A stretch of 64,000 nt of DNA. Origin: Verrucomicrobium sp. (GTDB lineage Bacteria; Verrucomicrobiota; Verrucomicrobiia; Methylacidiphilales; UBA1321). Positions within the stretch are counted from its first letter, which is position 1; the number at the start of each line of letters is the position of its first letter. The stretch is taken from the NCBI GenBank assembly GCA_017849585.1, contig JAFIGT010000015.1, forward strand, positions 1 to 64,000, in the 5' to 3' direction. Of the stretch, positions 1 to 64,000 are shown piece by piece. The position numbers were made by a program, and so were the translations under genes. The notes beneath the pieces were generated by a model. It worked only from the letters and a program-made list of their open reading frames with translations. It did not search any database and had not been told where the DNA came from.

Positions 1-319
1 CGGCCTCCGGCCGAATACGCCAAACGCACTGTGGCCAACAACCCAACGAACCGTACCACCCCGCCGAAAATAACTCTGCCCCTGGCCTAAAAAATGGGAG
101 CAGGTCAATCAGGTTAAATCCTCTCACTCAATCTGGACCAGTTTCAGGGGACCCAATCACAAACGCATGAATCGGGACGGTCGATAAAATGGAGCCGAAT
201 AGCCCAACTCTTTTGACATAGCACGAGAGTGCTGCAATTGACGCTCGCAAAAATTTAATAAAAATTCAGCGGCTTCACATGCAGAAATAGAGTTTCCCAT
301 TGCTTTGGTAGGATCAAAA
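1..319. other. left-edge region with possible gene remnants
   Basis: Frame 1 on the plus strand is open from the window edge to a TAA at 88-90 and could be the last 29 codons of a gene that begins outside the window; I do not recognise the peptide. From 91 to 319 there is no convincing gene. A 60-codon minus-strand frame (157-339) exists but overlaps the end of the lipoprotein gene and matches nothing I know. The region is compatible with the ragged edge of a genomic island. Confidence 0.3.
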
Positions 320-631
320 TTACTTGTACTTAACCGCATAGCTTACGAGGAAGCCTACCTTGTTATGCTCCGGTACGGTAATGGCGTCCGCTCCCACCTT
401 GCGCCCTTGTTCCTTAAACCATTTGATATCGGTGCTATCGTGTTCGATAGGGTCTGCCCTAATCTCTGCGAGAATGGTGTACTTCTTTGAATCACCACTG
501 CCGCTTCTATTGATTACTTCGATATCACGATTTGAAGGCGTTGCTGAGTATTTCTTGTCGGTGTAAGCCGTGGTCGTTGAACAGGCCGACAGCACACAGG
601 TAGCCATAATAAGGATAAGGAGGCGATACAT
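320..631 (-). CDS. small putative lipoprotein
   Basis: This gene encodes a 103-residue envelope lipoprotein of unknown role. The start at 631 was chosen because it gives an N-terminal hydrophobic segment (LLILIMATCV) ending in the lipobox LSAC, with Cys at about residue 17; the longer upstream frame has no signal. The mature part is polar, and its C-terminal half (segment GRKVGADAITV) resembles the 'KGADAVV' pattern of small RcsF/YbjQ-like envelope proteins, but this is only a weak likeness. It is transcribed divergently from the XRE regulator at 685, and the palindromes 645-683 lie between the two starts, so the two genes probably share a control region. Confidence 0.6.
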   Translation of the reverse strand: MYRLLILIMATCVLSACSTTTAYTDKKYSATPSNRDIEVINRSGSGDSKKYTILAEIRADPIEHDSTDIKWFKEQGRKVGADAITVPEHNKVGFLVSYAVKYK

Positions 632-644
632 GAATTGATAAAAT

Positions 645-683
645 GTCCCGTATTTCGGGACAAGTAAATCCCATTTTTTGGGA
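645..683. promoter_or_regulatory. double palindromic operator between divergent genes
   Basis: Two inverted repeats of the same form lie back to back. GTCCCGTATTTCGGGAC (645-661) can be extended to 7-bp arms at 644-662, and TCCCATTTTTTGGGA lies at 669-683. Both have the pattern TCCC-R-N5-Y-GGGA, and their centres are 23 bp (about two helical turns) apart. They sit immediately upstream of the XRE gene start (685) and 14 bp from the lipoprotein start. This is the layout expected for a cooperative autoregulatory operator of the neighbouring HTH protein; the assignment is inferred. Confidence 0.6.
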
Positions 684-684
684 C

Positions 685-897
685 ATGCGAGCATCGCCTT
701 ATGATAAAAAAGTGGCTGAGTTCTTGCGCTCAAGGCGTGGCGAGCAAACCTATCGGGACTTTGCGCCAAGGTTGGGCATGAGCCGCTCGACTCTCCATCG
801 CCTTGAGAATTTGGAACAGTCGGTCACTCTCGCTAAGTTGCATGCTATCGCTCAGAGGCTGAGAACCAGCGTCGAGGCAATTCTCGGTTGGAAATGA
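685..897 (+). CDS. XRE-family helix-turn-helix regulator
   Basis: The gene encodes a 70-residue DNA-binding protein that is essentially a single HTH_XRE domain. A helix beginning KKVAEFLRSRR precedes 'TYRDFAPRLGMSRSTLHRLE', which matches the turn and recognition helix, and a fourth and fifth helix follow (LAKLHAIAQRL, VEAIL). The start at 685 was preferred to an in-frame ATG at 643 because the latter lies just upstream of the first operator palindrome (645-661), so its coding sequence would run through both palindromes and translate them. The product has the size and position of controller (C) proteins that time restriction expression, because hsdR begins 107 bp downstream. No target has been shown, and it could equally control only itself and the divergent lipoprotein. 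Confidence 0.75.
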   Translation: MRASPYDKKVAEFLRSRRGEQTYRDFAPRLGMSRSTLHRLENLEQSVTLAKLHAIAQRLRTSVEAILGWK

Positions 898-979
898 TCT
901 CAATACGCTATACAGCTCTCAGCAACGCATACTGAGCTGGATGCGGGTGATATCAACTTCCCCTCTCGACATTTCCTTT

Positions 980-1001
980 AGGGGGATTAATTTAAGCCCC
1001 T
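980..1001. promoter_or_regulatory. inverted repeat just before hsdR
   Basis: AGGGG (980-984) and CCCCT (997-1001) form an inverted repeat around an AT-rich 12-base centre and end 3 bases before the hsdR start codon. It would sequester the translation start as an RNA hairpin, or could act as a further regulator site; it differs in spacing from the palindromes at 645-683. No standard ribosome binding site is visible for hsdR. Confidence 0.3.
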
Positions 1002-1004
1002 GTA

Positions 1005-3809
1005 ATGCCAACGGACACAGGGAATACTCCAGAGGGTCACGCTCGTCAGAAAATCGACGAGCTTCTCGTGTCATCGGGCTGGATCATTCAGGACTACAAG
1101 ACCCTGAATCTTGGCGCAGGCCAAGGCATAGCCATTCGGGAAGTCCCGCTTAAGGAAGGTCGCTGCGATTACCTCCTTTTGGTTGACCGCAAGCCCGTTG
1201 GCGTTGTCGAAGCCAAGAAGGTTGGCACCACCCTATCAGCCGTAGCGGAACAATCGGGGCAATATGCTGCCAACCTGCCCGACTTCCTCAAGCAAGCCGA
1301 TCTCGACAAGCTTCCGTTCCTCTACGAGTCCACTGGAGTCGAAACCTATTTCCGCGATGAACGCGATCCGGCTCCTCGTTCCCGCCGAGTCTTCTCCTTC
1401 CATCGTCCCGAGACCTTGGCTGAATGGCTTACCCACAAGAGCACGCTCCGCTGGCTGCTGGGTGAAATGCCCTTTGCGCATCCGCTCGTGACCAATGGCA
1501 TGCGCGATTGCCAAATCGAAGCCATTACCAATCTCGAAAAGTCATTCGCGGAAGCCAAGCCTCGTGCGCTCATTCAAATGGCCACAGGTGCGGGGAAGAC
1601 CTTCACGGCCTGCGCGTTCACCTATCGACTCATCAAGTACGCTGGAGCGCGTCGTGTGCTCTTCCTCGTTGATCGCTCCAATCTCGGGCGACAGGCCAAG
1701 AGCGAGTTCGACCAGTTCATCACCCCCGACACCGGGCGCAAATTCACCGAGCTATACAACATCCAGCATCTCACCTCGAACCAGCTCGACTCCGTTGCCA
1801 AGGTCACCATCTGCACCATCCAACGGCTTTACTCCATCCTGCGGGGTGAACCGGAGCTTGATGAGGACATCGACGAGAAATCCGGCTTTGAACTCGCCGC
1901 TGCCGACTCTCGCCCCAAGGACGTTGCCTACAATCCGTCCATTCCCATCGAGGCATTCGACTTCGTCATCACCGACGAGTGCCACCGCTCCATCTACAAC
2001 CTCTGGCGGCAGGTGCTGGAGTATTTCGACGCCTTCCTCATCGGCCTCACCGCGACACCATCCAAGCAGACCATCGGCTTCTTCAATCAGAACCTCGTCA
2101 CCGAGTACAATCACGAGCGAGCCGTCGCCGATGGCGTCAACGTCGGCTACGATGTCTACCGCATCCGCACCCAAGTCACCGAGCAAGGGAGCAAAGTGGA
2201 GAAGGGCTTCTATGTTGATCGCCGCAACAAGGAAACTCGTCAGTTACGCTGGGAACGATTGGATGAGGATTTCGTCTACACCAATAAGGAAGTCGACCGC
2301 TCCGTCGTCGTTCCCGATCAAATCCGCACTGTGCTCGAAACCTTCCGCAGTGCGCTTCCTGAGCTTTTCCCGAATCGCACCTTGATTCCCAAGACGCTCA
2401 TCTTCGCCAAGGACGACTCCCACGCCGAGGACATCGTCCACCTCTGCCGGGAAGTCTTCGGCAAGGGCAACGACTTTTGCAAAAAGATCACCTACAAGGC
2501 GTACAACGCCGACACCAAGCGTTACGAGAAATCTGAGAGCCTCATTCAGGAATTCCGCACCTCACCTCAGCTCCGCATTGCCGTCACGGTGGACATGATC
2601 GCCACTGGCACCGATATCAAGCCGCTCGAATGCCTCCTCTTCCTGCGCGATGTCCGCAGCCGTGTTTACTTTGAGCAGATGAAAGGCCGTGGCACCCGTG
2701 TGCTGACTCCTACCGACTTGCAGGCCGTGAGCGGAGCCGATGCCCACGCCAAGACCCATTTCGTCATCGTCGATGCCGTGGGCGTTTGCGAGAGCGATAA
2801 ATCCGATTCCCGCCCGCTGGAGCGCAAGCCCACCGTCTCCATGCCCAATCTTTTGCTAGGCATTGCCCTTGGGAAACGCGACGAAGACGCCATTACTACG
2901 CTCGCAGGACGCCTCGCACGCCTCGACCGTGCCATTGATGCGCAGCAACGCCAAGAAATCACCGACGTCGCTGGAGGCAAATCGCCTGCCGAACTCTCTG
3001 CCGCGCTACTTCGTGCTCTCGACCCCGATATCATTGCGGAACAGGCCACAGGCAAACCGGGAGCGTCCCAATCGGAAGTCGCCCCGGAACTCTTCGAGCA
3101 GACCAAGAAAAAGCTCGTCGATGCCGCCTGCCTCCCGTTCGATCAACCCGTCTTGCGCGATCTCATCGCCAAGGTGAAGCAGGAGACCGAGCAAACCATC
3201 GACAACGTCACGGCGGATACGGTGATCTCAGCGGGATTCGATGCCGCCGCAAAAGATAAGGCCGCTGGTCTGCTCCGCTCTTTCAAGGAGTATATCGAGC
3301 AGCACCACGCCGAAATCACCGCGCTGCAAATCCTCTACAGCCGCCCCTATGCCCAGCGATTGACCGAGCCGATGCTCAAGGAACTCGAAAAGAAGCTGCG
3401 CGACAATCACGCCACATGGACGGAAGACCGCCTCTGGGATGCTTACGTCGCCACCAATCCCGACCGGGTCAAAGGCCGCACCCAAGCCGGACGCTTCGCC
3501 GATCTCGTTTCGCTCGTCCGCTTTTCGCTGGAACAACAGCCCGTGCTCAAACCCTTTGCTGAATCGGTTCAGGAACGCTTTAATGGCTGGCTTATGGACA
3601 AAGCCAAAGCCGGGATTACTTTCAGCGCCGATCAACAGGCGTGGCTCGAATTGGTGCGCGATCACATCGCCACGAGCCTCAGCATCGAACCGGACGACTT
3701 CGATTACGCCCCTTTCAGCCAACGCGGTGGCCTCGGCAAAGCCCATCAACTCTTCGGCGATCAACTCCCCAAGCTACTCGATGAACTCAATGAGGTGCTC
3801 GCAGCGTGA
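1005..3809 (+). CDS. hsdR: type I restriction enzyme R subunit (HsdR)
   Basis: This is the motor and nuclease subunit of a type I restriction-modification complex: it translocates DNA with ATP and cuts foreign, unmethylated DNA. The 934-residue protein has an N-terminal nuclease domain with a PD-(D/E)XK signature (D55 in CDYLLLVD, then E69-A-K71). It also has two RecA-like helicase lobes: ATGAGKT at about 193-199, DECH at about 324-327, LTATP shortly after, and 'GRGTRV' in lobe 2. A helical C-terminal region for binding the methylase core follows. All core motifs look intact. The stop overlaps the hsdS start (GTGA), so the genes are translationally coupled. It is the first gene of the hsd operon. 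Confidence 0.96.
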   Translation: MPTDTGNTPEGHARQKIDELLVSSGWIIQDYKTLNLGAGQGIAIREVPLKEGRCDYLLLVDRKPVGVVEAKKVGTTLSAVAEQSGQYAANLPDFLKQADLDKLPFLYESTGVETYFRDERDPAPRSRRVFSFHRPETLAEWLTHKSTLRWLLGEMPFAHPLVTNGMRDCQIEAITNLEKSFAEAKPRALIQMATGAGKTFTACAFTYRLIKYAGARRVLFLVDRSNLGRQAKSEFDQFITPDTGRKFTELYNIQHLTSNQLDSVAKVTICTIQRLYSILRGEPELDEDIDEKSGFELAAADSRPKDVAYNPSIPIEAFDFVITDECHRSIYNLWRQVLEYFDAFLIGLTATPSKQTIGFFNQNLVTEYNHERAVADGVNVGYDVYRIRTQVTEQGSKVEKGFYVDRRNKETRQLRWERLDEDFVYTNKEVDRSVVVPDQIRTVLETFRSALPELFPNRTLIPKTLIFAKDDSHAEDIVHLCREVFGKGNDFCKKITYKAYNADTKRYEKSESLIQEFRTSPQLRIAVTVDMIATGTDIKPLECLLFLRDVRSRVYFEQMKGRGTRVLTPTDLQAVSGADAHAKTHFVIVDAVGVCESDKSDSRPLERKPTVSMPNLLLGIALGKRDEDAITTLAGRLARLDRAIDAQQRQEITDVAGGKSPAELSAALLRALDPDIIAEQATGKPGASQSEVAPELFEQTKKKLVDAACLPFDQPVLRDLIAKVKQETEQTIDNVTADTVISAGFDAAAKDKAAGLLRSFKEYIEQHHAEITALQILYSRPYAQRLTEPMLKELEKKLRDNHATWTEDRLWDAYVATNPDRVKGRTQAGRFADLVSLVRFSLEQQPVLKPFAESVQERFNGWLMDKAKAGITFSADQQAWLELVRDHIATSLSIEPDDFDYAPFSQRGGLGKAHQLFGDQLPKLLDELNEVLAA

Positions 3810-5215
3810 CTGAATTAGCTAAAAAGTGGAGGAAGATGCCCCTTGGCAAAGTTGGTCGCTGGTTCGGTGGTGGCACTCCCAGCAAAGCCAATCCGAAGTT
3901 TTGGACCAATGGCAAGATTCCTTGGGTGTCGCCCAAGGATATGAAGTGCGACATTATTCTAGACGCTCAGGATCATATAACTCCAGAAGCCGTAGCTCAT
4001 TCTGCCACCAATCTGGTCGAATCTGGAAGCGTTCTATTAGTAGTTCGTAGTGGCATTCTACAGCATACCCTTCCGGTAGCAGTGACCCAAAGACAAGTTG
4101 CCTTAAATCAAGACCTCAAAGCCGTCATGCCATTTGAGGGGGTGCGTTCCGATTACCTCGCGTTGGCTTTAAAAGCATTTGAGCAAGAGATTCTTCACAC
4201 CTGCACAAAAACGGGAACTACCGTACAGAGCTTGGAGCTCCCCGTTTTCTTAAAGTTTGAAATTCCAGTTGCCCCAGAAGATGAGCAGGCAGCTATTGTA
4301 AAGGAAATCGAAAAACAATTCACCCGACTTGATGCCGGGGTGACGGCATTAAAGCGAGTACAGGCCAATCTCAAACGCTATCGCGCTTCCGTTCTCAAAG
4401 CTGCTTGCGAAGGTCGCCTCGTCCCCACCGAACACGAACTCGCTCGCAAAGAAGGCCGCACCTACGAAACCGGAGAACAACTCCTCGCTCGCATCCTCAC
4501 CGAGCGCCGCCAAAAATGGCAAGGTCGCGGCAAATACAAAGAATTTGATTCGGCTGATACCTCCCATCTGCCTCCGTTACCCTTAGGCTGGACATGGGCA
4601 TCACCCGACAAGCTTGCCACATTCGATGATAACTCAATATGCGCCGGACCATTCGGAACAATTTTTAAAGCCCGCGATTTTCGCCCATCGGGGATACCTA
4701 TCATCTTTCTGCGTCATGTCTCAGCAGGGCGATACCTCACGCATAAGCCGGGCTTTATGGATGTAGGCAAATGGGAGGAGCTGTTTCGTCCATATTCCGT
4801 CTTTGGTGGAGAATTGCTGATCACAAAGCTTGGAGAGCCTCCCGGAGTCTGTGCGATTTACCCAAAAAACGTTGGGCCAGCGATGGTGACGCCTGACGTT
4901 ATTAAGCTTTCTGTTAACGAATCAGCTGTCTCACCAAGATACTTGATGCACTATTTCAATAGCGAAAACGCCCGTCACTTCTCCATCGGAGTCGCGTTTG
5001 GTACTACTCGTCTCAGATTGACAATACCAATCTTTCGTGAAATGCCCATTCCACTTCCGCCCCTCGCCGAACAAAAACGCATCGTGGCTGAAGTCGAACG
5101 CCGCCTCAGCGTCATCGACGAACTGGAAGCCGTCGTCTCCGCCAATCTCCAACGCGCCACCCGTCTCCGCCAATCCATCCTCCAGCAAGTGTTCAGTAGA
5201 GGAGTCGCATGTTAA
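3806..5215 (+). CDS. hsdS: type I restriction-modification specificity subunit (HsdS)
   Basis: This subunit reads the bipartite DNA target for both methylation and restriction. The 469-residue product has two target-recognition domains. TRD1 begins near residue 11 ('GRWFGGGTPSKANPKFW', then IPWVSPKDM). TRD2 begins near 253 ('LPLGWTWASPDKLATFDDN'). Each is followed by a conserved helix region (EDEQAAIVKEIEKQF and LAEQKRIVAEVERRL) of the type that sets the spacing between half-sites. The GTG at 3806, overlapping the hsdR stop, is taken as the start; an ATG at 3836 would leave TRD1 almost complete. The 3' end overlaps the next gene by 7 bases. Confidence 0.94.
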   Translation: MTELAKKWRKMPLGKVGRWFGGGTPSKANPKFWTNGKIPWVSPKDMKCDIILDAQDHITPEAVAHSATNLVESGSVLLVVRSGILQHTLPVAVTQRQVALNQDLKAVMPFEGVRSDYLALALKAFEQEILHTCTKTGTTVQSLELPVFLKFEIPVAPEDEQAAIVKEIEKQFTRLDAGVTALKRVQANLKRYRASVLKAACEGRLVPTEHELARKEGRTYETGEQLLARILTERRQKWQGRGKYKEFDSADTSHLPPLPLGWTWASPDKLATFDDNSICAGPFGTIFKARDFRPSGIPIIFLRHVSAGRYLTHKPGFMDVGKWEELFRPYSVFGGELLITKLGEPPGVCAIYPKNVGPAMVTPDVIKLSVNESAVSPRYLMHYFNSENARHFSIGVAFGTTRLRLTIPIFREMPIPLPPLAEQKRIVAEVERRLSVIDELEAVVSANLQRATRLRQSILQQVFSRGVAC

Positions 5216-6981
5216 CTGAAATCACGATCAAACGATTTAAAAATATCCGAAGTATTACACTCCCATTAGAGCGTATTAACATACTCATTGGTTCGAATAA
5301 TTCTGGTAAAAGCAGCATTCTTCAAGCGTTACAGTTTGCTGTGTCAGTAGGGCAAACATTAAAAACACTCAATATTAAATGGAAAGGAGGGCAGCTGAGT
5401 GAATCATTCCCTCAAAGTCGCCTCGTATATAGTCCGCTTAAGGACATTCCCTCTCTCGTCTATAACAGATGGTTTGGAGAAAAGCTTGATGGCGTTGAAG
5501 TCACTATGGTGGGAGAGGCATTGCCGCCTTTGCCAACCTCTAGCACGCCCGTGCTTCGGTTGGCGCCTCCAAGTTGCCGCTTAACAATGGACAAAGGAAG
5601 AGGGGAGTTCATCAAATGTACCGTTACTGGAATTGAGATTGGAAAAATGCTGGAGCCAATGAGTCCGCCTTATTCGGTTTACGTTCCGGGACTAGCAGGC
5701 ATTCCTGTTTTTGAAGAGCATCGATCTGAAGTATTAGTTAGAAAGGCAGCAGCCAGAGGCGATGCAAACAGCGTTTTCCGCAACATCCTTTGGTTGCTAT
5801 CGCAGGATAAAGTATTATGGAAATCATTCATTGGTGATTTTCAGCGCATATTCCCAGATCGCACCATTAGAGTCGGATTCCTGTCTAAACAAGACGAACA
5901 CATCAACGCGACTATAAGTTCGAATTTAGCGGAGCTTCCGATTGATGCGGCAGGAACAGGCATACTGCAAGCGATTCAAATTCTCGCCTATGTCAATCTC
6001 TACAAGCCGCGTCTTTTGATATTGGACGAACCCGATGCCCATCTTCACCCAAACAATCAAAGACGACTCGCCACTGTTCTCGCTGAAATTGCTGAACAAC
6101 GTGATTTTCAGATTATTCTCTCCACGCATTCGAGACACCTTCTTGACGCTCTGAAAAATGACGCGAGAATTCACTGGATTCGCAGTGGAACACGTGTCCC
6201 TGACGATCAGTATTCTGATGTTGAGGTTTTGATGGATGTTGGCGCGTTAGACAGAGGTGATCTTTTAAAAGCAGGAAAGACGAAATGTGTAGTCCTAACG
6301 GAGGATGATGATGTTTCATGCATAAAAGCCCTTTTAGATTCATCGGATTTCAATTTGAGTGAGACAGAGCTATGGCCATATAAGGGCTGTACAAAGCTCG
6401 ACACCGCACTCGCCTTAGCAAGTTTCATTCGAGCGCATGCTCCAGCTGCTAAGATTGTCTTCCATCGGGATCGCGATTACCTGACCGATGACGAAGTGGC
6501 GAAATACGAGATCGACCTTAAAAAGGACGCACGCCAAGCATTTGTTTTTGTAACTGAAGGAACTGACGCTGAATCGCATTTTCTAAACCCTGATCACCTT
6601 CACTTTTTAGAGCCTTCAATCGATGCAGCTACGGCTAGAGAGTTAATCGAACGAGCAACCACAGAATCTGCCGAAAAATCTCGAAAGGCCTTTATAAATT
6701 CGCGAAACCCTATCGAGGCAGCGAAACGTCGCAAAGAGGATAAATCGCCGGATGTTGGTACGCTGTGTGTAGAGTGCGAGAAATTATACGATTCAAATCC
6801 TGTTCGTTATAGGCACGGCAAAATGGTAATTCGCCGTCTTAGGCATATTCTACAAAATGAAAAGAAGGTAAATCCTGACCCCTTTAAAAAATCTGTATTC
6901 ATCAAAGATACAAAACTTTCCGCGATAGCAAATGATATTTGGCCACTCAACCCTTCGGCTAGCCCAACTTCTCCACCATGA
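5209..6981 (+). CDS. AAA ATPase with TOPRIM-like C-terminus, embedded in the hsd operon
   Basis: This is a 590-residue SMC/ABC-like ATPase of the AAA15/AAA21 type that includes OLD-family nucleases. It has Walker A GSNNSGKSS at about 28-36, a signature-like 'AAGTGILQ' before Walker B (LLILDEPDAHLHP, about 269), and the H-loop 'LSTHSRHLL'. The C-terminal half carries acidic motifs in TOPRIM order: LTEDDD at about 362 and HRDRD at about 420. This suggests a nuclease, though the first motif is not canonical. The gene overlaps hsdS by 7 bases and hsdM by 4 (ATGA), so it is an integral, co-translated member of the operon. It is clearly more AT-rich than hsdR, hsdS and hsdM, which suggests separate acquisition. 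Restriction-linked ORFs (the Rlo group) of other hsd loci are the closest known parallel in context. Its function is not known. Confidence 0.85.
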   Translation: MLTEITIKRFKNIRSITLPLERINILIGSNNSGKSSILQALQFAVSVGQTLKTLNIKWKGGQLSESFPQSRLVYSPLKDIPSLVYNRWFGEKLDGVEVTMVGEALPPLPTSSTPVLRLAPPSCRLTMDKGRGEFIKCTVTGIEIGKMLEPMSPPYSVYVPGLAGIPVFEEHRSEVLVRKAAARGDANSVFRNILWLLSQDKVLWKSFIGDFQRIFPDRTIRVGFLSKQDEHINATISSNLAELPIDAAGTGILQAIQILAYVNLYKPRLLILDEPDAHLHPNNQRRLATVLAEIAEQRDFQIILSTHSRHLLDALKNDARIHWIRSGTRVPDDQYSDVEVLMDVGALDRGDLLKAGKTKCVVLTEDDDVSCIKALLDSSDFNLSETELWPYKGCTKLDTALALASFIRAHAPAAKIVFHRDRDYLTDDEVAKYEIDLKKDARQAFVFVTEGTDAESHFLNPDHLHFLEPSIDAATARELIERATTESAEKSRKAFINSRNPIEAAKRRKEDKSPDVGTLCVECEKLYDSNPVRYRHGKMVIRRLRHILQNEKKVNPDPFKKSVFIKDTKLSAIANDIWPLNPSASPTSPP

Positions 6982-8435
6982 CCGCATCAACACTCGTCCC
7001 GAAACTTTGGAATTACTGCAACATCTTGCGGGATGACGGCCTCTCGTATGGGGATTACGTCGAGCAGTTGACGTATCTGCTTTTCCTGAAGATGGCGGAT
7101 GAACAGTCGCGTCCACCATTCAAGAAACCCTCGCCCATTCCCAAGGGGTTTGGGTGGGATGTGTTGATTACGTTGGATGGTGATGATCTCGAAACGCATT
7201 ACCGCCATACGCTCGAAGAGCTGGGCAAGCGTCCCGGCATGTTGGGCGTCATCTTCCGCAAGGCGCAAAACAAGATTCAAGACCCGGCCAAGCTACGTCG
7301 CTTGATCGTTGACCTTATCGACAAGGAAGTGTGGTCAAGCCTCGAAGCCGATGTAAAAGGCGACGCCTACGAAGGGTTGCTCCAAAAGAACGCGGAAGAC
7401 GTTAAGGGTGGTGCGGGTCAATACTTCACCCCTCGCGCCCTGATAGCGGCAATCGTTGAGGTGATGGCTCCCAGTCCTGATATCACCATCTGCGATCCAG
7501 CCTGCGGGACTGGGGGCTTTCTCCTCGCCGCGCACGATTACATCGTGAAGCATCACGAACTCGATAAATCGCAAAAGAAGAAACTCAAGAACGGCACACT
7601 CTTTGGCGTCGAGTTGGTCGATAGCGTCACCCGCCTGTGCGCGATGAATCTTTTGCTGCACGGTGTCGGCAGCGAGTCAGACGCTGACATGCCAGTGGTG
7701 TCCAAGGATGCCTTGGCCGGGAAGCATGGCGAGTACGAGATGGTGTTGGCCAATCCGCCCTTTGGAAAGAAGAGCAGCGTTACCATCGTCAATGAATCTG
7801 GGGAGCAGCAGAAAGAATCACTCGTTATCAACCGCGATGATTTCTGGGCATCGACCTCGAATAAGCAACTCAACTTCCTCCAGCACATCTTCACCATCCT
7901 CAAGCAACACGGCCATGCCGCTGTCGTCTTGCCCGATAACGTCCTCTTCGAGGGTGGTGCTGGCGAAACGATCCGCCGTGAATTGCTAAAGCAGGGCGAT
8001 GTTCACACGCTTCTGCGCTTGCCTACGGGTATCTTCTACGCGCAAGGCGTGAAGGCGAATGTCCTTTTCTTTGATCGCAAACCAGCTCAGGAGAAGCCAT
8101 GGACACAAAAGCTCTGGATATACGATCTCCGCACCAATCAACATTTCACCCTCAAGGAAAACACTCTCAAACGGAGTGACCTTGATGAGTTTGTGAAGTG
8201 CTACAACTCCAAGAATCGCCACAACCGCAAAGAGTCAGAGCGTTTCAAGTCGTTCACCTATGACGAGCTTATCAAGCGGGACAAGGTCAACCTCGATATC
8301 TTCTGGCTCAAGGATGACGCCCTCGAAGACTCCGCCAACTTGCCCGATCCTGATATCATCGCCCAAGAAATCACGGATGACCTCGAAGCCGCTCTGGAGC
8401 AATTCGCCACCATCGCCGAGGATTTGAAAAAGTAG
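6978..8435 (+). CDS. hsdM: type I restriction-modification methyltransferase subunit (HsdM)
   Basis: This is the N6-adenine DNA methyltransferase subunit, which protects the host target and forms the M2S core with HsdS. The 485-residue protein has an N-terminal helical HsdM_N domain (WNYCNILRDDG through about residue 140). The SAM-binding motif DPACGTGGF is at about 173, the catalytic NPPFG at about 259, and a C-terminal region that interacts with HsdS follows. The start ATG overlaps the stop of the ATPase gene (ATGA). It is the last gene of the operon; a GC-rich hairpin near 8490-8507 may end the transcript. Confidence 0.96.
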   Translation: MTASTLVPKLWNYCNILRDDGLSYGDYVEQLTYLLFLKMADEQSRPPFKKPSPIPKGFGWDVLITLDGDDLETHYRHTLEELGKRPGMLGVIFRKAQNKIQDPAKLRRLIVDLIDKEVWSSLEADVKGDAYEGLLQKNAEDVKGGAGQYFTPRALIAAIVEVMAPSPDITICDPACGTGGFLLAAHDYIVKHHELDKSQKKKLKNGTLFGVELVDSVTRLCAMNLLLHGVGSESDADMPVVSKDALAGKHGEYEMVLANPPFGKKSSVTIVNESGEQQKESLVINRDDFWASTSNKQLNFLQHIFTILKQHGHAAVVLPDNVLFEGGAGETIRRELLKQGDVHTLLRLPTGIFYAQGVKANVLFFDRKPAQEKPWTQKLWIYDLRTNQHFTLKENTLKRSDLDEFVKCYNSKNRHNRKESERFKSFTYDELIKRDKVNLDIFWLKDDALEDSANLPDPDIIAQEITDDLEAALEQFATIAEDLKK

Positions 8436-8711
8436 ACTGGCGTAGGACTCTCTAAAGAATCATTACATATACCCGGTTAAGGGGTGGGGGAGTGGGGCTG
8501 CCCCCTCTTCCTCCTGTAGTGGCAAACGCACTCGGCGACATCCGCAAAAATATGACGTTCGCCTTTGTAGTGTGAGGCTGGCTCAATAGTGTTTACCCTA
8601 TTTTACAGCCTTAAACTGGAAACGGCAGGTTCTTACTATTGTTCTTATTTTGCCTATTTTTAGAAGCTCTAAAATATTAAACTATTTATAGAGAGGAAGA
8701 TATAAAAAGAG
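8436..8711. other. intergenic region after hsdM
   Basis: No gene is seen. A GC-rich run (8481-8507) can fold into a hairpin around CTG (8498-8500), but the downstream T-run is poor, so it is only a possible terminator. The remainder (about 8580-8711) is strongly AT-rich, unlike the flanking chromosome, and ends at the 3' end of the tRNA gene. Confidence 0.4.
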
Positions 8712-8792
8712 TGCGCTCGAGAGGACTCGAACCTCCACGGTGTTACCCACTAGAACCTGAATCTAGCGCGTCTGCCATTTCGCCACGAGCGC
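8712..8792 (-). tRNA. tRNA-Leu (anticodon CAG)
   Basis: Read on the minus strand, the gene has a perfect 7-bp acceptor stem (GCGCTCG / CGAGCGC) with discriminator A. The D-arm contains GGCAGACG, and the anticodon stem CTAGA/TCTAG closes the loop TTCAGGT, giving anticodon CAG. A 13-base variable region follows, then a T-arm with TTCGAGT. The long variable region and anticodon identify a class II leucine tRNA. CCA is not encoded. The 3' end faces the restriction island, the usual side for integration of mobile elements. Confidence 0.95.
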
Positions 8793-9103
8793 AAAGCTAA
8801 TTTCATCCCTTGCATCGGCTTGCGCCGACGCAATGAATCGAAATTGATTGGGAATCTTCGTGGCAGAGGCTGATTGGCGCAAGCTTAAAGTGAAAAATAA
8901 ACCGATGGGTAATTTTTAATAAAAAGGATCGGGGTTAAGGCAATATGCAACTTGTTGTCAAAAGGTAGATTAAGGTAGTATTTGTTTTGAGAAGAAGGTG
9001 TCTGCGACTCCTTCGGAAAAGTGGTACGTTTTTAGCTGGCGGTAAGGGAGTGCAACAACAAGATGAAGTCATAAACGACTGAGCAGAAGGGTGATTTGAC
9101 GCC
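8793..9103. other. intergenic region between tRNA-Leu and the ATP-grasp gene
   Basis: No gene is seen. It should hold the tRNA promoter near 8800 (minus strand) and the promoter of the ATP-grasp operon. A candidate for the latter is TTGTTG (8952-8957) with TAGTAT (8976-8981), spaced 18 bases, which would leave a leader of about 115 bases before the start at 9104. Confidence 0.35.
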
Positions 9104-10546
9104 ATGGCGCTTTTAGACAAATACCAACCGGAGGAATTTTTTGACGAGATGTTTACGGCGCCTCAGAAGGTGAGGCCCCACTATTTGGAGTTGTTCAAGC
9201 GCTTTCAGGCACTGGACACAGACGAATTTGAGCAACGGCGGCAGGCGGTGGATGCTTCCTTTTTGCGGCAGGGCATCACGTTCACGGTTTATAGCGATGA
9301 ACGGGGTACGGAGCGCATTTTCCCGTTTGATCTGATGCCGCGCATCATTCCGGCGTCGGAGTGGGATTTGATTGAGAAGGGGCTGACGCAGCGGATTATC
9401 GCGCTGAATAAATTTCTGCACGATATTTATCACGAGCAGCGGATCATCAAGGAGGGGATCGTTCCGAAGGAGTTCGTTTACGGAGCGAAACATTTCCGTC
9501 CCGAGTTCATGAATTTCAATGTGCCGCGGGATATTTATATCCACATTTGCGGATCAGATCTCGTGCGCGATGGAGACGGCACCTATTATGTCCTTGAGGA
9601 TAACGGTCGTTGTCCCTCGGGGGTGTCGTATCTGCTGGAAAATCGGCAGGCGATGAAGCGCGCTTTCCCGAATCTCTTTGATCGGGTGGGCGTGCGTCCA
9701 GTGGATCATTATCCGGAAGAGCTGCTGAACATGCTCAAGTACATTGCGCCGCCGAGCAAGGGCAATCCGAACGTGGTATTGTTGACGCCGGGTTATTATA
9801 ACAGCGCTTATTTCGAGCATTCGTTCCTGGCTCGTCAGATGGGTATTGAGATTGTGGAGGGGCGCGATCTGACGGTGCAGGATGAGCGGGTGTATATGCG
9901 TACGACGAAGGGTCTGCAGCAGGTGGATACGATTTATCGCCGCATTGACGATGACTTCCTTGATCCGCAAGTGTTCCGGAAGGATTCCGTGCTCGGCGTG
10001 CCGGGCTTGGTGAGCGCCTACCGCGCGGGTAACGTGAGCTTGGCGAATTCGATCGGTACGGGCATCGCGGACGACAAGGCGATGTATTATTTCGTGCCGC
10101 AGATGATCAAGTTCTATCTGAGCGAAGAACCGATCTTGAAGAATGTGCCCACCTATCTCGGTTCGAATGAGAGTGATCGCAAATACATCCTGGAGAATAT
10201 GTCGAAGCTGGTGGTGAAGGCGGCCAACGAGTCCGGTGGTTACGGAATGATCGTTGGCAGCAAGGCAACGCGCGCTGAACTGGCCGACTTCAAGGCAAAG
10301 GTACAGGCCGACCCGCGCAATTACATCGCGCAGCCGATTCTGGCGCTGTCGCGGCATCCGAGCTTCTGTGATGGCACGTTTGAGGGGCGGCACATTGACT
10401 TGCGTCCCTACATTCTGTATGGGGAGAAGATCACGATTGTCCCCGGTGGATTGACGCGCGTGGCGTTGCGCAAGGGATCTCTCGTGGTGAATTCCTCGCA
10501 GGGTGGCGGCAGTAAGGACACCTGGGTTTTGCGGGGGGAACACTAA
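9104..10546 (+). CDS. circularly permuted ATP-grasp protein (COG2308 type)
   Basis: The 480-residue protein belongs to the family of circularly permuted type 2 ATP-grasp proteins (formerly DUF404/DUF407). Family features are the stretch '[20 protein letters not shown]' (about 150-170), the segment '[20 protein letters not shown]' and the closing 'RPYILYG...[12 protein letters not shown]'. ATP-grasp enzymes ligate a carboxylate to an amine or thiol. For this family, comparative genomics predicts a peptide-like or amide-forming reaction, but the substrate is unknown. The alpha-E gene begins one base after its stop, and the pair is a widely conserved two-gene unit. The transglutaminase-like partner often found with it is absent here. 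Confidence 0.92.
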
Positions 10547-10547
10547 T

Positions 10548-11564
10548 ATGCTTTCACGTGTAGCCGACAGCCTGTACTGGATGAGCCGTTACATGGAGCG
10601 GGCGGAAAACATCGCCCGCATCCTGGATGTGAATTTGCAACATGTACTGGATCTACCGCAGCGTGAGCCGGACTTGATCCGCAAACTGTGGACGCCGGTG
10701 CTGCGCAGTACGGGAGACGAGCGCGATTTTTATGCCCGCTACAAGGAAGCGTCGAGCGAAACGGTTATTGATTTTCTCACGCTTAACCAGGAGAACCACA
10801 ATTCCATCGTGAAGTGTGTGACGGCCGGTCGCGAGAACGCCCGTCATGTGCGCGAGCAAATCTCCGACGAAATGTGGGAGGAGTTGAACCGCTTTTATCT
10901 GAGCCTGCAGGGTTTGACGGTGAAGAAGATTCTCAAGCAAGGTGCCGATGAATTCTTCAAGCATATCCGTTCCGGTTCGCATTTGTTTCAGGGTATCACC
11001 GATGCGACCATGACGCATGGCGAGGGATGGGATTTCATTCAGGTGGGGAAATATATCGAGCGCATCGACAAGACGACACGCATTCTCGATTCCAATGAAG
11101 AGGTGCTCCAGCCGAAGAAGGATGATCATGACCGGGCCGCGGAGACACTACGGCTCGCCGCGATTCTTCGTTCCTGCAGCGCGCATTCCGCCTATCGACG
11201 GGTCTACGTGGCGCAGATCGAGGCGGGCAAAGTGCTGGAGTTTCTCCTGCTCAACCAGAATTTTCCGCGCTCGATCCGTTTCTGCACTCACGAGCTGGAC
11301 GGCAGCTTGCGGCGCATTTCCGGTGCGCCGGAAGGCTCTTATTCCAACGATGCGGAGAAGCTTACGGGTCGGTTGCATTCGGAGCTCAGTTACAACGGCA
11401 TTGATGATATTCTCAGTCGCGGCGTGAGTCAGACGATGGACGATATTCAGCGCCAGTTGAACAAGGTGGGGGATGCACTATATCGCGCCTACATGTACTT
11501 TGAAGTGCCGGATCTGACGAAGCAAACACAGGAGCCGGCGTCGAAACAGACCCAGAAGCAATAG
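10548..11564 (+). CDS. alpha-E domain protein (COG2307, DUF403)
   Basis: This is a 338-residue all-helical protein of the alpha-E superfamily, the standing partner of circularly permuted ATP-grasp proteins. The N-terminus, MLSRVADSLYWMSRYMERAE, is the family signature. The start at 10548 is preferred over an in-frame upstream ATG inside the previous gene, because it places the signature at residue 1 and follows a purine-rich GGGGGGAA at a proper distance. Its biochemical role is unknown; it probably acts in complex with the ATP-grasp enzyme. The C-terminal tail is Gln/Lys-rich and low in complexity. Confidence 0.92.
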   Translation: MLSRVADSLYWMSRYMERAENIARILDVNLQHVLDLPQREPDLIRKLWTPVLRSTGDERDFYARYKEASSETVIDFLTLNQENHNSIVKCVTAGRENARHVREQISDEMWEELNRFYLSLQGLTVKKILKQGADEFFKHIRSGSHLFQGITDATMTHGEGWDFIQVGKYIERIDKTTRILDSNEEVLQPKKDDHDRAAETLRLAAILRSCSAHSAYRRVYVAQIEAGKVLEFLLLNQNFPRSIRFCTHELDGSLRRISGAPEGSYSNDAEKLTGRLHSELSYNGIDDILSRGVSQTMDDIQRQLNKVGDALYRAYMYFEVPDLTKQTQEPASKQTQKQ

Positions 11565-11630
11565 GTCACGTCAAACTGTCATGGCTCTTATGCCTTTGAC
11601 TTTTGGCGGCGTCCTTTTACTTCTAGTGGC

Positions 11631-12716
11631 ATGATCGCTCCCTCTGCGGCCCTGCGCCGCGTGCCTGTCACCATCGTCTGCGGCCTGCATGGCTCGGGCA
11701 AGACCACGGTGTTGCAGCAGTTGCTGGCCGAATATCGCGGCGGCGCTCTCGCTTTTATCGTGGTGCAGCCCACATCCTTCAATTTTGATGCCAACCTGAT
11801 TCGCGGTTTGAGCGCGGCGCTGGATCGCAAGGATGACGCGATCTATGAAGTGCGCGAAGATGAGGAGGACGGTTATTGGCCGGACGAAGTGATGCGCTTG
11901 GTGGATGCATGCGCGGCCGCGAATCGTTACGACCATCTCTTCATCGAGCTGAGTGGCAGTTGCTCTGTCACGGCGGCGGTCGATGCCCTGGATTCCGTGC
12001 ATAACGTCGTCTGCGTGATCGATGCGCTGGAGTTGTTGCAGGAGGTTCTCGGAAAATCTCCCGATGGCACGATCTCGGCCTCGGCGGATGAGGCGTCAAT
12101 GATTGCGTTGCAAAAGATTGATCTGCTGAATCCGACAGAGTTAAAGAAATGCCGCGAGTATCTGCAGACGTTGCGACCGGATGCGCTGTTAGTCGACTCG
12201 CATTTTGGCGAGATTCCGCCGGAGCATCTCATGCAGGAATTGATTTTGCCGGAACCACCGCAGGCGCGAGAACTGGTGACGTCGACCGTGGCACAGGTCT
12301 TTTCCGCGCGACGTCCTTTCCATCCGCAGCGTTTTCACGATTTGTGTTTCGGTGACTGGCCCGATATCTGGCGGGTGAAGGGATTTTTCTGGCTGGCGAC
12401 GCGGATGGACATCGTGGGCGGGTTTTCGCTGACGAATACGAGTTGCTCCTCTGGACCGGGCGGTCATTGGTGGGCCGCCGTACCGCGCGATCAGTGGCCC
12501 AAAGGCAAAGAGCTTCTGGCTCGCATTGAGTCAAGTTGGCGCGAGCCATACGGAGACCGGCGGCAGGAGCTGGTATTGCTGGGAGAGCCAGCGGCGTTGG
12601 ATCGCATTTCGCGCGAGTTGAATGAATGCCTGCTGACAGACAGCGAGATTGAACTCGGGCCCTCCGCCTGGGCGCAATTGCCGGACCCATTCCCAAGCTG
12701 GACCGAGCCAGCATGA
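11631..12716 (+). CDS. CobW/COG0523-family GTPase, atypical
   Basis: This 361-residue P-loop protein resembles COG0523 metallochaperone GTPases. It has Walker A GLHGSGKTT at about residues 17-25, a central G domain, and a C-terminal CobW_C domain beginning 'RRPFHPQRFHDL' near 223 and ending with 'RQELVLLGE'. Two hallmarks are missing. The CxCC metal motif expected after the P-loop strand is absent (the corresponding stretch reads EDGYWPDEVMRL), and the base-recognition NKxD appears as QKID. It may therefore not carry metal in the usual way. It lies 67 bp after the alpha-E gene on the same strand and could share its transcript. A copper ATPase gene converges on it. Confidence 0.82.
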   Translation: MIAPSAALRRVPVTIVCGLHGSGKTTVLQQLLAEYRGGALAFIVVQPTSFNFDANLIRGLSAALDRKDDAIYEVREDEEDGYWPDEVMRLVDACAAANRYDHLFIELSGSCSVTAAVDALDSVHNVVCVIDALELLQEVLGKSPDGTISASADEASMIALQKIDLLNPTELKKCREYLQTLRPDALLVDSHFGEIPPEHLMQELILPEPPQARELVTSTVAQVFSARRPFHPQRFHDLCFGDWPDIWRVKGFFWLATRMDIVGGFSLTNTSCSSGPGGHWWAAVPRDQWPKGKELLARIESSWREPYGDRRQELVLLGEPAALDRISRELNECLLTDSEIELGPSAWAQLPDPFPSWTEPA

Positions 12717-12717
12717 G

Positions 12718-12741
12718 CAGGGCTGAGCCCTGTACCCAGTA
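12718..12741. repeat. REP-like palindrome (copy 1)
   Basis: CAGGGCTGAGCCCTG (12718-12732) is a near-perfect palindrome, followed by TACCCAGTAA. The same palindrome plus linker recurs at 58304-58330 and, inverted, at 49771-49797. It sits between the convergent ends of the COG0523 GTPase and the copper ATPase genes. Confidence 0.6.
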
Positions 12742-12775
12742 ACGTTTCGCTACGAGTGAGATCGTGGGCGGAGGA

Positions 12776-15133
12776 TTATCTGGGTGCGGAATCGCGTTGC
12801 CGCAGTCGCAGCGCATTGCTGATCACCGAGACAGAGCTCAGGCTCATGGCTGCCCCGGCGATCATGGGGTTAAGCAAAATGCCGAACCACGGATAGAGCA
12901 CGCCTGCGGCGATGGGAACGCCCAAGAAGTTGTAGACGAAGGCGAAGAACAGATTCTGGCGGATATTGGTCATGACTGAGCGGCTCAATTGAATGGCGGT
13001 GAGGATGGAGCGCAGATCGCCCTTCACGAGCGTGATGCCTGCGCTTTCCTTGGCCACATCGGCGCCCGTGCCCATGGCGATACCGACATCGGCGGCGGCA
13101 AGGGCCGGTGCATCATTGACGCCGTCTCCGGCCATCGCGACGCGGCGGCCTTCGGCACGGAGTCTTTTCACCGTGTCATGCTTGTCGGCGGGTGTGACAT
13201 TGCCGACCACTTGATCGATGCCGAGTTGACGACCAATGGCCTCGGCCGTGCTGGTGTTGTCACCTGAGAGCATGATGATGCGCAGGCCGAGTTTGTGCAA
13301 CGCCTCGAGTGCCGCCGGGGTGGTTTCCTTGATCGGATCGGCAAGGACGAGGCAACCGGCGAGTTTGCCGTCGACTGCGACATGGACGATAATCTGGCCA
13401 TTGGCCCGCATCGTTTGCAGGGCGGGGATATCGGCGTAATCGGTACCGGAGACGTGATGTTGTTTGAGAAAGTCCAATTTCCCGACGCGCACATGAACCG
13501 AGCCGATCTTGCCTTCCACGCCACCGCCGGGGTGCGATTGGAAATTCGTGGCTAGTCGCAAACCGCTGAAGCGGGTGCGCGCGGCGGTAACGATCGCATG
13601 GGCGAGAGGATGTTCACTGGCGGTTTCCACCGCGGCGGCATGTTGCAGGATTTCGGACTCACTGAAGCCGTCGAGCGCGATGACCTCCGTCAGCTTCGGT
13701 TTGCCTTCGGTCAATGTGCCCGTCTTGTCGAGTACGAGCGTGTCGATCTTGCCGAGATTTTCCAACGCTTCTGCGTTGCGGATCAGGATGCCCTCCCGCG
13801 CACCGCGGCCCACACCCACAATGATGGACATCGGCGTGGCGAGGCCGAGCGCGCATGGGCAGGCGATGATGAGCACCGCGACGGCGGAGACTAACGCGTA
13901 GGCGAGCCGCGGTTCGGGACCGACGAGCATCCAGACGGTGAAGGTGATGATGGAGCAGAGGATCACCGCCGGGACGAAGAGACCGGCCACATGATCCGCG
14001 AGACTTTGAATCGGCGCACGACTGCGTTGGGCTTGGGCCACGAGTTCGACGATGCGGGCGAGCAGTGTTTCGCTGCCTACGCGATCGGCGCGCATCAGGA
14101 AACTGCCAGACTGGTTTAATGTACCGGCGGTGACGGTATCGCCGGTTTTTTTCTCGAGCGGGAGCGATTCTCCCGTGATCATCGATTCATCCACCGTACT
14201 CAAACCGTCGAGAATGGCTCCATCGACGGGAACCTTTTCGCCGGGGCGCACACGGAGCTGGTCGCCCTTGGCGACGTCCTCGAGCGGGATGTCGATTTCC
14301 TGACCGTCACGCATCACGCGGGCGGTTTTCGGCGTGAGGTCAAGCAGGGCGCGCAAGGCTTGGCCGGTTTTCAGGCGGGCGCGAATTTCCAACATCTGGC
14401 CGAGTAGGACGAGCACGGTGATCATCGCGGCGGCTTCGAAATAAATCGGGACGTAACCGTTGTGCGCGAGCGTGTGGGGGAAGAGGCTCGGTACGGCAAG
14501 AGCCACGACGCTGTAGGCGAACGCGATGCCCGTGCCGAGACCGATCAGCGTGAACATATTGAGCGCGCCGGTCTGGAGCGATTTCCACGCTTTGACAAAA
14601 AAGGGCCAGCCGCCCCACAGCACAATCGGGAAGGTGAGCACGCCTTGTGTCCAGCGCGAGATCAACCGCGCGGTGCCTTGCAATTCGTACCAACCGAACA
14701 TCGGACCCATGGCGAGGACGAAGACCGGTAGTGTGAGCGCGGCGCAGATCCAAAACCGCTTCGACATGGCGCGCAACTCGGCGTCCTCATGGGTGCTGCT
14801 GGCAGTCGGGGACATCGGTTCCAGGGCCATGCCGCAGATGGGGCAATCGCCGGGATGATCCTGCACAATCTCGGGGTCCATCGGGCAGGTGTAGAGCACG
14901 GTGCCGGGCGCGGCATGGATCGCGGCGGGAGTTTTGCCGTGGTGCGAGTGACCGTGATCGCCCCCGCAACAGCAGCACGATTTCTTTTCCGGTGCCGCTT
15001 TGGGCGCGGTGCCTTGACTTTGGAATTTATCCAGGCAGCCCTTGCAGCAAAAATAGACGGTCTCTCCGTCGCGCTCAGTGTGCCAGGGCGAGGAAGTCGG
15101 AACGGTCATCCCGCAAATGGGGTCGATGGGCAT
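12776..15133 (-). CDS. copA: copper-translocating P1B-type ATPase
   Basis: This is a membrane pump that exports Cu(I), or possibly Ag(I), from the cytoplasm. The 785 residues begin with a YHS-type domain (PICGMTV, then FCCKGC). A Cys/His-rich stretch ([15 protein letters not shown]) and a heavy-metal-binding domain ([10 protein letters not shown]...CPICGMAL) follow. The P-type core has TGES in the actuator, the intramembrane CPC metal site at about 425, DKTGTLT at about 466, and [10 protein letters not shown] near the C-terminus. The N-terminal sensors replace the usual HMA ferredoxin-like domains. It is a single-gene unit; no copper regulator is seen next to it. The exact metal is inferred. 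Confidence 0.94.
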
Positions 15134-15262
15134 AATCTAAATTAGGGGTTAAATCGAAAAGCTCAAATTACAAATCACGGTCGGAAGTGAAACACCGGTA
15201 CTCGCGGAAACCCTTGAAAAAACAAGGTTGCATCGCGGCAAAAGCTCGTCACGCTACGGCGC

Positions 15263-16063
15263 GTGATCAATTTTCTTCAGGTTGTTCTGTTAGGTATCAT
15301 TGAAGGCATCACCGAGTTTCTGCCGATTTCCTCCACGGGCCATTTGCTAATTGCGGAGCAGTGGCTGGGGCATCGTTCGGAGGCGTTCAATGTGGTGATT
15401 CAACTCGGCGCGATCACGGCGGTACTGCTCATTTATTGGAACCGCGTGGTGGAGCTGGCCCGGCATTCGCTGAAGCCGGAGAATCGCGATTATTTGCTCA
15501 AGCTCGGCGCTGCCTTTGGCATCACCGTGGTGGGTGGATTGCTGGCGTCGAAGCTCGGTTTAAAGTTGCCGAAGGAAGTGCAACCAGTGGCGTGGGCGGT
15601 TTACATCGGCGCGATGGTGCTGTTCGCGGCGGAGTATTATTTGCGGCATCACAAGCCGGTGGACGAGGTGACGTGGAAGATCGCGGTGGCGATGGGGCTG
15701 GCGCAATTGCTCGCGGCGGTATTTCCTGGGACGTCCCGCTCGGCCGCGACGATTATCATTGGCATGTTGCTGGGGCAATCGCGTTCCGCTGCCACGGAGT
15801 TCGCCTTCATCCTCGGCATTCCGACGATGTTCGCGGCGAGTGCTTACGAGTTATTCAAGGCCCGCCACGAGCTGGCGCATACGGGCAGTGGGGAACTCTT
15901 GGATATCGCCATTGGATTCGTGGTTTCCGGCGTGGTTGCGTTCTTCGCGGTGAAGTGGTTGATCAGTTACATCCGCACGAATACGTTCCTGATCTTCGCG
16001 TGGTATCGCCTCGTGCTCGGGCTCGGTTTGCTCGGCGTGGTTTACTGCGGCTGGCTGCGCTAG
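15263..16063 (+). CDS. uppP: undecaprenyl-diphosphatase (UppP/BacA)
   Basis: This integral membrane enzyme dephosphorylates undecaprenyl diphosphate to recycle the lipid carrier for peptidoglycan and other surface glycans. The 266-residue, multi-helix protein carries both family motifs: GITEFLPISSTGHL at about 14-27 and PGTSRSAATI at about 155-164. The start is a GTG at 15263, which places the first conserved helix (FLQVVLLGIIEG) correctly; no ATG is available. The gene converges on the flavoprotein gene, and the two coding regions overlap by 4 bases at their stops. Confidence 0.96.
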   Translation: MINFLQVVLLGIIEGITEFLPISSTGHLLIAEQWLGHRSEAFNVVIQLGAITAVLLIYWNRVVELARHSLKPENRDYLLKLGAAFGITVVGGLLASKLGLKLPKEVQPVAWAVYIGAMVLFAAEYYLRHHKPVDEVTWKIAVAMGLAQLLAAVFPGTSRSAATIIIGMLLGQSRSAATEFAFILGIPTMFAASAYELFKARHELAHTGSGELLDIAIGFVVSGVVAFFAVKWLISYIRTNTFLIFAWYRLVLGLGLLGVVYCGWLR

Positions 16064-17481
16064 CGGGAGTCGGAGGCGAGCTGGTCGACGATGTCCTCGG
16101 CGGGATAGGTGAGGATTTCCGCGAGGGTGGGGTGATAGTGCGGAATGGCGGCGAGGTCGGCGGCGGTGCCGTGGTAATGCATGAGCACGATGATCTCGTG
16201 AATGAGATCGGCGGCGTGCGGGCCAATGATGCTGGCACCGATGATTTCACCGCGCTTGGTTTCCGCGAGCAATTTCACGAAGCCGTGCTTCGTGCCCATG
16301 ATGATCGACTTGCCGTGATCATTGAAGGGATAGGAGGCGCTGACGAAGTTGATGCCCTTGGCGGCGGTCTCGCGGCAGGTCAGGCCGACGGTGGCAATTT
16401 CCGGTGTGGTGAAGGTGACGCCGGCCTTGAGGCGGTAATCGATTTGTTTGTCGGGTCGCTCCGTGTTCGTGGCGAGCATGGCGGCGTTGTACCCGGCGAT
16501 TTCCCCCTGCTGGATGGCGATGTGAACGACTTCGTGGAGACCGGTGACGTCGCCCGCTGCAAAGACGTGATGGGCTGCGGTGCGCATCGATTCGTTCACA
16601 TGCACGCGGCCATCGGCGAAGGCGGGATCGATCGTCGCGAGATCGAGTCCGTCGACCGCCGGGACGCGGCCGAGCGCATAGAGAATTTCCTCGGCGTGAA
16701 CCTGTTTGGTTTCACCGCCCTGTTCGAAGAAGACCGTTTTAGTGTCAGCCGTATGCTCGGCGCGAAGAAGTTTCGTGCCGGTGTGGAGCGTGATGCCGTC
16801 ATCCCGGAACGCGGCTTCGAGCGTAGCGCTGACCTCCTCGTCGTTGTCCTTCACGAGGTGCGGGCTGCGCTGGATGAAAGTGACCTGCGTGCCGATGTGG
16901 GCGTAGAACTGGCCGAGCTCCACCGCGACCACGCCGCCGCCGAGGACGATGAGACTCTTCGGTTGCTTCGTGAGATTGAGCGCGGTATCGCTGGTGAGAT
17001 AACCGGCTTCCGCGAGGCCGGGGATTTTCACGTCGGCGATGCGCGAGCCGGTGGCGAGAATGAATGCCGTTGCGGTGACAGCGGTTTCCTCGTTGCCGTT
17101 TTTCACGATTACGGTGTGCGGATCGGTGAAGCGGGCGAGTCCGCGGATGAAGGTGAAGGGACCGGTCGCGAGCTGGTTTTGCCGGTAGGAGGCGAACTCG
17201 TGGATGAGCTTCTTTTTGCGGGCGACGATCTGGTCGAGATGCGGCTGGACGGGGCGGACTTCGAGGCCGAACTCGTCCGCTTCGAGGATCTGGTGCCAGC
17301 GATGGCTGGATTCGAGGAGCGACTTGGACGGCATGCAGCCGCGTAGGATGCAGAGTCCGCCGATTTCCTCGCCGCCTTCAATGACGGCGGTTTTGGCTCC
17401 GTGGGAAGCCGCGGTGCGGGCGGCGGCGTAACCGGCGCTACCACCTCCGATGATGACGACATCGAAGGCTTCGGTTTTCAT
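16060..17481 (-). CDS. class I pyridine nucleotide-disulfide oxidoreductase (dihydrolipoamide dehydrogenase-like)
   Basis: This flavoprotein disulfide reductase has 473 residues. It has an N-terminal FAD site (IIGGGSAGYAAA), the redox-active pair in GGLCILRGCMPSK (C-x4-C, about 43-48), and an NAD(P)-binding GGGVVAVELGQF near 183. The second FAD motif is VFAAGDVTG, and the C-terminal HYHPTLAE carries the His-Glu active-site dyad of the dimer interface. No lipoyl-dependent complex is encoded nearby, so the partner substrate is open. A mercuric-reductase-like or generic disulfide reductase is possible, but the C-terminal vicinal cysteines of MerA are absent. It lies 15 bp downstream of a GNAT gene. 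Confidence 0.88.
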   Translation of the reverse strand: MKTEAFDVVIIGGGSAGYAAARTAASHGAKTAVIEGGEEIGGLCILRGCMPSKSLLESSHRWHQILEADEFGLEVRPVQPHLDQIVARKKKLIHEFASYRQNQLATGPFTFIRGLARFTDPHTVIVKNGNEETAVTATAFILATGSRIADVKIPGLAEAGYLTSDTALNLTKQPKSLIVLGGGVVAVELGQFYAHIGTQVTFIQRSPHLVKDNDEEVSATLEAAFRDDGITLHTGTKLLRAEHTADTKTVFFEQGGETKQVHAEEILYALGRVPAVDGLDLATIDPAFADGRVHVNESMRTAAHHVFAAGDVTGLHEVVHIAIQQGEIAGYNAAMLATNTERPDKQIDYRLKAGVTFTTPEIATVGLTCRETAAKGINFVSASYPFNDHGKSIIMGTKHGFVKLLAETKRGEIIGASIIGPHAADLIHEIIVLMHYHGTAADLAAIPHYHPTLAEILTYPAEDIVDQLASDSR

Positions 17482-17496
17482 GACCGTAAGCAGGTG

Positions 17497-18048
17497 CTAT
17501 TTCGACAAGAAAGCGGAGGGGGAAAGTTCCATTTCCTTGATCGCTTCCGCGGGGGGAGTGGTAGCTTTGCCGCCAAATTTGGGGTAGAGGAAACGCTCGG
17601 CGGTGACGCCCTTTTTCGTGATCACGTGGGCGGTCTTGAGTCCCTTGTCGTGCAGTTGGCGGAGGCTTTCGTGCAGGAGGAACGTGCCGAGGCCGCGGCA
17701 GCGGTATTCGTTGAGGACGCAGACGCCGGTGACGAAGTTGATGGTGACTTCGGGGTTTTCGCGAATGCCGGAGGCCGCAATGATGCGGGCCCCGTGGCGG
17801 ATCACGATGAAATTGGTTTTGCCCGTGGGGAGATCGTCCTGAATGGCGCGGCGGATCTGGGCCATGCGCAGGGCCATGTGATTGCTCCAGGCTTGCTCCA
17901 TGGAGAAGGAGCGGGCGATGGCGGCATCCAGCAATTCAGCATCGGCGGGAACGGCGGAATTGACGACGTAACGGCTTTCCAAGGTCGGTGCGTTGGTGGG
18001 GAGGGAGGTGAGGTCCCAAGTGTACTGCACCCAAGTCGGCTTGAACAT
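17497..18048 (-). CDS. GNAT-family N-acetyltransferase
   Basis: This 183-residue protein has the acetyl-CoA-binding core of GNAT enzymes. Motif A reads VTGVCVLNEYRCRGLGTFLL (about 107-126), containing the pyrophosphate loop R-C-R-G-L-G, and motif B follows at 'KTAHVITKKGVTAERFLYPKFG'. The substrate cannot be told from sequence. It is the upstream gene of a probable two-gene operon with the flavoprotein at 16060-17481; the intergenic gap is 15 bases. Confidence 0.88.
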   Translation of the reverse strand: MFKPTWVQYTWDLTSLPTNAPTLESRYVVNSAVPADAELLDAAIARSFSMEQAWSNHMALRMAQIRRAIQDDLPTGKTNFIVIRHGARIIAASGIRENPEVTINFVTGVCVLNEYRCRGLGTFLLHESLRQLHDKGLKTAHVITKKGVTAERFLYPKFGGKATTPPAEAIKEMELSPSAFLSK

Positions 18049-18154
18049 ACTTGTACTAGTTTGCTTCGGGTTCGCGCGGAATCAAGGGAATTATGTAATC
18101 CTGTGCAAATGAGAAAGATGCTTCACTCGCATTAAGTAGCGAATCTGGCTTTCC

Positions 18155-18940
18155 TTATGGCTTTTGGCCAACGGCTTGCGTGGGGCCCGGGCTGACGGCG
18201 AGGGGTGGCATTTCGATGCAAATCGCCCCGGTTAATATCGCCGCTTGGGCGGGGCGAAAACCGAGCGGCGCGCCGGGCAATTCGTAAACAAGGGGCAGCG
18301 CGTAGGTGCCGCGGGAATCGGTGAGGCGCGCGTTGCGGACCGGTTGGAAACGGAAGGTGTAACGGCCGCGTTCTTCGGCGCTATGGGCGGGGTCGAGAAT
18401 GACCGCGACGTTATCGCTATAAGTGAGCAGAGAGATGCAGTGGCCGAGTGATTCGGCGACGGAATACTCGCGGTCGCCGGTCTTTTTGACGTAGTCGATG
18501 CAAAGGATGAAGCCGACATTGTCCTGCCCGTTTTTCTCGAACCATTCCGGGCCGGAGAAGGCGGCTCCGCCGAAGCCGCGATAACTGACCTTCACATCGT
18601 TGTAGCCTTGCTCCTTGAAGAAATTACTCAGGCCGGTCGTCATGACCTCGAATTTGGTCCCCAGTCGGTAGGAGACATTGCAGTGGACGAGGAGCTTGGT
18701 GAAGAGGCGACGGTGGCGGTTCTCCCCGGTGACGGCGGCGGGGAGGAGGTTGGGGTAACCGTTTTCGCCGAACCAATAGATGATATTCGACGCGGCGGCG
18801 GGGAAGCAGGTGTTCTCTTCCTGATCGAGGTCGGGCATGGTGTACTTGCTGGCGGCGTGGAGAGCCGGAGATAACGAATAACTGCCGGTGAAAAGAACCG
18901 CCAGTACGACACCAACCCAAGCTGAATACCCCCGTCGCAT
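18155..18940 (-). CDS. secreted C39-like (papain-fold) cysteine protein
   Basis: The predicted exported protein has 261 residues when started at 18940. This start gives a signal peptide (RRGYSAWVGVVLAVLFTGSY, cut near HAA-SK). The mature N-terminus 'DQEENTCFPAAASNIIYWF' fits a C39/BtrH-like peptidase fold: oxyanion Gln, then catalytic Cys heading a helix. Candidate His is in SLGHCISLL, and candidate Asp is in VILDPAH. The reading frame extends to another ATG at 19135, but that extra N-terminus is derived from the repeated element at 18978-19209. Whether it is a protease or an inactive homologue is not clear; no export ABC transporter is adjacent. Confidence 0.6.
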   Translation of the reverse strand: MRRGYSAWVGVVLAVLFTGSYSLSPALHAASKYTMPDLDQEENTCFPAAASNIIYWFGENGYPNLLPAAVTGENRHRRLFTKLLVHCNVSYRLGTKFEVMTTGLSNFFKEQGYNDVKVSYRGFGGAAFSGPEWFEKNGQDNVGFILCIDYVKKTGDREYSVAESLGHCISLLTYSDNVAVILDPAHSAEERGRYTFRFQPVRNARLTDSRGTYALPLVYELPGAPLGFRPAQAAILTGAICIEMPPLAVSPGPTQAVGQKP

Positions 18941-18977
18941 GGGAGTAAGGGTGGCGCGAAATGGTCCTTTTGGCAAT

Positions 18978-19209
18978 CCCGGGCCGGATGGCGGTGACAA
19001 AAAAAGAGGATTGCGCTCCGAACATCTCCCAACGTCTCCACTTTCCTCTGGTTCCGAGGGCCGGGGCACTGCGCTGAAGGCCAGCGCGAGAAGCGCTGAT
19101 TTGAGATTGGAAATTTCAAAAGGGAGCCGGATCATGCGAGTATTTAAGCACAGATTGCGCCGCAGCGTTTGCGTTAGGTTTGCTACGTTGGCTACGTGTG
19201 CGACATTTT
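18978..19209 (-). repeat. 232-bp duplicated element, copy B
   Basis: Read on the minus strand, this stretch aligns without gaps to 49459-49690 on the plus strand. The shared blocks are TCGCACACG (19195-19203), ACCTAACGCAAACGCT (19164-19179), TGTGCTTAAAT (19142-19152), and a block starting AAGTGGAGACGTTGGGAGA that runs 19043-19013. An ATG at 19135 lies 17 bases after TGTGC, as in the other copy. The spacing of all blocks is identical in the two copies. It lies directly upstream of the C39-like gene and may carry its promoter. Confidence 0.7.
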
Positions 19210-19215
19210 CACTGA

Positions 19216-19250
19216 AGTACTGGGTTCTAGGTACTAAGTACGAAGTAGGA
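19216..19250. repeat. TTCTAGGTACTAAGTAC-type dispersed repeat
   Basis: The stretch contains AGTACTGGGTTCTAGGTACT followed by AAGTACGAAGTAGG. Related copies lie at 20209-20297, 35577-35587 and 61094-61111. This copy is between the 232-bp element and the ribF stop codon. Confidence 0.55.
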
Positions 19251-19281
19251 GGCTTGCGCCTACCGAAGCCACTAGCTTCGC

Positions 19282-20196
19282 TCAGCCCTTGGCGGTGACG
19301 ATGTCTTGCGCGATCTGGCTTTTGAGGGCGTCGAGGGAGTCGAATTTCTTTTCTTCGCGGAGGAAGTGGAAGTCGGCGAGTTCGAGCGGCTGTTCGTAGA
19401 GGTCGCCGGTGAAGTCGAGGAGGTGGGCTTCGACGGAGAAACCGGCGTTGACGGTGGGGCGGGTGCCGATGTTGAGGACGGCGCGGGCGGTGCGGTCGGC
19501 GAGTCGCGCGGTGCAGGCGTAGACGCCGGAGGGGGGGATCATTTGGGTGATGTCGCCGAGGTTGGCGGTGGGGAAGCCTATGGTGCGGCCGCGGCCGTCG
19601 CCACGGATGACGCGGCCAGCGATGGCGTAGGGTCGTCCGAGGAGGAGCGCGGTGAGGGGGAAGTCGCGTTCGGCGATGGCTTCGCGGATGCGGGTGCTGC
19701 TGGCGATCTGGCCTTCGATGAGGAGGGGGGGCACTTCGTGGACGTTGAACCCTTTTTGTTTGCCAACGGCGGTGAGCAGTTCCGCGTTGCCCTGGCGGTT
19801 TTTGCCGAAGGACCAGTTGGGACCCATGCCGATGGCGCGGAGGTGAGGAATGACGCGGAGGAGTTCGTTGAGGAACGCTTCGGCGGAGAGTTCGCGGGTG
19901 GTGGGGTCGAAGGCGAGGGTGATGACTTCGGCGACTCCGGCGTGGAGGAGGAGCTGGCGCTTTTGGTCAGCGTTGGTGAGTCGCTTGGGGGCGCGCTCGG
20001 GGGCGATGATTTCGAGCGGGTGGGGCTCGAAGGTGATGATCGCGGTGGCGGCGGGATTGGCCGCGTCCTTGATGAGCCGGGCGACGACTTGCTGGTGGCC
20101 GCGATGGAAGCCGTCGAACACGCCGATCGCGACATGGGTTAGCGCGGGGCGCGCAGGCTGGTTGCGGAGGGGGAGGACTGTCGGTTGGCTGCTCAC
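19282..20196 (-). CDS. ribF: bifunctional riboflavin kinase / FAD synthetase
   Basis: This cytoplasmic enzyme makes FMN from riboflavin and then FAD. The 304-residue protein has an N-terminal nucleotidyltransferase domain with IGVFDGFHRGHQ (the HxGH-like motif, about 26-37). Its C-terminal riboflavin-kinase domain contains GRVIRGDGRGRTIGFPTANL (about 193-212). Its length is typical. It follows nrnA and truB on the same strand, a well-known neighbourhood, but is separated from truB by about 110 bp filled with an inverted repeat. Repeats therefore flank the gene on both sides. Confidence 0.96.
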   Translation of the reverse strand: MSSQPTVLPLRNQPARPALTHVAIGVFDGFHRGHQQVVARLIKDAANPAATAIITFEPHPLEIIAPERAPKRLTNADQKRQLLLHAGVAEVITLAFDPTTRELSAEAFLNELLRVIPHLRAIGMGPNWSFGKNRQGNAELLTAVGKQKGFNVHEVPPLLIEGQIASSTRIREAIAERDFPLTALLLGRPYAIAGRVIRGDGRGRTIGFPTANLGDITQMIPPSGVYACTARLADRTARAVLNIGTRPTVNAGFSVEAHLLDFTGDLYEQPLELADFHFLREEKKFDSLDALKSQIAQDIVTAKG

Positions 20197-20208
20197 AGTG
20201 GGGTTAAG

Positions 20209-20297
20209 AAGTACTGAGTTCTATGTACTAGGTTCTAGGTAGGGAGGAGGTTTCTTCTCAAGCTTTTACTTAGTACCTAGAACTTAATACCTCGTAC
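20209..20297. repeat. long inverted repeat of TTCTAGGTACTTAGTAC type
   Basis: The left arm starts AGTACTGAGTTCTATGTACT (20209) and continues GGTTCTAGGTA. The right arm (about 20266-20297) reads TACTTAGTACCTAGAACTTA and then ATACCTCGTACT, its imperfect reverse complement. Arms of about 32 bases are separated by about 25 bases, so the RNA would form a long hairpin between truB and ribF. The arms are related to the repeats at 19216 and 61094. Confidence 0.6.
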
Positions 20298-20308
20298 TTT
20301 TCCACTCG

Positions 20309-21022
20309 CTACGCGCGGCGCAGTCGCGAGATCTCGGGCAGGGTGAGGATCGCGGGGGCGAGTTCGGCGGCGGTGTTGAGGCCTTGCATCTTTTCCCAGC
20401 TGATGGCGCGGTCGAGGGTGAAGTTGCCGGACTTGATGCGGGAGAGTTGGATGAGGTGGGCGCCGCAGCCGAGTTTCTGCCCGATGTCGTGGCAGTAGGT
20501 GCGGACGTAGAAGCCTTTGCTGCAGCCGATTTCGAATTTGAGTTCGGGGCTGGCCCAGTGGTGGATGCGGTAGTAGCTGATGTGGACGAGGCGGGGTTCG
20601 CGTTCGACGGTTTTTCCGGCGCGGGCGAGTTTGTAGAGGGGGACGCCTTGTTTTTTCAGCGCGGAGACCATCGGGGGAATCTGGTAGAAGTCGCCGGTGA
20701 ATTCCTTCATGACGGCTTCGACTTGTTCCTGCGTGAGGGTGGGGACCGGTTTTTCCTCGGTCACTTTGCCGTCGGAATCTTGGGAGTCGGTGACTTGGCC
20801 GAGTTTCATGGTGCCGATGTAGGCCTTGTCTTCCGCCATGAGGAGGTCCTGGATCTTGGTGGCTTTGCCGATGACGAGCATGAGCAATCCCGTCGCAAGC
20901 GGATCGAGGGTGCCGCAGTGGCCGACTTTTTTGAACTGGAAGCGGCGTCGCACGAAGTCAACGATGTCGTGGGAGGTGCAGCCGGTGGGTTTGTCTACGA
21001 GGAGTACGCCGTCAATGTCCAT
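20309..21022 (-). CDS. truB: tRNA pseudouridine(55) synthase
   Basis: This enzyme converts U55 of tRNA T-loops to pseudouridine. The 237-residue product starts at 21022, giving [19 protein letters not shown], the normal TruB N-terminus; a longer frame to 21193 has no family match. The catalytic Asp is in [15 protein letters not shown] (about 35-49), and the motif [17 protein letters not shown] is present. The protein is shorter than E. coli TruB and appears to lack the C-terminal PUA domain. It lies 73 bp downstream of nrnA. Confidence 0.95.
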
Positions 21023-21095
21023 AGGAAGGGGAGTTTTTATTAAAGCGGGTTGAGTCGGGGGTAAAGTGGAATTGCTGGAGCGAGCGGAGCACGGC

Positions 21096-22064
21096 CTACG
21101 CGGCGAGTGCTTTCCGGATGTCAGCGATGACGCCGACTTCGAGTTCGGCGAGGGGGAGTTTGCTGCGGATACCGGCGGCGAGTCGATGGCCACCGCCGCC
21201 GTATTTGGAGGCGATTTGCTGGACGTCGACCTTGCCGCGGGAGCGGAGGCTGACGCGGGTGAATTCTTCGTCGGTCTTTTCGATCATGAAGGCGACTTCG
21301 ACGGTCTTGACCATCTGGATCGATTCGATGAGTCCTTCGGTGTCCTCGGAGCTGGTGCCGGTGCGGGCGTAGATATCGTTGTTGAGGTGAAAGTAGGAGA
21401 TGGTGGCGTCGTCGAGGAACTGGGTGTCGTTGAGGGCTTCGCGCAGGAGGAGCAGGCGGCCGAGGGTGAAGCTGGAGTAGCATTGCTGCGCGAGGTCGGT
21501 GGGATCGGCTCCGGCGCGGACGAGGTCGGCGGCGATTTCAAAGCTGCGGGCCGTGGTCTGGCGATGGCGGAAGGAGCCGGTGTCGGTGGAGAGGCCGACG
21601 AAGAGATTGGCGGCGATGTCGGCGTTGAAGGGAAGATTCTCGGCGCGGATCAATTCGTAGAGCACTTCGGCGGTGGCGGGGACGTCGGGGATGATGCAGT
21701 TGAGCGGGGCGTATCCGGCGTTGCTGATGTGGTGGTCGATGTTGACGTCGGGGGTGCGCTTCCAGCCGTGGAAGACTTTGCCGAGGCGGATCTGGTCGGC
21801 GGTGTCGAGGGCGATGATCTTGCGGTCGGCTTCGACGGCTTCGACGGGCGTGGCGATGAGGGTGTCCGCGCCGGGGAGAAAACGGTAGCGCTCGATCATG
21901 CCGTCGGCGTTGCAGGCGAGAACGTCCTTGCCCATGGCGCGGAGGCAGAGGGTGAGGGCGAGGGTGGAACCGTAGGCGTCGCCATCGGGGCGGATGTGGG
22001 CGAACACGGCAAATTTGTCGTGTTGTCGCAGGAAGTCGCCAATGGTTTTAAACAGGGAGGTCAT
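21096..22064 (-). CDS. nrnA: DHH/DHHA1 phosphoesterase, NrnA-like oligoribonuclease/pAp phosphatase
   Basis: This enzyme is likely to degrade short RNA oligomers and dephosphorylate 3'-phosphoadenosine 5'-phosphate. The 322 residues show the metal-binding DHH motifs [12 protein letters not shown] (about 22-33), LDTAD (about 89-93) and NIDHHISN (about 107-114). The C-terminal DHHA1 substrate motif is [10 protein letters not shown] near 288. Genome neighbourhood supports the call, since nrnA is commonly adjacent to truB and ribF in the rbfA region. The gene starts the co-directional series nrnA-truB-ribF. Confidence 0.93.
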
Positions 22065-22174
22065 ATGCCGGAAGGGTAAGCCTAGAGGATGCGAGGGAAA
22101 TTGCCAATGGCCAATTTGAGGAGGTGTGTGTGAAAAGAGTACACCTATCCAAATTGAAAATACCCTCCCATCAC

Positions 22175-22193
22175 GGGGGCAGCGTTACGCTGG
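22175..22193. repeat. CAGCGTNACGCTG palindrome (copy 1)
   Basis: The sequence GGGGGCAGCGTTACGCTGG contains the near-perfect palindrome CAGCGTTACGCTG, with related copies at 42635-42654, 56457-56483 and 62812-62826. It lies just after the stop codon of the FHA gene (22198, minus) and upstream of nrnA, and may act as a transcript-end hairpin. Confidence 0.55.
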
Positions 22194-22197
22194 TTGG

Positions 22198-23154
22198 CTA
22201 CTTCATGAAGAACATGACGTAACCGGCGCCGCCGATGATGAGGATCATCGAAACGACGAGAATGACCAGCAGGGGGTTGGTCTTTTTCTGGCCCGAGTCG
22301 GGCTTTTGCAAATCACTGTAGACAATGGGCCGGTTGCCGGTGAGGTAGGTGTTGTCCGAGGCGGGAGGGGCTCCGCTGGGTTTGGGCAGTGGCGCGGTTT
22401 TTTTGTGGAAGGGGATTTTTTCTTCGACGGGTTCGAGTTCGGTCGGGCTGGGCATGCGCAACTTGGGGCGTTTGACGGAGGACTCGAATTTGAGGATGAC
22501 GGGGCCGATCTGGATCTGATCGCCAAGTTGGAGGATGACCTCGGTGATTTGCGCGCCGTTGACGTAGGTGCCGTTGGAGGAATTAAGGTCGCGTACGATC
22601 ACGTCGCTGCCGCTGAGGATGAACATGCAGTGGCGGCTGGAGATGGCGGGATAGGCCAGGGTGATCTCATTGTTGAGCACGCGACCAAGGTGGGTGTACT
22701 CCTCGGTTAACTCAAAGCTGCGTCCGATCTCGTCGCCTTCGATGACGGTGAGTTTCGGCTGGCCACCCTGGATGCGCGTCATGATGACGGGCGCGACGGC
22801 GACATTGTTGCCGCCTACTTCAATCGGTGCGGAGGGAGTGCCTTGATCGGCGCGGAGGGCACCTTCGAAAAGCAGTTGCTCCCAAGTTTGTGTGACTGTG
22901 CGCTTGTTCGGAAGGAGTGCTTCATCGAAGTTGAATGCACCCACAGGCCAGGAGAGCATGCGGAAGACGGCCTCGGCTCCTTCGAAACCATCGGCGGTGG
23001 CGTGGATGATCTGCCCATGTTGCAGGAAAATGATGCCAGCTTTCTCCAGTGCGCGATACGTGATCTGCCCGCTGCGGTTGGCCTGGCAGCACATCTGGAT
23101 GATTTCTGGCAGGCCCATCTGGCCATTGGATTCAACTCCGTAAGGTCCGTTCAT
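22198..23154 (-). CDS. DUF4388-FHA-transmembrane protein
   Basis: This 318-residue signalling-type protein has three parts. A DUF4388 (PATAN-like) domain occupies about 1-105 (SGQITYRALEKAGIIFLQHG is typical). An FHA domain occupies about 135-225 with GR at 157, SSRH at 172-175 and NSSNGTYVNG at 191-200, which are the phosphothreonine-binding residues. A Pro/Lys linker follows, and one C-terminal transmembrane helix lies at about 293-316. The domains should face the cytoplasm as a tail-anchored protein that recruits phosphorylated partners; no Ser/Thr kinase is encoded in the window. It is divergent from, and shares a 150-bp promoter region with, the roadblock/MglA operon, so a common function is likely. 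Confidence 0.88.
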   Translation of the reverse strand: MNGPYGVESNGQMGLPEIIQMCCQANRSGQITYRALEKAGIIFLQHGQIIHATADGFEGAEAVFRMLSWPVGAFNFDEALLPNKRTVTQTWEQLLFEGALRADQGTPSAPIEVGGNNVAVAPVIMTRIQGGQPKLTVIEGDEIGRSFELTEEYTHLGRVLNNEITLAYPAISSRHCMFILSGSDVIVRDLNSSNGTYVNGAQITEVILQLGDQIQIGPVILKFESSVKRPKLRMPSPTELEPVEEKIPFHKKTAPLPKPSGAPPASDNTYLTGNRPIVYSDLQKPDSGQKKTNPLLVILVVSMILIIGGAGYVMFFMK

Positions 23155-23186
23155 AATCGACTAAAATGACGAATAATTGTTAGAGC

Positions 23187-23215
23187 TTGGACTTATTATG
23201 GGTTACGTCTCTAAT
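23187..23215 (+). promoter_or_regulatory. candidate promoter of the roadblock/MglA operon
   Basis: TTGGAC (23187-23192) and TCTAAT (23210-23215) are separated by 17 bases and lie about 90 bases upstream of the start at 23306. The match is 4/6 and 5/6 to sigma-70 boxes. Confidence 0.35.
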
Positions 23216-23305
23216 TCTCAATAATTCGGATTGCATCTACCCATAAAGAGTGCACCATCTTGGCTCAAACACAAGACCGTAAAGCGGCAGCAATCATACA
23301 CGATC

Positions 23306-25564
23306 ATGAGCTCAGGATTTTTAGGTGGTTTATTCGGGAAAAAAGATAAAAACCCGCAGCAGCCGCCTGCACCTCCGGCACCTAAGCCGGTTCCTGCTCC
23401 TGCTCCCGCTTCGAAATTACAGCCTGGCTTAACTCCCGTTCCGGCCCGCACGAATATCGGTGCGGCGACGACGCAACCGATGGTGTTGCCGAAAAGCGGC
23501 GGTCTCAAGCCGGCGAAGCCCGCATTGATCAGTGGTGGAAAATCAACGCAACGGATCGTGCTTCCCGGGCGCAGTGCGGATGCGGCGGGTGCTCAGCCGA
23601 ACATGCCAGCGGGTAATTTGAGTTTGCCGCTGGGCATGATTGTGCGGTTGCTGCCGGAGTCGGTTCGCGCGATTTCGATGGCGGAATTTGAAGCGTTGCC
23701 TGAAGCGGATCAGGATGTCTCCTTGCCACTCGGTTTGATTTTGCCGCAGCTCCCTTCGGGCAAGGTGGAAGTTGCGGTGCAGGAGCTCGTCGCGGCGATT
23801 CCGCGCAATTATGTTCGCCCCCAGGAAGAAATCGCGCCGCACCTCGGTACGCTGGTTTCGATGCCGCTGATGGATGTAGTGATGCGCATTCCGCCGGATA
23901 TGCTGGCGTTGCGTCCCGATCAAAAGGAAGTAGATGCCGCCGTGGTCAACATGGCCGATCCCTTCACGGAAGAACTTTTGCGCGAGCAGGCGGAAGCCGC
24001 GCGCAAGGCGGAAGCGGAAAAGCAAGCGGCCGCCGCACCGGCCCCGGTTGCTCCGACGCCTCCCGCGCCGACCACTCCGGTCGCGCCTCCTTCTCCAGTG
24101 GCTTCGCAGCCTCTTCCCGAAGGCATGCCGACGATCCCGCTGCCGCGCCCTGTGGCAGGCAAACCGCCCGTAACGCCCACGGTGCCGCCTCCGGCCCCGT
24201 TCAAGTCGGCTTCCGGCCCCCGTCCGCCGAGCATCTCGTTGCCTCGGCCCGGCGCGCGTCCGCCGACGCCTCCCACTCCGGTGGCTCCTGCCGCTGCGGC
24301 TCCCGTGGTGCCTCCCGCGCCTCCGGCTCCGATTGTCCCGCCGCCGGCCCCGGTGGCTCCCGCTCCTGTCGAAGCGCCTGCCGCTACCGAGGGTGGTTTG
24401 AGCGAAGAAATGAAGCAACTTTTGGCTGCCGCCGAAGCGGAACTCGGCGAGGGTGGCAAGCAGGATAGTCCCGTCGTTCCTGAGCCGGTCGAAGAAAAAG
24501 CGGCGGCTCTTCCGCCCGCTCCTCCGCTGCCGCCCGCCCCGGTGGTGCCGGAACCCGAGCCGGTGATCGAACCTGCACCTGTGGCGGCCACCCCTCCCCC
24601 TCCCATCCCAGCCCCGATGCCGCCCCCTCCGCCGATGGCGATCAAGCCGCCCCCGACTCCTACTCCGATTGCGCCTCCGCCGCCCGCTCCGCGAGCGGTC
24701 ACGCCTCCGCCGCCCCCCGCGGCGAAACCGGCCGTATTGCCTCCACCTCCGGCCCCGATGGCCGTGCCGCCTCCGCCTGCCCCGGCTCCGGTGGCTGCCG
24801 CTCCCGCAGTCGAGGAAGCTCCGGCACCGACTCCGATCCCGGCTCCTGCTCCTGTGGTGGTTCCACCCCCGCCCGCCCAGGCGATTCCAGCTCCGGTGGC
24901 CGTGGCCGCTCCCAGCGTTCCCGCGCCAACACCCACTCCTGCTCCCGTTGCTCCCAAGGCGGCGACGCGTTCGGTCGATCTCAACACGTGCAGCGTCGAT
25001 CAATTGGCCGCGTCGGGTTGCCCCCGGTTGTTGGCCGAAGCGATTGTCGGATATCGCGCCAATCAAGGGCCGTTCCGCCGTCTCGAAGATTTGTTGAAAG
25101 TTCCGGGCATCACCAAGGCGGCCTACGCCTTGTTGACCGGCAAGGAAGTCACGACGGAGGATCTGCTCGGCTCGGTCAACGAAGTGCTGGGTTTCCCCGC
25201 CGATCAGGAAGTGGGCCTGAAGGATATCACCGACCGCATCAGCCAATGGCCCGATGTGACCGGTTGCGTCCTCGGCCAGGCCAGTGGATTGCCGTTGGTC
25301 GGCAAGGTTCCGGCGGGCTTGGAAAAGAGCGCCGTCATGGCCTTCGTGCCGCGCATGCTGTCGGAACTCAATGGTTCCTTCAAGGAATTCTCCGGTCGTG
25401 AGACGAATGAACTCTCCATTCCCACCAAGGGAACGAGTTACCATATCTTCCGCAACGACAAGCTTTACCTCGTGATCATGTCACGCCGCCGCCAACTGCC
25501 GCGCCGTTACACGAAAGTTGCAAGGTATGTCTTGTCGAGTATTGATGCCTCCCGGCATCAATAA
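23306..25564 (+). CDS. proline-rich HhH-roadblock fusion protein
   Basis: This 752-residue protein has an architecture I do not recognise as a named family. The start at 23306 gives MSSGFLGGLFGKKDKN. Residues about 105-215 hold a non-repetitive domain with a recurring pattern: SLPLGMIVRLLPE, SLPLGLILPQLP, then VSMPLMDVVMRIP. A short Ala/Glu helix (218-240) leads into about 310 residues of Pro/Ala/Val low complexity. At about 557-615 a ComEA-like helix-hairpin-helix follows (VDLNTCSVDQLAASGCP...LLKVPGITKAAY). The C-terminus (about 628-745) is a roadblock/LC7-like domain (DITDRISQWPDVTGCVLGQ). Roadblock proteins bind small GTPases, and an MglA-like GTPase is encoded 18 bp downstream. Here the HhH probably mediates protein contacts, although DNA binding is possible. 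Confidence 0.8.
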   Translation: MSSGFLGGLFGKKDKNPQQPPAPPAPKPVPAPAPASKLQPGLTPVPARTNIGAATTQPMVLPKSGGLKPAKPALISGGKSTQRIVLPGRSADAAGAQPNMPAGNLSLPLGMIVRLLPESVRAISMAEFEALPEADQDVSLPLGLILPQLPSGKVEVAVQELVAAIPRNYVRPQEEIAPHLGTLVSMPLMDVVMRIPPDMLALRPDQKEVDAAVVNMADPFTEELLREQAEAARKAEAEKQAAAAPAPVAPTPPAPTTPVAPPSPVASQPLPEGMPTIPLPRPVAGKPPVTPTVPPPAPFKSASGPRPPSISLPRPGARPPTPPTPVAPAAAAPVVPPAPPAPIVPPPAPVAPAPVEAPAATEGGLSEEMKQLLAAAEAELGEGGKQDSPVVPEPVEEKAAALPPAPPLPPAPVVPEPEPVIEPAPVAATPPPPIPAPMPPPPPMAIKPPPTPTPIAPPPPAPRAVTPPPPPAAKPAVLPPPPAPMAVPPPPAPAPVAAAPAVEEAPAPTPIPAPAPVVVPPPPAQAIPAPVAVAAPSVPAPTPTPAPVAPKAATRSVDLNTCSVDQLAASGCPRLLAEAIVGYRANQGPFRRLEDLLKVPGITKAAYALLTGKEVTTEDLLGSVNEVLGFPADQEVGLKDITDRISQWPDVTGCVLGQASGLPLVGKVPAGLEKSAVMAFVPRMLSELNGSFKEFSGRETNELSIPTKGTSYHIFRNDKLYLVIMSRRRQLPRRYTKVARYVLSSIDASRHQ

Positions 25565-25582
25565 TGCTGAGAGATCAAATTC

Positions 25583-26269
25583 ATGGCGTTCATCAACTAT
25601 TCCAGTCGCGAGATTCAGCTCAAGATCGTCTATTACGGCGCGGCCTTGTGTGGGAAGACGACGAATCTCGTTACACTCCACAAGCAGATTACCCACGCGC
25701 AAAAGGGCGAATTGGTTTCGCTCGCCACAGATGCGGACCGAACGCTCTTCTTCGACTTTCTCTCACTGAACACGAAAACGCTGCCGGGGTTCACCACCCG
25801 TTTCCAACTCTACACGGTGCCTGGTCAGGCGATTTACAACACCACCCGGCAGCTCGTGCTCAAGGGCGTCGACGGCATCGTCTTTTGCGTTGATTCGCAC
25901 TGGGACAAGATGGCGGACAATGTGGAATCCTTCGCCAATCTTCAGGAGAATCTCATCGAGAATCACCTCAGCCTGGCGCAGATCCCGTATGTGCTGCAGT
26001 ACAACAAGCGCGATATCCCGAATGCCGCGCCCATCAATTACCTCGAATACACCTTCAACAACCGGGCCAACCGGGCGCTGGCTTTTGAAGGGGTTGCTTC
26101 CACCGGCAAGGGTGTATTGGAAACACTCAACGCGGCCGCCCGACTCTTGTTGGCCAAGTACTCCAAGACCCCGAACCCGAATGTGACAGGTTTGGCCAAG
26201 ACTGACTCCAGCTCCATTGTGCAACCTTTGCCGGATTCGCCCCAGCAGGGTAGCCCCGTCGCATCGTAA
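25583..26269 (+). CDS. MglA-like Ras-superfamily GTPase
   Basis: This is a small cytoplasmic GTPase switch of 228 residues. The nucleotide motifs are G1 YYGAALCGKTTNL (about 15-27), G3 as YTVPGQ (the MglA form of DxxGQ, about 75-80) and G4 YNKRDIPN (about 138-145). In Myxococcus MglA sets cell polarity and its activity is controlled by the roadblock protein MglB. No motility genes are seen here, so the process controlled may be different. It is flanked by two roadblock-domain genes on the same strand with 18-bp gaps, a compact three-gene operon. Confidence 0.92.
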   Translation: MAFINYSSREIQLKIVYYGAALCGKTTNLVTLHKQITHAQKGELVSLATDADRTLFFDFLSLNTKTLPGFTTRFQLYTVPGQAIYNTTRQLVLKGVDGIVFCVDSHWDKMADNVESFANLQENLIENHLSLAQIPYVLQYNKRDIPNAAPINYLEYTFNNRANRALAFEGVASTGKGVLETLNAAARLLLAKYSKTPNPNVTGLAKTDSSSIVQPLPDSPQQGSPVAS

Positions 26270-26287
26270 AGATCAGAGGATAAAAAT

Positions 26288-26761
26288 ATGACAGGTATCG
26301 GAATGCTCACCCCCGAGGATCAAGCTCTGATCCAAAACTTGCTCAATGAATTCATCAAGAAGTCCGAGGCCCAATGGTCGGCTCTGGTGGATAAAGGCGG
26401 CAATCTCTTCGCCCAGCAGGGCAATACCGGCAGCTTGGATCTCAGTATCCTTTCCGCTCTCGCCGCCGGTTCCTTTGCCGCCACGCACGAACTCGCCAAG
26501 CGTCTCGGTGAATCCGAATTCAGTGCGCTCTATCATGAAGGTCAGGGCCAGCACATTCTGATGAGCGCGCTCCATTGCGAATGTCTGCTCGTGACCATCT
26601 TTGGTGACAAGACGAACATCGGTCTCGTCCGTTTCTACGCACAGCAGGTCACCGAACAACTCAACGCCATCCTGAAGCAGATTCAGGCCAAGGAAGCGAC
26701 GATGGCGCCGCTCATCGTGGAAGGCGATTTCCTGAGCTCGGATACCGCGGCAATCTCGTAA
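26288..26761 (+). CDS. stand-alone roadblock/LC7 domain protein (MglB-like)
   Basis: The 157-residue protein has a single roadblock/LC7 fold. The helix EDQALIQNLLNEFIKKSE is followed by the strand WSALVDKGGNLFAQQGNTG, the helix LSILSALAAGSFAATHELAKRLG, and the strands ILMSALHCECLLVTIFGDKT. By position and length it is the likely regulator (GAP/GEF-like) of the GTPase encoded immediately upstream. A good ribosome binding site (AGAGGA) precedes the ATG. It ends the operon; a GC-rich palindrome follows at 26770-26788. Confidence 0.85.
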   Translation: MTGIGMLTPEDQALIQNLLNEFIKKSEAQWSALVDKGGNLFAQQGNTGSLDLSILSALAAGSFAATHELAKRLGESEFSALYHEGQGQHILMSALHCECLLVTIFGDKTNIGLVRFYAQQVTEQLNAILKQIQAKEATMAPLIVEGDFLSSDTAAIS

Positions 26762-26769
26762 TTTTTGTG

Positions 26770-26799
26770 GAGAGGGCCGTGCCCTCTCCTGCAGCCATA
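26770..26799. repeat. REP-like palindrome after the MglA operon
   Basis: GAGAGGGCCGTGCCCTCTC has perfect 8-bp arms around CGT and is followed by CTGCAGCCATAGG. The CGT loop and a tail resembling the CACCCCATAGCT linkers of other copies relate it to the modular repeats. There is no T-run, so it is a poor intrinsic terminator, but it separates convergent genes. Confidence 0.5.
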
Positions 26800-26856
26800 G
26801 GTCTCGCAACTGACTCCAAGCAAGTTGGAGTATTTCTTTGCGACTCGGGGCAAAGC

Positions 26857-27426
26857 CTACGGATTGATCGTGATCGGCGTGCGTGCGGAGAGTTCCGGGT
26901 AGTTGCTCATGGCGACTTCCACGGTATAGGCTCCCGGTGCGGGCGGGGCGGCAAATTCACCGAGGGCGACTGTCTCGGAATAGCTGATAATGTCGCCGGC
27001 ATTGATGAGGATGGTCCCGATCGCTTCGACGAATTCCTTGTCGGCGGACCAGGTGTAAACGATCTGGCCGGAGGCGCTCTTCACGCTGATGTCGTAGCGC
27101 TGGGAGTTGGGGAAGGAGAGGGTGTAGGTGCGCTTGCCCTTGTTACGCACGGTGAGGGTGACCTTGATGCTGGGGCGTCCGCTGGGGGATTCCTCGGCGG
27201 CTTTGATGGAGAGCGGATTGGGCGTGACCTCGATCTTGGTCTCCATGTCGGCGAAATCGATGGCGTTGGCGCGTTGAATGCGCTTCGGGTCGCCGGAGAA
27301 AATGCTGAAGCGCTTGGCGCCGGGGTTCACAAACTTGTCCGGTACGGTGTTCTTGCTGGGGTCCACTTCGGCGGCCAGCAGGGGGAGGGTACAAAGGCAA
27401 AGCAACAACGTGGCAAGTCGAGTCAT
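26857..27426 (-). CDS. secreted BsuPI-domain protein
   Basis: This 189-residue predicted exported protein starts at 27426, which gives a clear signal peptide (MTRLATLLLCLCTLPLLAAE, cut after LLA or AAE). Residues about 60-185 match the BsuPI (intracellular proteinase inhibitor) beta-sandwich domain. The match includes the 'SVKSASGQIVYTWSADKEFV' strand pair, a Gly-Thr turn (AIGTILINAGDI), and the terminal PGAYTVEVAMS. BsuPI in Bacillus inhibits a protease, but most family members are uncharacterised. It is divergent from the SecD-head-like gene across 75 bp. Confidence 0.72.
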   Translation of the reverse strand: MTRLATLLLCLCTLPLLAAEVDPSKNTVPDKFVNPGAKRFSIFSGDPKRIQRANAIDFADMETKIEVTPNPLSIKAAEESPSGRPSIKVTLTVRNKGKRTYTLSFPNSQRYDISVKSASGQIVYTWSADKEFVEAIGTILINAGDIISYSETVALGEFAAPPAPGAYTVEVAMSNYPELSARTPITINP

Positions 27427-27501
27427 TGGGGCGAGGTTATCAAGCGCGGGGGTGAATTCAAACTTTTTGCTATTTGCGGCGGGCTTGGATACTTTGGGGG
27501 C

Positions 27502-27981
27502 ATGCAAGATCGAGTCTTGAGACCTCTGCTGGGTGCGTTGTTTTTCACGGCAATTTTCATGGTGGGCGTGGCGGGCTCCAAGCCGCCGCAATCGACTTTC
27601 CGCGTGCACGTGCAGACCGTGGAGCAAGGCGCGCCGGGGACGCAGATTTTGCCGGTAACCTTGTTGAATCCTCCGAAGCAAATCATGGTCCGGGCACAGC
27701 CGGAGCTTTCCGAGCGCGATGTCGTCAAGATTGAATCGGCGCCGGCGGAATCCGGCGGCGTGGCGCTACGCCTGACTCTGAGCGAGCATGGCAGCATCGT
27801 GATTAATGCGGTGACGACGGATAACCAGGGTCGTATTCTGGTCTTTTTTCTGAATGGGCGGGTGGTTTACGCCCCGGTCATCGACAAAACAATCAGTGAC
27901 GGAGTCCTGATTATTCCCGGTGCGGTGGCTCCGGAGGAAGTCAAGCCGCTAGAAGAGGCGGCGAAGAAGGCGCGCAAGTAG
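27502..27981 (+). CDS. secreted SecD P1-head-like protein
   Basis: A signal peptide (LLGALFFTAIFMVGVAG) is followed by a domain resembling the P1 head subdomain of SecD: LRLTLSEHGSIVINAVTT, then GRILVFFLNGRVVYAPVIDK, then a Gly-rich ISDGVLIIPG turn and PEEVKPLEEAA. The total length is 159 residues, so the RND membrane domain of SecD is absent. Isolated SecDF P1-head proteins occur in several phyla, but their job is unknown. The start at 27502 was chosen because it begins the signal peptide; the longer frame upstream is antisense to the BsuPI gene. Confidence 0.7.
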   Translation: MQDRVLRPLLGALFFTAIFMVGVAGSKPPQSTFRVHVQTVEQGAPGTQILPVTLLNPPKQIMVRAQPELSERDVVKIESAPAESGGVALRLTLSEHGSIVINAVTTDNQGRILVFFLNGRVVYAPVIDKTISDGVLIIPGAVAPEEVKPLEEAAKKARK

Positions 27982-28002
27982 TGGAGCTCCCGATCCGGGG
28001 CC

Positions 28003-28024
28003 GAGAGCGCGCAGGGGCGCTCTC
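28003..28024. terminator. bidirectional hairpin between convergent genes
   Basis: GAGAGCGC (28003-28010) and GCGCTCTC (28017-28024) form a perfect 8-bp stem with a 6-base loop. It lies 21 bp after the SecD-head-like gene and 14 bp before the end of the convergent glycoside-hydrolase gene. T-runs are weak on both sides. Confidence 0.45.
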
Positions 28025-28038
28025 TCCCTTTGCGTGGT

Positions 28039-31000
28039 TTACTTCGTGATCTCGATAAATGGGCTCGGTCCGATTGCCAGCTTCGCGGTGTCCATCGTCA
28101 CGGTGATGCGTCCATTCTCCGCGGTCACGGGCAATTTGTCGCCGCGTTCGCCGTTGAATTTCAGCGCGTAGGCGACCGGCTTGGTCAACGCGCGATTGGC
28201 AATCGTCACCGTGACCTTGCCCACCTGCGTCAGCACCGGCAGCTTGCCGTTGTCGAGAATCGTCGTGCGGGCTGGGGAGGAAAACCGCATGCCGCTATTG
28301 AGCGCATCCGTCGAGAACACCACGATGATCCGCTCCGCCGTGTCGAGGCTCTTCGTCTTGTCGAGAGACGCCGCCGCCACCATGGCGGGCACGGAACACG
28401 CATTCACGGTCAGATTTTTCAACACGTGCGGCTTGTCCTGCTTCACGGCCACCCCTTCGAGGCGCGGCGTGATCACGGTCAGCATGCCGTCGCCGTCCAT
28501 GCCGAGGGTCAGTTCCTTCGTGTCGCTCTGGTAGAGCCGCTTCGCGACATCGGTGATGTTGGTTTTATCAATGATGCCGCTCTCACGCACCTGCCGCACC
28601 GCGCGGGCCAGGGCAGTCTCGGACTTGGCATCGCTCTCCACCGTGCCGAACGCGCCATGATCCTTGAATGTCGAGCCGTCGCTCGCCTTGATCTTCAACG
28701 TCGGCGTCACCTTCGCGCCGGGCGCGATGGGCGTGAGGGTGCCGGTGTAGCTGACGCCCACCTTGCAGAGCGTGTAGAGCATCGACAGATCGTAGTTGAA
28801 CGCGCGGGCATAGGCGTTGCCGTTGTCGAAGATCTCTTTTTCCGTGAGGGGAAATTCCACCGTGTGGGTCGAGGGCGCTACGTCGCCGCGCAGGAAGGCG
28901 AGCGCCGCGATGACTTCGGAAGCGCGGTTGATCGGGTCGTTGCCGGTGTTGTTGAACGACTCCATCGCCTTCGGCCAGAGATGCGCCGGGATGTGACTGA
29001 GCGCGATGCAATCCCAGTCCTGCAGCGAGGCGTAGCTCGGGAAGAAGAGTCCCTGCTCGTGGCGGTAGCGATTCCAGAACGTGTGACCGTATTCGCTTAT
29101 GAGGAAGGGACGATCCAGCAGACGCGTCGGCACGAGCCAGCGGAAGTAGCCGCCGCCGTAGGTGAGCGAGCTGCTCTGGTCGATGGTCGAGCCGGGCCGC
29201 ACCCAATCGGACGGATGCGCCTGATAACCGTGCATGACCACAATCGGCATCATGGCGCGCAAGGGCAGTTCGCTCTGGCGCAGGATGAAATCCCATTGAA
29301 CCGTGAGTCCGGTATAACCCGCTGCGCGCACGACCGATTCGTACCATTGCGTGAGGTCGCGGCTGAGCTCGACCATGAACTTGGCCATGTCCTGACCGAG
29401 GGGGCCGCCGGTGTTGTAACGCGCTTCATCAATGATCGGCACGTTGTCGAAGGTCAGTGGCGACGGCAATTTCTCCGCGCCCGCCCACGCCTTTTGCAGG
29501 GCGTCGAGCGTCTTGTATTTGGCCTGCACCCATTTCTTCCACGCAGGATAGAATGTCTCGCCGAGATCGTTGCCTTTCGATCCGTAGGTGAAGCGGGTGT
29601 TTTGTTCGTTGTAGAAAACTACCGCGGTCAAAATCGGGTCCTTTGCCAGGGGAAGTCCCGTATAGGAATTCACCGTCGTGAGGAGCTTCAGATTCCCCGC
29701 GCGCCAGTTGGCCCGGACCTTCGAATCGACAAAAAGGCGGAGCGGATATTCGCCCGGCTTCAGGTTGTTGCGCCATGGGCTGACATCCGTATAGCCGCTC
29801 GTGTTCGTGCCGAGATCGAGCAGGATATAGACGCCGCGTTTTTTCAGACACGAGACGAAATAAAGAATGCGGTCGAAGTTGGTCGCGTCGAAGGGAATGG
29901 TCGCCGGATCATCGAAGTACGAGGGGTCCATTTTAGGCACCGGCCCGTTCCCGGCTACAGTGCCCATGAGGTACGCATCGAGAAAATGGAGCCGCACCAT
30001 GTTGTAGCCCTGCCGCGCAATTGCCTCGGCATAGCGGTCGATGTCCTCGTGGGTCTTCGCCGTCTTCGCCGTGAGCACCTGATCGGGCAGGACCGGACAG
30101 GTGAAAAAGCGCACCGGCTTGTCCTTGGCCTTTTCGAACACGGGCCGGCCCTGAGCACTCACCGTCAGGCGTCCCTGCGTGCCAGCGGGTTCGCGCGTGA
30201 CGAGCGCGGAGAAATCGAGCGCGCTGCCGGACTTGACCATGAGATCCGCCATGTCCGTGGCCTTCCATTGTTCATTCGCCACGATGCGCTCTTCCGGTAC
30301 CTGCACTTCTTCCGCGCTGAAATCGCACAACGTCGCGCCCACGACGATCCATTGCTTCATCGCCGTGGTCTCAAGCGTGATCTTCGTCACCGGCTTGCTG
30401 GGCATTTCATGGCGGGACAGATACACACCCACCTCGGAAGAATGGTTGCGCCCCACGTAGCCAACAAGGCCGTTCGACAACTTTTTCGGCTGCCACCAAT
30501 CGGCCAGGTCCCGGCTCGGCACTACCGGTTGCTCCTGCACGGTGCCATCCTCGAGCGTGAAAATGATTTTCCCCACCGGTTCCTCTCCGCTCTTGGCGTA
30601 GCCGCAAAGGGTCTGCAACAAATAAAGATATTTGCGACCGCGTGCCGTCTCGCTCACCGGCAGGGAAATCTGGCGCACGTTCGTCTTGAGCGCCGGACTG
30701 TCGAACACCACGATCGCCTTACCCTGATTTTGCGCCGGGTCCACGATTTGAAAGGGAATGCCGCAAAAAAGTTTTTGCCGCACCGGGAATTCCGCGAAGT
30801 CATTGTCCGGCCCCTGATCCGACCAGCCGCCCACGCCATCCGCCGCCTTGGCGTCTGCAAAACCGAAGTTGGCCACAGGCCGGAAATCCAGCGTGCTCGC
30901 CCGTGAGGAATCGCGCACGGAAACGGACCCGACGAAAATCTTCGCACCGACCGGGTAGCCCTTGAACAGGATCCGCGGCACGGTGAGACGTCCCTCCCAA

Positions 31001-31467
31001 TCGCGATCCGCCGTGAACTCGAAGGCGCAGAGCGTCCAGCTCGATTCCAGCCGAAAGGCCTGCCGCGCTTTCGATCCGAGTTCGGTGTAGGGAGCCGCGC
31101 TCAAATTCGCCATCGCTTCCGTGACGCCCCGCTCCGTGGCCCGCGCCCAGAAACGGACCCGGTAAGTGTGGCCCTTCACGATGGGCAGTGTGGAGATCAT
31201 CATCAACTGGCATTTCCATTCGTCCTTCGAATCACTCTCGCGTACGGCCGTAATCTCGAGAGCCCGTTGGCCTTCCGGCGTCTTCTCCTTGTCACTGACT
31301 TCGATGGAAAACGCTTTTTTCGCCGGGTCCCAGAACCGGAAAGTCGCTTCCGACGGCAGCGCGCCCGTCTCCAAATCCCACGTTTGCTCGCCTTCTGCGG
31401 CTTGTGTCGTGGCACCCCATGTCAAAAAAAGCATCAAACCAAAACCGAACATTTGCGTGATATTCAT
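28039..31467 (-). CDS. large secreted glycoside-hydrolase-like protein
   Basis: This is a 1142-residue exported protein with a signal peptide (FGFGLMLFLTWGATTQA). An N-terminal carbohydrate-binding-like beta-sandwich occupies about 25-185 (IVKGHTYRVRFWARA is typical of CBM4/9-like modules), followed by a second beta-rich region to about 420. A TIM-barrel of the GH5/GH42/GH2 clan-A type comes next (AIARQGYNMVRLHFLDAYL). Candidate acid/base is Glu in FYNEQN (about 623), and candidate nucleophile is Glu in LISEYGHTFW (about 791). C-terminal beta domains follow. The substrate is not predictable. A palindrome at 31512-31529 upstream suggests regulated expression. Confidence 0.8.
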   Translation of the reverse strand: MNITQMFGFGLMLFLTWGATTQAAEGEQTWDLETGALPSEATFRFWDPAKKAFSIEVSDKEKTPEGQRALEITAVRESDSKDEWKCQLMMISTLPIVKGHTYRVRFWARATERGVTEAMANLSAAPYTELGSKARQAFRLESSWTLCAFEFTADRDWEGRLTVPRILFKGYPVGAKIFVGSVSVRDSSRASTLDFRPVANFGFADAKAADGVGGWSDQGPDNDFAEFPVRQKLFCGIPFQIVDPAQNQGKAIVVFDSPALKTNVRQISLPVSETARGRKYLYLLQTLCGYAKSGEEPVGKIIFTLEDGTVQEQPVVPSRDLADWWQPKKLSNGLVGYVGRNHSSEVGVYLSRHEMPSKPVTKITLETTAMKQWIVVGATLCDFSAEEVQVPEERIVANEQWKATDMADLMVKSGSALDFSALVTREPAGTQGRLTVSAQGRPVFEKAKDKPVRFFTCPVLPDQVLTAKTAKTHEDIDRYAEAIARQGYNMVRLHFLDAYLMGTVAGNGPVPKMDPSYFDDPATIPFDATNFDRILYFVSCLKKRGVYILLDLGTNTSGYTDVSPWRNNLKPGEYPLRLFVDSKVRANWRAGNLKLLTTVNSYTGLPLAKDPILTAVVFYNEQNTRFTYGSKGNDLGETFYPAWKKWVQAKYKTLDALQKAWAGAEKLPSPLTFDNVPIIDEARYNTGGPLGQDMAKFMVELSRDLTQWYESVVRAAGYTGLTVQWDFILRQSELPLRAMMPIVVMHGYQAHPSDWVRPGSTIDQSSSLTYGGGYFRWLVPTRLLDRPFLISEYGHTFWNRYRHEQGLFFPSYASLQDWDCIALSHIPAHLWPKAMESFNNTGNDPINRASEVIAALAFLRGDVAPSTHTVEFPLTEKEIFDNGNAYARAFNYDLSMLYTLCKVGVSYTGTLTPIAPGAKVTPTLKIKASDGSTFKDHGAFGTVESDAKSETALARAVRQVRESGIIDKTNITDVAKRLYQSDTKELTLGMDGDGMLTVITPRLEGVAVKQDKPHVLKNLTVNACSVPAMVAAASLDKTKSLDTAERIIVVFSTDALNSGMRFSSPARTTILDNGKLPVLTQVGKVTVTIANRALTKPVAYALKFNGERGDKLPVTAENGRITVTMDTAKLAIGPSPFIEITK

Positions 31468-31511
31468 AGGATTTGTTCTATTGAAATGCCGCTTAAAGCG
31501 CTTTGATTACA

Positions 31512-31529
31512 GCGTATTTTGCAATACGC
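31512..31529. promoter_or_regulatory. palindromic operator candidate
   Basis: GCGTATTTTGCAATACGC has perfect 7-bp arms (GCGTATT/AATACGC) around TTGC and lies 45 bases upstream of the glycoside-hydrolase start. Size and symmetry fit a dimeric sugar-responsive repressor site; the regulator is not encoded in the window. Confidence 0.45.
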
Positions 31530-31785
31530 AAACATATTTGTTTATTTGTAGAACATAATAGAATCTAAACTCCATTGCAATCATTAAATGCATGGATCAT
31601 AGCTTAAGAAAGAGGGGAGTAGCTCTTTTTGCTGAAACGATCAGGTAGCGTGCGTGGTCATGTCCTTTGATTGACTCTACCCACTCCGTCATTTCGAGCT
31701 TGTCGAGAAATCAGCCCAGAACCCACCCGGTTTCGTCTCATGTTTTTTGCCCGGCAGCCAATGGTCTGCGGCAAGTCCACTCTCC

Positions 31786-31820
31786 TAAAAAAGAAGGGCG
31801 ACTCCCCGGAGCCGCCCTCA
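31786..31820 (-). terminator. intrinsic terminator of the PEP-CTERM gene
   Basis: On the minus strand AGGGCGGCTCC - GGGG - AGTCGCCCT forms a strong hairpin (one G-T pair in the stem) followed by TCTTTTTT. It starts about 29 bases after the stop codon. Confidence 0.85.
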
Positions 31821-31848
31821 AAGCGCGAGGCGAACTAACAATTCAAAA

Positions 31849-32637
31849 TCAAGAATGACGGCGGCGCTTGGCTTGCCAGAACAATCCCAGTGCGCCCGAG
31901 CCAAAGAGCACCACCGTCGTCGGTTCCGGGATGCTGTTGATCACCATGTTGTCGACGTATAAGGCCGAGCTGGTACCCAGTGTCTCGTACCAGCCAATGC
32001 CCGTAATCGTCTGCTGAGAGATATCCAGCGTCAGCGAGGAACCCAAGGCATACGTGCCTGTGACCGCTGGCGTGTAGGTGTACCAGGTCGAATTCGTGGC
32101 GGTGGTGAAATCAAAGGTGTAAGACGTTGCCTTCGTGCTGAAGTCGGTGGAACTACCGCTGCCACTGGGAGTGACTGAGGTGGCGTTCACATACCATTGA
32201 CTGCCCACCTGCACCATCAACTGCAACGAACCGGTCACCGTGGTGGCTCCCTTCATGGCGTCATAGGTCAGCGTCCCGGGATTGGTCACACTGATACCAG
32301 TTTTGAAGATGTTGGTGATCGTACCTGAAGCCGTATCGGCATTAAAAAATGCCGCAATGCCAATGGTGCCGAGGCGATCCGTCCTGCCCGCAATGGCGAC
32401 CGTGTCCGTGGCCGTGCCAGTCCAAGGGTTTATGGTACTCGACACATTTTGTTGAAGGAGCTTATCGTTAGCGACCCACGCGTGCGAATTGTAAGTATCG
32501 TAGTTGCCAGCAGCGCTGACAGTAAACGTCTCGGACCAGAGCACGGCAGCTTGCGACGTCATCGTGAAGAGACTGGCCAGAATCGCGATCGCCAGCAGCG
32601 TTGCCAGCTTGGTAGAAATGAGTTTGAAGGAGGTCAT
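31849..32637 (-). CDS. PEP-CTERM sorting-domain exoprotein
   Basis: This 262-residue exported protein has an N-terminal signal (LATLLAIAILASLFTMTSQA) and a beta-rich, Thr/Ser/Gly-rich middle. Its C-terminus reads IPEPTTVVLFGSGALGLFW, followed by a basic tail, RRRRHS-like. This Pro-Glu-Pro motif, hydrophobic helix and basic end are recognised by exosortase, which moves the protein to the cell surface or exopolysaccharide layer. The exosortase is not in the window. The body resembles a jelly-roll (concanavalin-like) fold by composition, but I see no catalytic motif. It has its own terminator. Confidence 0.88.
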   Translation of the reverse strand: MTSFKLISTKLATLLAIAILASLFTMTSQAAVLWSETFTVSAAGNYDTYNSHAWVANDKLLQQNVSSTINPWTGTATDTVAIAGRTDRLGTIGIAAFFNADTASGTITNIFKTGISVTNPGTLTYDAMKGATTVTGSLQLMVQVGSQWYVNATSVTPSGSGSSTDFSTKATSYTFDFTTATNSTWYTYTPAVTGTYALGSSLTLDISQQTITGIGWYETLGTSSALYVDNMVINSIPEPTTVVLFGSGALGLFWQAKRRRHS

Positions 32638-32787
32638 AGTCGTGGGCTTCGAGGGTTAGGTGCTTCCTTGTTCTCCACTACCATAGGCCCCATCCGCCAG
32701 AAGGGCGACGACATCCATTTACAGCTATTACTCAAAGAGTTTCATAAACTGAGCATGGTTCCCATTGCCTGCGGCCATGAACCCGAG

Positions 32788-33714
32788 TTATTTGCTGCCC
32801 ATCGTTCCGGTCAACTGCTGCATGAGCGCGAGCGCAGTCTGGTCGATGATCTCGCGATCCGACACGTTGCGGCGCGTGCCGCCGGGCTGGTTGAACCCAT
32901 AGAGCGACTCGGAACTGATCTGACCGAGAATGACGCCGGGATTTTTCAAATCATACGCCGTTGCCACGAGGTCCAGTCGATGGATTGTCGTATCGCCCGC
33001 GGGAGTGGGATAACTCACGTCGTAATGGCGTCCGAGCAATTCAACCGCGATGTCCGCGCTTTGCTTGAGCGCCGCCTGCGCTTCCTTCTCCGCATCCGTC
33101 GTGGGAGGCGTCAGGAACCGCTCGCCGATCACTGGGAAGTGGCGCAGCAATGAGGCCGCCATCTTTTGGTCGATGAACCGCGTTCCCGCCGAGAAATAAG
33201 GCGCGCGGAAACCCTCCTCCAACTGGCGCGCATCAAACTCGCTCAGATTCGGCGTACCGAGATTCGTCTTGTCACCCGGTTTGTAAGTTGTCGTCGTTTC
33301 CTTCTTCTCGCCGCCTGTCCCGGTCTGGCGCGGATTGATCACGATTCCGCCGCCACCGCTGGTTTGCGTGTTGTTGCCGATCTGGATATTCGACGTCCCG
33401 TTGCCGCCATCGACAGCGTCGCCCTTCACCTGCGTGACCGTTTCCGTCCGGCCACTCGCTTCGAGCCGTGCCGAGGGCAACAGCTCGCGATTCACAAACA
33501 GGAGGATGCGCGGCTTCTGCTGTTTCGCATACGCATCGCGAAATTGATCCACCACTTCCTTGCCGTTTGGAATCGGCGAAGCGTTGTTCAATCGCACATT
33601 GCCTGAAGCCCCAGACACCGCGCCATTACCCGGAGCGGAATCAGCCTGCGCAACGGATAATGCCGCGGCACAGACCGCGACCAAGCACGACCATTTGAGA
33701 ATTTGAGATTTCAT
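32788..33714 (-). CDS. exported protein, possible LpoB/CsgG-fold component
   Basis: The 308-residue protein has a signal peptide (WSCLVAVCAAALSVAQA). A first segment KPRILLFVNREL, a middle Gly/Asn/Thr-rich insert (about 95-150), and 'GTRFIDQKMAASLLRHF', 'SADIAVELLGRHYDV' and 'LDLVATAYDLKNPGVILGQ' occur in the order seen in LpoB/CsgG/FlgO-like folds (strand, helix, 'ADIAVEG'-like strand, then a final strand pair). This is a fold-level likeness, not a family match. It is the last gene of the four-gene envelope cluster headed by the lpoB-like gene, which supports the idea of a periplasmic partner. Confidence 0.55.
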   Translation of the reverse strand: MKSQILKWSCLVAVCAAALSVAQADSAPGNGAVSGASGNVRLNNASPIPNGKEVVDQFRDAYAKQQKPRILLFVNRELLPSARLEASGRTETVTQVKGDAVDGGNGTSNIQIGNNTQTSGGGGIVINPRQTGTGGEKKETTTTYKPGDKTNLGTPNLSEFDARQLEEGFRAPYFSAGTRFIDQKMAASLLRHFPVIGERFLTPPTTDAEKEAQAALKQSADIAVELLGRHYDVSYPTPAGDTTIHRLDLVATAYDLKNPGVILGQISSESLYGFNQPGGTRRNVSDREIIDQTALALMQQLTGTMGSK

Positions 33715-33814
33715 ATTTGAGAAGAAGCAGCGCGCCTGCCTGGAGCCAAAGCTCGAAGTTGGAGTGGGCGCGTTCCAACTTCGAACTGAAAACCTCGAAC
33801 CTCGAACTTTGTCT

Positions 33815-34294
33815 TTAATCCTTCTTCGGGCGATTGGTATAGCGGATGCGGATGGTCGATTGCGTGGCCTGCGGCGTGAGCGACTGCGAACGGTACGGTG
33901 TCGTACTGTTGGCCGTGATCACCATCGTCGTCCATGGCGTTTCCTCCCCGGCGCTGAAATACAGCGCATTGCCATGCTGATCGCGATAGAGCGTCTGCAC
34001 TTGCACGGAGATGTCGTGATCCGTGCGGTTGCGAATATTCGCCTGCACCGCAAAGAGATTGTTCGAGGTGCGGCCGGAGCGGATTTGATCCACCGCGATG
34101 TCATCGTCCATGTCCTCATCCAGCAGCACGACCGGCGCGCCCGCCGTCTCGGGACTCTTCGCATTGCCCGGAGGAATGGTGGGGCCGTCCGCGCATGAGA
34201 CGAAAAAGAGCGCGATCAGCGGCAGCAGCAGGAACGACCAGGTGACAGAAAGCTTCTTGTGGGAATGATGGGTGTTCAGGGGAGTTGTGTCCAT
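33815..34294 (-). CDS. YcfL/DUF1425-like lipoprotein
   Basis: This 159-residue envelope protein has a lipobox FVSC at about residues 30-33 after a hydrophobic stretch (FLLLPLIALFFV). The C-terminal half matches the DUF1425 beta-sandwich: LFAVQANIRNRTDHDISVQ, then TLYRDQHGNAL, then 'PWTTMVITANSTTPYRS'. E. coli YcfL is encoded next to lpoB, and here too the protein is encoded two genes after an lpoB-like gene. Its 5' end overlaps the preceding lipoprotein gene by 19 bp, indicating co-translation. The exact role of YcfL is unknown. Confidence 0.75.
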   Translation of the reverse strand: MDTTPLNTHHSHKKLSVTWSFLLLPLIALFFVSCADGPTIPPGNAKSPETAGAPVVLLDEDMDDDIAVDQIRSGRTSNNLFAVQANIRNRTDHDISVQVQTLYRDQHGNALYFSAGEETPWTTMVITANSTTPYRSQSLTPQATQSTIRIRYTNRPKKD

Positions 34295-35553
34295 ATGACA
34301 GTAAGGTTCGGTTGTGGGTTTATGACGACGGAAAGGGTCTCTTGCTTCACTATTTTTCCATTGGCATCGAATGCCTTCAGGACCACCTGATGGGTTCCCG
34401 GCGGCAGGCGGAACGAGTGCAGGAAAATCGAGTTCGGCAGATTATCCCAGGTGCGCGTGTCGGCGGCGGGATGTGCGCTGGCGGAGACGCCTTTCGAAAT
34501 CAGACCAGCCGCGACCAAGCCGAGACCCACGATGGTCTGCGTATCGTTGTTGCTGGTCATCGCCGTGGCCGCGCCCGCTACGATGGCCGCGTTGCCCGCC
34601 ATGTCGGTGGCCGATTTGAATTCCGCCTTGCCGTTGAGAATGTAATCGAGCTTGCGGGGGCCGCGCGTCGTGGCCTGCACGTAGACGCTGTCCGTCGCCG
34701 CGGTGGTGGCGGGCGCTTGCGACGGTACATCGATCTCGAGCTTCGTCGTCTTATAGTCGCCCTGCACGAACGCGAGTTTTTCGTGATATTCACCGAGCCC
34801 CACCTTGCCGGGACCCTGCCCCGCTTCGGCCACGATCAGCACATTGTCCTCTGCCGCCGGAGGCAGGACATTGCCTTGGCGATTCGGAAATTTCGCACCA
34901 CGAGCCAGCGCGTCGTTTGCGGTACCGGGATCATTTTGCTTCAACGAGGCGAACGCCAACAGCCACTCGGCGCTGTACCAGTCGCCCGAGTCCTGCTCCT
35001 TCGAAGCGATGTCCTCCACCTGCGCGCGCTTCGCACAGGCCGCCGCATTGCCCCAATCGCCATCCGCCGCGTAAAGAATGCCCCGGTACAGATAGAGTGC
35101 GGACCGTTCGTAGGCTTCGCCCTTGAACCATTTTTCCTCATCCGCCACGAATTTACTCTTCGTGCGCTCCGCCTGTTCCGCCCCGGCCTGCAGCGAGGCC
35201 ACGCGTTTGATCGCCTGATCGAAGACGCGCTTCGCCAGATCGGAGTACCCCGACCGCTCGGCGGCAAGGCCGAGCCGCATCGCGTTGAGCACATACTGCC
35301 GCTCGCCGTCCGTCAGCAAATCGATGTACATGTGCTGCAACGGCTGGGGAATCCCATCTGCCACCGCCTGCTTTTGCGCCGCTTCGATCTGTTGCACGGT
35401 CGGTCCCTTGGGACCCGAAGCGCAGGAGGTCAGCAGCAACGCTGCCGCCAAAACGCAAGTGCTACCGAGCAACCGACGGCGGCAACGGTGAGTCTCACTA
35501 GCAGGAGTCCCCTCTAATAAGAGGGGTGGCGCGTAGCGCCGGGGTGTGTGCAT
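34276..35553 (-). CDS. COG3014-like lipoprotein with helical repeats
   Basis: The product has up to 425 residues. The lipobox LTSC lies at about residues 41-44 after 'STCVLAAALLL'. A helical, TPR-like region follows (GLAAERSGYSDLAKRVFDQA; YLYRGILYAADGDWGNAAAC), then beta-rich C-terminal domains with a Gly/Ala-rich stretch near 320-360. The combination fits the COG3014-type proteins that accompany LpoB and YcfL in other phyla. The first 15-20 codons run through a palindromic repeat (35509-35547), so the true start may be an internal TTG near codon 28. It is probably part of a cell-wall-synthesis accessory complex; this is inferred from context. Confidence 0.65.
   Translation of the reverse strand: MHTPRRYAPPLLLEGTPASETHRCRRRLLGSTCVLAAALLLTSCASGPKGPTVQQIEAAQKQAVADGIPQPLQHMYIDLLTDGERQYVLNAMRLGLAAERSGYSDLAKRVFDQAIKRVASLQAGAEQAERTKSKFVADEEKWFKGEAYERSALYLYRGILYAADGDWGNAAACAKRAQVEDIASKEQDSGDWYSAEWLLAFASLKQNDPGTANDALARGAKFPNRQGNVLPPAAEDNVLIVAEAGQGPGKVGLGEYHEKLAFVQGDYKTTKLEIDVPSQAPATTAATDSVYVQATTRGPRKLDYILNGKAEFKSATDMAGNAAIVAGAATAMTSNNDTQTIVGLGLVAAGLISKGVSASAHPAADTRTWDNLPNSIFLHSFRLPPGTHQVVLKAFDANGKIVKQETLSVVINPQPNLTVIWTQLP
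35509..35547. repeat. tandem palindromes at the lipoprotein gene start
   Basis: CCCCTCTAATAAGAGGGG (35509-35526) and GGCGCGTAGCGCC (35528-35540) lie side by side, followed by GGGGTGT. Translation of such a repeat explains the odd N-terminus (HTPRRYAPPLLLEGTP) of the adjacent reading frame. Confidence 0.55.
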
Positions 35554-35598
35554 GATAAAAGAATACGCTAAAATGCGTACTTAGAACTATTTCGGCTG

Positions 35599-36213
35599 CT
35601 AGCGATAAACTGCGCTTTCCTTGCCTTCCTTCTTGATCTGGTAGGCATTGGTCCACAGCAGCTCGTCATTCTTGTTCACCAGTTTGAAGGCGATCCGGAA
35701 GTAGTCGCTCTGGCCCTGTGAACTGTTCATCGCGATGCCCTGCAATTCCGCCGTGAGGATATAATTATACGTCAGCGCCGCGCGATTCGCCGCCGCCGGT
35801 CCGCCCACTTCACCCGCTTCCTGCATCTGCTGTTCGCGCTGGTTGAAACCCGCCGTCGTGCGGTCGATGAAGCGCACCTTGCCGCCCGTGTTGTTCAGCA
35901 ACGTGTCGCGCAGGATGCTGGTGTAAAGCGAGGTGTCCACCGGGCTGCTCGATTTGTTTTGCACCGGAGTGATGATGATAATGGGCGGTTGTGCTGCCTG
36001 GGCAATCTCGCGGATATTGATGATCGACTGCGCGGCCTGCATCGCGGCAGCGTTCACATCCTGGGATTCAATGCCGGTGCCGGCGACTTGTCCTTGTGCG
36101 TTGGGGTCAACATAGCTCGGCTTCTGGTAATCACTGCCGCAACCAGCCAGCAAGGTCAACGCGGCGACGGAAAGCATCGGAACGGAAAAACGAGACAACG
36201 GGGCGAATTTCAT
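35599..36213 (-). CDS. LpoB-like penicillin-binding protein activator
   Basis: This 204-residue lipoprotein has the lipobox LAGC (about residue 25) and the LpoB core: PIIIITPVQNKSSSPVDTSLY, then ILRDTLLNNTGGKVRFIDR, then 'LTYNYILTAELQGI', and a last strand 'KLVNKNDELLWTNAYQIKKE'. In E. coli, LpoB reaches through the periplasm to stimulate the bifunctional peptidoglycan synthase PBP1b. No PBP gene is in the window, so the target is unknown. It heads a four-gene cluster on the minus strand that includes COG3014- and YcfL-like proteins. Confidence 0.85.
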   Translation of the reverse strand: MKFAPLSRFSVPMLSVAALTLLAGCGSDYQKPSYVDPNAQGQVAGTGIESQDVNAAAMQAAQSIINIREIAQAAQPPIIIITPVQNKSSSPVDTSLYTSILRDTLLNNTGGKVRFIDRTTAGFNQREQQMQEAGEVGGPAAANRAALTYNYILTAELQGIAMNSSQGQSDYFRIAFKLVNKNDELLWTNAYQIKKEGKESAVYR

Positions 36214-36286
36214 AGGGTATGATTAATAGTAGAACGTTGTTTAGAGCCTAAAGTTTCAAAAAATCGTGTCAACTGCCGCCCAAACG

Positions 36287-37036
36287 TTATTTCTTGGATC
36301 GTTGCGCAAGACACATCCAGTCCCACGGGAACGGGGTTCCCATCCATTTCGGCGCCTCATCGAATTCCGTATCCCAATGGTATTCAATCTTTTCGAGAGC
36401 GCACAGCTTCAATCCGCGCTGACTCAGCTCCGACTCCAGCTCTTCCCGCAGGTAATGCTTCGTCGGCACGCCCTCGATTTTCACAATGCCCTCCCTGGCC
36501 CGCTTGGAATCCAGCACCTTGTCCGGCAACCGGGGCGTGCGGCGGCGGCGATTCCACTCCGCGAGGCGGGCCGCGGTCCACAAAACCGATTCTAGTGACG
36601 GCACCACGAGCAGGAGATGACCGCCCGGTCGCAATGCGCGGATCAGGTTGTCGAGAATCGCCTCGCGCAGCGGTCGCGACTCCGCAATGAGCACATTCAC
36701 GTTCACCACGACGTCCAGCTTTGGCAACGCCGCGAGCGCTTTCCCGCGACGGCTCAGGTCCGCCGCGCCATACTCGATATTCGTGAACCGGCGGCACGAC
36801 GCCCGCGCGATCTCCACCAGCTTCGGCGACAAATCAATCGCGTGCACCTTCCCGAACCGCCGCGCCACTTCGGGCAAAATGATGCCACTTCCGCAGCCCA
36901 GATCGCCCGCCACGCCGCGCGGATTCGCCACTCGCTCCATCGCGCGCAAGAGCACGCCGTTGCGGTCATTGCGCAGCACGGAGAAAATATCGTCGTCGTA
37001 ACAGGCCGCAGCCCGGTTCCAGTAAGTAATATCCAT
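36287..37036 (-). CDS. class I SAM-dependent methyltransferase
   Basis: This 249-residue enzyme has the Rossmann-type SAM site GDLGCGSGIILPEVARRF (motif I, about 46-63). The acidic residue of motif II is in VHAIDLSP, and a motif IV-like KLDVVVNVNVLIAE follows. The start at 37036 (MDITYWNRAAACYDDD) is chosen because the preceding 22 codons look non-native. The substrate is unknown; the pattern is that of small-molecule or lipid methylases of the UbiE/Methyltransf_11 type. It is divergent from dnaE. Confidence 0.85.
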   Translation of the reverse strand: MDITYWNRAAACYDDDIFSVLRNDRNGVLLRAMERVANPRGVAGDLGCGSGIILPEVARRFGKVHAIDLSPKLVEIARASCRRFTNIEYGAADLSRRGKALAALPKLDVVVNVNVLIAESRPLREAILDNLIRALRPGGHLLLVVPSLESVLWTAARLAEWNRRRRTPRLPDKVLDSKRAREGIVKIEGVPTKHYLREELESELSQRGLKLCALEKIEYHWDTEFDEAPKWMGTPFPWDWMCLAQRSKK

Positions 37037-37145
37037 CGATAACCTGCAGCATACGAAGTAGAACGAAATTTTCGATGCATTCCTGCACAAAATTTCTCGC
37101 ACAACGCGAATGCGGACCTAAAACTTAACGCTCGCCTCCTTTATT

Positions 37146-40100
37146 ATGTCCGCCTCCTTCGTCCATCTTCACGTCCACAGCGAGTACAGCCTTCTCGACG
37201 GTGCCTGCCGCACCGGGGATATGGCCAAGACCGCGAAAAAAATGGGCATGCCCGCCGTGGCGCTCACTGATCACGGCAATCTCTTCGGCGCGATCGAGTT
37301 CATCAAGAATTGCAAGAAGGCCGACATCAAACCGATCATCGGTTGCGAAGTCTACCTCGCCCCCGGCAGCCGTCTCGAAAAGAAATCCAGTTCCGGCAAG
37401 GACGCCTCCTCGCATCTGCTCCTGCTCGCGAAGGACCTCGACGGCTACAACAGCCTGATCAAGCTCGTCAGCGCGGCGCACCTCGAAGGCTTCTACTACA
37501 AGCCCCGCATCGACAAAGAAATCCTCTCCCAGTTCCGCAAGGGACTCATCTGCACCAGCGCCTGCATCAAGGGCGAAATAGCGCAAGCCATCCTCACGGG
37601 GGACATGGCAGCGGCGGAAAAATCGATCGACGACTTCAAGCAGATCTTCGGCGCGGACGACTTCTATCTCGAGATGGCCGACCACGGCCTGGAGCAGCAA
37701 AAAATCGTCAACCGCGAGCTCAAGCAACTCTCGAAAAAGTTCGGTCTCAAGCTCGTCGCGACGAATGACGTCCACTACATCAAGAAAGAGCACAGCGAAG
37801 CGCACGACATCCTGCTCTGCATCGGCACCGGCTCGCATCAGGCCGACGAAAAGCGGCTGCGTTATCCCTCGCCTGAATTCTATTTCAAAACGCCCGAGGA
37901 AATGGCCGCGCTGTTCCCGGACTGCCCGGAGGCGCTCGCCAACACGCTCGAAATCGCCGAGAAGTGCAATCTGAAGATGCAGCTCGGGTTGAACAATTAC
38001 CCCGAGTACGATCCGCCCGAAGGGATGACCCGTTCCGGTTATCTTCGGCACCTCTGCGAGCAAGGCTTGATCAAGCGCTTCGGCAATCCGAGCCAGGAGA
38101 TGAAGGATCGTCTCGACATGGAGCTCGCGGTTCTGGAGAAAACCGGTTTCATCAGCTACTTCCTCATCGTCTGGGATTTCATCAACTACGCCAAGAGCAA
38201 CGGCATTCCGGTCGGTCCGGGTCGTGGTAGCGCGGCGGGCAGTATGATCGCTTACCTGCTCGAGATCACCGATCTCGATCCGGTGCGCTACGGACTGTTC
38301 TTCGAACGCTTCCTCAATCCCGAACGCGTGTCGCCTCCCGATATCGACGTCGACTTTTGCTACAACCGACGGCCCGAGGTCATCGAGTACGTGCGGCGCA
38401 AGTACGGCGAAAAGTCCGTCGCGCAGATCATCACCTTCGGCACGCTCGGCGCGAAGGCCGCCATCCGCGACGTCGCCCGCGTGCTCGGCATGAGCTACGG
38501 CGATGGCGACCGTCTCTCGAAGATGATTCCCTTCGATCCGAAGTTCACGCTCAACCCGAAGTACGACGACAAGGGCGAAGTGAAAGCCGAGGGCTATCGC
38601 GGCATCGCCGACATGCTCAAGGCCTACAACGAGGAAGAAGGCAGCAAGCGCGTGATCGATTACGCGTTGATCCTCGAGGGACTCTCCCGACAGGCGGGCG
38701 TCCACGCGGCGGGCGTCGTGATCGCCTCTGGCGACTTGACCGATTCGGTCCCGCTCACCCGGGACGATAGCGGCGCAGTTGTCACCCAGTACGACATGGA
38801 CGGGCTCACCGAAGTCGGCGCGCTCAAGATGGACTTTCTCGGCCTGAAAACGTTGACCGTCATTCAGGACTGTCTCGACATGATCGAGAAGACGGAGGGC
38901 AAGAAAATCGCCCCGAGCGAAATTCCGCTCGACGATCCCGAAACATACGATCTCCTCAGCCGCGCGCAAAACACCGGCCTGTTCCAGGTGGAATCGCAGG
39001 GTATGTGCAACGCGTGTCGTCAGGTCCGCCCGAAGCAGATCGAGGACATCATCGCGCTCGTGGCGCTCTATCGCCCCGGCCCGATGGACAACATCCAGGT
39101 CTACGCCGATCGCAAACTCGGTCGCTCCAAGGTCGAGTACGATCATCCGCTCCTCGAAAAAATCCTGAAGGAAACCTACGGCATCATCATCTATCAGGAA
39201 CAGGTTATGCAGGCCGCGAGCTTGCTGGCCGGTTACTCGCTCGGCGAGGCGGACTTGCTCCGTCGCGCGATGGGTAAGAAGAAGGTCGAGGAAATGGTCA
39301 AGCAGCGCGCCATGTTCACCGAGGGCGCGGCCAAGATTAACAACATCCCCGCCGATCAAGCGGGCCACATTTTCGATCAGCTCGAGAAATTCGCCGGGTA
39401 CGGTTTCAACAAAGCGCACGCCGCCTGTTACGGCGTCCTCGCCTTCCAGACCGCTTGGTTGAAGACCCATTATCCCGTCCACTTCATGGCCTCGCTGATG
39501 TCCAACGATATGGACAACACCGACAAGATTGCGGTCTTCGTCGGTGAAGCCAAGGCGCTCGGCATCGAAGTGCTCCCGCCGTGCGTCAATGCCAGCCGCG
39601 CCACTTTCACCATCCACGGCAAATCAATTCGCTACGGACTCTCTGCCATCAAGAACGTCGGTCAGGCCGCCGTGGAGCAGATCATTGAGACCCGCGAAAA
39701 GAGCGGCCCCTTCGCCAGCATGGTCGATCTTTGCTTGCGCGTCGGCACACGCTCGATGAACAAGAAGACCCTTGAAAGTCTCATCAAGGCGGGCGCGATG
39801 GATCTTTTCGGCGAAACGCGCGCGCAGCTCTTCAGCGAAATCGACGCCGCTCTCGCGCAAGCCGGTGTCGCCACGCGCGACCGCGAACTCGGCCAGGGGT
39901 CGCTCCTCGATGTCTTCGGCGCGACCGATTCCCCGCAACCGAAACGCAGTGGCAAATCACTTCCCGAGTGGAGCACCACCGAACGGCTCGGCTACGAAAA
40001 AGAACTCCTCGGATTTTACATCAGCGGTCACCCGCTCGACGACTATGCCGCAGAGTTACACGCGTTGCAGATGACCACGATTGAAGGTCTCGCCAATCTC

Positions 40101-40658
40101 GATGCCGACGTCGACACACGTATTGCGGGCCTCCTCAACAAAGTGGAAGTGCGCCTCTCGCAAAAGGACAAGCGTCCGTGGGCGAAATTCATCGTGGAAG
40201 ATCACACTGGCTCCACCGAAATTCTCCTCTTCCCCGACAGCTACGCCGCGTTGCCGCGTTCCTATGCGGTGGGCGAAGTCGTCATCATTGCGGGTTCTGT
40301 TGACCGTCGCGACGAACAACCCAAGCTCAAGGTAAACCAGATCTGGGGCCTCGAAGAAGCGCGCGGACTGTTCCGTCAACTCACCGTCAATGTCCCACTC
40401 GAACAGTGGACCTCCGAACGCTGGAAGGAATTGCAGGACCTGCTCCTCGATCACTCCGGCACGATTCCGCTGCGCTTCCACTGCACCAAGGACAACGGCC
40501 GCTACATCGATCTCGACGCCGGAAAACCGTACAACGTCGATCTCTCCCCGCTGCTCCTCAAGCGGCTCCGCACCTACATCAGCGCCGACTGCCTCAGCCT
40601 CATCGCCACCCAGCAACTCCCGCCGCGCCCCAAGCGCAAGTGGGCGCCGCGGAATTAA
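37146..40658 (+). CDS. dnaE: DNA polymerase III subunit alpha
   Basis: This is the replicative DNA polymerase catalytic subunit, 1170 residues, a normal DnaE1 length. The N-terminal PHP domain shows HLHVHSEYSLLDGACR (about 7-22) and 'LTDHGNLFGA'. The C-family polymerase core has GRGSAAGSMIAYLLEI and the catalytic aspartates in PPDIDVDFCYNRRPEVI (about 398-414). A tandem HhH and an OB-fold ('VEDHTGSTEILLFPDSY') lie in the C-terminal third. No proofreading exonuclease domain is present, as expected for DnaE. The gene is monocistronic. Confidence 0.98.
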   Translation: MSASFVHLHVHSEYSLLDGACRTGDMAKTAKKMGMPAVALTDHGNLFGAIEFIKNCKKADIKPIIGCEVYLAPGSRLEKKSSSGKDASSHLLLLAKDLDGYNSLIKLVSAAHLEGFYYKPRIDKEILSQFRKGLICTSACIKGEIAQAILTGDMAAAEKSIDDFKQIFGADDFYLEMADHGLEQQKIVNRELKQLSKKFGLKLVATNDVHYIKKEHSEAHDILLCIGTGSHQADEKRLRYPSPEFYFKTPEEMAALFPDCPEALANTLEIAEKCNLKMQLGLNNYPEYDPPEGMTRSGYLRHLCEQGLIKRFGNPSQEMKDRLDMELAVLEKTGFISYFLIVWDFINYAKSNGIPVGPGRGSAAGSMIAYLLEITDLDPVRYGLFFERFLNPERVSPPDIDVDFCYNRRPEVIEYVRRKYGEKSVAQIITFGTLGAKAAIRDVARVLGMSYGDGDRLSKMIPFDPKFTLNPKYDDKGEVKAEGYRGIADMLKAYNEEEGSKRVIDYALILEGLSRQAGVHAAGVVIASGDLTDSVPLTRDDSGAVVTQYDMDGLTEVGALKMDFLGLKTLTVIQDCLDMIEKTEGKKIAPSEIPLDDPETYDLLSRAQNTGLFQVESQGMCNACRQVRPKQIEDIIALVALYRPGPMDNIQVYADRKLGRSKVEYDHPLLEKILKETYGIIIYQEQVMQAASLLAGYSLGEADLLRRAMGKKKVEEMVKQRAMFTEGAAKINNIPADQAGHIFDQLEKFAGYGFNKAHAACYGVLAFQTAWLKTHYPVHFMASLMSNDMDNTDKIAVFVGEAKALGIEVLPPCVNASRATFTIHGKSIRYGLSAIKNVGQAAVEQIIETREKSGPFASMVDLCLRVGTRSMNKKTLESLIKAGAMDLFGETRAQLFSEIDAALAQAGVATRDRELGQGSLLDVFGATDSPQPKRSGKSLPEWSTTERLGYEKELLGFYISGHPLDDYAAELHALQMTTIEGLANLDADVDTRIAGLLNKVEVRLSQKDKRPWAKFIVEDHTGSTEILLFPDSYAALPRSYAVGEVVIIAGSVDRRDEQPKLKVNQIWGLEEARGLFRQLTVNVPLEQWTSERWKELQDLLLDHSGTIPLRFHCTKDNGRYIDLDAGKPYNVDLSPLLLKRLRTYISADCLSLIATQQLPPRPKRKWAPRN

Positions 40659-40720
40659 GAGAAAAGGGGACGGGAAGGCCGCAGATTCAAACGCCTCTGC
40701 GTTGTGAGTCATGCTGTATG

Positions 40721-41386
40721 TCACACCGGCGGCTTCAGATTACTCACCGACGTGATCGTCCGGTTGAACAGGATATGTTCCGTGCCGTCGAGACCTTCCA
40801 GCTTCACCACGCGCAGGCCCACCTCGCGCACGAAACCGGTCTTGTCGCCGATCTGCACGAAATCGCCGATCTGCAGCTGATCCTCGAATAGCAAGCCGAA
40901 GCCCGTGATCATGTCCTGGACCAAACCTTGCGAACCGAAACCGACTGCGCCTGCGACAATCGCGCCGCCGACCGTCAGACTTTGCGACGACACTCCCCAT
41001 AGGAGCAACACCTTGAACACCGCAATGCAGGCCACCGTGTAACGCGCCACGCTCAGCAGGATGCTTTGCAGCGTATCGATTTTCTTGAGTTGCGACGGAC
41101 GGCCCAACCGCCGCTCGCGCGCGATCCGGCACGTGCTGCGCACGATGGTCTCCAGAATGAAACCGATCAGCAAGGCGATCCCCACGATGATCGTGCTCGT
41201 GATCAAATGCTCCACCATCTCCCGGTACGTCGCCAACTCCAGCCAGCGCGAGGCCAGCAACGCGCCGATACTTCCTTGCGGCGCCGCAGAAGGCGCAGCC
41301 GTGGCGGTAGTCTCCACATTAGTGGAGCTTGCTACTCCATTAGATAAAATGTTATAGCAATAAATCGTCAGGTTTGATGCTTGCAT
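40721..41386 (-). CDS. short MscS-family mechanosensitive channel
   Basis: This 221-residue inner-membrane protein has three predicted helices ([19 protein letters not shown]; '[19 protein letters not shown]'; the pore helix '[20 protein letters not shown]'). The beta domain ([20 protein letters not shown]...[11 protein letters not shown]) follows. It ends right after the beta domain, so the alpha-beta cytoplasmic cage of full MscS is missing. The family releases solutes upon osmotic downshift. No frameshift is visible, so this appears to be a naturally short form. Confidence 0.88.
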
Positions 41387-41455
41387 GCTTCCCCGGGTTC
41401 AATAAAATTAGCCTTTCTAATCTTAACCATTATACCACACAGGAGATTATCTAGA

Positions 41456-42376
41456 ATGAAAATTACAGTCGTCGGTGCCGGTTTTGTTGGCGCGACCACC
41501 GCGCAACGTCTCGTTGAAAAGAACCTCGGTGAAGTCGTGTTGCACGACATCGTTGAAGGCATGCCCCAGGGCAAGGCTCTCGACATGATGCAGTCCGCCT
41601 GTATCGAAGGCTTCGACAGCCTCATCAAGGGCACCAACAGCCCCGCCGATTACGAAGGTTCTGATATCGTTGTCGTCACCAGCGGTCTGGCCCGTCAGCC
41701 TGGCATGAGCCGCGATGACCTTCTCGCCAAGAACGCGGAAATCGTGGGTGGCGTCGCCGACAACATCAAGAAGTACGCCCCGAACGCGATCGTCATCGTC
41801 GTCAGCAACCCGCTCGACGTCATGACCTACCTCGTGGCCGCCAAGACCGGTTTCGCCAAGAACAAGGTCATGGGCATGGCCGGCGTGCTCGACAGCGCCC
41901 GCTTCCGCTGGTTCATCGCCGACGAACTCAAAGTCTCCCCCCGCGACGTCGACGCCATGGTGCTCGGCGGACACGGTGATGACATGGTTCCGCTCACCCG
42001 CTACTCCACCGTTTCCGGTATCAGCATCGAAGCCTTGATCCCCAAGGACAAGCTCGACGCGATGGTCGTGCGCACCCGCAACGGCGGCGCCGAAATCGTG
42101 AAGCTCCTCCAAAAGGGCAGCGCCTACTACGCTCCTTCCGCCTCGACCGTGCAGATGGTGCAGAGCATCGTTCGCGATGAAAAGCGCGTTCTCCCCGTGG
42201 CCGCTTACTGCGACGGCGAATACGGCATCAAGGGCCAATTCGTCGGCGTTCCCGCCATCCTCGGCAAGAACGGCGTCGAAAAGATCATCAAGCTCGACCT
42301 CACCAACGACGAACTCGGCCAGCTCCAAGCTTCCGCCGCGCATGTCGCCAAGAGCGTCAGCACGCTGAAAATCTAA
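41456..42376 (+). CDS. mdh: malate dehydrogenase
   Basis: This TCA-cycle enzyme oxidises malate to oxaloacetate with NAD. The 306-residue, LDH-like MDH has the N-terminal NAD-binding [11 protein letters not shown] and, later, the malate-specific Arg in [12 protein letters not shown] (about 80-91). The catalytic Asp is in [11 protein letters not shown] and the His is in [10 protein letters not shown] (about 172-181). The start at 41456 is preceded by AGGAG at 41441-41445, one of the few clear Shine-Dalgarno sites in the window. A strong terminator follows, so the gene is monocistronic. Confidence 0.97.
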
Positions 42377-42424
42377 TTGGAAGAAAGCTTTCAGCGATCA
42401 GCTGTCAGCCTTCAACCAAACTAA

Positions 42425-42455
42425 AGCCCGTCCCATCTCTGGGGCGGGCTTTTTG
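42425..42455 (+). terminator. intrinsic terminator of mdh
   Basis: AGCCCGTCCC (from 42425) and GGGGCGGGCT form a stable stem with a short loop, followed directly by TTTTT. It starts about 48 bases after the mdh stop. Confidence 0.9.
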
Positions 42456-42634
42456 TTGCGTGGCGTAGCATCCAGTAACCTCACGCCCGATCTGGATCTC
42501 TGTTGTAGCCGAAGCTTTCGGTCGGGGCTTCTCGGCAATGTCGATCGTCAGAAACCGAAATCCAAAAAAATCGGCGTCAATCTGCGGACTTCTCTTCCTC
42601 CATCCGATCTCTGGCGCAGTGAAGTTTTTTTTCT

Positions 42635-42654
42635 GGGTGCAGCGTCACGCTGCC
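42635..42654. repeat. CAGCGTNACGCTG palindrome (copy 2)
   Basis: GGGTGCAGCGTCACGCTGCC contains the palindrome GCAGCGTCACGCTGC, preceded by GGGT as in the copy at 56457. It lies upstream of the heptosyltransferase start. Confidence 0.55.
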
Positions 42655-42689
42655 AAAAAGCATTTCATTACTCGTCTATATTTGATTGG

Positions 42690-43751
42690 ATGGTGACGAT
42701 GGCTTCTGAAATTAAAGAACAACCCACCTCTGCGGATCTCCCGCCATCGCACCCCAGCGTGACGAACAAGGGCTTCACCCTGCGCACGCCCGTGATTGTC
42801 CGCAGTCCCAACTGGCTCGGCGATTGCATCATGGCCATGCCCGCCGTGCGCAATCTGAAGACCCTCCTCGGCGCGGAACCTCTCACCGTCGCCGCTCCGG
42901 CCAAGATCGCCGCGATCTGGCGCACGTGTCCCTTTGTCGATCAGGTCATCCCACTCGAAAAACCGCGCTCCTTCATCAAATCCTCCTCGCAGTTGCGCCA
43001 GGGCAAATACGGTTCCGCCGTGCTCCTGCCCAATTCGCTGCGCACCGCGCTCGAAGCCACCCTCGCGCTCATCCCGCAGATCATCGGCTACCCCGGTCAC
43101 GCCCGCGCGTGGCTACTCACGAACGTCGTCGAAAAATCGGCTTTCAGTTTTCAGCGCCAACATCTCCAGTACGCCTACATCGACCTCATCTCCGCGCTCG
43201 GGGCGAATGACGACGACACGTTTCCGGCGCTGACCGTTCCCAAGTTGGAAATCTCTGCTGACGCGAAACCACAGTTCAGTCTTTGTCCCGGCGCGGAGTA
43301 CGGCCCGGCGAAACGCTGGCCCGCCGCGTACTATGCCGAAGTGGCGCGTAAATTCATCAACGAGCACAACGCCCGTGTGGTCTTGCTCGGAGCGGCGAAA
43401 GATCAAGAATGCGCCGCCGAGATCACCACGCTCTGTCCCGGCGTGGAAAATAAAGTGGGCCAGACCACGCTCGAAGACTTCATCGCCGAACTCACCCGCT
43501 CGCGTCTCGTCCTGTGCAACGACAGCGGCTCGATGCATCTTGCCTCCGCGCTCGGCGTGCCGACTGTCGCGATCTTCGGTTCGACCGAACCGCGCCGCAC
43601 CTCACCGCTCGGTCCGCGCACCGACATCCTGCGCGAGCACGTCCCGTGCAGTCCGTGTTTTCTCCGCGAATGTCCGCTCGATTTTCGCTGCATGACCGCG
43701 TTGCCGCCGGAGAAAGTCCTCCCCGTCTGTTTCGCGCGCTGGGCTGCGTGA
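42690..43751 (+). CDS. waaF: lipopolysaccharide heptosyltransferase II-like (GT9)
   Basis: This enzyme transfers heptose from ADP-heptose to the inner core of LPS on the cytoplasmic side. The 353-residue GT9 protein has the N-terminal NWLGDCIMAMPAVRNLK motif, a central 'CPGAEYGPAKRWP', and the C-terminal donor-binding region NDSGSMHLASALGVPTVAIF, followed by GSTEP. The start at 42690 was taken over a longer frame that runs back through the mdh terminator. It implies a Gram-negative outer membrane with LPS. WaaF rather than WaaC is inferred from the 'CSPCFLRECP' segment. Confidence 0.88.
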   Translation: MVTMASEIKEQPTSADLPPSHPSVTNKGFTLRTPVIVRSPNWLGDCIMAMPAVRNLKTLLGAEPLTVAAPAKIAAIWRTCPFVDQVIPLEKPRSFIKSSSQLRQGKYGSAVLLPNSLRTALEATLALIPQIIGYPGHARAWLLTNVVEKSAFSFQRQHLQYAYIDLISALGANDDDTFPALTVPKLEISADAKPQFSLCPGAEYGPAKRWPAAYYAEVARKFINEHNARVVLLGAAKDQECAAEITTLCPGVENKVGQTTLEDFIAELTRSRLVLCNDSGSMHLASALGVPTVAIFGSTEPRRTSPLGPRTDILREHVPCSPCFLRECPLDFRCMTALPPEKVLPVCFARWAA

Positions 43752-43757
43752 CGCCGG

Positions 43758-45020
43758 CTATTCGTTGATCTTCGCCATTGTCTCCGCCATCAACTTCTCT
43801 TCCTTCTCACGGGCCGCTTCCACGTCGTAGTCGTGATTGTCGGTGTGGTTCGGGTTGAGGGGCGACATGGCGCGCAGCTTCTCGATGATCGGGGGGATCA
43901 CCTTCAGCGCGTAATCGACGTCGGCTTCGGTGTTGTAGTGGCTGAACGAGAAGCGGACGCAACTGCGCGCGCGCGCCGGGGTCAGGCCCATCGCGCTGAG
44001 AACGTGCGACGGATCGAGCGAGCCGGTCGTGCAAGCGGAACCGGACGAGCAGCAGATGCCTTCCAGATCGAGGCGCAGCAGGATCGCTTCCGCTTCCACG
44101 AAGTCGAACGCGATGTTCGACGTGTTCGGCAGGCGCGCATCGCGTTTGCCGTTGATGTAAATATTCGGGAGCTTTTCTTCGAGCGTCTTCTCGAACTTGT
44201 CGCGCAACGCCCGCACGCGGGTCTGCTCGTCGTTCAGGCTCGCGAGGGAAAGTTCCGCCGCCTTGCCGAGACCCACGATCGACGCCACGTTCTCCGTGCC
44301 GCCGCGCTTGCCGCGTTCCTGACCGCCGCCCACCACGTAAGGGAGGAGCTTCGTGCGGCGCTTGACGAACAATACGCCCACGCCCTTCGGGGCATGCAGT
44401 TTATGACCGGAGAGCGAGAGGAAATCCACGTTCGTGTCGCGCACATCGATCTTGATTTTACCGGGGCACTGCACGGCGTCGGTGTGGAAGAGCACTCCCT
44501 TCTTGTGGCAGATCTCGGCGATTTCCTTGATCGGGAAAATCACGCCAGTCTCGTTGTTGGCCGTCATGATCGAGACAATGCCCGTATCCTCGTGGATCGA
44601 GTTTTCCAATTCCTTCAGGTCGAGTTCGCCCTCGGAGTTCACCTTGAGCCACGTGACTTTGTAACCCTGCGTTTCGAGGTACTCGCCCTGGTTCATGATG
44701 GCGGAGTGCTCGACCGCTGTGGTGACGAGATGCTTCTTGCCCGTCGTGCGCAACGCGGACCAGATCGCCGTGTTGTCCGATTCGGTGCCGCAGCTCGTGA
44801 AGAAAATTTCCTTTGGATCGGCATTGATCAGGGCCGCCACCTTTTCACGCGCGGCGATCAGGGACGCCCCGACACGCTTGCCGAAGGCGTAGGCGCTGGA
44901 GGGGTTGCCGTAAAGTTCGGTCAGGTAGGGAACCATGGCTTCGAATACCTCGGGGGCGATGGCGGTGGTGGCGTTATTGTCGAGGTAGGTGAGTCGTTTG
45001 GCTTCCTGATGCATAATCAA
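43758..45020 (-). CDS. cysteine desulfurase (NifS/IscS family)
   Basis: This PLP enzyme releases sulfur from cysteine for Fe-S cluster or thiolation pathways. The 420 residues show the N-terminal YLDNNATT, the PLP lysine in SLSGHKLHAPKG (about 205-216), and the catalytic cysteine loop CCSSGSACTTGSLDPSHVL (about 325-343), which is of the long, flexible NifS/IscS type. No iscU/nifU gene is adjacent. The C-terminus has an extra charged tail (EAAREKEEKLMAETMAK). The gene converges with the heptosyltransferase gene and diverges from the kinase-like gene. Confidence 0.94.
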   Translation of the reverse strand: MIMHQEAKRLTYLDNNATTAIAPEVFEAMVPYLTELYGNPSSAYAFGKRVGASLIAAREKVAALINADPKEIFFTSCGTESDNTAIWSALRTTGKKHLVTTAVEHSAIMNQGEYLETQGYKVTWLKVNSEGELDLKELENSIHEDTGIVSIMTANNETGVIFPIKEIAEICHKKGVLFHTDAVQCPGKIKIDVRDTNVDFLSLSGHKLHAPKGVGVLFVKRRTKLLPYVVGGGQERGKRGGTENVASIVGLGKAAELSLASLNDEQTRVRALRDKFEKTLEEKLPNIYINGKRDARLPNTSNIAFDFVEAEAILLRLDLEGICCSSGSACTTGSLDPSHVLSAMGLTPARARSCVRFSFSHYNTEADVDYALKVIPPIIEKLRAMSPLNPNHTDNHDYDVEAAREKEEKLMAETMAKINE

Positions 45021-45122
45021 TTTTCTTTTACGGTTGGGGTGCGATGACTAAGAGAGGCAATGTACTGGAGAGAGGGCTTGTTTCAAGTCGATACTCCATG
45101 CATAAGAGAATCTAAGCATTAT

Positions 45123-45758
45123 ATGTCAGCCAGAGAAGACAGCCTTAAAAAGCTGGTCGGCGCGTTGATTCACGACGTGCGCAACCAGATCAATGGAATG
45201 GTCCTCGAATTGACCGACCTGCGCGAGCGCTGGCCGGACCCCCGCGTTACGGCGGAAACCGTTCCCTTGATGAAGCAAGCCATGGAAATGGCCGACCGCC
45301 TGCGTGGCGTCCGGGAACGGCTCGACCCACCCGCGCCCCGGCTGCAACCGATGTCGCTTCTCGAAGCTTGGCCGCAAATCGCGCCCCAAGCCAAACTCGT
45401 CGCGGGCCTCGGCGAAAACGACACCATTGAAATCGACTCGCTCCAAATCAAGCTCGCTGTCGCGGAATTGATTACCAATGCCGTCGACGCCGGCAATGGA
45501 GCGACCCTGCCCCAAGGCCGCATCGAACCCGGCCAGCTTGTCCTCATCGTCGAAAATCCCGTCGCCGAAGCCCCCCAACAAATCGACCAATGGGGCAAGC
45601 TCTCCGGCTACACCACCAAACGCCGTCACCTCGGTCTCGGCTGCTCCTACGTCCACGCCGTCGCCCGCGCCCACGGGGGCCGCTGCGAATGGCATTACGA
45701 CGAGAAGGCCAAACTAGTCCGTGCCGAATTGCGCTTGCCGCTCGCCCAGACGGCGTAG
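45123..45758 (+). CDS. histidine-kinase-like or ChpT-like phosphotransfer protein
   Basis: This 211-residue soluble protein has a DHp-like hairpin with an H-box (LIHDVRNQINGMVLELTDL, His about residue 18). A HATPase-like fold follows, with an intact N-box 'LAVAELITNAVDAGNG' and a late GLGCSYVHAVARAHGG segment. The G1 box (DxGxG) expected between them is not seen; the position reads LIVENPVAEAPQQ. It could therefore be a weak or inactive kinase, or a histidine phosphotransferase of the ChpT type, which has the same fold without ATP binding. There is no sensor domain and no neighbouring response regulator. Start chosen at 45123 (MSAREDSLKKL). Confidence 0.65.
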   Translation: MSAREDSLKKLVGALIHDVRNQINGMVLELTDLRERWPDPRVTAETVPLMKQAMEMADRLRGVRERLDPPAPRLQPMSLLEAWPQIAPQAKLVAGLGENDTIEIDSLQIKLAVAELITNAVDAGNGATLPQGRIEPGQLVLIVENPVAEAPQQIDQWGKLSGYTTKRRHLGLGCSYVHAVARAHGGRCEWHYDEKAKLVRAELRLPLAQTA

Positions 45759-45777
45759 CGGGAGATCGACCTCCCGC
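45758..45777. terminator. bidirectional hairpin between convergent genes
   Basis: GCGGGAG (45758-45764), loop ATCGAC, then CTCCCGC (45771-45777) forms a perfect stem that begins in the last base of one stop codon and ends 8 bp before the convergent exoprotein gene. Only a short TTG follows, so efficiency as an intrinsic terminator is doubtful. Confidence 0.45.
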
Positions 45778-45785
45778 TTGTCCGA

Positions 45786-48700
45786 TCACGGAGCCGTCAC
45801 ATTCAGCCGGATGAACTTCTGCTCCGCGCCCAGTGTATCGACTTGATACTGGATAATCGGGTCGCCCGTCAGCGGATCGGTGCCGACCGTCTGCGTATTG
45901 TCTGGCGTCACCGTCTGCCAGGTCTTCAAATCCGTCGACACCTGCACCTCGATATTCAAATCCGATGCCGCCGGATTCTGGCGATGCTGCAGCGTCAGAT
46001 ACTCCTTCGAGTCCTGCTCGATCACACTCGTCACCGGCAAGGCGCCCTTGTCCGCTTCCCCCAGCGCCGCGCTCGGATCAATGTGGCAGAGGTATTTCAT
46101 CACATTCGCAACGCCATCGTTGTGCGGTTGGGCCGCGGGACCGCTAATCAGGGGATTGCTGGCTTCTTGCGAGGTAAAATATCGGGTGTACCAACCTTGC
46201 AGTGTGGAAACATCGCCATGCAACCAGGCAATGCCCATCGTGGATAAGCCATTGACGGTGGAGTTGCCGCCCATGGTCCAGATTTTTTCGTCGGGAGTGA
46301 TGACGATGGTGCTAATCGCCCAATCTGGTTTGGAGCTTGTCACGTAGCTGGGATCAGGTGCTCCATTGGCGTCGAGACGTTTCGTATCGAAGGATCTCCC
46401 AAAGACGATTTTCCCATTCTTTTGCACGGCGACAGCTTGGATGATCGAGGTGTTATCGGAGGAAGTGTTCGAGAAGGAGCTATCCAATGTGCCGTCGGCG
46501 TTGAGGCGGGTGAGGAATTTGACGCTTTGGCCGAAGACGGAGGAGAAGTCACCGGCTGCCACGATTTTTCCGTCGGATTGTAAGGCGATGCTATACACGC
46601 GGCTGCTCTCGATTCCGATCTGAAAGGTGGGATCGAACGCACCCGTTAGGTCCAATCGTGCCAGACAGAAGGGGTCCGTGGAGCCGGTGCGGGCAAGGCT
46701 GCCACCGACCAGCACAAAACCATCCGGCTGCAGGGCGAGAGTGTTGGTTTCACTCGAAGAGCTTCCAACCGCGTTGAATGTTGAATCGAGAGTCCCCGAG
46801 GCATTCAGTTGGATCAGGAACGAGGGGGTACTACTGACAGCGGTCTCGAGATGGTAACCACCGATGAGGATTTTACCGTTGGGACGCACTAAAATGACAT
46901 TGGCTTGCAAGGAGCTATCTGTGGTGAGATTGAAATTAAAGGTGGTGTCCACGGCACCACTTGGGGTGAGTCGGGCTGCGGCCTTGCGCGTGACTCCGTT
47001 GATGCTGGTAAACGCACCAACGACCAGAATGTTGCCCGCGTTATCGAGCGCCAGACCTTTCACAGCACCATTAGGGCCCGTGCCAATCGCGAAGCTGGAA
47101 TCGAGGCTGCCGTCGGCATTCAGGCGCGCCAGATTGTTGCAGGCAACGCCATTTACCATGGAGAATACTCCGCCAATGATCACCTTGCCATCGGTTTGCA
47201 CCGCCATGGCTTTGACGCTTCCGATGAAGCCTCCATTGGAAATAGAGGGCAAGAATTGACCGTCGGGATTCCCCGGATTGCGACCGAAGGCGGTGGACTG
47301 GACGGAGACGGTCGCCTGTGCCGGGAGTCCATCGCAGCTCGCCTGCACCGTTGTTGTGCCGATCGCCACACCGACGAGCAGGCCATAGCTATCAATGGCT
47401 GCGACTGAGGGGGCACTGGAGGTCCAGTTGGCTCCGCCTGTGACGTAGACCGTCGAGGTATCGGACATCACTTGTTTCGCCGAAAGTCTTGTGGCGCGAT
47501 ACCAAGGGAAAGTGACCGAGGGGCTGGTCGGTGAGATGGAGAATGAGGTCGCTGTGAGCGGGACGCCGAAATTTTGCGACACCAGAATTGAACCCCAAGA
47601 GCCATCAACGACCAAATCCGGCTTGCCATCTCCATTTAGATCCCCGATCGCAGTCCGTGTCGCCATGTCAATTCCGTAGTTGCCAGTCGGGATATTCAGT
47701 GTTGCCATGCGGGTAAGCGTCGTCGCGGCATTTCCGGTGCCTCCATTAAGGTAGACATTGATTCCACCGGGGAAATCACGGGTGATGACCAGGTCCGGAA
47801 GGCCATCTCCGTTTAAATCACCAACGGAGAGGCGCCGTACATAAAGAAAACCGCCGAGATCAATTCGCGATCCGAAAGAGGCCGCTGACAGCGGGCCGGG
47901 CTGACTTTGGTTCGGAATGAGAGACAAGGAATTGCCTCCCGAAAGTAACTCGGGTTTTCCATCTCCGTTCAGATCGACAATGGCCAACGCGTAGGGCGTT
48001 GATGAATGGGGGATCTGAATATTCTGAGCAAAAGAAATCGTCCCCGGTGTTGAAGTATTTTGCAGAATGAAAACCGTTGCGAAATAGGTCGCGACAGCGA
48101 CATCCGGTTTCCCATCGCCATCCAGATCTCCGACAGCGAAATCATTAACCGGGCTGGCGTTCAAGTAGAAGCTCACCGCGGCATTGAAAGAGCTGGTGCT
48201 TAAGGTGCCGCCGAGCCCTTTATTGCGTAAGACTCCGACGTTGAGCCCGCCCATGGCGATATCGAGCCAGCCATCCCCATCGATATCGACCAGCTTCACG
48301 GAGCTTGGGGTTGAAAACAGATCATAAGATTGATAGGGGATGGGGAAGGTAATGGCGGGAGCAAAAGAAATCGCTCCGGGCGTGCTCGTGTTTTGCAGGA
48401 GGCTCAAGGAATTGCCACTCGAATTGGCTATGACAATATCTGGTTTCCCATCGCCGTTGAGGTCGCCAATCGCGAGGTCCGTCGGTCTGGTCCCCGTGCT
48501 GATTGTTGTTACGATGGCGAAGGAAGATGTTGCGAGATCTCCCGACGGATAGGTGCCGGTATTGCTGAAAACGATCACGTTGTCGTTGTTCCGATTGGCG
48601 GCGACGATGTCCGGTTTCCCGTCCCCGTCCAGATCGCAGATCTTCACGCCCATCGTGGGACTGCTACTATACCCGGTTGAGAGATTGACGAGCGCGGGCT

Positions 48701-49274
48701 TGGTGGGGCTTGGTGGATAGGAGCTCTGTTGCCCAAAGGACCGGTCTGCGATCGTGGCGACAGGAGAAAATTTGGGGATAAAGGGCTTGGCCGAATAAGC
48801 GGTCTTTCCATTCTCGGACGTTACGGAAATGAAATCGTAGCTGGCCCCAACGGGGACGATAGTTTCAAGGCTCGTGTCGTTCAGGGACACAATTTCGGCT
48901 CGCACCGCACCGAATCGGACGATCGTGGCGCCCGCATTGGAGCCGAAATTCGAACCCGTCAATACAATGGTCGTGCCCGGTGCGGCCGAATCCAGACTTA
49001 CCGATGTGATGGAAGGAGACGCGGCGGAGGCGAGGTCGGCCTCAAGGGCCGCCACGACATCAAAAACCAAGCCATCCAGAAAAGAAGAGGAGGGGGTGTC
49101 CAACGAATCGGCGCGAATGGAGGTTGATGTGGAAACGAGACCCCACACGAGAAAGAGCAGCGCGATGATACGGCGACCGGAGTTCCCGTTTTGTTGCCCG
49201 ATGACGAGTGAGCGATTCTGAGACCGCTTTGGAATCCCTTCACCCCTGCCCCTGCGATCGCTTGTCTGGCGCAT
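45786..49274 (-). CDS. giant secreted FG-GAP / delta-60 repeat protein
   Basis: This 1162-residue exoprotein has an N-terminal signal after a basic leader (IIALLFLVWGLVSTSTSIRA). An IPT/TIG domain occupies about 85-165 (SLDSAAPGTTIVLTGSNFG), followed by about seven FG-GAP/VCBS repeats with calcium-type DLDGDGKPDI or DLNGDGKPDL loops (about 200-580). A Big2-like segment follows (about 600-665), then at least six delta-60 repeats (MAVQTDGKVIIGGVFS; RLNADGSLDSSF; about 680-1010). The C-terminus is a beta domain ending in AEQKFIRLNVTAP. No PEP-CTERM or other anchor is seen at the end. The likely role is surface adhesion or binding; no catalytic motif is visible. Confidence 0.88.
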   Translation of the reverse strand: MRQTSDRRGRGEGIPKRSQNRSLVIGQQNGNSGRRIIALLFLVWGLVSTSTSIRADSLDTPSSSFLDGLVFDVVAALEADLASAASPSITSVSLDSAAPGTTIVLTGSNFGSNAGATIVRFGAVRAEIVSLNDTSLETIVPVGASYDFISVTSENGKTAYSAKPFIPKFSPVATIADRSFGQQSSYPPSPTKPALVNLSTGYSSSPTMGVKICDLDGDGKPDIVAANRNNDNVIVFSNTGTYPSGDLATSSFAIVTTISTGTRPTDLAIGDLNGDGKPDIVIANSSGNSLSLLQNTSTPGAISFAPAITFPIPYQSYDLFSTPSSVKLVDIDGDGWLDIAMGGLNVGVLRNKGLGGTLSTSSFNAAVSFYLNASPVNDFAVGDLDGDGKPDVAVATYFATVFILQNTSTPGTISFAQNIQIPHSSTPYALAIVDLNGDGKPELLSGGNSLSLIPNQSQPGPLSAASFGSRIDLGGFLYVRRLSVGDLNGDGLPDLVITRDFPGGINVYLNGGTGNAATTLTRMATLNIPTGNYGIDMATRTAIGDLNGDGKPDLVVDGSWGSILVSQNFGVPLTATSFSISPTSPSVTFPWYRATRLSAKQVMSDTSTVYVTGGANWTSSAPSVAAIDSYGLLVGVAIGTTTVQASCDGLPAQATVSVQSTAFGRNPGNPDGQFLPSISNGGFIGSVKAMAVQTDGKVIIGGVFSMVNGVACNNLARLNADGSLDSSFAIGTGPNGAVKGLALDNAGNILVVGAFTSINGVTRKAAARLTPSGAVDTTFNFNLTTDSSLQANVILVRPNGKILIGGYHLETAVSSTPSFLIQLNASGTLDSTFNAVGSSSSETNTLALQPDGFVLVGGSLARTGSTDPFCLARLDLTGAFDPTFQIGIESSRVYSIALQSDGKIVAAGDFSSVFGQSVKFLTRLNADGTLDSSFSNTSSDNTSIIQAVAVQKNGKIVFGRSFDTKRLDANGAPDPSYVTSSKPDWAISTIVITPDEKIWTMGGNSTVNGLSTMGIAWLHGDVSTLQGWYTRYFTSQEASNPLISGPAAQPHNDGVANVMKYLCHIDPSAALGEADKGALPVTSVIEQDSKEYLTLQHRQNPAASDLNIEVQVSTDLKTWQTVTPDNTQTVGTDPLTGDPIIQYQVDTLGAEQKFIRLNVTAP

Positions 49275-49795
49275 TAGTTGTCCCCGTCTTATCCGTGTTC
49301 ATGACTCTACAACGTGATTCTCCCAGAGAATGAGTGGAATGCAGAGCGCCTGCCATACTGAGCGGACTCAGTTTCGGGGGCAAGAAAATGACGGATTAGA
49401 TTGGATGAACGAGGAGGAGGAGGGCTTATGCCGAGTGGAAATCGGTCGGTATGCCGCAAAAATATCGCACACGCAGCTCATATAGCTCACCTAACGCAAA
49501 CGCTCCGGGGCAGGGTGTGCTTAAATGGGGGCATGAACGGTCGGAAATTTCTCTACGGGCGGGATACCTTAGCACTTTGCGTGTGCGTGGGAAGGACTCG
49601 CCCAGAGTATCAGGCACTTGGGAAAAGTGGAGACGTTGGGAGACGTCCGGAGCGCGGTACGCGAAATTCGTCCCGCCCCGCCGGCCGCGTGACGCTGCAT
49701 CCAGTACTTAAAGGAACTAAGGCTCTTGGATCTACCGATTTCCGAAAGCGGCGGCACCGTGTGCCGCCAGCTACGGGGTGCAGGCTCAGCCCTGC
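49275..49795. other. intergenic region with a duplicated element and palindromes
   Basis: No protein gene is confidently present. The region holds copy A of the 232-bp element (49459-49690) and a double palindrome (49752-49797) next to the glyS stop. A weak reading frame runs through both, but its composition (many Arg, Gly, Pro) is that of non-coding GC-rich DNA. Confidence 0.5.
49459..49690 (+). repeat. 232-bp duplicated element, copy A
   Basis: This copy aligns ungapped with 18978-19209 (minus). The blocks are TCGCACACG at 49465, ACCTAACGCAAACGCT at 49489, TGTGCTTAAAT at 49516, an ATG at 49533, and AAGTGGAGACGTTGGGAGA at 49625, continuing with Y-GT-Y-CGGAGCGC. Between the ATG and the last block the two copies differ strongly but have the same length (94 bases). 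Both can encode a short frame with SGDVGR at codon 32. No gene follows copy A on this strand. Confidence 0.7.
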
Positions 49796-49797
49796 CT
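49752..49797. repeat. modular REP-like repeat (two palindromes)
   Basis: GGCGGCACCGTGTGCCGCC (49752-49770; 8-bp arms, CGT loop) is followed by the linker AGCTACGGGGTG and then CAGGCTCAGCCCTGCC. The reverse complement has the same order of modules as 58304-58347. It ends at the glyS stop codon and probably forms the end of the glyS transcript. Confidence 0.65.
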
Positions 49798-51358
49798 AGC
49801 GGATCTTCGGCGTGAGGTAGTGGGTGAGCTTCTCGATCGGGATGCGTTCCTGCTTCATCGAGTCGCGATGGCGCAGGGTGACGGTATCCTTTTGACCGGC
49901 GAACTCACCGTCCTTTGCGCCTTCGAGGGTCTCGAAGTCGATGGTGATGCCGAACGGTGTTCCGGCTTCGTCCATGCGACGGTAACGGCGGCCGATGGCT
50001 CCGGCTTCGTCGTAGAAGGTGGTCATGTAGGGACGCAGCAGCTCCTGCACGGCCTTGGCCTTGGCGACGAGTTCGGGCTTGTTCTTGAGCAGCGGGAAGA
50101 TGCCGACCTTGATCGGGGCCATGCGCGGGTGGAAACGCATGACGACGCGCGTTTCGCTGTTCCCCTTTTCGTCGGTGACGACTTCCTCATCGTACGCTTC
50201 GCAGAGGAGGGCGAGGATGGTGCGGTCGACGCCGGCGCTGGGCTCCACCACGTGGGGGAGGAACTTGGTCTTGGTCTCTTCGTCGAAGTATTCGAGCGGC
50301 TTGCCGCTGGCTTCGGCGTGTTGCTTCAGGTCATAGTCCGTACGGTAGGCGATGCCTTCGAGTTCCTGAATGCCGAAGGGGAATTCGTACTCGAGGTCAT
50401 AGGTGCCCTGCGAGTAGAACGCGCGGTCGGCTTCGGAGATGGTCTTGACGTGGATCTTGTCGCGGGGGATGCCGATCGCTTCGTACCAGGCGAGGCGGTC
50501 TTCCTTCCACTTTTCGAGCCACTCGAAACCGGCACCCGGCTTGACGAAAAATTCGACTTCCATTTGCTCGAATTCACGCGAGCGGAAGATGAAGTTGCGC
50601 GGGTTGATTTCGTTGCGGAACGACTTGCCGATCTGGGCAATGCCGAAGGGCAACTTCTTGCGCGCGACTTCGAGGACGTTCTTGAACTGGACGAACATCG
50701 CCTGCGCGGTTTCGGGGCGCAGATACGTGATGGCGGAGTCGTTTTCGACCGGGCCCACGTAGGTCTTGAACATCAGGTTGAACGTGCGCGGTTCGGAAAG
50801 CTGCGCGCCATTCTCCGGATTGAACGCTGTGGAGTCGGTGACCTTCTCGGTGCGGTCTTCAATCGGGTTGATGATCTTGTTCGATTCGAAGCCGGTGCCT
50901 TGGGCGTAGAATTCGCGGGCCACTTTTTTGGCCTTTTCCGAATGTTCACCCTCGCGGACGAGCACGGCAAAGGGTTTGTCGCTGGTCCAGCTCTTTTCCG
51001 GAGCTTCGGCGCCCTTGAACCAATGGACGGTGCCGGACTGGGGATCAATCTGGTCGGCGCGGAAACGCTTCTTGGTGACGAAGCATTCCACGAGCGGATC
51101 GGAGAAAGTGGCTTCGTGGCCGCTGGCGCGCCAGACGGCGCGGTTCATCAGAATGGAACCATCCATGCCCACGATATCATCGCGGTACTGGGTCATGCTC
51201 TTCCACCAGAAGTCCTTCAGGTTACGCTTCAAGTCGGCCCCGAGAGGACCGTAATCCCACGCTCCGTTGAGACCCCCGTAAATTTCCGAAGATTGAAAGA
51301 TGAAGCCGCGCCGTTTGCATAGGGCGACAATTTTTTCCATTTTGTCAGCGTCCGCCAT
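49796..51358 (-). CDS. glyS: glycyl-tRNA synthetase (dimeric type)
   Basis: This enzyme charges tRNA-Gly. The 520-residue class II synthetase is of the alpha2 type. It has the N-terminal CKRRGFIFQSSEIYGGLNGA segment, a motif 2 region IAQIGKSFRNEINPRNFIFR (about 237-256) and motif 3-like GVDRTILALL (about 378-387). A C-terminal anticodon-binding domain is present (PIKVGIFPLLKN; YRRMDEAGTPFGITID). Its length is typical for an alpha2 GlyRS, so no separate beta subunit is needed. A modular palindrome overlaps its 3' end. Confidence 0.97.
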   Translation of the reverse strand: MADADKMEKIVALCKRRGFIFQSSEIYGGLNGAWDYGPLGADLKRNLKDFWWKSMTQYRDDIVGMDGSILMNRAVWRASGHEATFSDPLVECFVTKKRFRADQIDPQSGTVHWFKGAEAPEKSWTSDKPFAVLVREGEHSEKAKKVAREFYAQGTGFESNKIINPIEDRTEKVTDSTAFNPENGAQLSEPRTFNLMFKTYVGPVENDSAITYLRPETAQAMFVQFKNVLEVARKKLPFGIAQIGKSFRNEINPRNFIFRSREFEQMEVEFFVKPGAGFEWLEKWKEDRLAWYEAIGIPRDKIHVKTISEADRAFYSQGTYDLEYEFPFGIQELEGIAYRTDYDLKQHAEASGKPLEYFDEETKTKFLPHVVEPSAGVDRTILALLCEAYDEEVVTDEKGNSETRVVMRFHPRMAPIKVGIFPLLKNKPELVAKAKAVQELLRPYMTTFYDEAGAIGRRYRRMDEAGTPFGITIDFETLEGAKDGEFAGQKDTVTLRHRDSMKQERIPIEKLTHYLTPKIR

Positions 51359-51448
51359 AAGAGGTTCATCATTCCGGCTAGAAGAAAATGAAGCAAGAGT
51401 TTTTCAGCACTCGTGCCGATGTAATTGCAATAAATGAGTCAGCAGGAG

Positions 51449-51495
51449 TTGACTTTATTATCTTTGATCGTTAATTTATGTGATCGAGATATAAT
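51449..51495 (+). promoter_or_regulatory. candidate promoters for the RHH gene
   Basis: TTGACT (51449-51454) and TAATTT (51472-51477) are spaced 17 bases. A perfect TATAAT lies at 51490-51495 without a matching -35 box. Both lie about 70-90 bases before the small gene at 51567, in an AT-rich patch that contrasts with the GC-rich surroundings. Confidence 0.45.
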
Positions 51496-51566
51496 GTAAG
51501 GTAAAATAATAACTTACCCGCCTCGCAGTTCGGAGGTTTCGAGGGGCAACTAAGGGAGGCATTACC

Positions 51567-51743
51567 GTGAAAACCAGCGGAAAAAGCAAGAAATCCAATA
51601 GTTCATGCGGGATAATAGTTGACTTAAGCCCGGAGGAAAAACGAGTTTTGAAGTCCAAGGCTCGTCATTACGGCATCAGTACGACCGATTTTGTTCGGAC
51701 CGTGGTAAACGAATATTTTGCTCTGGAAATGTCGAAGCGGTGA
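51567..51743 (+). CDS. 58-residue ribbon-helix-helix protein
   Basis: This is a short gene with a GTG start at 51567 and a strong ribosome binding site AAGGGAGG (51551-51558) at correct spacing. The peptide has a Lys/Ser-rich N-terminus. The strand GIIVDLSPEEKRVLKSKARH and helix ISTTDFVRTVVNEYF follow, fitting an Arc/MobC-like ribbon-helix-helix DNA-binding fold: a beta strand for DNA contact, then two helices for dimerisation. Such proteins act as antitoxins, mobilisation accessory proteins or small repressors. No toxin or relaxase gene is adjacent; the following queG gene is on the other strand. Codon use is more AT-rich than its neighbours. Confidence 0.7.
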   Translation: MKTSGKSKKSNSSCGIIVDLSPEEKRVLKSKARHYGISTTDFVRTVVNEYFALEMSKR

Positions 51744-51773
51744 AGCGCTTCGTTCAGTTTGGGGTGTTTAGCT

Positions 51774-52805
51774 TCAGGTATTGACTCGTTGCTCGATGCG
51801 TGCAACGGCCCACGCGGCATGTTCGCGCACGAGCGGTTCGATATCGTTGAGAGCCTGATGGAGAGCGGGCAGGTCGTCCGCTGTGCCGATATTTCCGAGG
51901 ACGACACAGACATTGCGCAACAGCCCGCGTCGTTTGACACGCAGAATGGGGCTGCCCGCGAAGCGTTGTTTGAATTCCTGTGGACTCAACGCGAGATAAT
52001 CGCGGAGGTCGAGTTGCGTTGAGGTGGTGGAGGCGAAGCGCAATTCCTGCGATTGCTTCGCGAAGCGATTCCACGGACAGATGGTGAGACATTCCTCGCA
52101 GCCGTAGAGGTGATCCCCGATGAGCGGGCGCAGTTCCTCGGGAATGGAGCCCTTCAGTTCGATGGTGAGGTAGGAGATGCAGCGGCGTGCATCCAGTTCA
52201 TACGGCGCGGTGATGGCCCGCGTGGGGCAGACATCGATGCAGCGGGTGCACGAACCGCAACGGTCGCGGGCTGGTTCATCGGCCGCGAGGTCGAGTGTGG
52301 TGAGAATCTCGCCGAGGAACAACCACGGTCCGAACTTCGCGTTGAGCAACATGGTGCTCTTCGCCTGCCAGCCGAGCCCGGCGAGTTGGGCGACATTCTT
52401 TTCCAGCACGGGCCCGGTGTCGGCATAGAATTTGTGCGCTCCCCCCGCATTGGCGGTGAGCCAACTCTGAAAGGCCGCGAGTTTCTCGTCGAAGAGGGTG
52501 TGGTAATCCTCGCCCAGCGCGTAGGTGGCGATGCGACCGCGGCGTGTGGGGGCGGGCTGATAATGATTGAGTCCCACCGCGATCACGCTACGCGCCTCGG
52601 GCAGGACCTGTTGTGGATCGGTCCGGCGTTGCGGATCGCGCGCCAGCCAACCCATCTCGCCGTGGCGCCCATCGGCAATCCATTGCTGATAATAGTCCGC
52701 CTGCGTGGGACGTACCGCCGCCGCGATGCCGCAGAGGTCAAAGCCCAAGGCGCGGGCCTGATCCTTGATCTGCGTGGCGGTGAGCGTGAAAGTGGGGGTG
52801 GGCAT
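51774..52805 (-). CDS. queG: epoxyqueuosine reductase
   Basis: This cobalamin- and Fe-S-dependent enzyme carries out the last step of queuosine formation in tRNA. The 343-residue protein starts at 52805 (MPTPTFTLTATQIK); an ATG 7 codons upstream is possible. Family features are an N-terminal ALGFDLCGIA and the region 'RRTDPQQVLPEARSVIAVGL'. Two [4Fe-4S] cysteine sets follow: CGSCTRCIDVCPT (about 186-198) and CEECLTICPWN (about 236-246). A C-terminal HEAT-like pair of helices (ADDLPALHQALND) ends the protein. Confidence 0.96.
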   Translation of the reverse strand: MPTPTFTLTATQIKDQARALGFDLCGIAAAVRPTQADYYQQWIADGRHGEMGWLARDPQRRTDPQQVLPEARSVIAVGLNHYQPAPTRRGRIATYALGEDYHTLFDEKLAAFQSWLTANAGGAHKFYADTGPVLEKNVAQLAGLGWQAKSTMLLNAKFGPWLFLGEILTTLDLAADEPARDRCGSCTRCIDVCPTRAITAPYELDARRCISYLTIELKGSIPEELRPLIGDHLYGCEECLTICPWNRFAKQSQELRFASTTSTQLDLRDYLALSPQEFKQRFAGSPILRVKRRGLLRNVCVVLGNIGTADDLPALHQALNDIEPLVREHAAWAVARIEQRVNT

Positions 52806-52891
52806 GCAGGATGGAAGAGGGTACACGCTTTTAGGAATTCCCGCAAAACTGCGATTGCATTTCTTTCCCAGCAGGTGTGGGATTGAAGGTG

Positions 52892-53803
52892 ATGAGCATA
52901 TCTGGCGAGACGTTTTTTCAGGTCATGATCCTGCGCTGCGGACTGGCGTTCATGCTGACGTGTGGGATGGTTTTCGCACAGGAAGCGACAACAGCCCCGG
53001 CGGAATCCGTGTTGCAGGGGATCTCCTATTATGACGAGTCGGCTCTCAAAAAAGCGGGCGATTACCAACGGGCACAATGCCAGCTCGATCTTTATTATCC
53101 CACGAACAAACCCGGCTTCGCGACGGTGGTCTGGTTTCATGGGGGTGGCTTGACGGAAGGTAAGCGGAGTTTTCCCCGGTTGAAAGGCGAGGGGATTGCG
53201 CTGGTGGCAGTTGGTTACCGGTTGTCACCGCAGGGAAAGTTCCCCGCCTATCTGGAAGATGCGGCGGCGGCGGTGGCGTGGACGTTGCGCCACATCGAGA
53301 AATATGGCGGCGACCCGAAGAAGGTATTCGTGGCGGGCCATTCGGCAGGGGGCTATCTCGCGGCCATGATCGGCATGGATCCGCGCTGGCTTGCGGCGCA
53401 GAGCGTTTCGAACAGACAATTGGCCGGACTGATTCCGGTCAGTGCGCAGGTAACGACCCATTTCCATGTAAAAAAAATCCTCGGAGACCAGGGGCAACAA
53501 TTCCGTCCGCTCATCGATCAATATGCACCGCTCTATTACGCGGCGGCCGATCTGCCTCCGATTTGCCTCATCACTGGCGATCGCCGCATCGAATTCAAGG
53601 CGCGCGTAGAAGAGAATGACTTTCTCGCGGCCAGCTTGCGCGCTTTGGGAAATACGCAGGTGGAGTTTTACGAAATGGGCGGTCTCAATCACAGCACGGT
53701 GGTCGAGGGAGGTATGCCGGTCCTGCGGGATTTTGTCCGTAAAATCGTCAAGGTGCTCGACGAAGCGAAAAAAACGACGACCCGGGCCACTCCAGCCCCA
53801 TAA
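52892..53803 (+). CDS. secreted alpha/beta hydrolase (esterase-like)
   Basis: This predicted exported serine hydrolase has 303 residues. The signal peptide (CGLAFMLTCGMVFA) is followed by an alpha/beta-hydrolase-3-type fold. The oxyanion motif HGGG is in VVWFHGGGLTEGKR (about 83-96), the nucleophile Ser is in AGHSAGGYLAA (about 152-162), the acid is probably Asp in LITGDRRIEF, and the base is His in GLNHSTV near 268. It is close to BD-FAE/Est-type esterases that deacylate carbohydrates or short-chain esters; the substrate is not known. The start at 52892 is preferred to a GTG 5 codons upstream. Confidence 0.85.
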   Translation: MSISGETFFQVMILRCGLAFMLTCGMVFAQEATTAPAESVLQGISYYDESALKKAGDYQRAQCQLDLYYPTNKPGFATVVWFHGGGLTEGKRSFPRLKGEGIALVAVGYRLSPQGKFPAYLEDAAAAVAWTLRHIEKYGGDPKKVFVAGHSAGGYLAAMIGMDPRWLAAQSVSNRQLAGLIPVSAQVTTHFHVKKILGDQGQQFRPLIDQYAPLYYAAADLPPICLITGDRRIEFKARVEENDFLAASLRALGNTQVEFYEMGGLNHSTVVEGGMPVLRDFVRKIVKVLDEAKKTTTRATPAP

Positions 53804-53849
53804 GCACGCTGTACTGGATTTATCCGAACGGACGTATAGAGTTCCTGCC

Positions 53850-54749
53850 ATGCCGAAGCCACGAGAAGACATCACGTTCGAAAGCGGTGGGCTGCGTTGC
53901 GCGGGCTGGTTCTATCGTCCTGACGGGCCGGGACCGTATCCGTGCGTCGTCCTGGCGCATGGTCTCGGCGGTATTCGCTCTCATCGTCTCGATCAATATT
54001 CCCAAGCGTTTGCGGCGGCGGGCATGGCCGCGTTGGCCTTTGATTACCGCTATTTCGGCGACAGTGAAGGCGAGCCACGCCTGCTCGTTTCCATCTCGCG
54101 CCAACTCGCTGATTACGAAGCCGCGCTCCACTGGGCTTGGGCGCATCCCGAGATTGATCCCAAGCGCGTCGCCGTGTGGGGCTCGTCCTTTAGCGGCGGT
54201 CACGTCATGGCCCTCGCTGCGAAGCATCCCCAAATCGCAGCAGCGGTCGCGCAATGTCCCTTCACCGATGGAGTGGGGGATGGACTCAAGATGCGCAGCG
54301 TCTGGCAATCGCTCCGGCTCACGGTGGCAGGCGTTTACGATCAACTGCGCGGGCTGCTGGGACTTTCCCCCTTCTACGTCGCCACGGTGGGAGCACCGGG
54401 AAGCCTCGCGGCGTTGAACCGGCCCGGGGCGCTGGAGGGTTATCTGGAAGTCGCGAAAGCCGGTGGTCACGGCGCGGAATGGAAGCCATTGATCACCGCG
54501 CGCACGCTGATTCGGATTCCGTTTTACCGCCCCATCACGCAGACCGAAAAGATTTTGTGTCCGCTCCTGATTTGCGTCTGCGAAGCCGATACAGAAGTGA
54601 TTCCGGAGTCCGCACACCGTGCGGCGAAGCGCGCCCCCCGGGGCGAATCGAAAGGCTATCCGCTGACCCATTTTCAGATCTATCTCGGTGACAATTTTGC
54701 GTCCGTCGTGAGTGATCAGATTTCCTTTCTTAAGAAGCATTTGTTTTAA
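53850..54749 (+). CDS. alpha/beta hydrolase (dienelactone hydrolase/UPF0227-like)
   Basis: This 299-residue cytoplasmic hydrolase has no signal peptide. The core reads PYPCVVLAHGLGGIRSHRLD (oxyanion region), FDYRYFGDSEG, and a nucleophile elbow WGSSFSGGHVMAL, with Ser in G-S-S-F-S-G. A late acid is in CEADTEVIPE, and the His could be in YPLTHFQIYLG. The pattern is that of Frsa/YcjY-like or polyketide-type hydrolases. The start at 53850 is chosen because upstream codons are antisense to nothing known and lie inside the previous gene. It lies 46 bp downstream of the esterase gene and may be co-transcribed. Confidence 0.85.
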   Translation: MPKPREDITFESGGLRCAGWFYRPDGPGPYPCVVLAHGLGGIRSHRLDQYSQAFAAAGMAALAFDYRYFGDSEGEPRLLVSISRQLADYEAALHWAWAHPEIDPKRVAVWGSSFSGGHVMALAAKHPQIAAAVAQCPFTDGVGDGLKMRSVWQSLRLTVAGVYDQLRGLLGLSPFYVATVGAPGSLAALNRPGALEGYLEVAKAGGHGAEWKPLITARTLIRIPFYRPITQTEKILCPLLICVCEADTEVIPESAHRAAKRAPRGESKGYPLTHFQIYLGDNFASVVSDQISFLKKHLF

Positions 54750-54836
54750 GCCGAGATTATATCATCACAATATGCGCGATATCGAATTTTTGTACTTGCC
54801 AAAAGGGCAGGCTTAGCTCTTAATCTGCACAGGTTT

Positions 54837-55175
54837 ATGCCGAACCTTACTAAAAGAGACTTGGTTATCCGGATCAGCAATGAAACGGGTATGGTGCAAC
54901 AGGATGTCCTGAACGTCATTCAAAAGACGTTGGATTACCTGACGGAAAGCCTTGCAAAAGGGCAGTCCGTAGAACTCCGTAACTTCGGCGTGTTTGAAGT
55001 CAAACTCCGCAAGGCGCGTGTGGGGCGCAACCCCAACAAGCCCGAGAATGATGTGCCTATCCCGCCGCGTGCCGTGGTCAAGTTCAAGGCCGGTAAGGAG
55101 ATGAAGGCGAAAGTGATGAAACTTTCCGAGGATCTTTCTTCCAAGCCTGCCTCGGATCAGCCCGAGAATCCCTAG
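54837..55175 (+). CDS. HU/IHF-family DNA-bending protein
   Basis: This 112-residue nucleoid protein has the HU/IHF fold. Helix pair LTKRDLVIRISNETGMVQQDV is followed by VIQKTLDYLTESLAKGQSVE and the strand-turn-strand ELRNFGVFEVKLRKARVGRN. The DNA-binding arm PIPPRAVVKFKAGKEMKAKV bears the Pro (IPP) that intercalates into DNA. A Ser/Pro-rich tail of about 17 residues extends beyond normal HU. By sequence it is nearer IHF-alpha than HU. It lies 47 bp upstream of hisS. Confidence 0.93.
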   Translation: MPNLTKRDLVIRISNETGMVQQDVLNVIQKTLDYLTESLAKGQSVELRNFGVFEVKLRKARVGRNPNKPENDVPIPPRAVVKFKAGKEMKAKVMKLSEDLSSKPASDQPENP

Positions 55176-55222
55176 TCCCCGAGCCTCGTTTCGCTCGTCT
55201 GGACTTACGGTAACCATTCTCC

Positions 55223-56434
55223 ATGCCCTCACTCCCCGGGTTTCGCGATTTCTACCCGGCGGATTGCGCCCTGCGTAATACGGTTTTCGCCGCATGGCGT
55301 TCTACAGCCCAGCGTTACGGCTTTGTCGAATACGACGGCCCCCCCCTCGAAGAACTCGAACTCTATACCAAGAAGTCGGGCGAGGAAATCGTCGGCCAGC
55401 TTTACCATTTTGTCGACAAGGGCGAGCGCGCCGTGGCGATGCGGTCGGAGATGACCCCCACGTTGGCCCGCATGGTGGCCGCGCAGCACCGCGATTACAA
55501 GAAGCCGATCAAGTGGTTTTCCATTCCGCAAGTCTTTCGCTACGAACGCATGCAGCGCGGTCGCCTGCGCGAGCACTACCAGTTCAATTGCGATCTGATC
55601 GGCGAAGCGAGCCTGGAAGCGGATGTGGAGTTGATTGCTCTCTGCATCGATACCCTCCGCGCCTTCGGCCTGAATGAGAAGGATTTCGTCATCCGACTGA
55701 GCGACCGCCAGTTCTGGGTGGATTTCCTGAAGTCCAAGCAAGTGCCGGAAGAAAAATGGTACGAGGTTTTCCAAGCGATTGATAAATCGGAGCGCCAGCC
55801 CCGCGAGAAAACAACCGAACTTCTGGGCGCTCTCGCCGAGGAAGTGCTAAACATCCTCGAGCACGGCGCCGCAAGCGAGCGCCTCGACATCGTGGAGAAC
55901 GGTCTCAAGGCGCGCGGTCTCGGCGACTATGTGAAGCGCGACTTCACCGTCGTGCGTGGTCTCGCCTATTATACCGGCGTCGTTTTCGAAGCGTTTGACC
56001 GCAGCGGCGAATTCCGCGCCATCGCGGGCGGCGGTCGTTACGACAATCTTCTCAACAACTTGGGCGGAGTCGATCTCCCCGCGCTCGGCTTTGGCATGGG
56101 CGACGTGGTGCTCACCGAACTCCTCAAGCAAAAGGGACTGCTCAAACCCTCGACCGCCTCAATCCAAGCTTTTGTGGTCATTCCCGACGAAGCGTTCCGC
56201 GCTGAAGCGGCGGGCGTCCTCCAAACCTTGCGCGAGGCCGGGATTGCGGCCGATATGCCGTTGAGCCCCGCCAAGATGGGCAAACAATTTCAATCTGCCG
56301 AAGAACGCGGGGCCACGCACGCCATCGTCGTCGATGCGGAAATCAAGAACGGCAAAGTCGCCGTCAAGACCCTCGCCGATCGCAAGCAGGATGTCGTTGA
56401 GTTGGCGAGTCTCGTGGCCGTGCTTAGAAGCTAA
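55223..56434 (+). CDS. hisS: histidyl-tRNA synthetase
   Basis: This class II synthetase charges tRNA-His. It has 403 residues. The N-terminus is GFRDFYPADCALRN, motif 2 is FSIPQVFRYERMQRGRLREH (about 96-115) and the histidine-A loop is 'VVRGLAYYTGVVFEAFD' (about 244-260). Motif 3 lies in IAGGGRYDNLL and 'PALGFGMGDVVL', and the C-terminal anticodon domain includes VVIPDEAFRAEAAGV. It follows the IHF-like gene and precedes aspS on the same strand; hisS-aspS is a common bacterial gene pair. Confidence 0.96.
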   Translation: MPSLPGFRDFYPADCALRNTVFAAWRSTAQRYGFVEYDGPPLEELELYTKKSGEEIVGQLYHFVDKGERAVAMRSEMTPTLARMVAAQHRDYKKPIKWFSIPQVFRYERMQRGRLREHYQFNCDLIGEASLEADVELIALCIDTLRAFGLNEKDFVIRLSDRQFWVDFLKSKQVPEEKWYEVFQAIDKSERQPREKTTELLGALAEEVLNILEHGAASERLDIVENGLKARGLGDYVKRDFTVVRGLAYYTGVVFEAFDRSGEFRAIAGGGRYDNLLNNLGGVDLPALGFGMGDVVLTELLKQKGLLKPSTASIQAFVVIPDEAFRAEAAGVLQTLREAGIAADMPLSPAKMGKQFQSAEERGATHAIVVDAEIKNGKVAVKTLADRKQDVVELASLVAVLRS

Positions 56435-56456
56435 ATAGCGGCGCACCTCGCACACC

Positions 56457-56483
56457 AGCTATGGGGTGCCAGCGTCACGCTGG
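56457..56483. repeat. modular REP-like repeat between hisS and aspS
   Basis: AGCTATGGGGTGCCAGCGTC (from 56457) continues ACGCTGG. The linker AGCTATGGGGTG is joined to the palindrome CCAGCGTCACGCTGG. The preceding GGCGCACCTCGCACACC can also fold back. The linker matches that at 49771 and 58319. Confidence 0.6.
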
Positions 56484-56536
56484 TTTTTATGCTTTTCACA
56501 ATGGGAGTTTGCCCGTTTACTGTAGGGCTTTCCCTT

Positions 56537-58303
56537 ATGTCTAAATACCGTTCTCATCGCTGTAACGAACTGCGCAAAGCCAATGTCGACCAGGAAGTGC
56601 GCCTGGCCGGTTGGATTCACAACAAGCGCGATCACGGCGGCGTTCTCTTTATCGATTTGCGAGACCACTACGGTCTGACCCAGATTGTTGTGCCGCCGGA
56701 ACTCCCGTTCCAGAGCGAACTGGCCCACATGACCAAGGAATCGGTCGTCTCGATCGTCGGCACGGTCAAGCCCCGTCCCGAAGGCAGCACGAACCCGAAT
56801 CTCCCTACTGGAGAGATCGAGGTGTTCGTCACGCAGTACGAACTGCTCAGCAAGGCCGAGCCGCTCCCGATGAATGTTTTCCCCGAGGATATCACCCCGG
56901 AAGACACTCGCCTGAAGTACCGCTTCCTCGATTTGCGCCGTTCGAAGATCCACAAGAACATTGTCCTGCGCTCCCAGATCATTGCCAGCATGCGCCGCCG
57001 CATGACGGAGATGGGCTTCAACGAATTCCAGACGCCCATTCTCACCTCGTCCTCGCCCGAAGGCGCGCGCGACTTTCTCGTGCCGTCGCGGTTGCACCCC
57101 GGCGAATTCTACGCGTTGCCGCAGGCTCCGCAGCAATTCAAGCAGCTCCTCATGGTCAGCGGTTTCGATCGCTACTTCCAGATCGCTCCGTGTTTCCGCG
57201 ATGAAGACGCCCGTGCGGATCGTTCTCCCGGCGAGTTCTACCAGCTCGATGTCGAGATGAGCTTCGTCACTCAAGACGAGATCTTCGCTGCGATGGAAAA
57301 CCTCATGACTGGACTCTTCACTGAGTTCAGCACGGCTCAGATCACACCCGCGCCGTTCCCGCGCATTCCGTTTGCCGAAGCGATGCTCAAGTACGGCTCC
57401 GACAAGCCCGACTTGCGCATACCCTTCACCATCAGCGATGCCACCGACCTCTTCGCCCAGAGCGAATTCAAGGCCTTCGCCGGCAAGACGGTTCGCGTGC
57501 TGCCCGTGCCGGACATCGCCGACAAGCCTCGCTCTTTCTTCGATGAATTGCAGGAACAGGCCAAGCTCCTCGGCGCGGTCGGCCTCGCATGGATTACCGT
57601 CCAACCCGACGGCTCGCTCAAGGGCCCGATCGCCAAGTTCATTACCGAAGAGGCCAAGACACAGCTCCTCGCCCGCACTGGTGCGAAGACTGGCGCGGCC
57701 CTGTTCTTCTCGGCGGACCCGGTCGAATTGACCGCCGCGAAGCTTCTCGGCGACATGAGGAATTATATTGCGGCCAAGCTCGATGTCATCGATCCGAACG
57801 TCTTCAAATTCTGCTGGATCGTCGATTTTCCGATGTTCGAAAAGGACCTGGAAACCGGCAAAGCCGCATTCAGTCACAATCCGTTCTCCATGCCGCAAGG
57901 CGGGATGGACGCGTTGCTCAATCAGGACCCGCTCACGATCAAGGCCTACCAGTACGACATCGTCTGCAACGGCATTGAACTCTCCAGTGGCGCGATTCGT
58001 AATCACGTGCCCGAGATTATGTACAAGGCGTTCGAAATTGCCGGGTACGGTCCCGAGGTGGTCGACAAGAAATTCGGCGGCATGATCAACGCCTTCAAGT
58101 GCGGAGCGCCGCCCCACGGTGGCATCGCCCCTGGCGTTGACCGCATCGTGATGCTTCTCGCCAACGAGAAGACCATCCGCGAAGTCATCGCTTTCCCGCT
58201 GACCCAGAACGCGCGCGATCTGCTGATGAACGCGCCCGCTCCGGCCACGGAAAAGCAGCTCCGCGAGGTGCACGTCACCATCCGCAAGCCGATCAAAATC
58301 TAG
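56537..58303 (+). CDS. aspS: aspartyl-tRNA synthetase
   Basis: This enzyme charges tRNA-Asp, and tRNA-Asn too if it is the non-discriminating type. The 588-residue bacterial form starts at 56537 ([16 protein letters not shown]). The N-terminal OB-fold anticodon domain ([20 protein letters not shown]) is followed by motif 2 ([20 protein letters not shown]). A bacterial GAD insertion domain lies at about 290-420, and motif 3 ([15 protein letters not shown]) is near the C-terminus. The upstream frame (16 codons) passes through repeat DNA. A hairpin at 58331-58347 with a T-rich tail follows. Confidence 0.97.
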
Positions 58304-58356
58304 CAGGGCTGAGCCCTGCACCCAGTAGCTGGCGCGCGGTGCGCGCCGCTTTTGGT
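58304..58356 (+). terminator. REP-like repeat ending in the aspS terminator
   Basis: CAGGGCTGAGCCCTG (58304-58318), linker CACCCAGTAGCT, then GGCGCGCGGTGCGCGCC (58331-58347; 7-bp arms, GGT loop), followed by GCTTTTGGTTGTT. The second hairpin with its T-rich tail fits an intrinsic terminator right after aspS, so the repeat has probably been recruited as a terminator. Confidence 0.7.
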
Positions 58357-58408
58357 TGTTGATTTTTCGGGTGATCCTTCCGATGTAGTGAGGTAGGGGG
58401 CATCAGCC

Positions 58409-58918
58409 ATGTGGAGAATCCTACTTATTGGTTTGGCTCCGCTGTGGATCGTCGCACTTCACGCGGAACGCGTTGAAATCCCGAAGGCAAAGATAGCCTT
58501 CGAGCTTCCAGCGAATGAATTTTGGCAAATCATTCCGGCCAGCAAGTTTCCTGACTCGGCGGCGAGCATGTGCTTTCCGCGTTTACGCCATGGCAGCACC
58601 ACGATCAGCGTGGCGTTGTGGGAGTATGATTTTAATTCGCTCGATGCGCATATCCGCGCGTACTTCGAGCGGATGAATCGCTATGCCTCGGGGGGGTACA
58701 CGCGGGAGCTGGAACGCACGAATTTTTATACCAAGTCCGGCATCGCGGGTGTCCGCTTGCTGGTGGAATCCGGCCGGGATGACGGCACGAAGTGGGAATT
58801 GCTTCGCTATGTGTTTAAGAACCGTGCCGGGATGGTGGTTTGCGTTTCAGGGAATGGCCATGCGGAGCAGATCGACAAGGTGATCAATAACATGGAGCTT
58901 TTCGCGCCGAATCGCTGA
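58409..58918 (+). CDS. small secreted hypothetical protein
   Basis: I do not recognise a family. The 169-residue product has a signal peptide (MWRILLIGLAPLWIVALHAE, cut near HA-ER). A mixed alpha/beta body follows, with strands TTISVALWEYDF, GIAGVRLLVESG and LLRYVFKNRAGMVVCVSGNG. The pattern resembles the small PsbP/Mog1-like folds of uncharacterised exported proteins that end in a helix (EQIDKVINNMELF). It stands alone between aspS and the Lcl-domain gene, whose stop is only 3 bp away on the opposite strand. Confidence 0.65.
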   Translation: MWRILLIGLAPLWIVALHAERVEIPKAKIAFELPANEFWQIIPASKFPDSAASMCFPRLRHGSTTISVALWEYDFNSLDAHIRAYFERMNRYASGGYTRELERTNFYTKSGIAGVRLLVESGRDDGTKWELLRYVFKNRAGMVVCVSGNGHAEQIDKVINNMELFAPNR

Positions 58919-58921
58919 TCG

Positions 58922-60253
58922 CTAATCGCGGAGCGGTTCGTTGTCCTGAACAAAGGGGGCTCGGGTTGGGCGCGCGGACTGGTTGACGGGCGGAGTCTTG
59001 ATCAGGGTTGCTCCACCGCGTACACAGCGGACATAGTTTTCGATGCGAATCACGTCTCCTTGCGGACCGCGTCCTTTCGGAAAGGTGGCTGCATTGCCTG
59101 CCTTCGGATCGCTGCGTTGGGAGCCAGCACCGTGGACATCCATCAAGCGCAGATTGCTCGTATTGCCGGGCGGCATGCCCATAAAGCCGAGGGCGCGGCC
59201 AAAGGCAATATAGACGGCGGTATCGTTGCGTGGACCGGCAGAATGGGTGGTGCTGGTCCAGTACTCGGGATAATCTCGCTCTCCACCTTCATTGCGAATT
59301 TCGCTGATGGTGAAAAGTGGATCGATCGCAGCCGATTGGGTGGCGTCCGGTGCCCGGGTATAGTCGACGATGCTCTGCAATTCCTTGGCATTGGGGAGAC
59401 GCCAGTCGGTGTGACCGGCCGTGCGATTGGATTCGGCATATTTCAGGGCGGATTCCCAGTCGAGACCTTTACCGCTGTCGGCCTTGGTCCACATCAAGCC
59501 TGTGGCCGAGTCCGTGATGGTGCCGTCGCCGTTATCGGTGAAGTGATTGAGGCCGTATGCCGGATTGCCTCGCACGTAGCGGACGAAGGCGGTCTTCGCC
59601 TGGCGTCGTCCGGGAGGGCCGTTCGGGTCGGTCCCGTAGCCTTTGATACGGCCATCGGCGAAGTTGACACCGAACGCAGTGGGGTGACCGTTCATCGTGG
59701 TGCCGACGTACTTGGTGCTCGACCAGTATTGCGCGTCGATGATTCGTTCTCCTTTGGAGGGATCGCCGTATTGAAAATCGAAGTAGTCCGTGTCGAGATA
59801 GGGAACCAGTCCGGTTGTAGCGACGAGATCGGGACGTGGATCGATCCCCATGAATTCGATGAGTGAGTAGAGTTCCTTGATCGTGGGCAAGCGCCAATCG
59901 CGATGGCCACCGAGTCCTTGCGCATTGAACGCCTCCACCGAGGCGACGGCTTCATCCCATGTCATTTTCGAGCCGGGTGTCTTTTGCCACATCAATCCGG
60001 TTACCTGATCGGTCACGGTGCCATCGCCGTTGTTGAGGTATGAAGGGCCGTTGCCTTGGTATTGGGCGTCCTGGCCGTAAAAACGCTGATTGGGATGTGG
60101 CCAGGGGATTTCGCGTGATTGGTCGTAACAGCTCGTTTGTGCGGTATCGACGATGGGGTAGTTTCCCTCCACCCCAAATCCGGAGAGGTTCACGGCCAGC
60201 GTGGCCATCAGGAAGAGGGGGAAGGCTTTTCCAAGATTGGGAATCAAAGCCAT
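58922..60253 (-). CDS. exported protein with two Lcl/DUF1566 domains
   Basis: This 443-residue secreted protein has a signal peptide (LFLMATLAVNLSGFGVEG). It carries two copies of the Lcl C-terminal (DUF1566) domain, each with the hallmark sequence. The first has TVTDQVTGLMWQKTPGSKMT and GHRDWRLPTIKELYSLIEF (about 80-270). The second has TITDSATGLMWTKADSGKGL and GHTDWRLPNAKELQSIVDY (about 245-410). The family is named after a Legionella collagen-like adhesin, and carbohydrate or glycosaminoglycan binding is suggested. It is divergent from the XRE-S24 regulator gene. Confidence 0.85.
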   Translation of the reverse strand: MALIPNLGKAFPLFLMATLAVNLSGFGVEGNYPIVDTAQTSCYDQSREIPWPHPNQRFYGQDAQYQGNGPSYLNNGDGTVTDQVTGLMWQKTPGSKMTWDEAVASVEAFNAQGLGGHRDWRLPTIKELYSLIEFMGIDPRPDLVATTGLVPYLDTDYFDFQYGDPSKGERIIDAQYWSSTKYVGTTMNGHPTAFGVNFADGRIKGYGTDPNGPPGRRQAKTAFVRYVRGNPAYGLNHFTDNGDGTITDSATGLMWTKADSGKGLDWESALKYAESNRTAGHTDWRLPNAKELQSIVDYTRAPDATQSAAIDPLFTISEIRNEGGERDYPEYWTSTTHSAGPRNDTAVYIAFGRALGFMGMPPGNTSNLRLMDVHGAGSQRSDPKAGNAATFPKGRGPQGDVIRIENYVRCVRGGATLIKTPPVNQSARPTRAPFVQDNEPLRD

Positions 60254-60312
60254 AGGTGGGTATCAGGCTGGACGTATCAGACAGAAAAAAGTTGCATAAG
60301 CACTTTCATATT

Positions 60313-60382
60313 CTTTTTGTTGACTAAAGAAGCCAGATTTGTGGTTTTACTGGTTATTAGAGTTGCTTTTGTCAACAAAAAG
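60313..60382. promoter_or_regulatory. 12-bp inverted-repeat operator pair
   Basis: CTTTTTGTTGAC (60313-60324) and GTCAACAAAAAG (60371-60382) are perfect reverse complements separated by 46 bases. They lie between the divergent Lcl-domain and XRE-S24 genes, the second 24 bases before the regulator's start. The arrangement suggests that the regulator binds both half-sites, possibly with looping, and controls both genes; binding is not shown. Confidence 0.6.
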
Positions 60383-60406
60383 TAATAGGTTATTCACATT
60401 CATACG

Positions 60407-61093
60407 ATGAATGCGTCAACAACAGATTTCGCCCGACGATTGCGTCTGTGGCGACATACGCTTGGTTTCAATCAGACCGAGGCGGCGCAACGGCTTCAAT
60501 TGGAGCGTAGTTATCTCTCGCAGCTCGAGGGAGGACGCAAGCCGGGCGATGCAGCGCGGGTGCGGTTTGAGATTGAGGAGCGGAAAGCCGGGCTTGGTCC
60601 CGGTCCCGGTTCCTTGTCGAATCCGGCAGGTCTGCACTTGGTGGAAGAAACGCCGAATGTCACGGAATTTCCGGGCTACCGATATCAGAACCGGGTGCGG
60701 TCGTTGCCAGTTTTGTCTTGGGCGCAGGCGGGGCAGGCGGTTGATTTCCAGCAAATGCCCGATGAGTGGGAAGGTTCCGTGGCTAGCGAGGTAACGGATG
60801 ATCGGGCGTTTGCGGTGCGGTTGAGGGGAGACTCCATGGAACCGCGTTTTGAAGACGGCGACATCGCCATCTTACTGCCAAGCATCGCCGCGACCAACGG
60901 GGAGATCGTCGTGGCGAATCTCAAAAACGAGGGCATTCTGTGCAAGATCATGCACGTACAGCTCGATAAAAATCTGATCACGCTCTCGAGCTACAATCCG
61001 GCCTATCCGCCGATGCAATATCGCCGCGAGGATTTCCACTGGATGTTTCCCGTCGCGCAAGTGGTGAAGAATCTCCGTCGCCGATTGGGGTGA
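60407..61093 (+). CDS. XRE-S24 (CI/LexA-type) transcriptional repressor
   Basis: The 228-residue regulator has an N-terminal HTH_XRE domain (FNQTEAAQRLQLERSYLSQLEGG, about 20-42). The C-terminal S24 peptidase domain follows. The cleavage site is probably Ala-Gly in LSWAQAGQAVDF (about 101-112), the catalytic Ser is in RLRGDSMEPRFEDGD (about 142-156) and the Lys is in VVANLKNEGILCKI (about 167-180). Such proteins self-cleave when RecA is activated and release stress or prophage genes. No phage genes are adjacent, so it may be a chromosomal stress repressor. The operator pair at 60313-60382 lies directly upstream. Confidence 0.9.
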   Translation: MNASTTDFARRLRLWRHTLGFNQTEAAQRLQLERSYLSQLEGGRKPGDAARVRFEIEERKAGLGPGPGSLSNPAGLHLVEETPNVTEFPGYRYQNRVRSLPVLSWAQAGQAVDFQQMPDEWEGSVASEVTDDRAFAVRLRGDSMEPRFEDGDIAILLPSIAATNGEIVVANLKNEGILCKIMHVQLDKNLITLSSYNPAYPPMQYRREDFHWMFPVAQVVKNLRRRLG

Positions 61094-61111
61094 GTTCTAA
61101 GTACTTAGAAC
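61094..61111. repeat. perfect 18-bp palindrome over a stop codon
   Basis: GTTCTAAGTACTTAGAAC begins right after the regulator's TGA and contains the TAA stop of the convergent isomerase gene (61105-61107). It is related to the repeats at 19216-19250 and 20209-20297. It may serve as a bidirectional transcript-end signal. Confidence 0.6.
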
Positions 61112-62712
61112 TTCCCCATCACACACACCTCGAGGCCGAGTTCATGCATGGCCGCAGCCTTGGCCAGGAGACCCTTGTAGGCGCCAGCTTTATCCGGTGC
61201 GTAAACGACTTGGATGTGGTTCGACTTGTGCCGGGCCATCATCTGGTCGCGGGTGATGCCGGGAAGCACCGCGTGCATGATCGGCCATTGCGGCGTGGTT
61301 AAGGCCCACCGTTCCTCAGTTTCCTGTTGTGGGAGTGACACTACTTCGCCGAGCCCGGTGTCGTAACATAGTTTTCCATCGTCGAGAAACACGCGACTCC
61401 AGACAATCCAGCCGGGTTTGCTAATTCCCTTCATTGTGCCGCCGCCGAGCCGGAAATACATCGCGGGCTGGCGCTCACTCGTCGTCCCGCCATAGCCACC
61501 GATGAAATGAGCGGGTGGGGCCGCGCCGGAAATTTCAAATACCCAGACAAAGGCATCGAGTTCACTGTCCTTGTAATCGCGGCCCCAGCGCAAATCGTGC
61601 AGCGTGTTTTCCGGCGGAAACCCGAGCAGCTTCCAGAGTTTGTAGGTGATCAGTCCGTCGAGGCCGGCACATTCGTCGACTTCGTTGAAGTGCGGAAGCG
61701 CTTCGCCCTTGTAGAGTTCCTTGCCGGAAGTCTCGTGGAAGACCGGAGGCCGTTCGACGTTGTTGAGCAGTCCTTCGGCGAGATCGGAGGCGGGGGTCAG
61801 ATCCTTGAGTCCCTGCTGGTATTGAATACCGATCGTGGAGCAGCCGAACTCATCGGCGAGGCGGACGGCGGCGATGTACATTTTGCACTGTTGCAGAACC
61901 TGATTTTCCGTCAGATCAGTTGCTTCATCCGGGCCAAGATTGAAGGTCATGCCGCGATCGAGAAGCCATTGGTAGACGCCCCGTGCATCGGCATCGGAGA
62001 CGGTGAGCATTTTCGCGTAGAGCGTGGATTGGCTGAGGCGCTCTTTGAAAATGCCGGTTTTGCTCAGAACCTCGTCCGGGATGATCGCGTTGTACATGCC
62101 CATGCAGCCTTCGTCGAAGACGCCCATGAGGTACTTGTGGCGTTTCACTTCGCGGGCGAATTTCTGGCCCAGCTTTTTGATCGCGGCGGGGATGTCGAAT
62201 TTCTTGTAGCGCTCGACGTGGTCGATCTTGTGCTTGATCTTGCCCTTCTTCAGCCACTGCCGCAGTCCGCAACGGAAGAAGTCATCGGTGAAGTCTTCGC
62301 TCCAGAGTGTGCTGTAGTCCACGCCCGCCTTGGTCAGGGAGCCGTTGAGGTTGAGCATGCCGACGAGACCGGGCCAGGTGCCGCTCCAGTTCGCGACGGT
62401 GAGGATCGGTCCCTTGTGGGTGATCAGACCGGGGAGAATATGCTGGCTGTATTGCCAGACCGATTCGGCAACGATGAGTGGGGCCTCCTCAGGAATGGTG
62501 CGGAAGACTTCGAGCCCATGCTTCTGGCTGTCGATGAAGCCGTGCTGCTTTTCCCAGTCGTAACTATGGGCGCGCTGCAGCGTGTAGCCTTCGGCGGCCA
62601 GGGCGGCAGCGAGCTTTTTTTCCATCGCGGCCTGTTCGGCTTCGCATTTCTGGTTGGCGCTGGCGCGGAGGTCGCCGTTGGCGATGAGGGAGATGATGGG
62701 ATTCGTTTTCAT
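61105..62712 (-). CDS. FucI/AraA-superfamily sugar isomerase
   Basis: This 535-residue enzyme belongs to the L-fucose/L-arabinose isomerase superfamily, which interconverts aldoses and ketoses with a divalent metal. Candidate metal ligands are in 'GVFDEGCMGMYNAI' (about 202-215), EVDECAGLDG (about 354-363) and the late His of ARHKSNHIQVV (about 494-504). The N-terminal part (RTIPEEAPLIVAESVWQYSQ) is typical for the substrate-binding domain. The exact sugar cannot be told. It is divergent from rpiB across 157 bp, which suggests a link to pentose or deoxy-sugar use. Confidence 0.82.
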   Translation of the reverse strand: MKTNPIISLIANGDLRASANQKCEAEQAAMEKKLAAALAAEGYTLQRAHSYDWEKQHGFIDSQKHGLEVFRTIPEEAPLIVAESVWQYSQHILPGLITHKGPILTVANWSGTWPGLVGMLNLNGSLTKAGVDYSTLWSEDFTDDFFRCGLRQWLKKGKIKHKIDHVERYKKFDIPAAIKKLGQKFAREVKRHKYLMGVFDEGCMGMYNAIIPDEVLSKTGIFKERLSQSTLYAKMLTVSDADARGVYQWLLDRGMTFNLGPDEATDLTENQVLQQCKMYIAAVRLADEFGCSTIGIQYQQGLKDLTPASDLAEGLLNNVERPPVFHETSGKELYKGEALPHFNEVDECAGLDGLITYKLWKLLGFPPENTLHDLRWGRDYKDSELDAFVWVFEISGAAPPAHFIGGYGGTTSERQPAMYFRLGGGTMKGISKPGWIVWSRVFLDDGKLCYDTGLGEVVSLPQQETEERWALTTPQWPIMHAVLPGITRDQMMARHKSNHIQVVYAPDKAGAYKGLLAKAAAMHELGLEVCVMGKF

Positions 62713-62811
62713 GCGGAGGGGGCTGGGGAAACGGGGAGGAGGGTGGGTGGAAAGCGGAAATCATTCCGGCAGCAGGGATAAAAGTCAAAACCCAAAAATT
62801 CAAAACCGAAT

Positions 62812-62826
62812 CCAGCGTCACGTTGG
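62812..62826. repeat. CAGCGTNACGCTG-type palindrome (copy 4)
   Basis: CCAGCGTCACGTTGG is a slightly degenerate copy of the palindrome found at 22175, 42635 and 56457. It lies in the divergent promoter region of the isomerase and rpiB genes. Confidence 0.5.
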
Positions 62827-62869
62827 TTTGACTTTTCCGGTCCGCATGAACATCCTGCACGGGTTCATT

Positions 62870-63301
62870 ATGAAAATTGCCATTGGTTCCGATCACGCCG
62901 GGTTCACTTACAAGGAAAAGATCATCGTCCTGCTCAAGGAGCTCGGGCACGAAGTGAAAGACTTCGGCACGCATAGCACCGACGCTTGCGATTACCCGGA
63001 CTTCATCCGGCCCACGGCGGAAGCGGTGGCCAAGGGCGAAGCGGAACGCGGCATCGTGCTGGGCGGTTCCGGCAACGGCGAAGCCATTGTGGCCAACAAG
63101 GTCAAGGGCGTGCGCTGTGCCTTGTGCTTCAGCCGCGACACGGCGATCTGGGGGCGTTCGCACAATAATGCTAATTGTCTCTCCATCGGTGAGCGAACTG
63201 TCACGGAGGAGCAAGCCTTGGAAATCGTGAAGCTTTTCCTGGAGACGCCCTTTGAAGGCGGTCGCCACGAACGACGCGTGCAGAAAATCGAAGCCGCGTG
63301 A
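62870..63301 (+). CDS. rpiB: ribose-5-phosphate isomerase B
   Basis: This enzyme interconverts ribose 5-phosphate and ribulose 5-phosphate in the pentose phosphate pathway. The 143-residue protein starts at 62870 (MKIAIGSDHAGFTYK). The active-site loop reads VLGGSGNGEAIVANKVKGVR (about 64-83). The catalytic Cys of the E. coli-type enzyme is replaced by Gly, and the loop has a Glu three positions after the Asn-Gly, as in the Mycobacterium enzyme that uses Glu as base. The phosphate-binding SRDTAIWGRSHNNANCL is conserved. An ATG at 62846 is in frame but is probably not used. Confidence 0.93.
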   Translation: MKIAIGSDHAGFTYKEKIIVLLKELGHEVKDFGTHSTDACDYPDFIRPTAEAVAKGEAERGIVLGGSGNGEAIVANKVKGVRCALCFSRDTAIWGRSHNNANCLSIGERTVTEEQALEIVKLFLETPFEGGRHERRVQKIEAA

Positions 63302-63351
63302 TGCTGAGCTTCCTTCCTTAATTAGCATTTAAGTGCGAGCGAAAGGCGACA

Positions 63352-63717
63352 ATGCCTCAACTTATTCCGGCTCCTACGATTATCGAAGCGGCGGGCAACA
63401 AGCCCAAGAGGATTGAAGAGTACATCGGTCGGGTCAATAGCCAGACTGACACGATCAGTATTGCTCGGATGAAGAGTCCCGGCGGTTGGGTGGAGCCGGG
63501 ACAGACGCCGGAATTTACCGAATACACAGTCGTACTCAAGGGAATGCTTCGCGTGACTACAAAGGCAGGCGTCCTCGATGTACGGGCTGGGCAGGCGGTC
63601 ATTACTCATCCGGGGGAATGGGTCAAGTACAGCACTCCGGAACCCGAGGGTGCGGAATACATTGCGGTTTGTCTGCCTGCGTTTTCGCCGACGTCGGTGC
63701 ATCGCGATGTTGAATAA
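63352..63717 (+). CDS. small cupin-domain protein
   Basis: This 121-residue single-domain cupin has strands with PGGWVEPGQTPEFTEYTVVL, then KGMLRVTTKAGVLDVRAGQA, then 'ITHPGEWVKYSTPEPEGAEY'. The usual metal-binding G(X)5HXH(X)3-4E is degenerate: of the first-motif histidines none remains (PEFTEYTVV), while HPGEWVKY is present in the second motif. It may therefore not be a metal-dependent enzyme. The function is unknown. It lies 50 bp after rpiB on the same strand. Confidence 0.8.
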   Translation: MPQLIPAPTIIEAAGNKPKRIEEYIGRVNSQTDTISIARMKSPGGWVEPGQTPEFTEYTVVLKGMLRVTTKAGVLDVRAGQAVITHPGEWVKYSTPEPEGAEYIAVCLPAFSPTSVHRDVE

Positions 63718-63753
63718 GGATTAGCCTCGCGTTCGTTTCCCGGAGGCGCATCA

Positions 63754-64000
63754 TGGCTTCCGTCATGGGCGGGATCTCCTTACGTTGGCTCGGGATCGGT
63801 TGGGCCTTGGGCGGGCTCATCCTTGGGACAGTTTGTGGGAGGGCTGATGATCTACTGGAGTGGCTCAAGGCGGAGGGCTTCACCACCACCAAGGTCTACA
63901 AACGATTCAACGACGGCCGCGTTTCGGTGGTGGTCAAGATCAATGGCCACGAACTCAAACTCCTCGTCGACACGGGAGCCCCTTACACGCTCTTGAGTCG
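63754..64000 (+). CDS. retropepsin-like aspartic protease, start only (cut by window edge)
   Basis: The ATG at 63754 opens a frame that runs to the window edge. The visible 82 codons show a hydrophobic N-terminal segment (LGIGWALGGLILGTVCG), consistent with a signal peptide or anchor. A helix with DDLLEWLKAEGFTTTKVYKR follows. The strand-loop KINGHELKLLVDTGAPYTLL carries the catalytic D-T-G-A motif of retroviral-type (clan AA) aspartic proteases. Such bacterial proteins are usually single-domain, secreted or membrane-anchored, and act as dimers. The rest of the gene lies outside the window. Confidence 0.75.

Follow-up and report, generated by a model that had tools for sequence, protein, structure and literature searches.

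Phage Mu late promoters and the lambda pR'-tR' unit exemplify activator-dependent promoters without a good -35 element, and late promoters behind which an early terminator stands. MITEs, like other dispersed repeats of bacteria, are short, multicopy and intergenic, and have no gene of their own. The control of some gene transfer agents (GTAs) has been described. GafY, IHF and GafZ govern the 14-kb GTA cluster of Caulobacter: a late-type promoter is opened by an activator, and GafZ, an anti-terminator, takes the polymerase past an early terminator (PMC11150451, in excerpt). In Rhodobacter, the activator GafA switches the capsid cluster together with separate loci for head spikes, tail fibres and lysis (PMC9638019, in excerpt).

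The window (the whole stretch of DNA analysed, 64,000 nucleotides) contains two copies of an element with a promoter-like layout, one on each strand (Table 1). The first-pass annotation had described positions 18978-19209 (minus strand) and 49459-49690 (plus strand) as aligning without a gap, and this is borne out on realignment. The conserved blocks are as first described, the ATG of both copies begins 17 bases after the start of TGTGC, and a hand count places SGDVGR at codons 32-37 in each. The gene context, however, had been swapped. It is the minus-strand copy (A) that leads into an open reading frame, for a secreted-looking protein without a Pfam or NCBIfam match, while the plus-strand copy (B) has no gene to lead into, the one that follows being convergent. 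The alignment, blocks, ATG and peptide of the original description thus stand, while its gene context, and the equal spacing as a property of the element (see below), do not.

Table 1. Features of the two cassette copies and of the adjacent genes in the window.
Feature	Position	Strand	Basis
Copy A, A-tract (5' edge of cassette)	19206..19209	-	read from sequence
Copy A, conserved array TCGCACACG..AGC..A..TAGC..ACCTAACGCAAAC, putative activator site	19167..19203	-	pattern match, 0 mismatches
Copy A, -10-like box TGTGCTTAAAT	19142..19152	-	
Copy A, near-fixed ATG (start codon in the family's phage-type genes)	19133..19135	-	
Copy A, T2 module	19016..19040	-	pattern match
Copy A, T-run (3' edge of cassette)	18999..19005	-	read from sequence
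Gene downstream of copy A, secreted-looking protein (start ~18940)	18155..18940	-	
Copy B, A-tract	49458..49462	+	read from sequence
Copy B, conserved array, putative activator site	49465..49501	+	pattern match, 0 mismatches
Copy B, -10-like box TGTGCTTAAAT	49516..49526	+	
Copy B, near-fixed ATG	49533..49535	+	
Copy B, T2 module, not followed by a run of five T	49628..49652	+	pattern match
Convergent gene after copy B, glycyl-tRNA synthetase-like (by eye)	49796..51358	-	

Copy B as a query finds 47 matches in its own genome (G000), and a pattern search for TCGCACACNNAGCNNANNTANCNNACCTAACGCAAAC that tolerates 3 mismatches at most finds 69 there and 80 in the closely related species Verrucomicrobia bacterium Tous-C9LFEB (G002), a reservoir MAG (PMC5673642, in excerpt). 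The pattern is absent from the other 38 genomes of the 40-genome sample, and its reversed form has 0 matches in the same genomes; at 69 matches against none, the recurrence of the element is far beyond chance. Ten more units in the own genome have a weaker promoter (L096, L097, L098, L099-L102 and L104-L106), and at L103 (G000:C19:14800-19800) the 5' half of a T2 cassette has been replaced by an IS-like insertion, giving a total of 80 units, the same number as in G002. The condition first named as refuting the observation, a recent duplication with no further copies, is therefore itself refuted: the two copies in the window belong to a set of about 80. Across 84,980 species, each represented by one genome (the own species possibly left out), an exact scan returned Tous-C9LFEB as the only named organism. 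The searches of viral contigs gave 0, 0 and 1 match, and the single one, to T1 (one of the two modules described below) in an AT-rich phage without the promoter, is taken as chance. No description of the cassette was found in the literature searched. In what follows, type and orientation counts refer to 77 of the 80 own units (leaving out L082 and L098, which begin with TT, and L103) and to all 80 of G002, while frame, T-run and ATG counts refer to 138 units (77 own and 61 of the 80 in G002).

The cassette is a discrete unit of about 200 bp, comprising an A-tract, a 42-bp array, a -10-like box, a near-fixed ATG, a module of class T1 or T2 and usually a T-run. Across the 138 units, the array after the A-tract reads T[AG]TCGCACAC followed by repeats in 9-bp steps, AGC..A..TAGC..ACCTAACGCAAACG. 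About 11 nt further on is the box (TGTGCTTAAAT, CTGCTAGAAC or CCGTGCTATAAC), which has no recognisable -35. The ATG is at its expected place in 129 of the 138, with its starting base at 68 or 69 in 117, and is separated from T1 or T2 by a variable stretch. Just after the ATG, the variable part of L012-L044 and other units contains a short AT-rich repeat of the GAAATCTCAAATCTGAAATTTGAAAT type, which is also found inside coding genes of the own genome. Searched by pattern, the own genome has 41 matches to T1 and 37 to T2, some of them weak, and none to the reversed patterns; by unit, T1 or T2 is present in 74/77 own and 70/80 G002 cassettes, and L108, L124 and L144 have T1/T2 hybrids. A T-run follows T1 in 69/71 cases and T2 in 32/58, compared with 44/2760 control windows. 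Copies at different loci have about 200 bp in common, at up to 93-94% identity, between unrelated flanks. This homology begins at about -10 to -6 relative to the TCGCACAC box, and its edges are sharp, at the A-tract and the T-run.

Gapless alignment of the window copies had been taken to suggest a short reading frame under selection, a structured RNA or a promoter module. Only the last is upheld, by about 80 copies with the same array and -10-like box, and by the presence of this box directly before phage-type genes for which the ATG at this position is the start codon. Equal spacing is a feature of the pair and not of the family: 33 of the 35 own T2 units have promoter-to-T2 distances between 127 and 196, the remaining two have 406 and 669, and the values are identical in 12 of 595 pairs. 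G002 has a separate counterpart for each of copies A and B (L117, L134), so the two were already distinct before the species split; in the counterpart of B the middle is 12 bases longer (175 vs 163), and that of A has GTG in place of ATG. The start is not constant, and T2, counted from the ATG, falls in every one of the three frames (7/11/15 units in G000, 3/10/7 in G002). T1 leans to frame 0 (44/70 units), which is ascribed to shared descent, although a frame signal may also underlie it. With modules read in all frames, a conserved peptide is ruled out as a general property, and the equal spacing and common SGDVGR frame of A and B are a coincidence. As to a structured RNA, only a tRNA reaches threshold when the window is compared with the Rfam covariance models, and folding of 26 T1 modules yields no consensus under default scoring and a weak one under ribosum scoring. 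Pairing between the T2 flanks, checked for co-variation in 35 and 23 units, is no better than with shuffled partners (z 0.5 in G000; shuffled pairs stronger in G002). If T1 and T2 do end transcription, the lack of a co-varying stem means that they do not do so as classical hairpins.

The same promoter and ATG (at L081) open a 14-kb operon for a large terminase (1.6e-24), a Mu-type portal, a Mu-type protease/scaffold and a major head protein. Only head genes are recognised within it, and T1 and T2 are both absent from the operon itself. The portal protein is present in 11 of the 12 genomes of the family, and the major head protein has 66-98% identity in 8 other family genomes. Vertical inheritance of a capsid and terminase operon across a bacterial group, as expected of a gene transfer agent, is thus seen here. 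The head-only Mu-like cluster at L147-L149 (G000:C12:92806-107364), of about 14 kb and with orthologous clusters across the bacterial family, is a candidate gene transfer agent in Verrucomicrobiota; in the literature searched, as far as its accessible text goes, no report of one in this phylum was found. The stretch before the first gene of the operon is the same box in G002, and in G001, the closest outgroup and of the same genus, it is a clearly related array with CTAGCTCAC repeats. It differs in four genomes of another genus, while in all six other genomes that were read an ATG closes a promoter-like stretch. The cassette promoter and ATG also begin a lysozyme-like gene (L040; Pfam Pesticin, below its cut-off), and in this gene the T2 motif is part of the reading frame in both G000 and G002. 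An outgroup homologue has the same length at this place and other residues, ruling out an origin of T2 as a relic of the lysozyme gene. Two solo genes under the cassette promoter and ATG, L076 (G000:C20) and L092 (G000:C26), have weak HTH matches, and their proteins are candidate module-specific regulators.

The cassettes usually point towards a gene. The next gene is co-directional for 68/77 own units (copy B is among the other 9) and for 63/78 G002 units with a call, the gene directions being called by a home-made codon score. Tandem sites in the own genome are ++ in 41 cases and -- in 4 (sign test, P 5e-9), a bias that could also stem from selection against antisense insertions. Core genes are frequent among the downstream genes, and 19 of the 77 were chosen by eye from the list before the family search. 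Their NCBIfam names, some of which (ClpX, the helicase) are below the curated cut-off, are ClpX, transketolase, aconitase, DnaG, MreB, glucose-6-phosphate isomerase, DapF, trigger factor, HisG, DnaA, RhlE-type helicase, GlpX, fumarase, PheT, GAPDH, RpoZ, TrpS, CoaD and LL-DAP aminotransferase. This link to core genes is not ancient, since G001 has the capsid operon without dispersed cassettes.

The best reading of the cassette promoters is that they are of the phage-late type, activator-dependent and with an early terminator, and co-regulated with the GTA-like capsid system. The copies would then be some 80 dispersed transcription cassettes in the regulon of a domesticated Mu-like, gene-transfer-agent-like capsid cluster, an explanation given a probability of roughly 0.4. 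As predicted from the DNA, a dedicated putative activator would bind the 42-bp repeat array and recruit RNA polymerase to the -10-like box, with transcription beginning at or near the ATG. Unmodified polymerase would stop 60-120 nt on, at T1 or T2 with its T-run, leaving a short RNA, while polymerase reading through would enter the co-directional gene behind the cassette and might thereby affect it. This two-step logic, an activator and then passage of an early terminator, is proposed by analogy with the Caulobacter GTA, which of the described systems comes closest.

A serious competitor, if a somewhat doubtful one, is a selfish MITE-like family, in which a non-autonomous 200-bp unit derived from capsid-regulon promoters has no host function and has spread by recombination or an unknown transposition, the orientation bias reflecting a purging of harmful antisense promoters. 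The sharp edges of copies so similar between unrelated flanks would fit such a family, as would its confinement to two close species, an independent burst of other repeats in G011, and the position of units at rearrangement and exchange points. On the other hand, T1 and T2 are intact in nearly all copies, T2 even inside the lysozyme-like reading frame, and neither target duplications nor inverted ends are seen. Over 108 units, flank matches are 3.78 vs 3.67 when shuffled (sd 0.09), on which a transposon was rejected, and inverted flank matches are 3.15 vs 3.11, with no terminal inverted repeats found. An empty site was sought at L110, L111 and L118 and none was seen; L111 and L118 coincide with rearrangement points, and a different inserted gene lies opposite L110. 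It also counts against selfish spread that 59 of the 80 G002 units keep the same downstream gene as in G000. These pairs have a median flank identity of 93.75% and equal module class in 53 of 59 cases, and the cassettes are less alike than their flanks (median 83%, with 15/59 below 75%). Under the best explanation, the cassettes multiplied in the ancestor of the two closely related species and later traded sequence among themselves. L118, L111, L138/L140 (vs L040) and L193 (vs L090/L018) sit where the two species differ by an inversion or exchange. The repeats of G011, a member of another genus, are roughly 350 bp long and near-identical, with at least five dispersed copies (L247, L252, L257, L261 and L265). 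They carry G011's own operon-type promoter motif (weak E-values; seen in alignment) and are a second, independent expansion.

Bolder, and improbable, is the idea that the cassettes are dispersed pac-like packaging or replication start sites, with T1 and T2 read by the capsid packaging machinery; sites spread over the chromosome would allow host DNA to be packaged from many points. One solo HTH gene has T1 overlapping its 3' end and the other is followed by T2, and one of the two HTH proteins is distantly similar to that of the gene just before the large terminase (E ~1e-3), but neither has a recognised terminase small-subunit match. The conserved hexamers of T1, T2 and the hybrid modules are 10 bp apart, as for binding one face of the DNA. 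Close neighbours are rarer among the units than expected at random (5 gaps of less than 10 kb vs 12.4, P 0.002), but over all units the spacing is no more even than by chance (P 0.14), and packaging sites would predict neither the promoter nor the co-directional gene. Least probable is a set of about 75 small regulatory RNAs that share a promoter and base-pair in trans: most units have a promoter, a short region predicted to be transcribed and a T-run, and a CCCAAC stretch in T1 is complementary to GUUGGG in T2, but there is no conserved RNA structure or Rfam family, the 5' part is variable and the cis orientation bias is strong.

If the cassettes belong to the regulon of the GTA-like capsid cluster, the promoter of a tamed phage has multiplied to about 80 places on the chromosome and almost always faces a host gene there, while the gene transfer agents of PMC11150451 and PMC9638019, in the excerpts used, switch a handful of loci. 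Such a case would allow a direct study of how regulation captured from a phage gains control of host physiology. An unlikely extension is that the late control of the tamed capsid system has been wired to the chromosome, with about 75 cassettes firing together before core genes (of replication, transcription, translation and central metabolism) and directly re-programming or shutting down the host from dozens of sites. A family-wide, Mu-derived capsid operon in Verrucomicrobiota is also indicated.

Like MITEs, the cassettes are short, multicopy and intergenic, without a gene of their own; unlike MITEs, they lack terminal inverted repeats and target duplications and have a conserved promoter and module layout. 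The Mu late promoters and lambda pR'-tR' are few and lie on a phage genome, whereas here there are 80 on a chromosome. The Rhodobacter GTA loci, as far as the excerpt describes them, are few and coding, while the cassettes are nearly all short and non-coding. In contrast to the Caulobacter GTA, as it appears in the excerpted account, the capsid genes are Mu-like, the host belongs to Verrucomicrobiota, the activator is putative, and about 75 extra cassettes occur without a phage gene.

Follow-up and report, generated by a model that had tools for sequence, protein, structure and literature searches.

The window, that is, the whole stretch of 64,000 nucleotides analysed here, lies on contig C39 of a verrucomicrobial genome of 4.79 Mb that is 96% complete. 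It carries four neighbouring genes (Table 1), all found where an earlier note on this DNA had placed them. The genes for a large fusion protein, an MglA-type GTPase and an MglB-type roadblock protein are consecutive on the plus strand, with spacers of 18 bp between the fusion gene and mglA and again between mglA and mglB, and a gene for a DUF4388-FHA-TM protein is divergent. For the fusion gene, an alternative longer ORF begins at a TTG start at 23231. The promoter region that the FHA and fusion genes had been said to share stands as a divergent intergenic gap of 151 bp; as a promoter signal it does not, the scans of this gap giving a count equal to that of shuffles, with no excess over chance.

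Pfam searches of the window proteins support the DUF4388, FHA, HhH, Ras/Arf-type GTPase and, in the stand-alone roadblock protein, Robl_LC7 domains. The GTPase keeps GxxxxGK[ST], DRT (R53), TVPGQ (T78, Q82) and NKRD, as befits the Ras-like enzyme that had been proposed. The stand-alone roadblock protein, whose gene adjoins mglA, reaches E 4e-51 against M. xanthus MglB with its family profile and matches MglB structures; the gene order is mglA-mglB here and mglB-mglA in most outgroup loci. The divergent gene encodes a DUF4388 domain, which we take to be PATAN (PF14332), an FHA domain that retains the canonical GR, SSRH and NGTYVNG residues, and a hydrophobic C-terminal tail, in keeping with its earlier description as a tail-anchored protein.

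Two observations concern the flanks. Downstream of the FHA gene and on the same strand lie genes presumably of the DHH-phosphoesterase, truB and ribF types (window 19282-22064), for which a common transcript is possible. On the other side, the adjoining gene (26857-27681, minus strand) carries a BsuPI (intracellular proteinase inhibitor) domain (E 2.6e-20).

Table 1. Genes and protein features of the four-gene locus, in window positions
Feature	Position	Strand	Basis
PATAN(DUF4388)-FHA-TM protein, 318 aa; putative module input protein, FHA version	22198..23154	-	Pfam
C-terminal transmembrane segment (tail anchor), hydrophobic LLVILVVSMILIIGGAGYVMFF	22210..22275	-	Seen in translation
FHA domain, residues 155-217	22504..22692	-	Pfam E 1.3e-16, over cut-off
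DUF4388/PATAN domain, residues 12-104	22843..23121	-	Pfam E 5.4e-16, over cut-off
LPL domain - Pro-rich linker - HhH - roadblock protein, 752 aa from ATG	23306..25564	+	63 homologues with both end domains
N-terminus MSSGFLGGLFGKKDK, short hydrophobic/basic, putative membrane-targeting	23306..23350	+	Family motif
N-terminal LPL domain, residues about 104-200, undescribed fold (predicted)	23615..23905	+	AlphaFold2 pLDDT 91.6, pTM 0.70
Pro-rich linker, ~300 residues	24029..24940	+	29% Pro across N-to-roadblock stretch
ComEA-type helix-hairpin-helix, residues 555-611	24968..25138	+	Pfam HHH_3 E 1.9e-13; profile match to ComEA 1.6e-20
Roadblock/LC7 domain of fusion protein (predicted)	25193..25555	+	Profile, hhalign, AlphaFold2, Foldseek
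MglA-type Ras-like GTPase, 228 aa, P-loop GAALCGKT	25583..26269	+	E 3e-62 to M. xanthus MglA
MglB-type roadblock protein, 157 aa	26288..26761	+	Pfam Robl_LC7 4.7e-10

The fusion protein and its end domains

The multi-domain fusion with a long Pro-rich linker announced by the earlier note is real, and its homologues were counted as the distinct proteins that possess both the LPL and the roadblock end domains. The window fusion protein does not reach the roadblock gathering score in Pfam; because Pfam and ncbifam alone miss this domain, the missing call is no refutation. A profile of 25 fusion sequences matches roadblock chains of the PDB (best 1.6e-10) and aligns with MglB profiles over 100 columns (hhalign probability 92.6, E 4.5e-7). 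The AlphaFold2 model of the C-terminus, built from 25 homologues, has a pLDDT of 92.5 and the roadblock order a-bb-a-bbb-a, and with Foldseek it retrieves roadblock and MglB structures, MglB 6hjm, 6h5b and 6izw among them, at probability 1. By the agreement of these four tests on profiles and models, to which may be added that iteration of the roadblock HMM recruits MglB proteins too, the fusion C-terminus is a roadblock fold, and the locus encodes the two roadblock proteins that had been claimed for it. In eight rows of Akkermansiaceae/Verrucomicrobiaceae type, the LPL domain is recognised and the roadblock is weak or missed by the HMM used.

The triple LPL motif noticed earlier near the N-terminus also proved meaningful, since it forms the core of a domain kept in 77 distinct loci. 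In the confident AlphaFold2 model its repeats fold compactly into four strand-helix units. Foldseek found no fold match in the PDB (best E 3.8) and no match in the BFVD viral library, 38 members gave nothing significant in Pfam, and the sequence search against the PDB gave nothing below E 0.08. The modelled domain would thus be a new fold, in a sense relative to PDB and BFVD alone. Some homologues carry two or three LPL copies. Orphan proteins of ~150 aa, nearly the LPL domain alone, were found without MglA in four genomes (L193-L196), which counts against the module reading given below; inspection of their neighbours by eye revealed no informative common gene.

Ahead of the LPL domain, a short hydrophobic-basic motif occurs in 34 of 50 fusion homologues versus 41 of 527 neighbouring proteins; the Fisher p of 4e-22 is descriptive only, as the motif was drawn up after inspection of the family. 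This conserved, short and amphipathic N-terminus probably tethers the scaffold to the membrane, so that a membrane tether may sit on the fusion besides the FHA protein.

Conservation across Verrucomicrobiota and beyond

Genome searches were combined with the mapping of 127 loci using iterative HMMs. The Verrucomicrobiota clade of the MglA tree takes in Lentisphaerota and Kiritimatiellia, and its support is modest (SH-aLRT 82). Within its 84 rows, an LPL protein is linked to MglA in 73 and present but unlinked in six, the remaining five lying near contig ends. The genes hence stay together well beyond this locus: with an LPL protein for 79 of the clade's 84 sampled MglAs, the module is no peculiarity of the window. 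Among 388 genomes of the phylum, 41 have a strong MglA, 41 an LPL domain and 36 both (Fisher p 7e-40, a value overstated because related genomes are not independent). Five genomes had MglA only: G223 has a fragment of MglA at a contig end, in G188, G200 and G235 the locus HMM found an LPL domain, and the fifth is G191. Weak MglA matches in one family (f5; E 1e-5, 27% identity) were set aside as other GTPases. Another family (f41) retains the complete fusion even though it is encoded on a different contig or 1.7 Mb from mglAB, so conservation of the fusion does not come from mere linkage. On this distribution, the fusion together with the MglA set makes up the usual MglA module of Verrucomicrobiota; outlying relatives occur in other phyla. 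The genes almost certainly act as one functional module.

Three loci from lineages outside the clade (L150, L154 and L158) encode the LPL protein and a small roadblock as separate genes of the same cluster. Their LPL domains score E 9e-8 to 2e-11, and their LPL proteins are multi-TM, with several hydrophobic N-terminal segments; most verrucomicrobial fusions have the short hydrophobic-basic N-terminus where these proteins have TM helices. The split genes would reflect either a fusion event within Verrucomicrobiota or fission in other lineages, and in either case their shared cluster indicates that the LPL and roadblock domains work together. The L158 cluster (1-9356, Methylomirabilota) starts with CheA/CheB/CheW genes, followed by REC-PATAN, a REC-roadblock fusion, the LPL protein, mglA and mglB, and has two further roadblock genes.

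The closest relative of the window locus (L109; MglA 91% identical over 193 columns) comes from a genome labelled Betaproteobacteria, and its cassette suggests a misnamed verrucomicrobial genome bin.

The architecture, which had not been recognised from the sequence, is also absent from the open-access literature searched. Neither a description of an LPL-roadblock protein nor the combination of DUF4388 with a roadblock was found there, and subscription literature may hold an earlier description. The 2014 survey of Wuichet and Sogaard-Andersen (PMC4316618) was the only open-access work to treat Verrucomicrobia, MglA and type IV pili together. It already reports, as does Makarova 2006 cited there, an occasional MglA/MglB–PATAN gene neighbourhood; in the part of the survey consulted, Verrucomicrobia are mentioned once, and the LPL-linker-roadblock partner, its conservation and the link to PilB are not reported. 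The module is apparently undescribed and conserved throughout Verrucomicrobiota.

A proposed Mgl-like module with its own scaffold

To our knowledge, detailed understanding of bacterial Ras-like polarity switches comes almost exclusively from Myxococcus. From sequences and gene neighbourhoods we infer, with reasonable confidence, that the four genes represent the MglA/MglB polarity module in the form it takes in Verrucomicrobiota, a form that would have its own membrane-tethered roadblock scaffold and control T4aP extension. A whole phylum would then use a separately built version, in which a second roadblock, a long disordered linker and a domain of unknown fold reside on one protein.

The M. 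xanthus polarity module (MglA, MglB, MglC, RomR/RomX) has orthologous MglA and MglB and, like the window set, a second roadblock protein. A phospho-signal protein and a long Pro-rich linker (there in RomR; PMC12719032) are further common features; so, on the proposed reading, is a T4P output through PilB (PMC11580455, PMC12719032, PMC10329633). In M. xanthus, MglC is a stand-alone roadblock with RomR, a REC protein, on one side and MglB on the other (PMC10329633), whereas in the window the second roadblock itself bears the Pro-rich linker, the LPL domain and the amphipathic N-terminus, and the input is PATAN-based. By analogy, the module may work like the RomR/MglC/MglB chain, with a fusion that is neither MglC nor RomR by architecture. 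With the scaffold tethered to the membrane by its N-terminus, its roadblock would dock on MglB and/or MglA, in the role that MglC has between RomR and MglB, and we consider such binding likely. The long linker would allow the two scaffold ends to act at a distance. Actinobacterial conservons (CvnA-D) are likewise four-gene modules, in which a roadblock protein and signalling partners accompany a Ras-like GTPase; they differ in having a histidine kinase and CvnC in place of PATAN and the LPL-roadblock protein, and the part of the conservon literature consulted describes no pilus link.

The signal would be supplied by the PATAN protein. The window protein has FHA and no receiver domain, and is therefore not of the REC-PATAN response regulator type; the same DUF4388-FHA layout is found in the sister locus L109. 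Among 26 syntenic PATAN partners sampled, 13 carry REC, two FHA, two PAS and one MshEN, and the remainder may hold divergent domains. In this comparison, PATAN is the constant part of the input protein and the sensory part (REC, FHA, PAS or MshEN) is swapped. FHA as the defining input was rejected because REC is usual in syntenic PATAN proteins. The phospho-dependent membrane switch, unlike the Myxococcus Mgl system, that the earlier note had envisaged accordingly survives as a Mgl-like module with its own scaffold, and not with FHA as its fixed input. In the window, FHA would recognise phospho-threonine at the membrane, a role that seems somewhat more probable than not for this domain, where relatives would use the receiver aspartate. 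The cyanobacterial PATAN-REC regulators PixE, PixG, PilG and TaxP2 are similar in that PATAN with a receiver serves as pilus-direction input, and REC-PATAN is also the layout of the majority of homologues of the window FHA protein; the window protein, for its part, carries FHA plus a tail anchor instead of REC, and no MglA/roadblock partner is described for the cyanobacterial regulators in the part of that literature consulted. Since PATAN domains are common (eight in the window genome), an adjoining PATAN gene is weaker evidence than it appears. After the REC-PATAN gene in ~11 loci comes a ~130-aa family with no Pfam match (L122 6001-6396 and relatives).

The window MglA has Ala at the Ras-G12 position (M. 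xanthus G21; PMC3000849), where Gly is usual outside the Verrucomicrobiota clade and not a strict family requirement. The 85 MglAs of the clade have Ala (51), Gly (22), Pro (11) or Ser (1) at this position, and 24 of the 27 outside it have Gly; the Gly is thus replaced in 63/85 members inside the clade versus 3/27 outside. Rab and Arf proteins have no Gly at the Ras-12 position and are still functional, so its replacement need not mean lost GTPase activity. In T. thermophilus, G21V lowers kcat ~sevenfold, as cited in the part of PMC3000849 consulted. These residues suggest that hydrolysis is controlled differently in MglA of the Verrucomicrobiota clade, where the very residue that turns Ras oncogenic when changed varies naturally. 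MglA genes of 376 and 541 aa with long extra regions occur in Sumerlaeota and Fibrobacterota (L160 10001-11128 and L184 10001-11623).

This prevalence of altered P-loops within the clade fits a possible, if rather unlikely, alternative in which the fusion roadblock would be a second regulator acting directly on MglA, as exchange factor or GAP co-factor and perhaps as a heterodimer with MglB, and would compensate for the replaced Gly. Roadblock pairs do serve as GEF/GAP platforms (Ragulator; MglB/RomY, PMC9481161). However, M. xanthus MglC, the nearest functional parallel, is without measurable effect on MglA GTPase activity (PMC10329633), and the replacement is not universal in the clade, having arisen or reverted several times (~8 Gly/non-Gly changes on the MglA tree). 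Such a regulator would overlap with the scaffold that we favour and is compatible with a pilus target. The module may also offer a model for how roadblock pairs became built into larger GTPase platforms.

Type IV pili as the probable target

No target had been named in the earlier note; the gene neighbourhoods point to PilB of the type IV pilus. In ten loci, a PilB-type ATPase gene lies immediately upstream of the fusion gene, often with a TPR-MshEN gene before it, and in two further loci such an ATPase gene adjoins or is near mglB. In L089 the order is PATAN-mglA-mglB-pilB-pilC-ntrC-pilin, with mglB and pilB overlapping. Armatimonadota clusters lie near PilM, PilQ and PilB, and L149 and L154 near PilM and PilQ. 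Presence or absence cannot test the pilus link, since PilT is found in 373 of 388 genomes. In published systems, M. xanthus MglA recruits PilB to the pole through SgmX (PMC11580455), and PilB is a binding partner of PATAN proteins in Synechocystis, as cited in the parts of PMC9090330 and PMC10519157 consulted.

We therefore regard T4P, or a closely related ATPase, as the likely target. In the proposed mechanism, PATAN would contact the extension ATPase PilB, as in cyanobacteria, and the state of MglA, GTP- or GDP-bound, would decide where or whether PilB engages. The LPL domain would hold or recruit part of the pilus machine, although its binding of a T4P component is a tentative proposal, put at somewhat less than an even chance. 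Bolder and rather doubtful is the idea that the LPL domain, as a new fold, grips the pilus base or PilB directly. The protein would then be a membrane-anchored, GTPase-controlled leash with the pilus motor at one end and MglA/MglB at the other, its roadblock replacing some of the catalytic control lost with the Ras-12 Gly. The scaffold module that we prefer would in any case offer a compact, testable path by which a Ras-like switch passes phospho-signals on to pilus extension.

The module could instead position another target, such as type II secretion, a surface organelle or adhesin, or cell envelope growth. PilB and GspE are hard to tell apart by profile cut-offs, the ATPase of L110 passing both and that of L089 the GspE cut-off only, and the window genome contains several PilB/GspE-type ATPases and pseudopilin clusters. 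Its PilB-type ATPases are on another contig (C7) and its PilT-type ATPase is also off-contig, none being linked at the window locus; PilB adjacency is concentrated in few clades, and a pilus gene within 10 kb is absent from most loci. Against these points, the pilus genes around L089, L149 and L154 and the action of both PATAN and MglA on PilB in the systems cited above make a target other than type IV pili improbable.

The helix-hairpin-helix announced for the fusion is present in the window protein, and it does not belong to the core architecture, as it is recognisable in only 25 of the 63 homologues. The fusion does not have the features of a ComEA DNA receptor: it has no secretion architecture, and in the window protein both hairpins are degenerate in the alignment (SGCP and PGIT in place of GxG). 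HhH as a DNA-binding core was rejected because most homologues have no recognisable HhH. A positioning role for the fusion linked to DNA or the chromosome, with HhH on DNA and the roadblock/MglA end joined to the membrane, is accordingly very improbable: the HhH is closest to ComEA and many homologues have intact GxG hairpins, but most have no recognisable HhH, the window protein and its sister L109 have lost both GxG motifs, and the neighbours are pilus genes, not chromosome-segregation genes.
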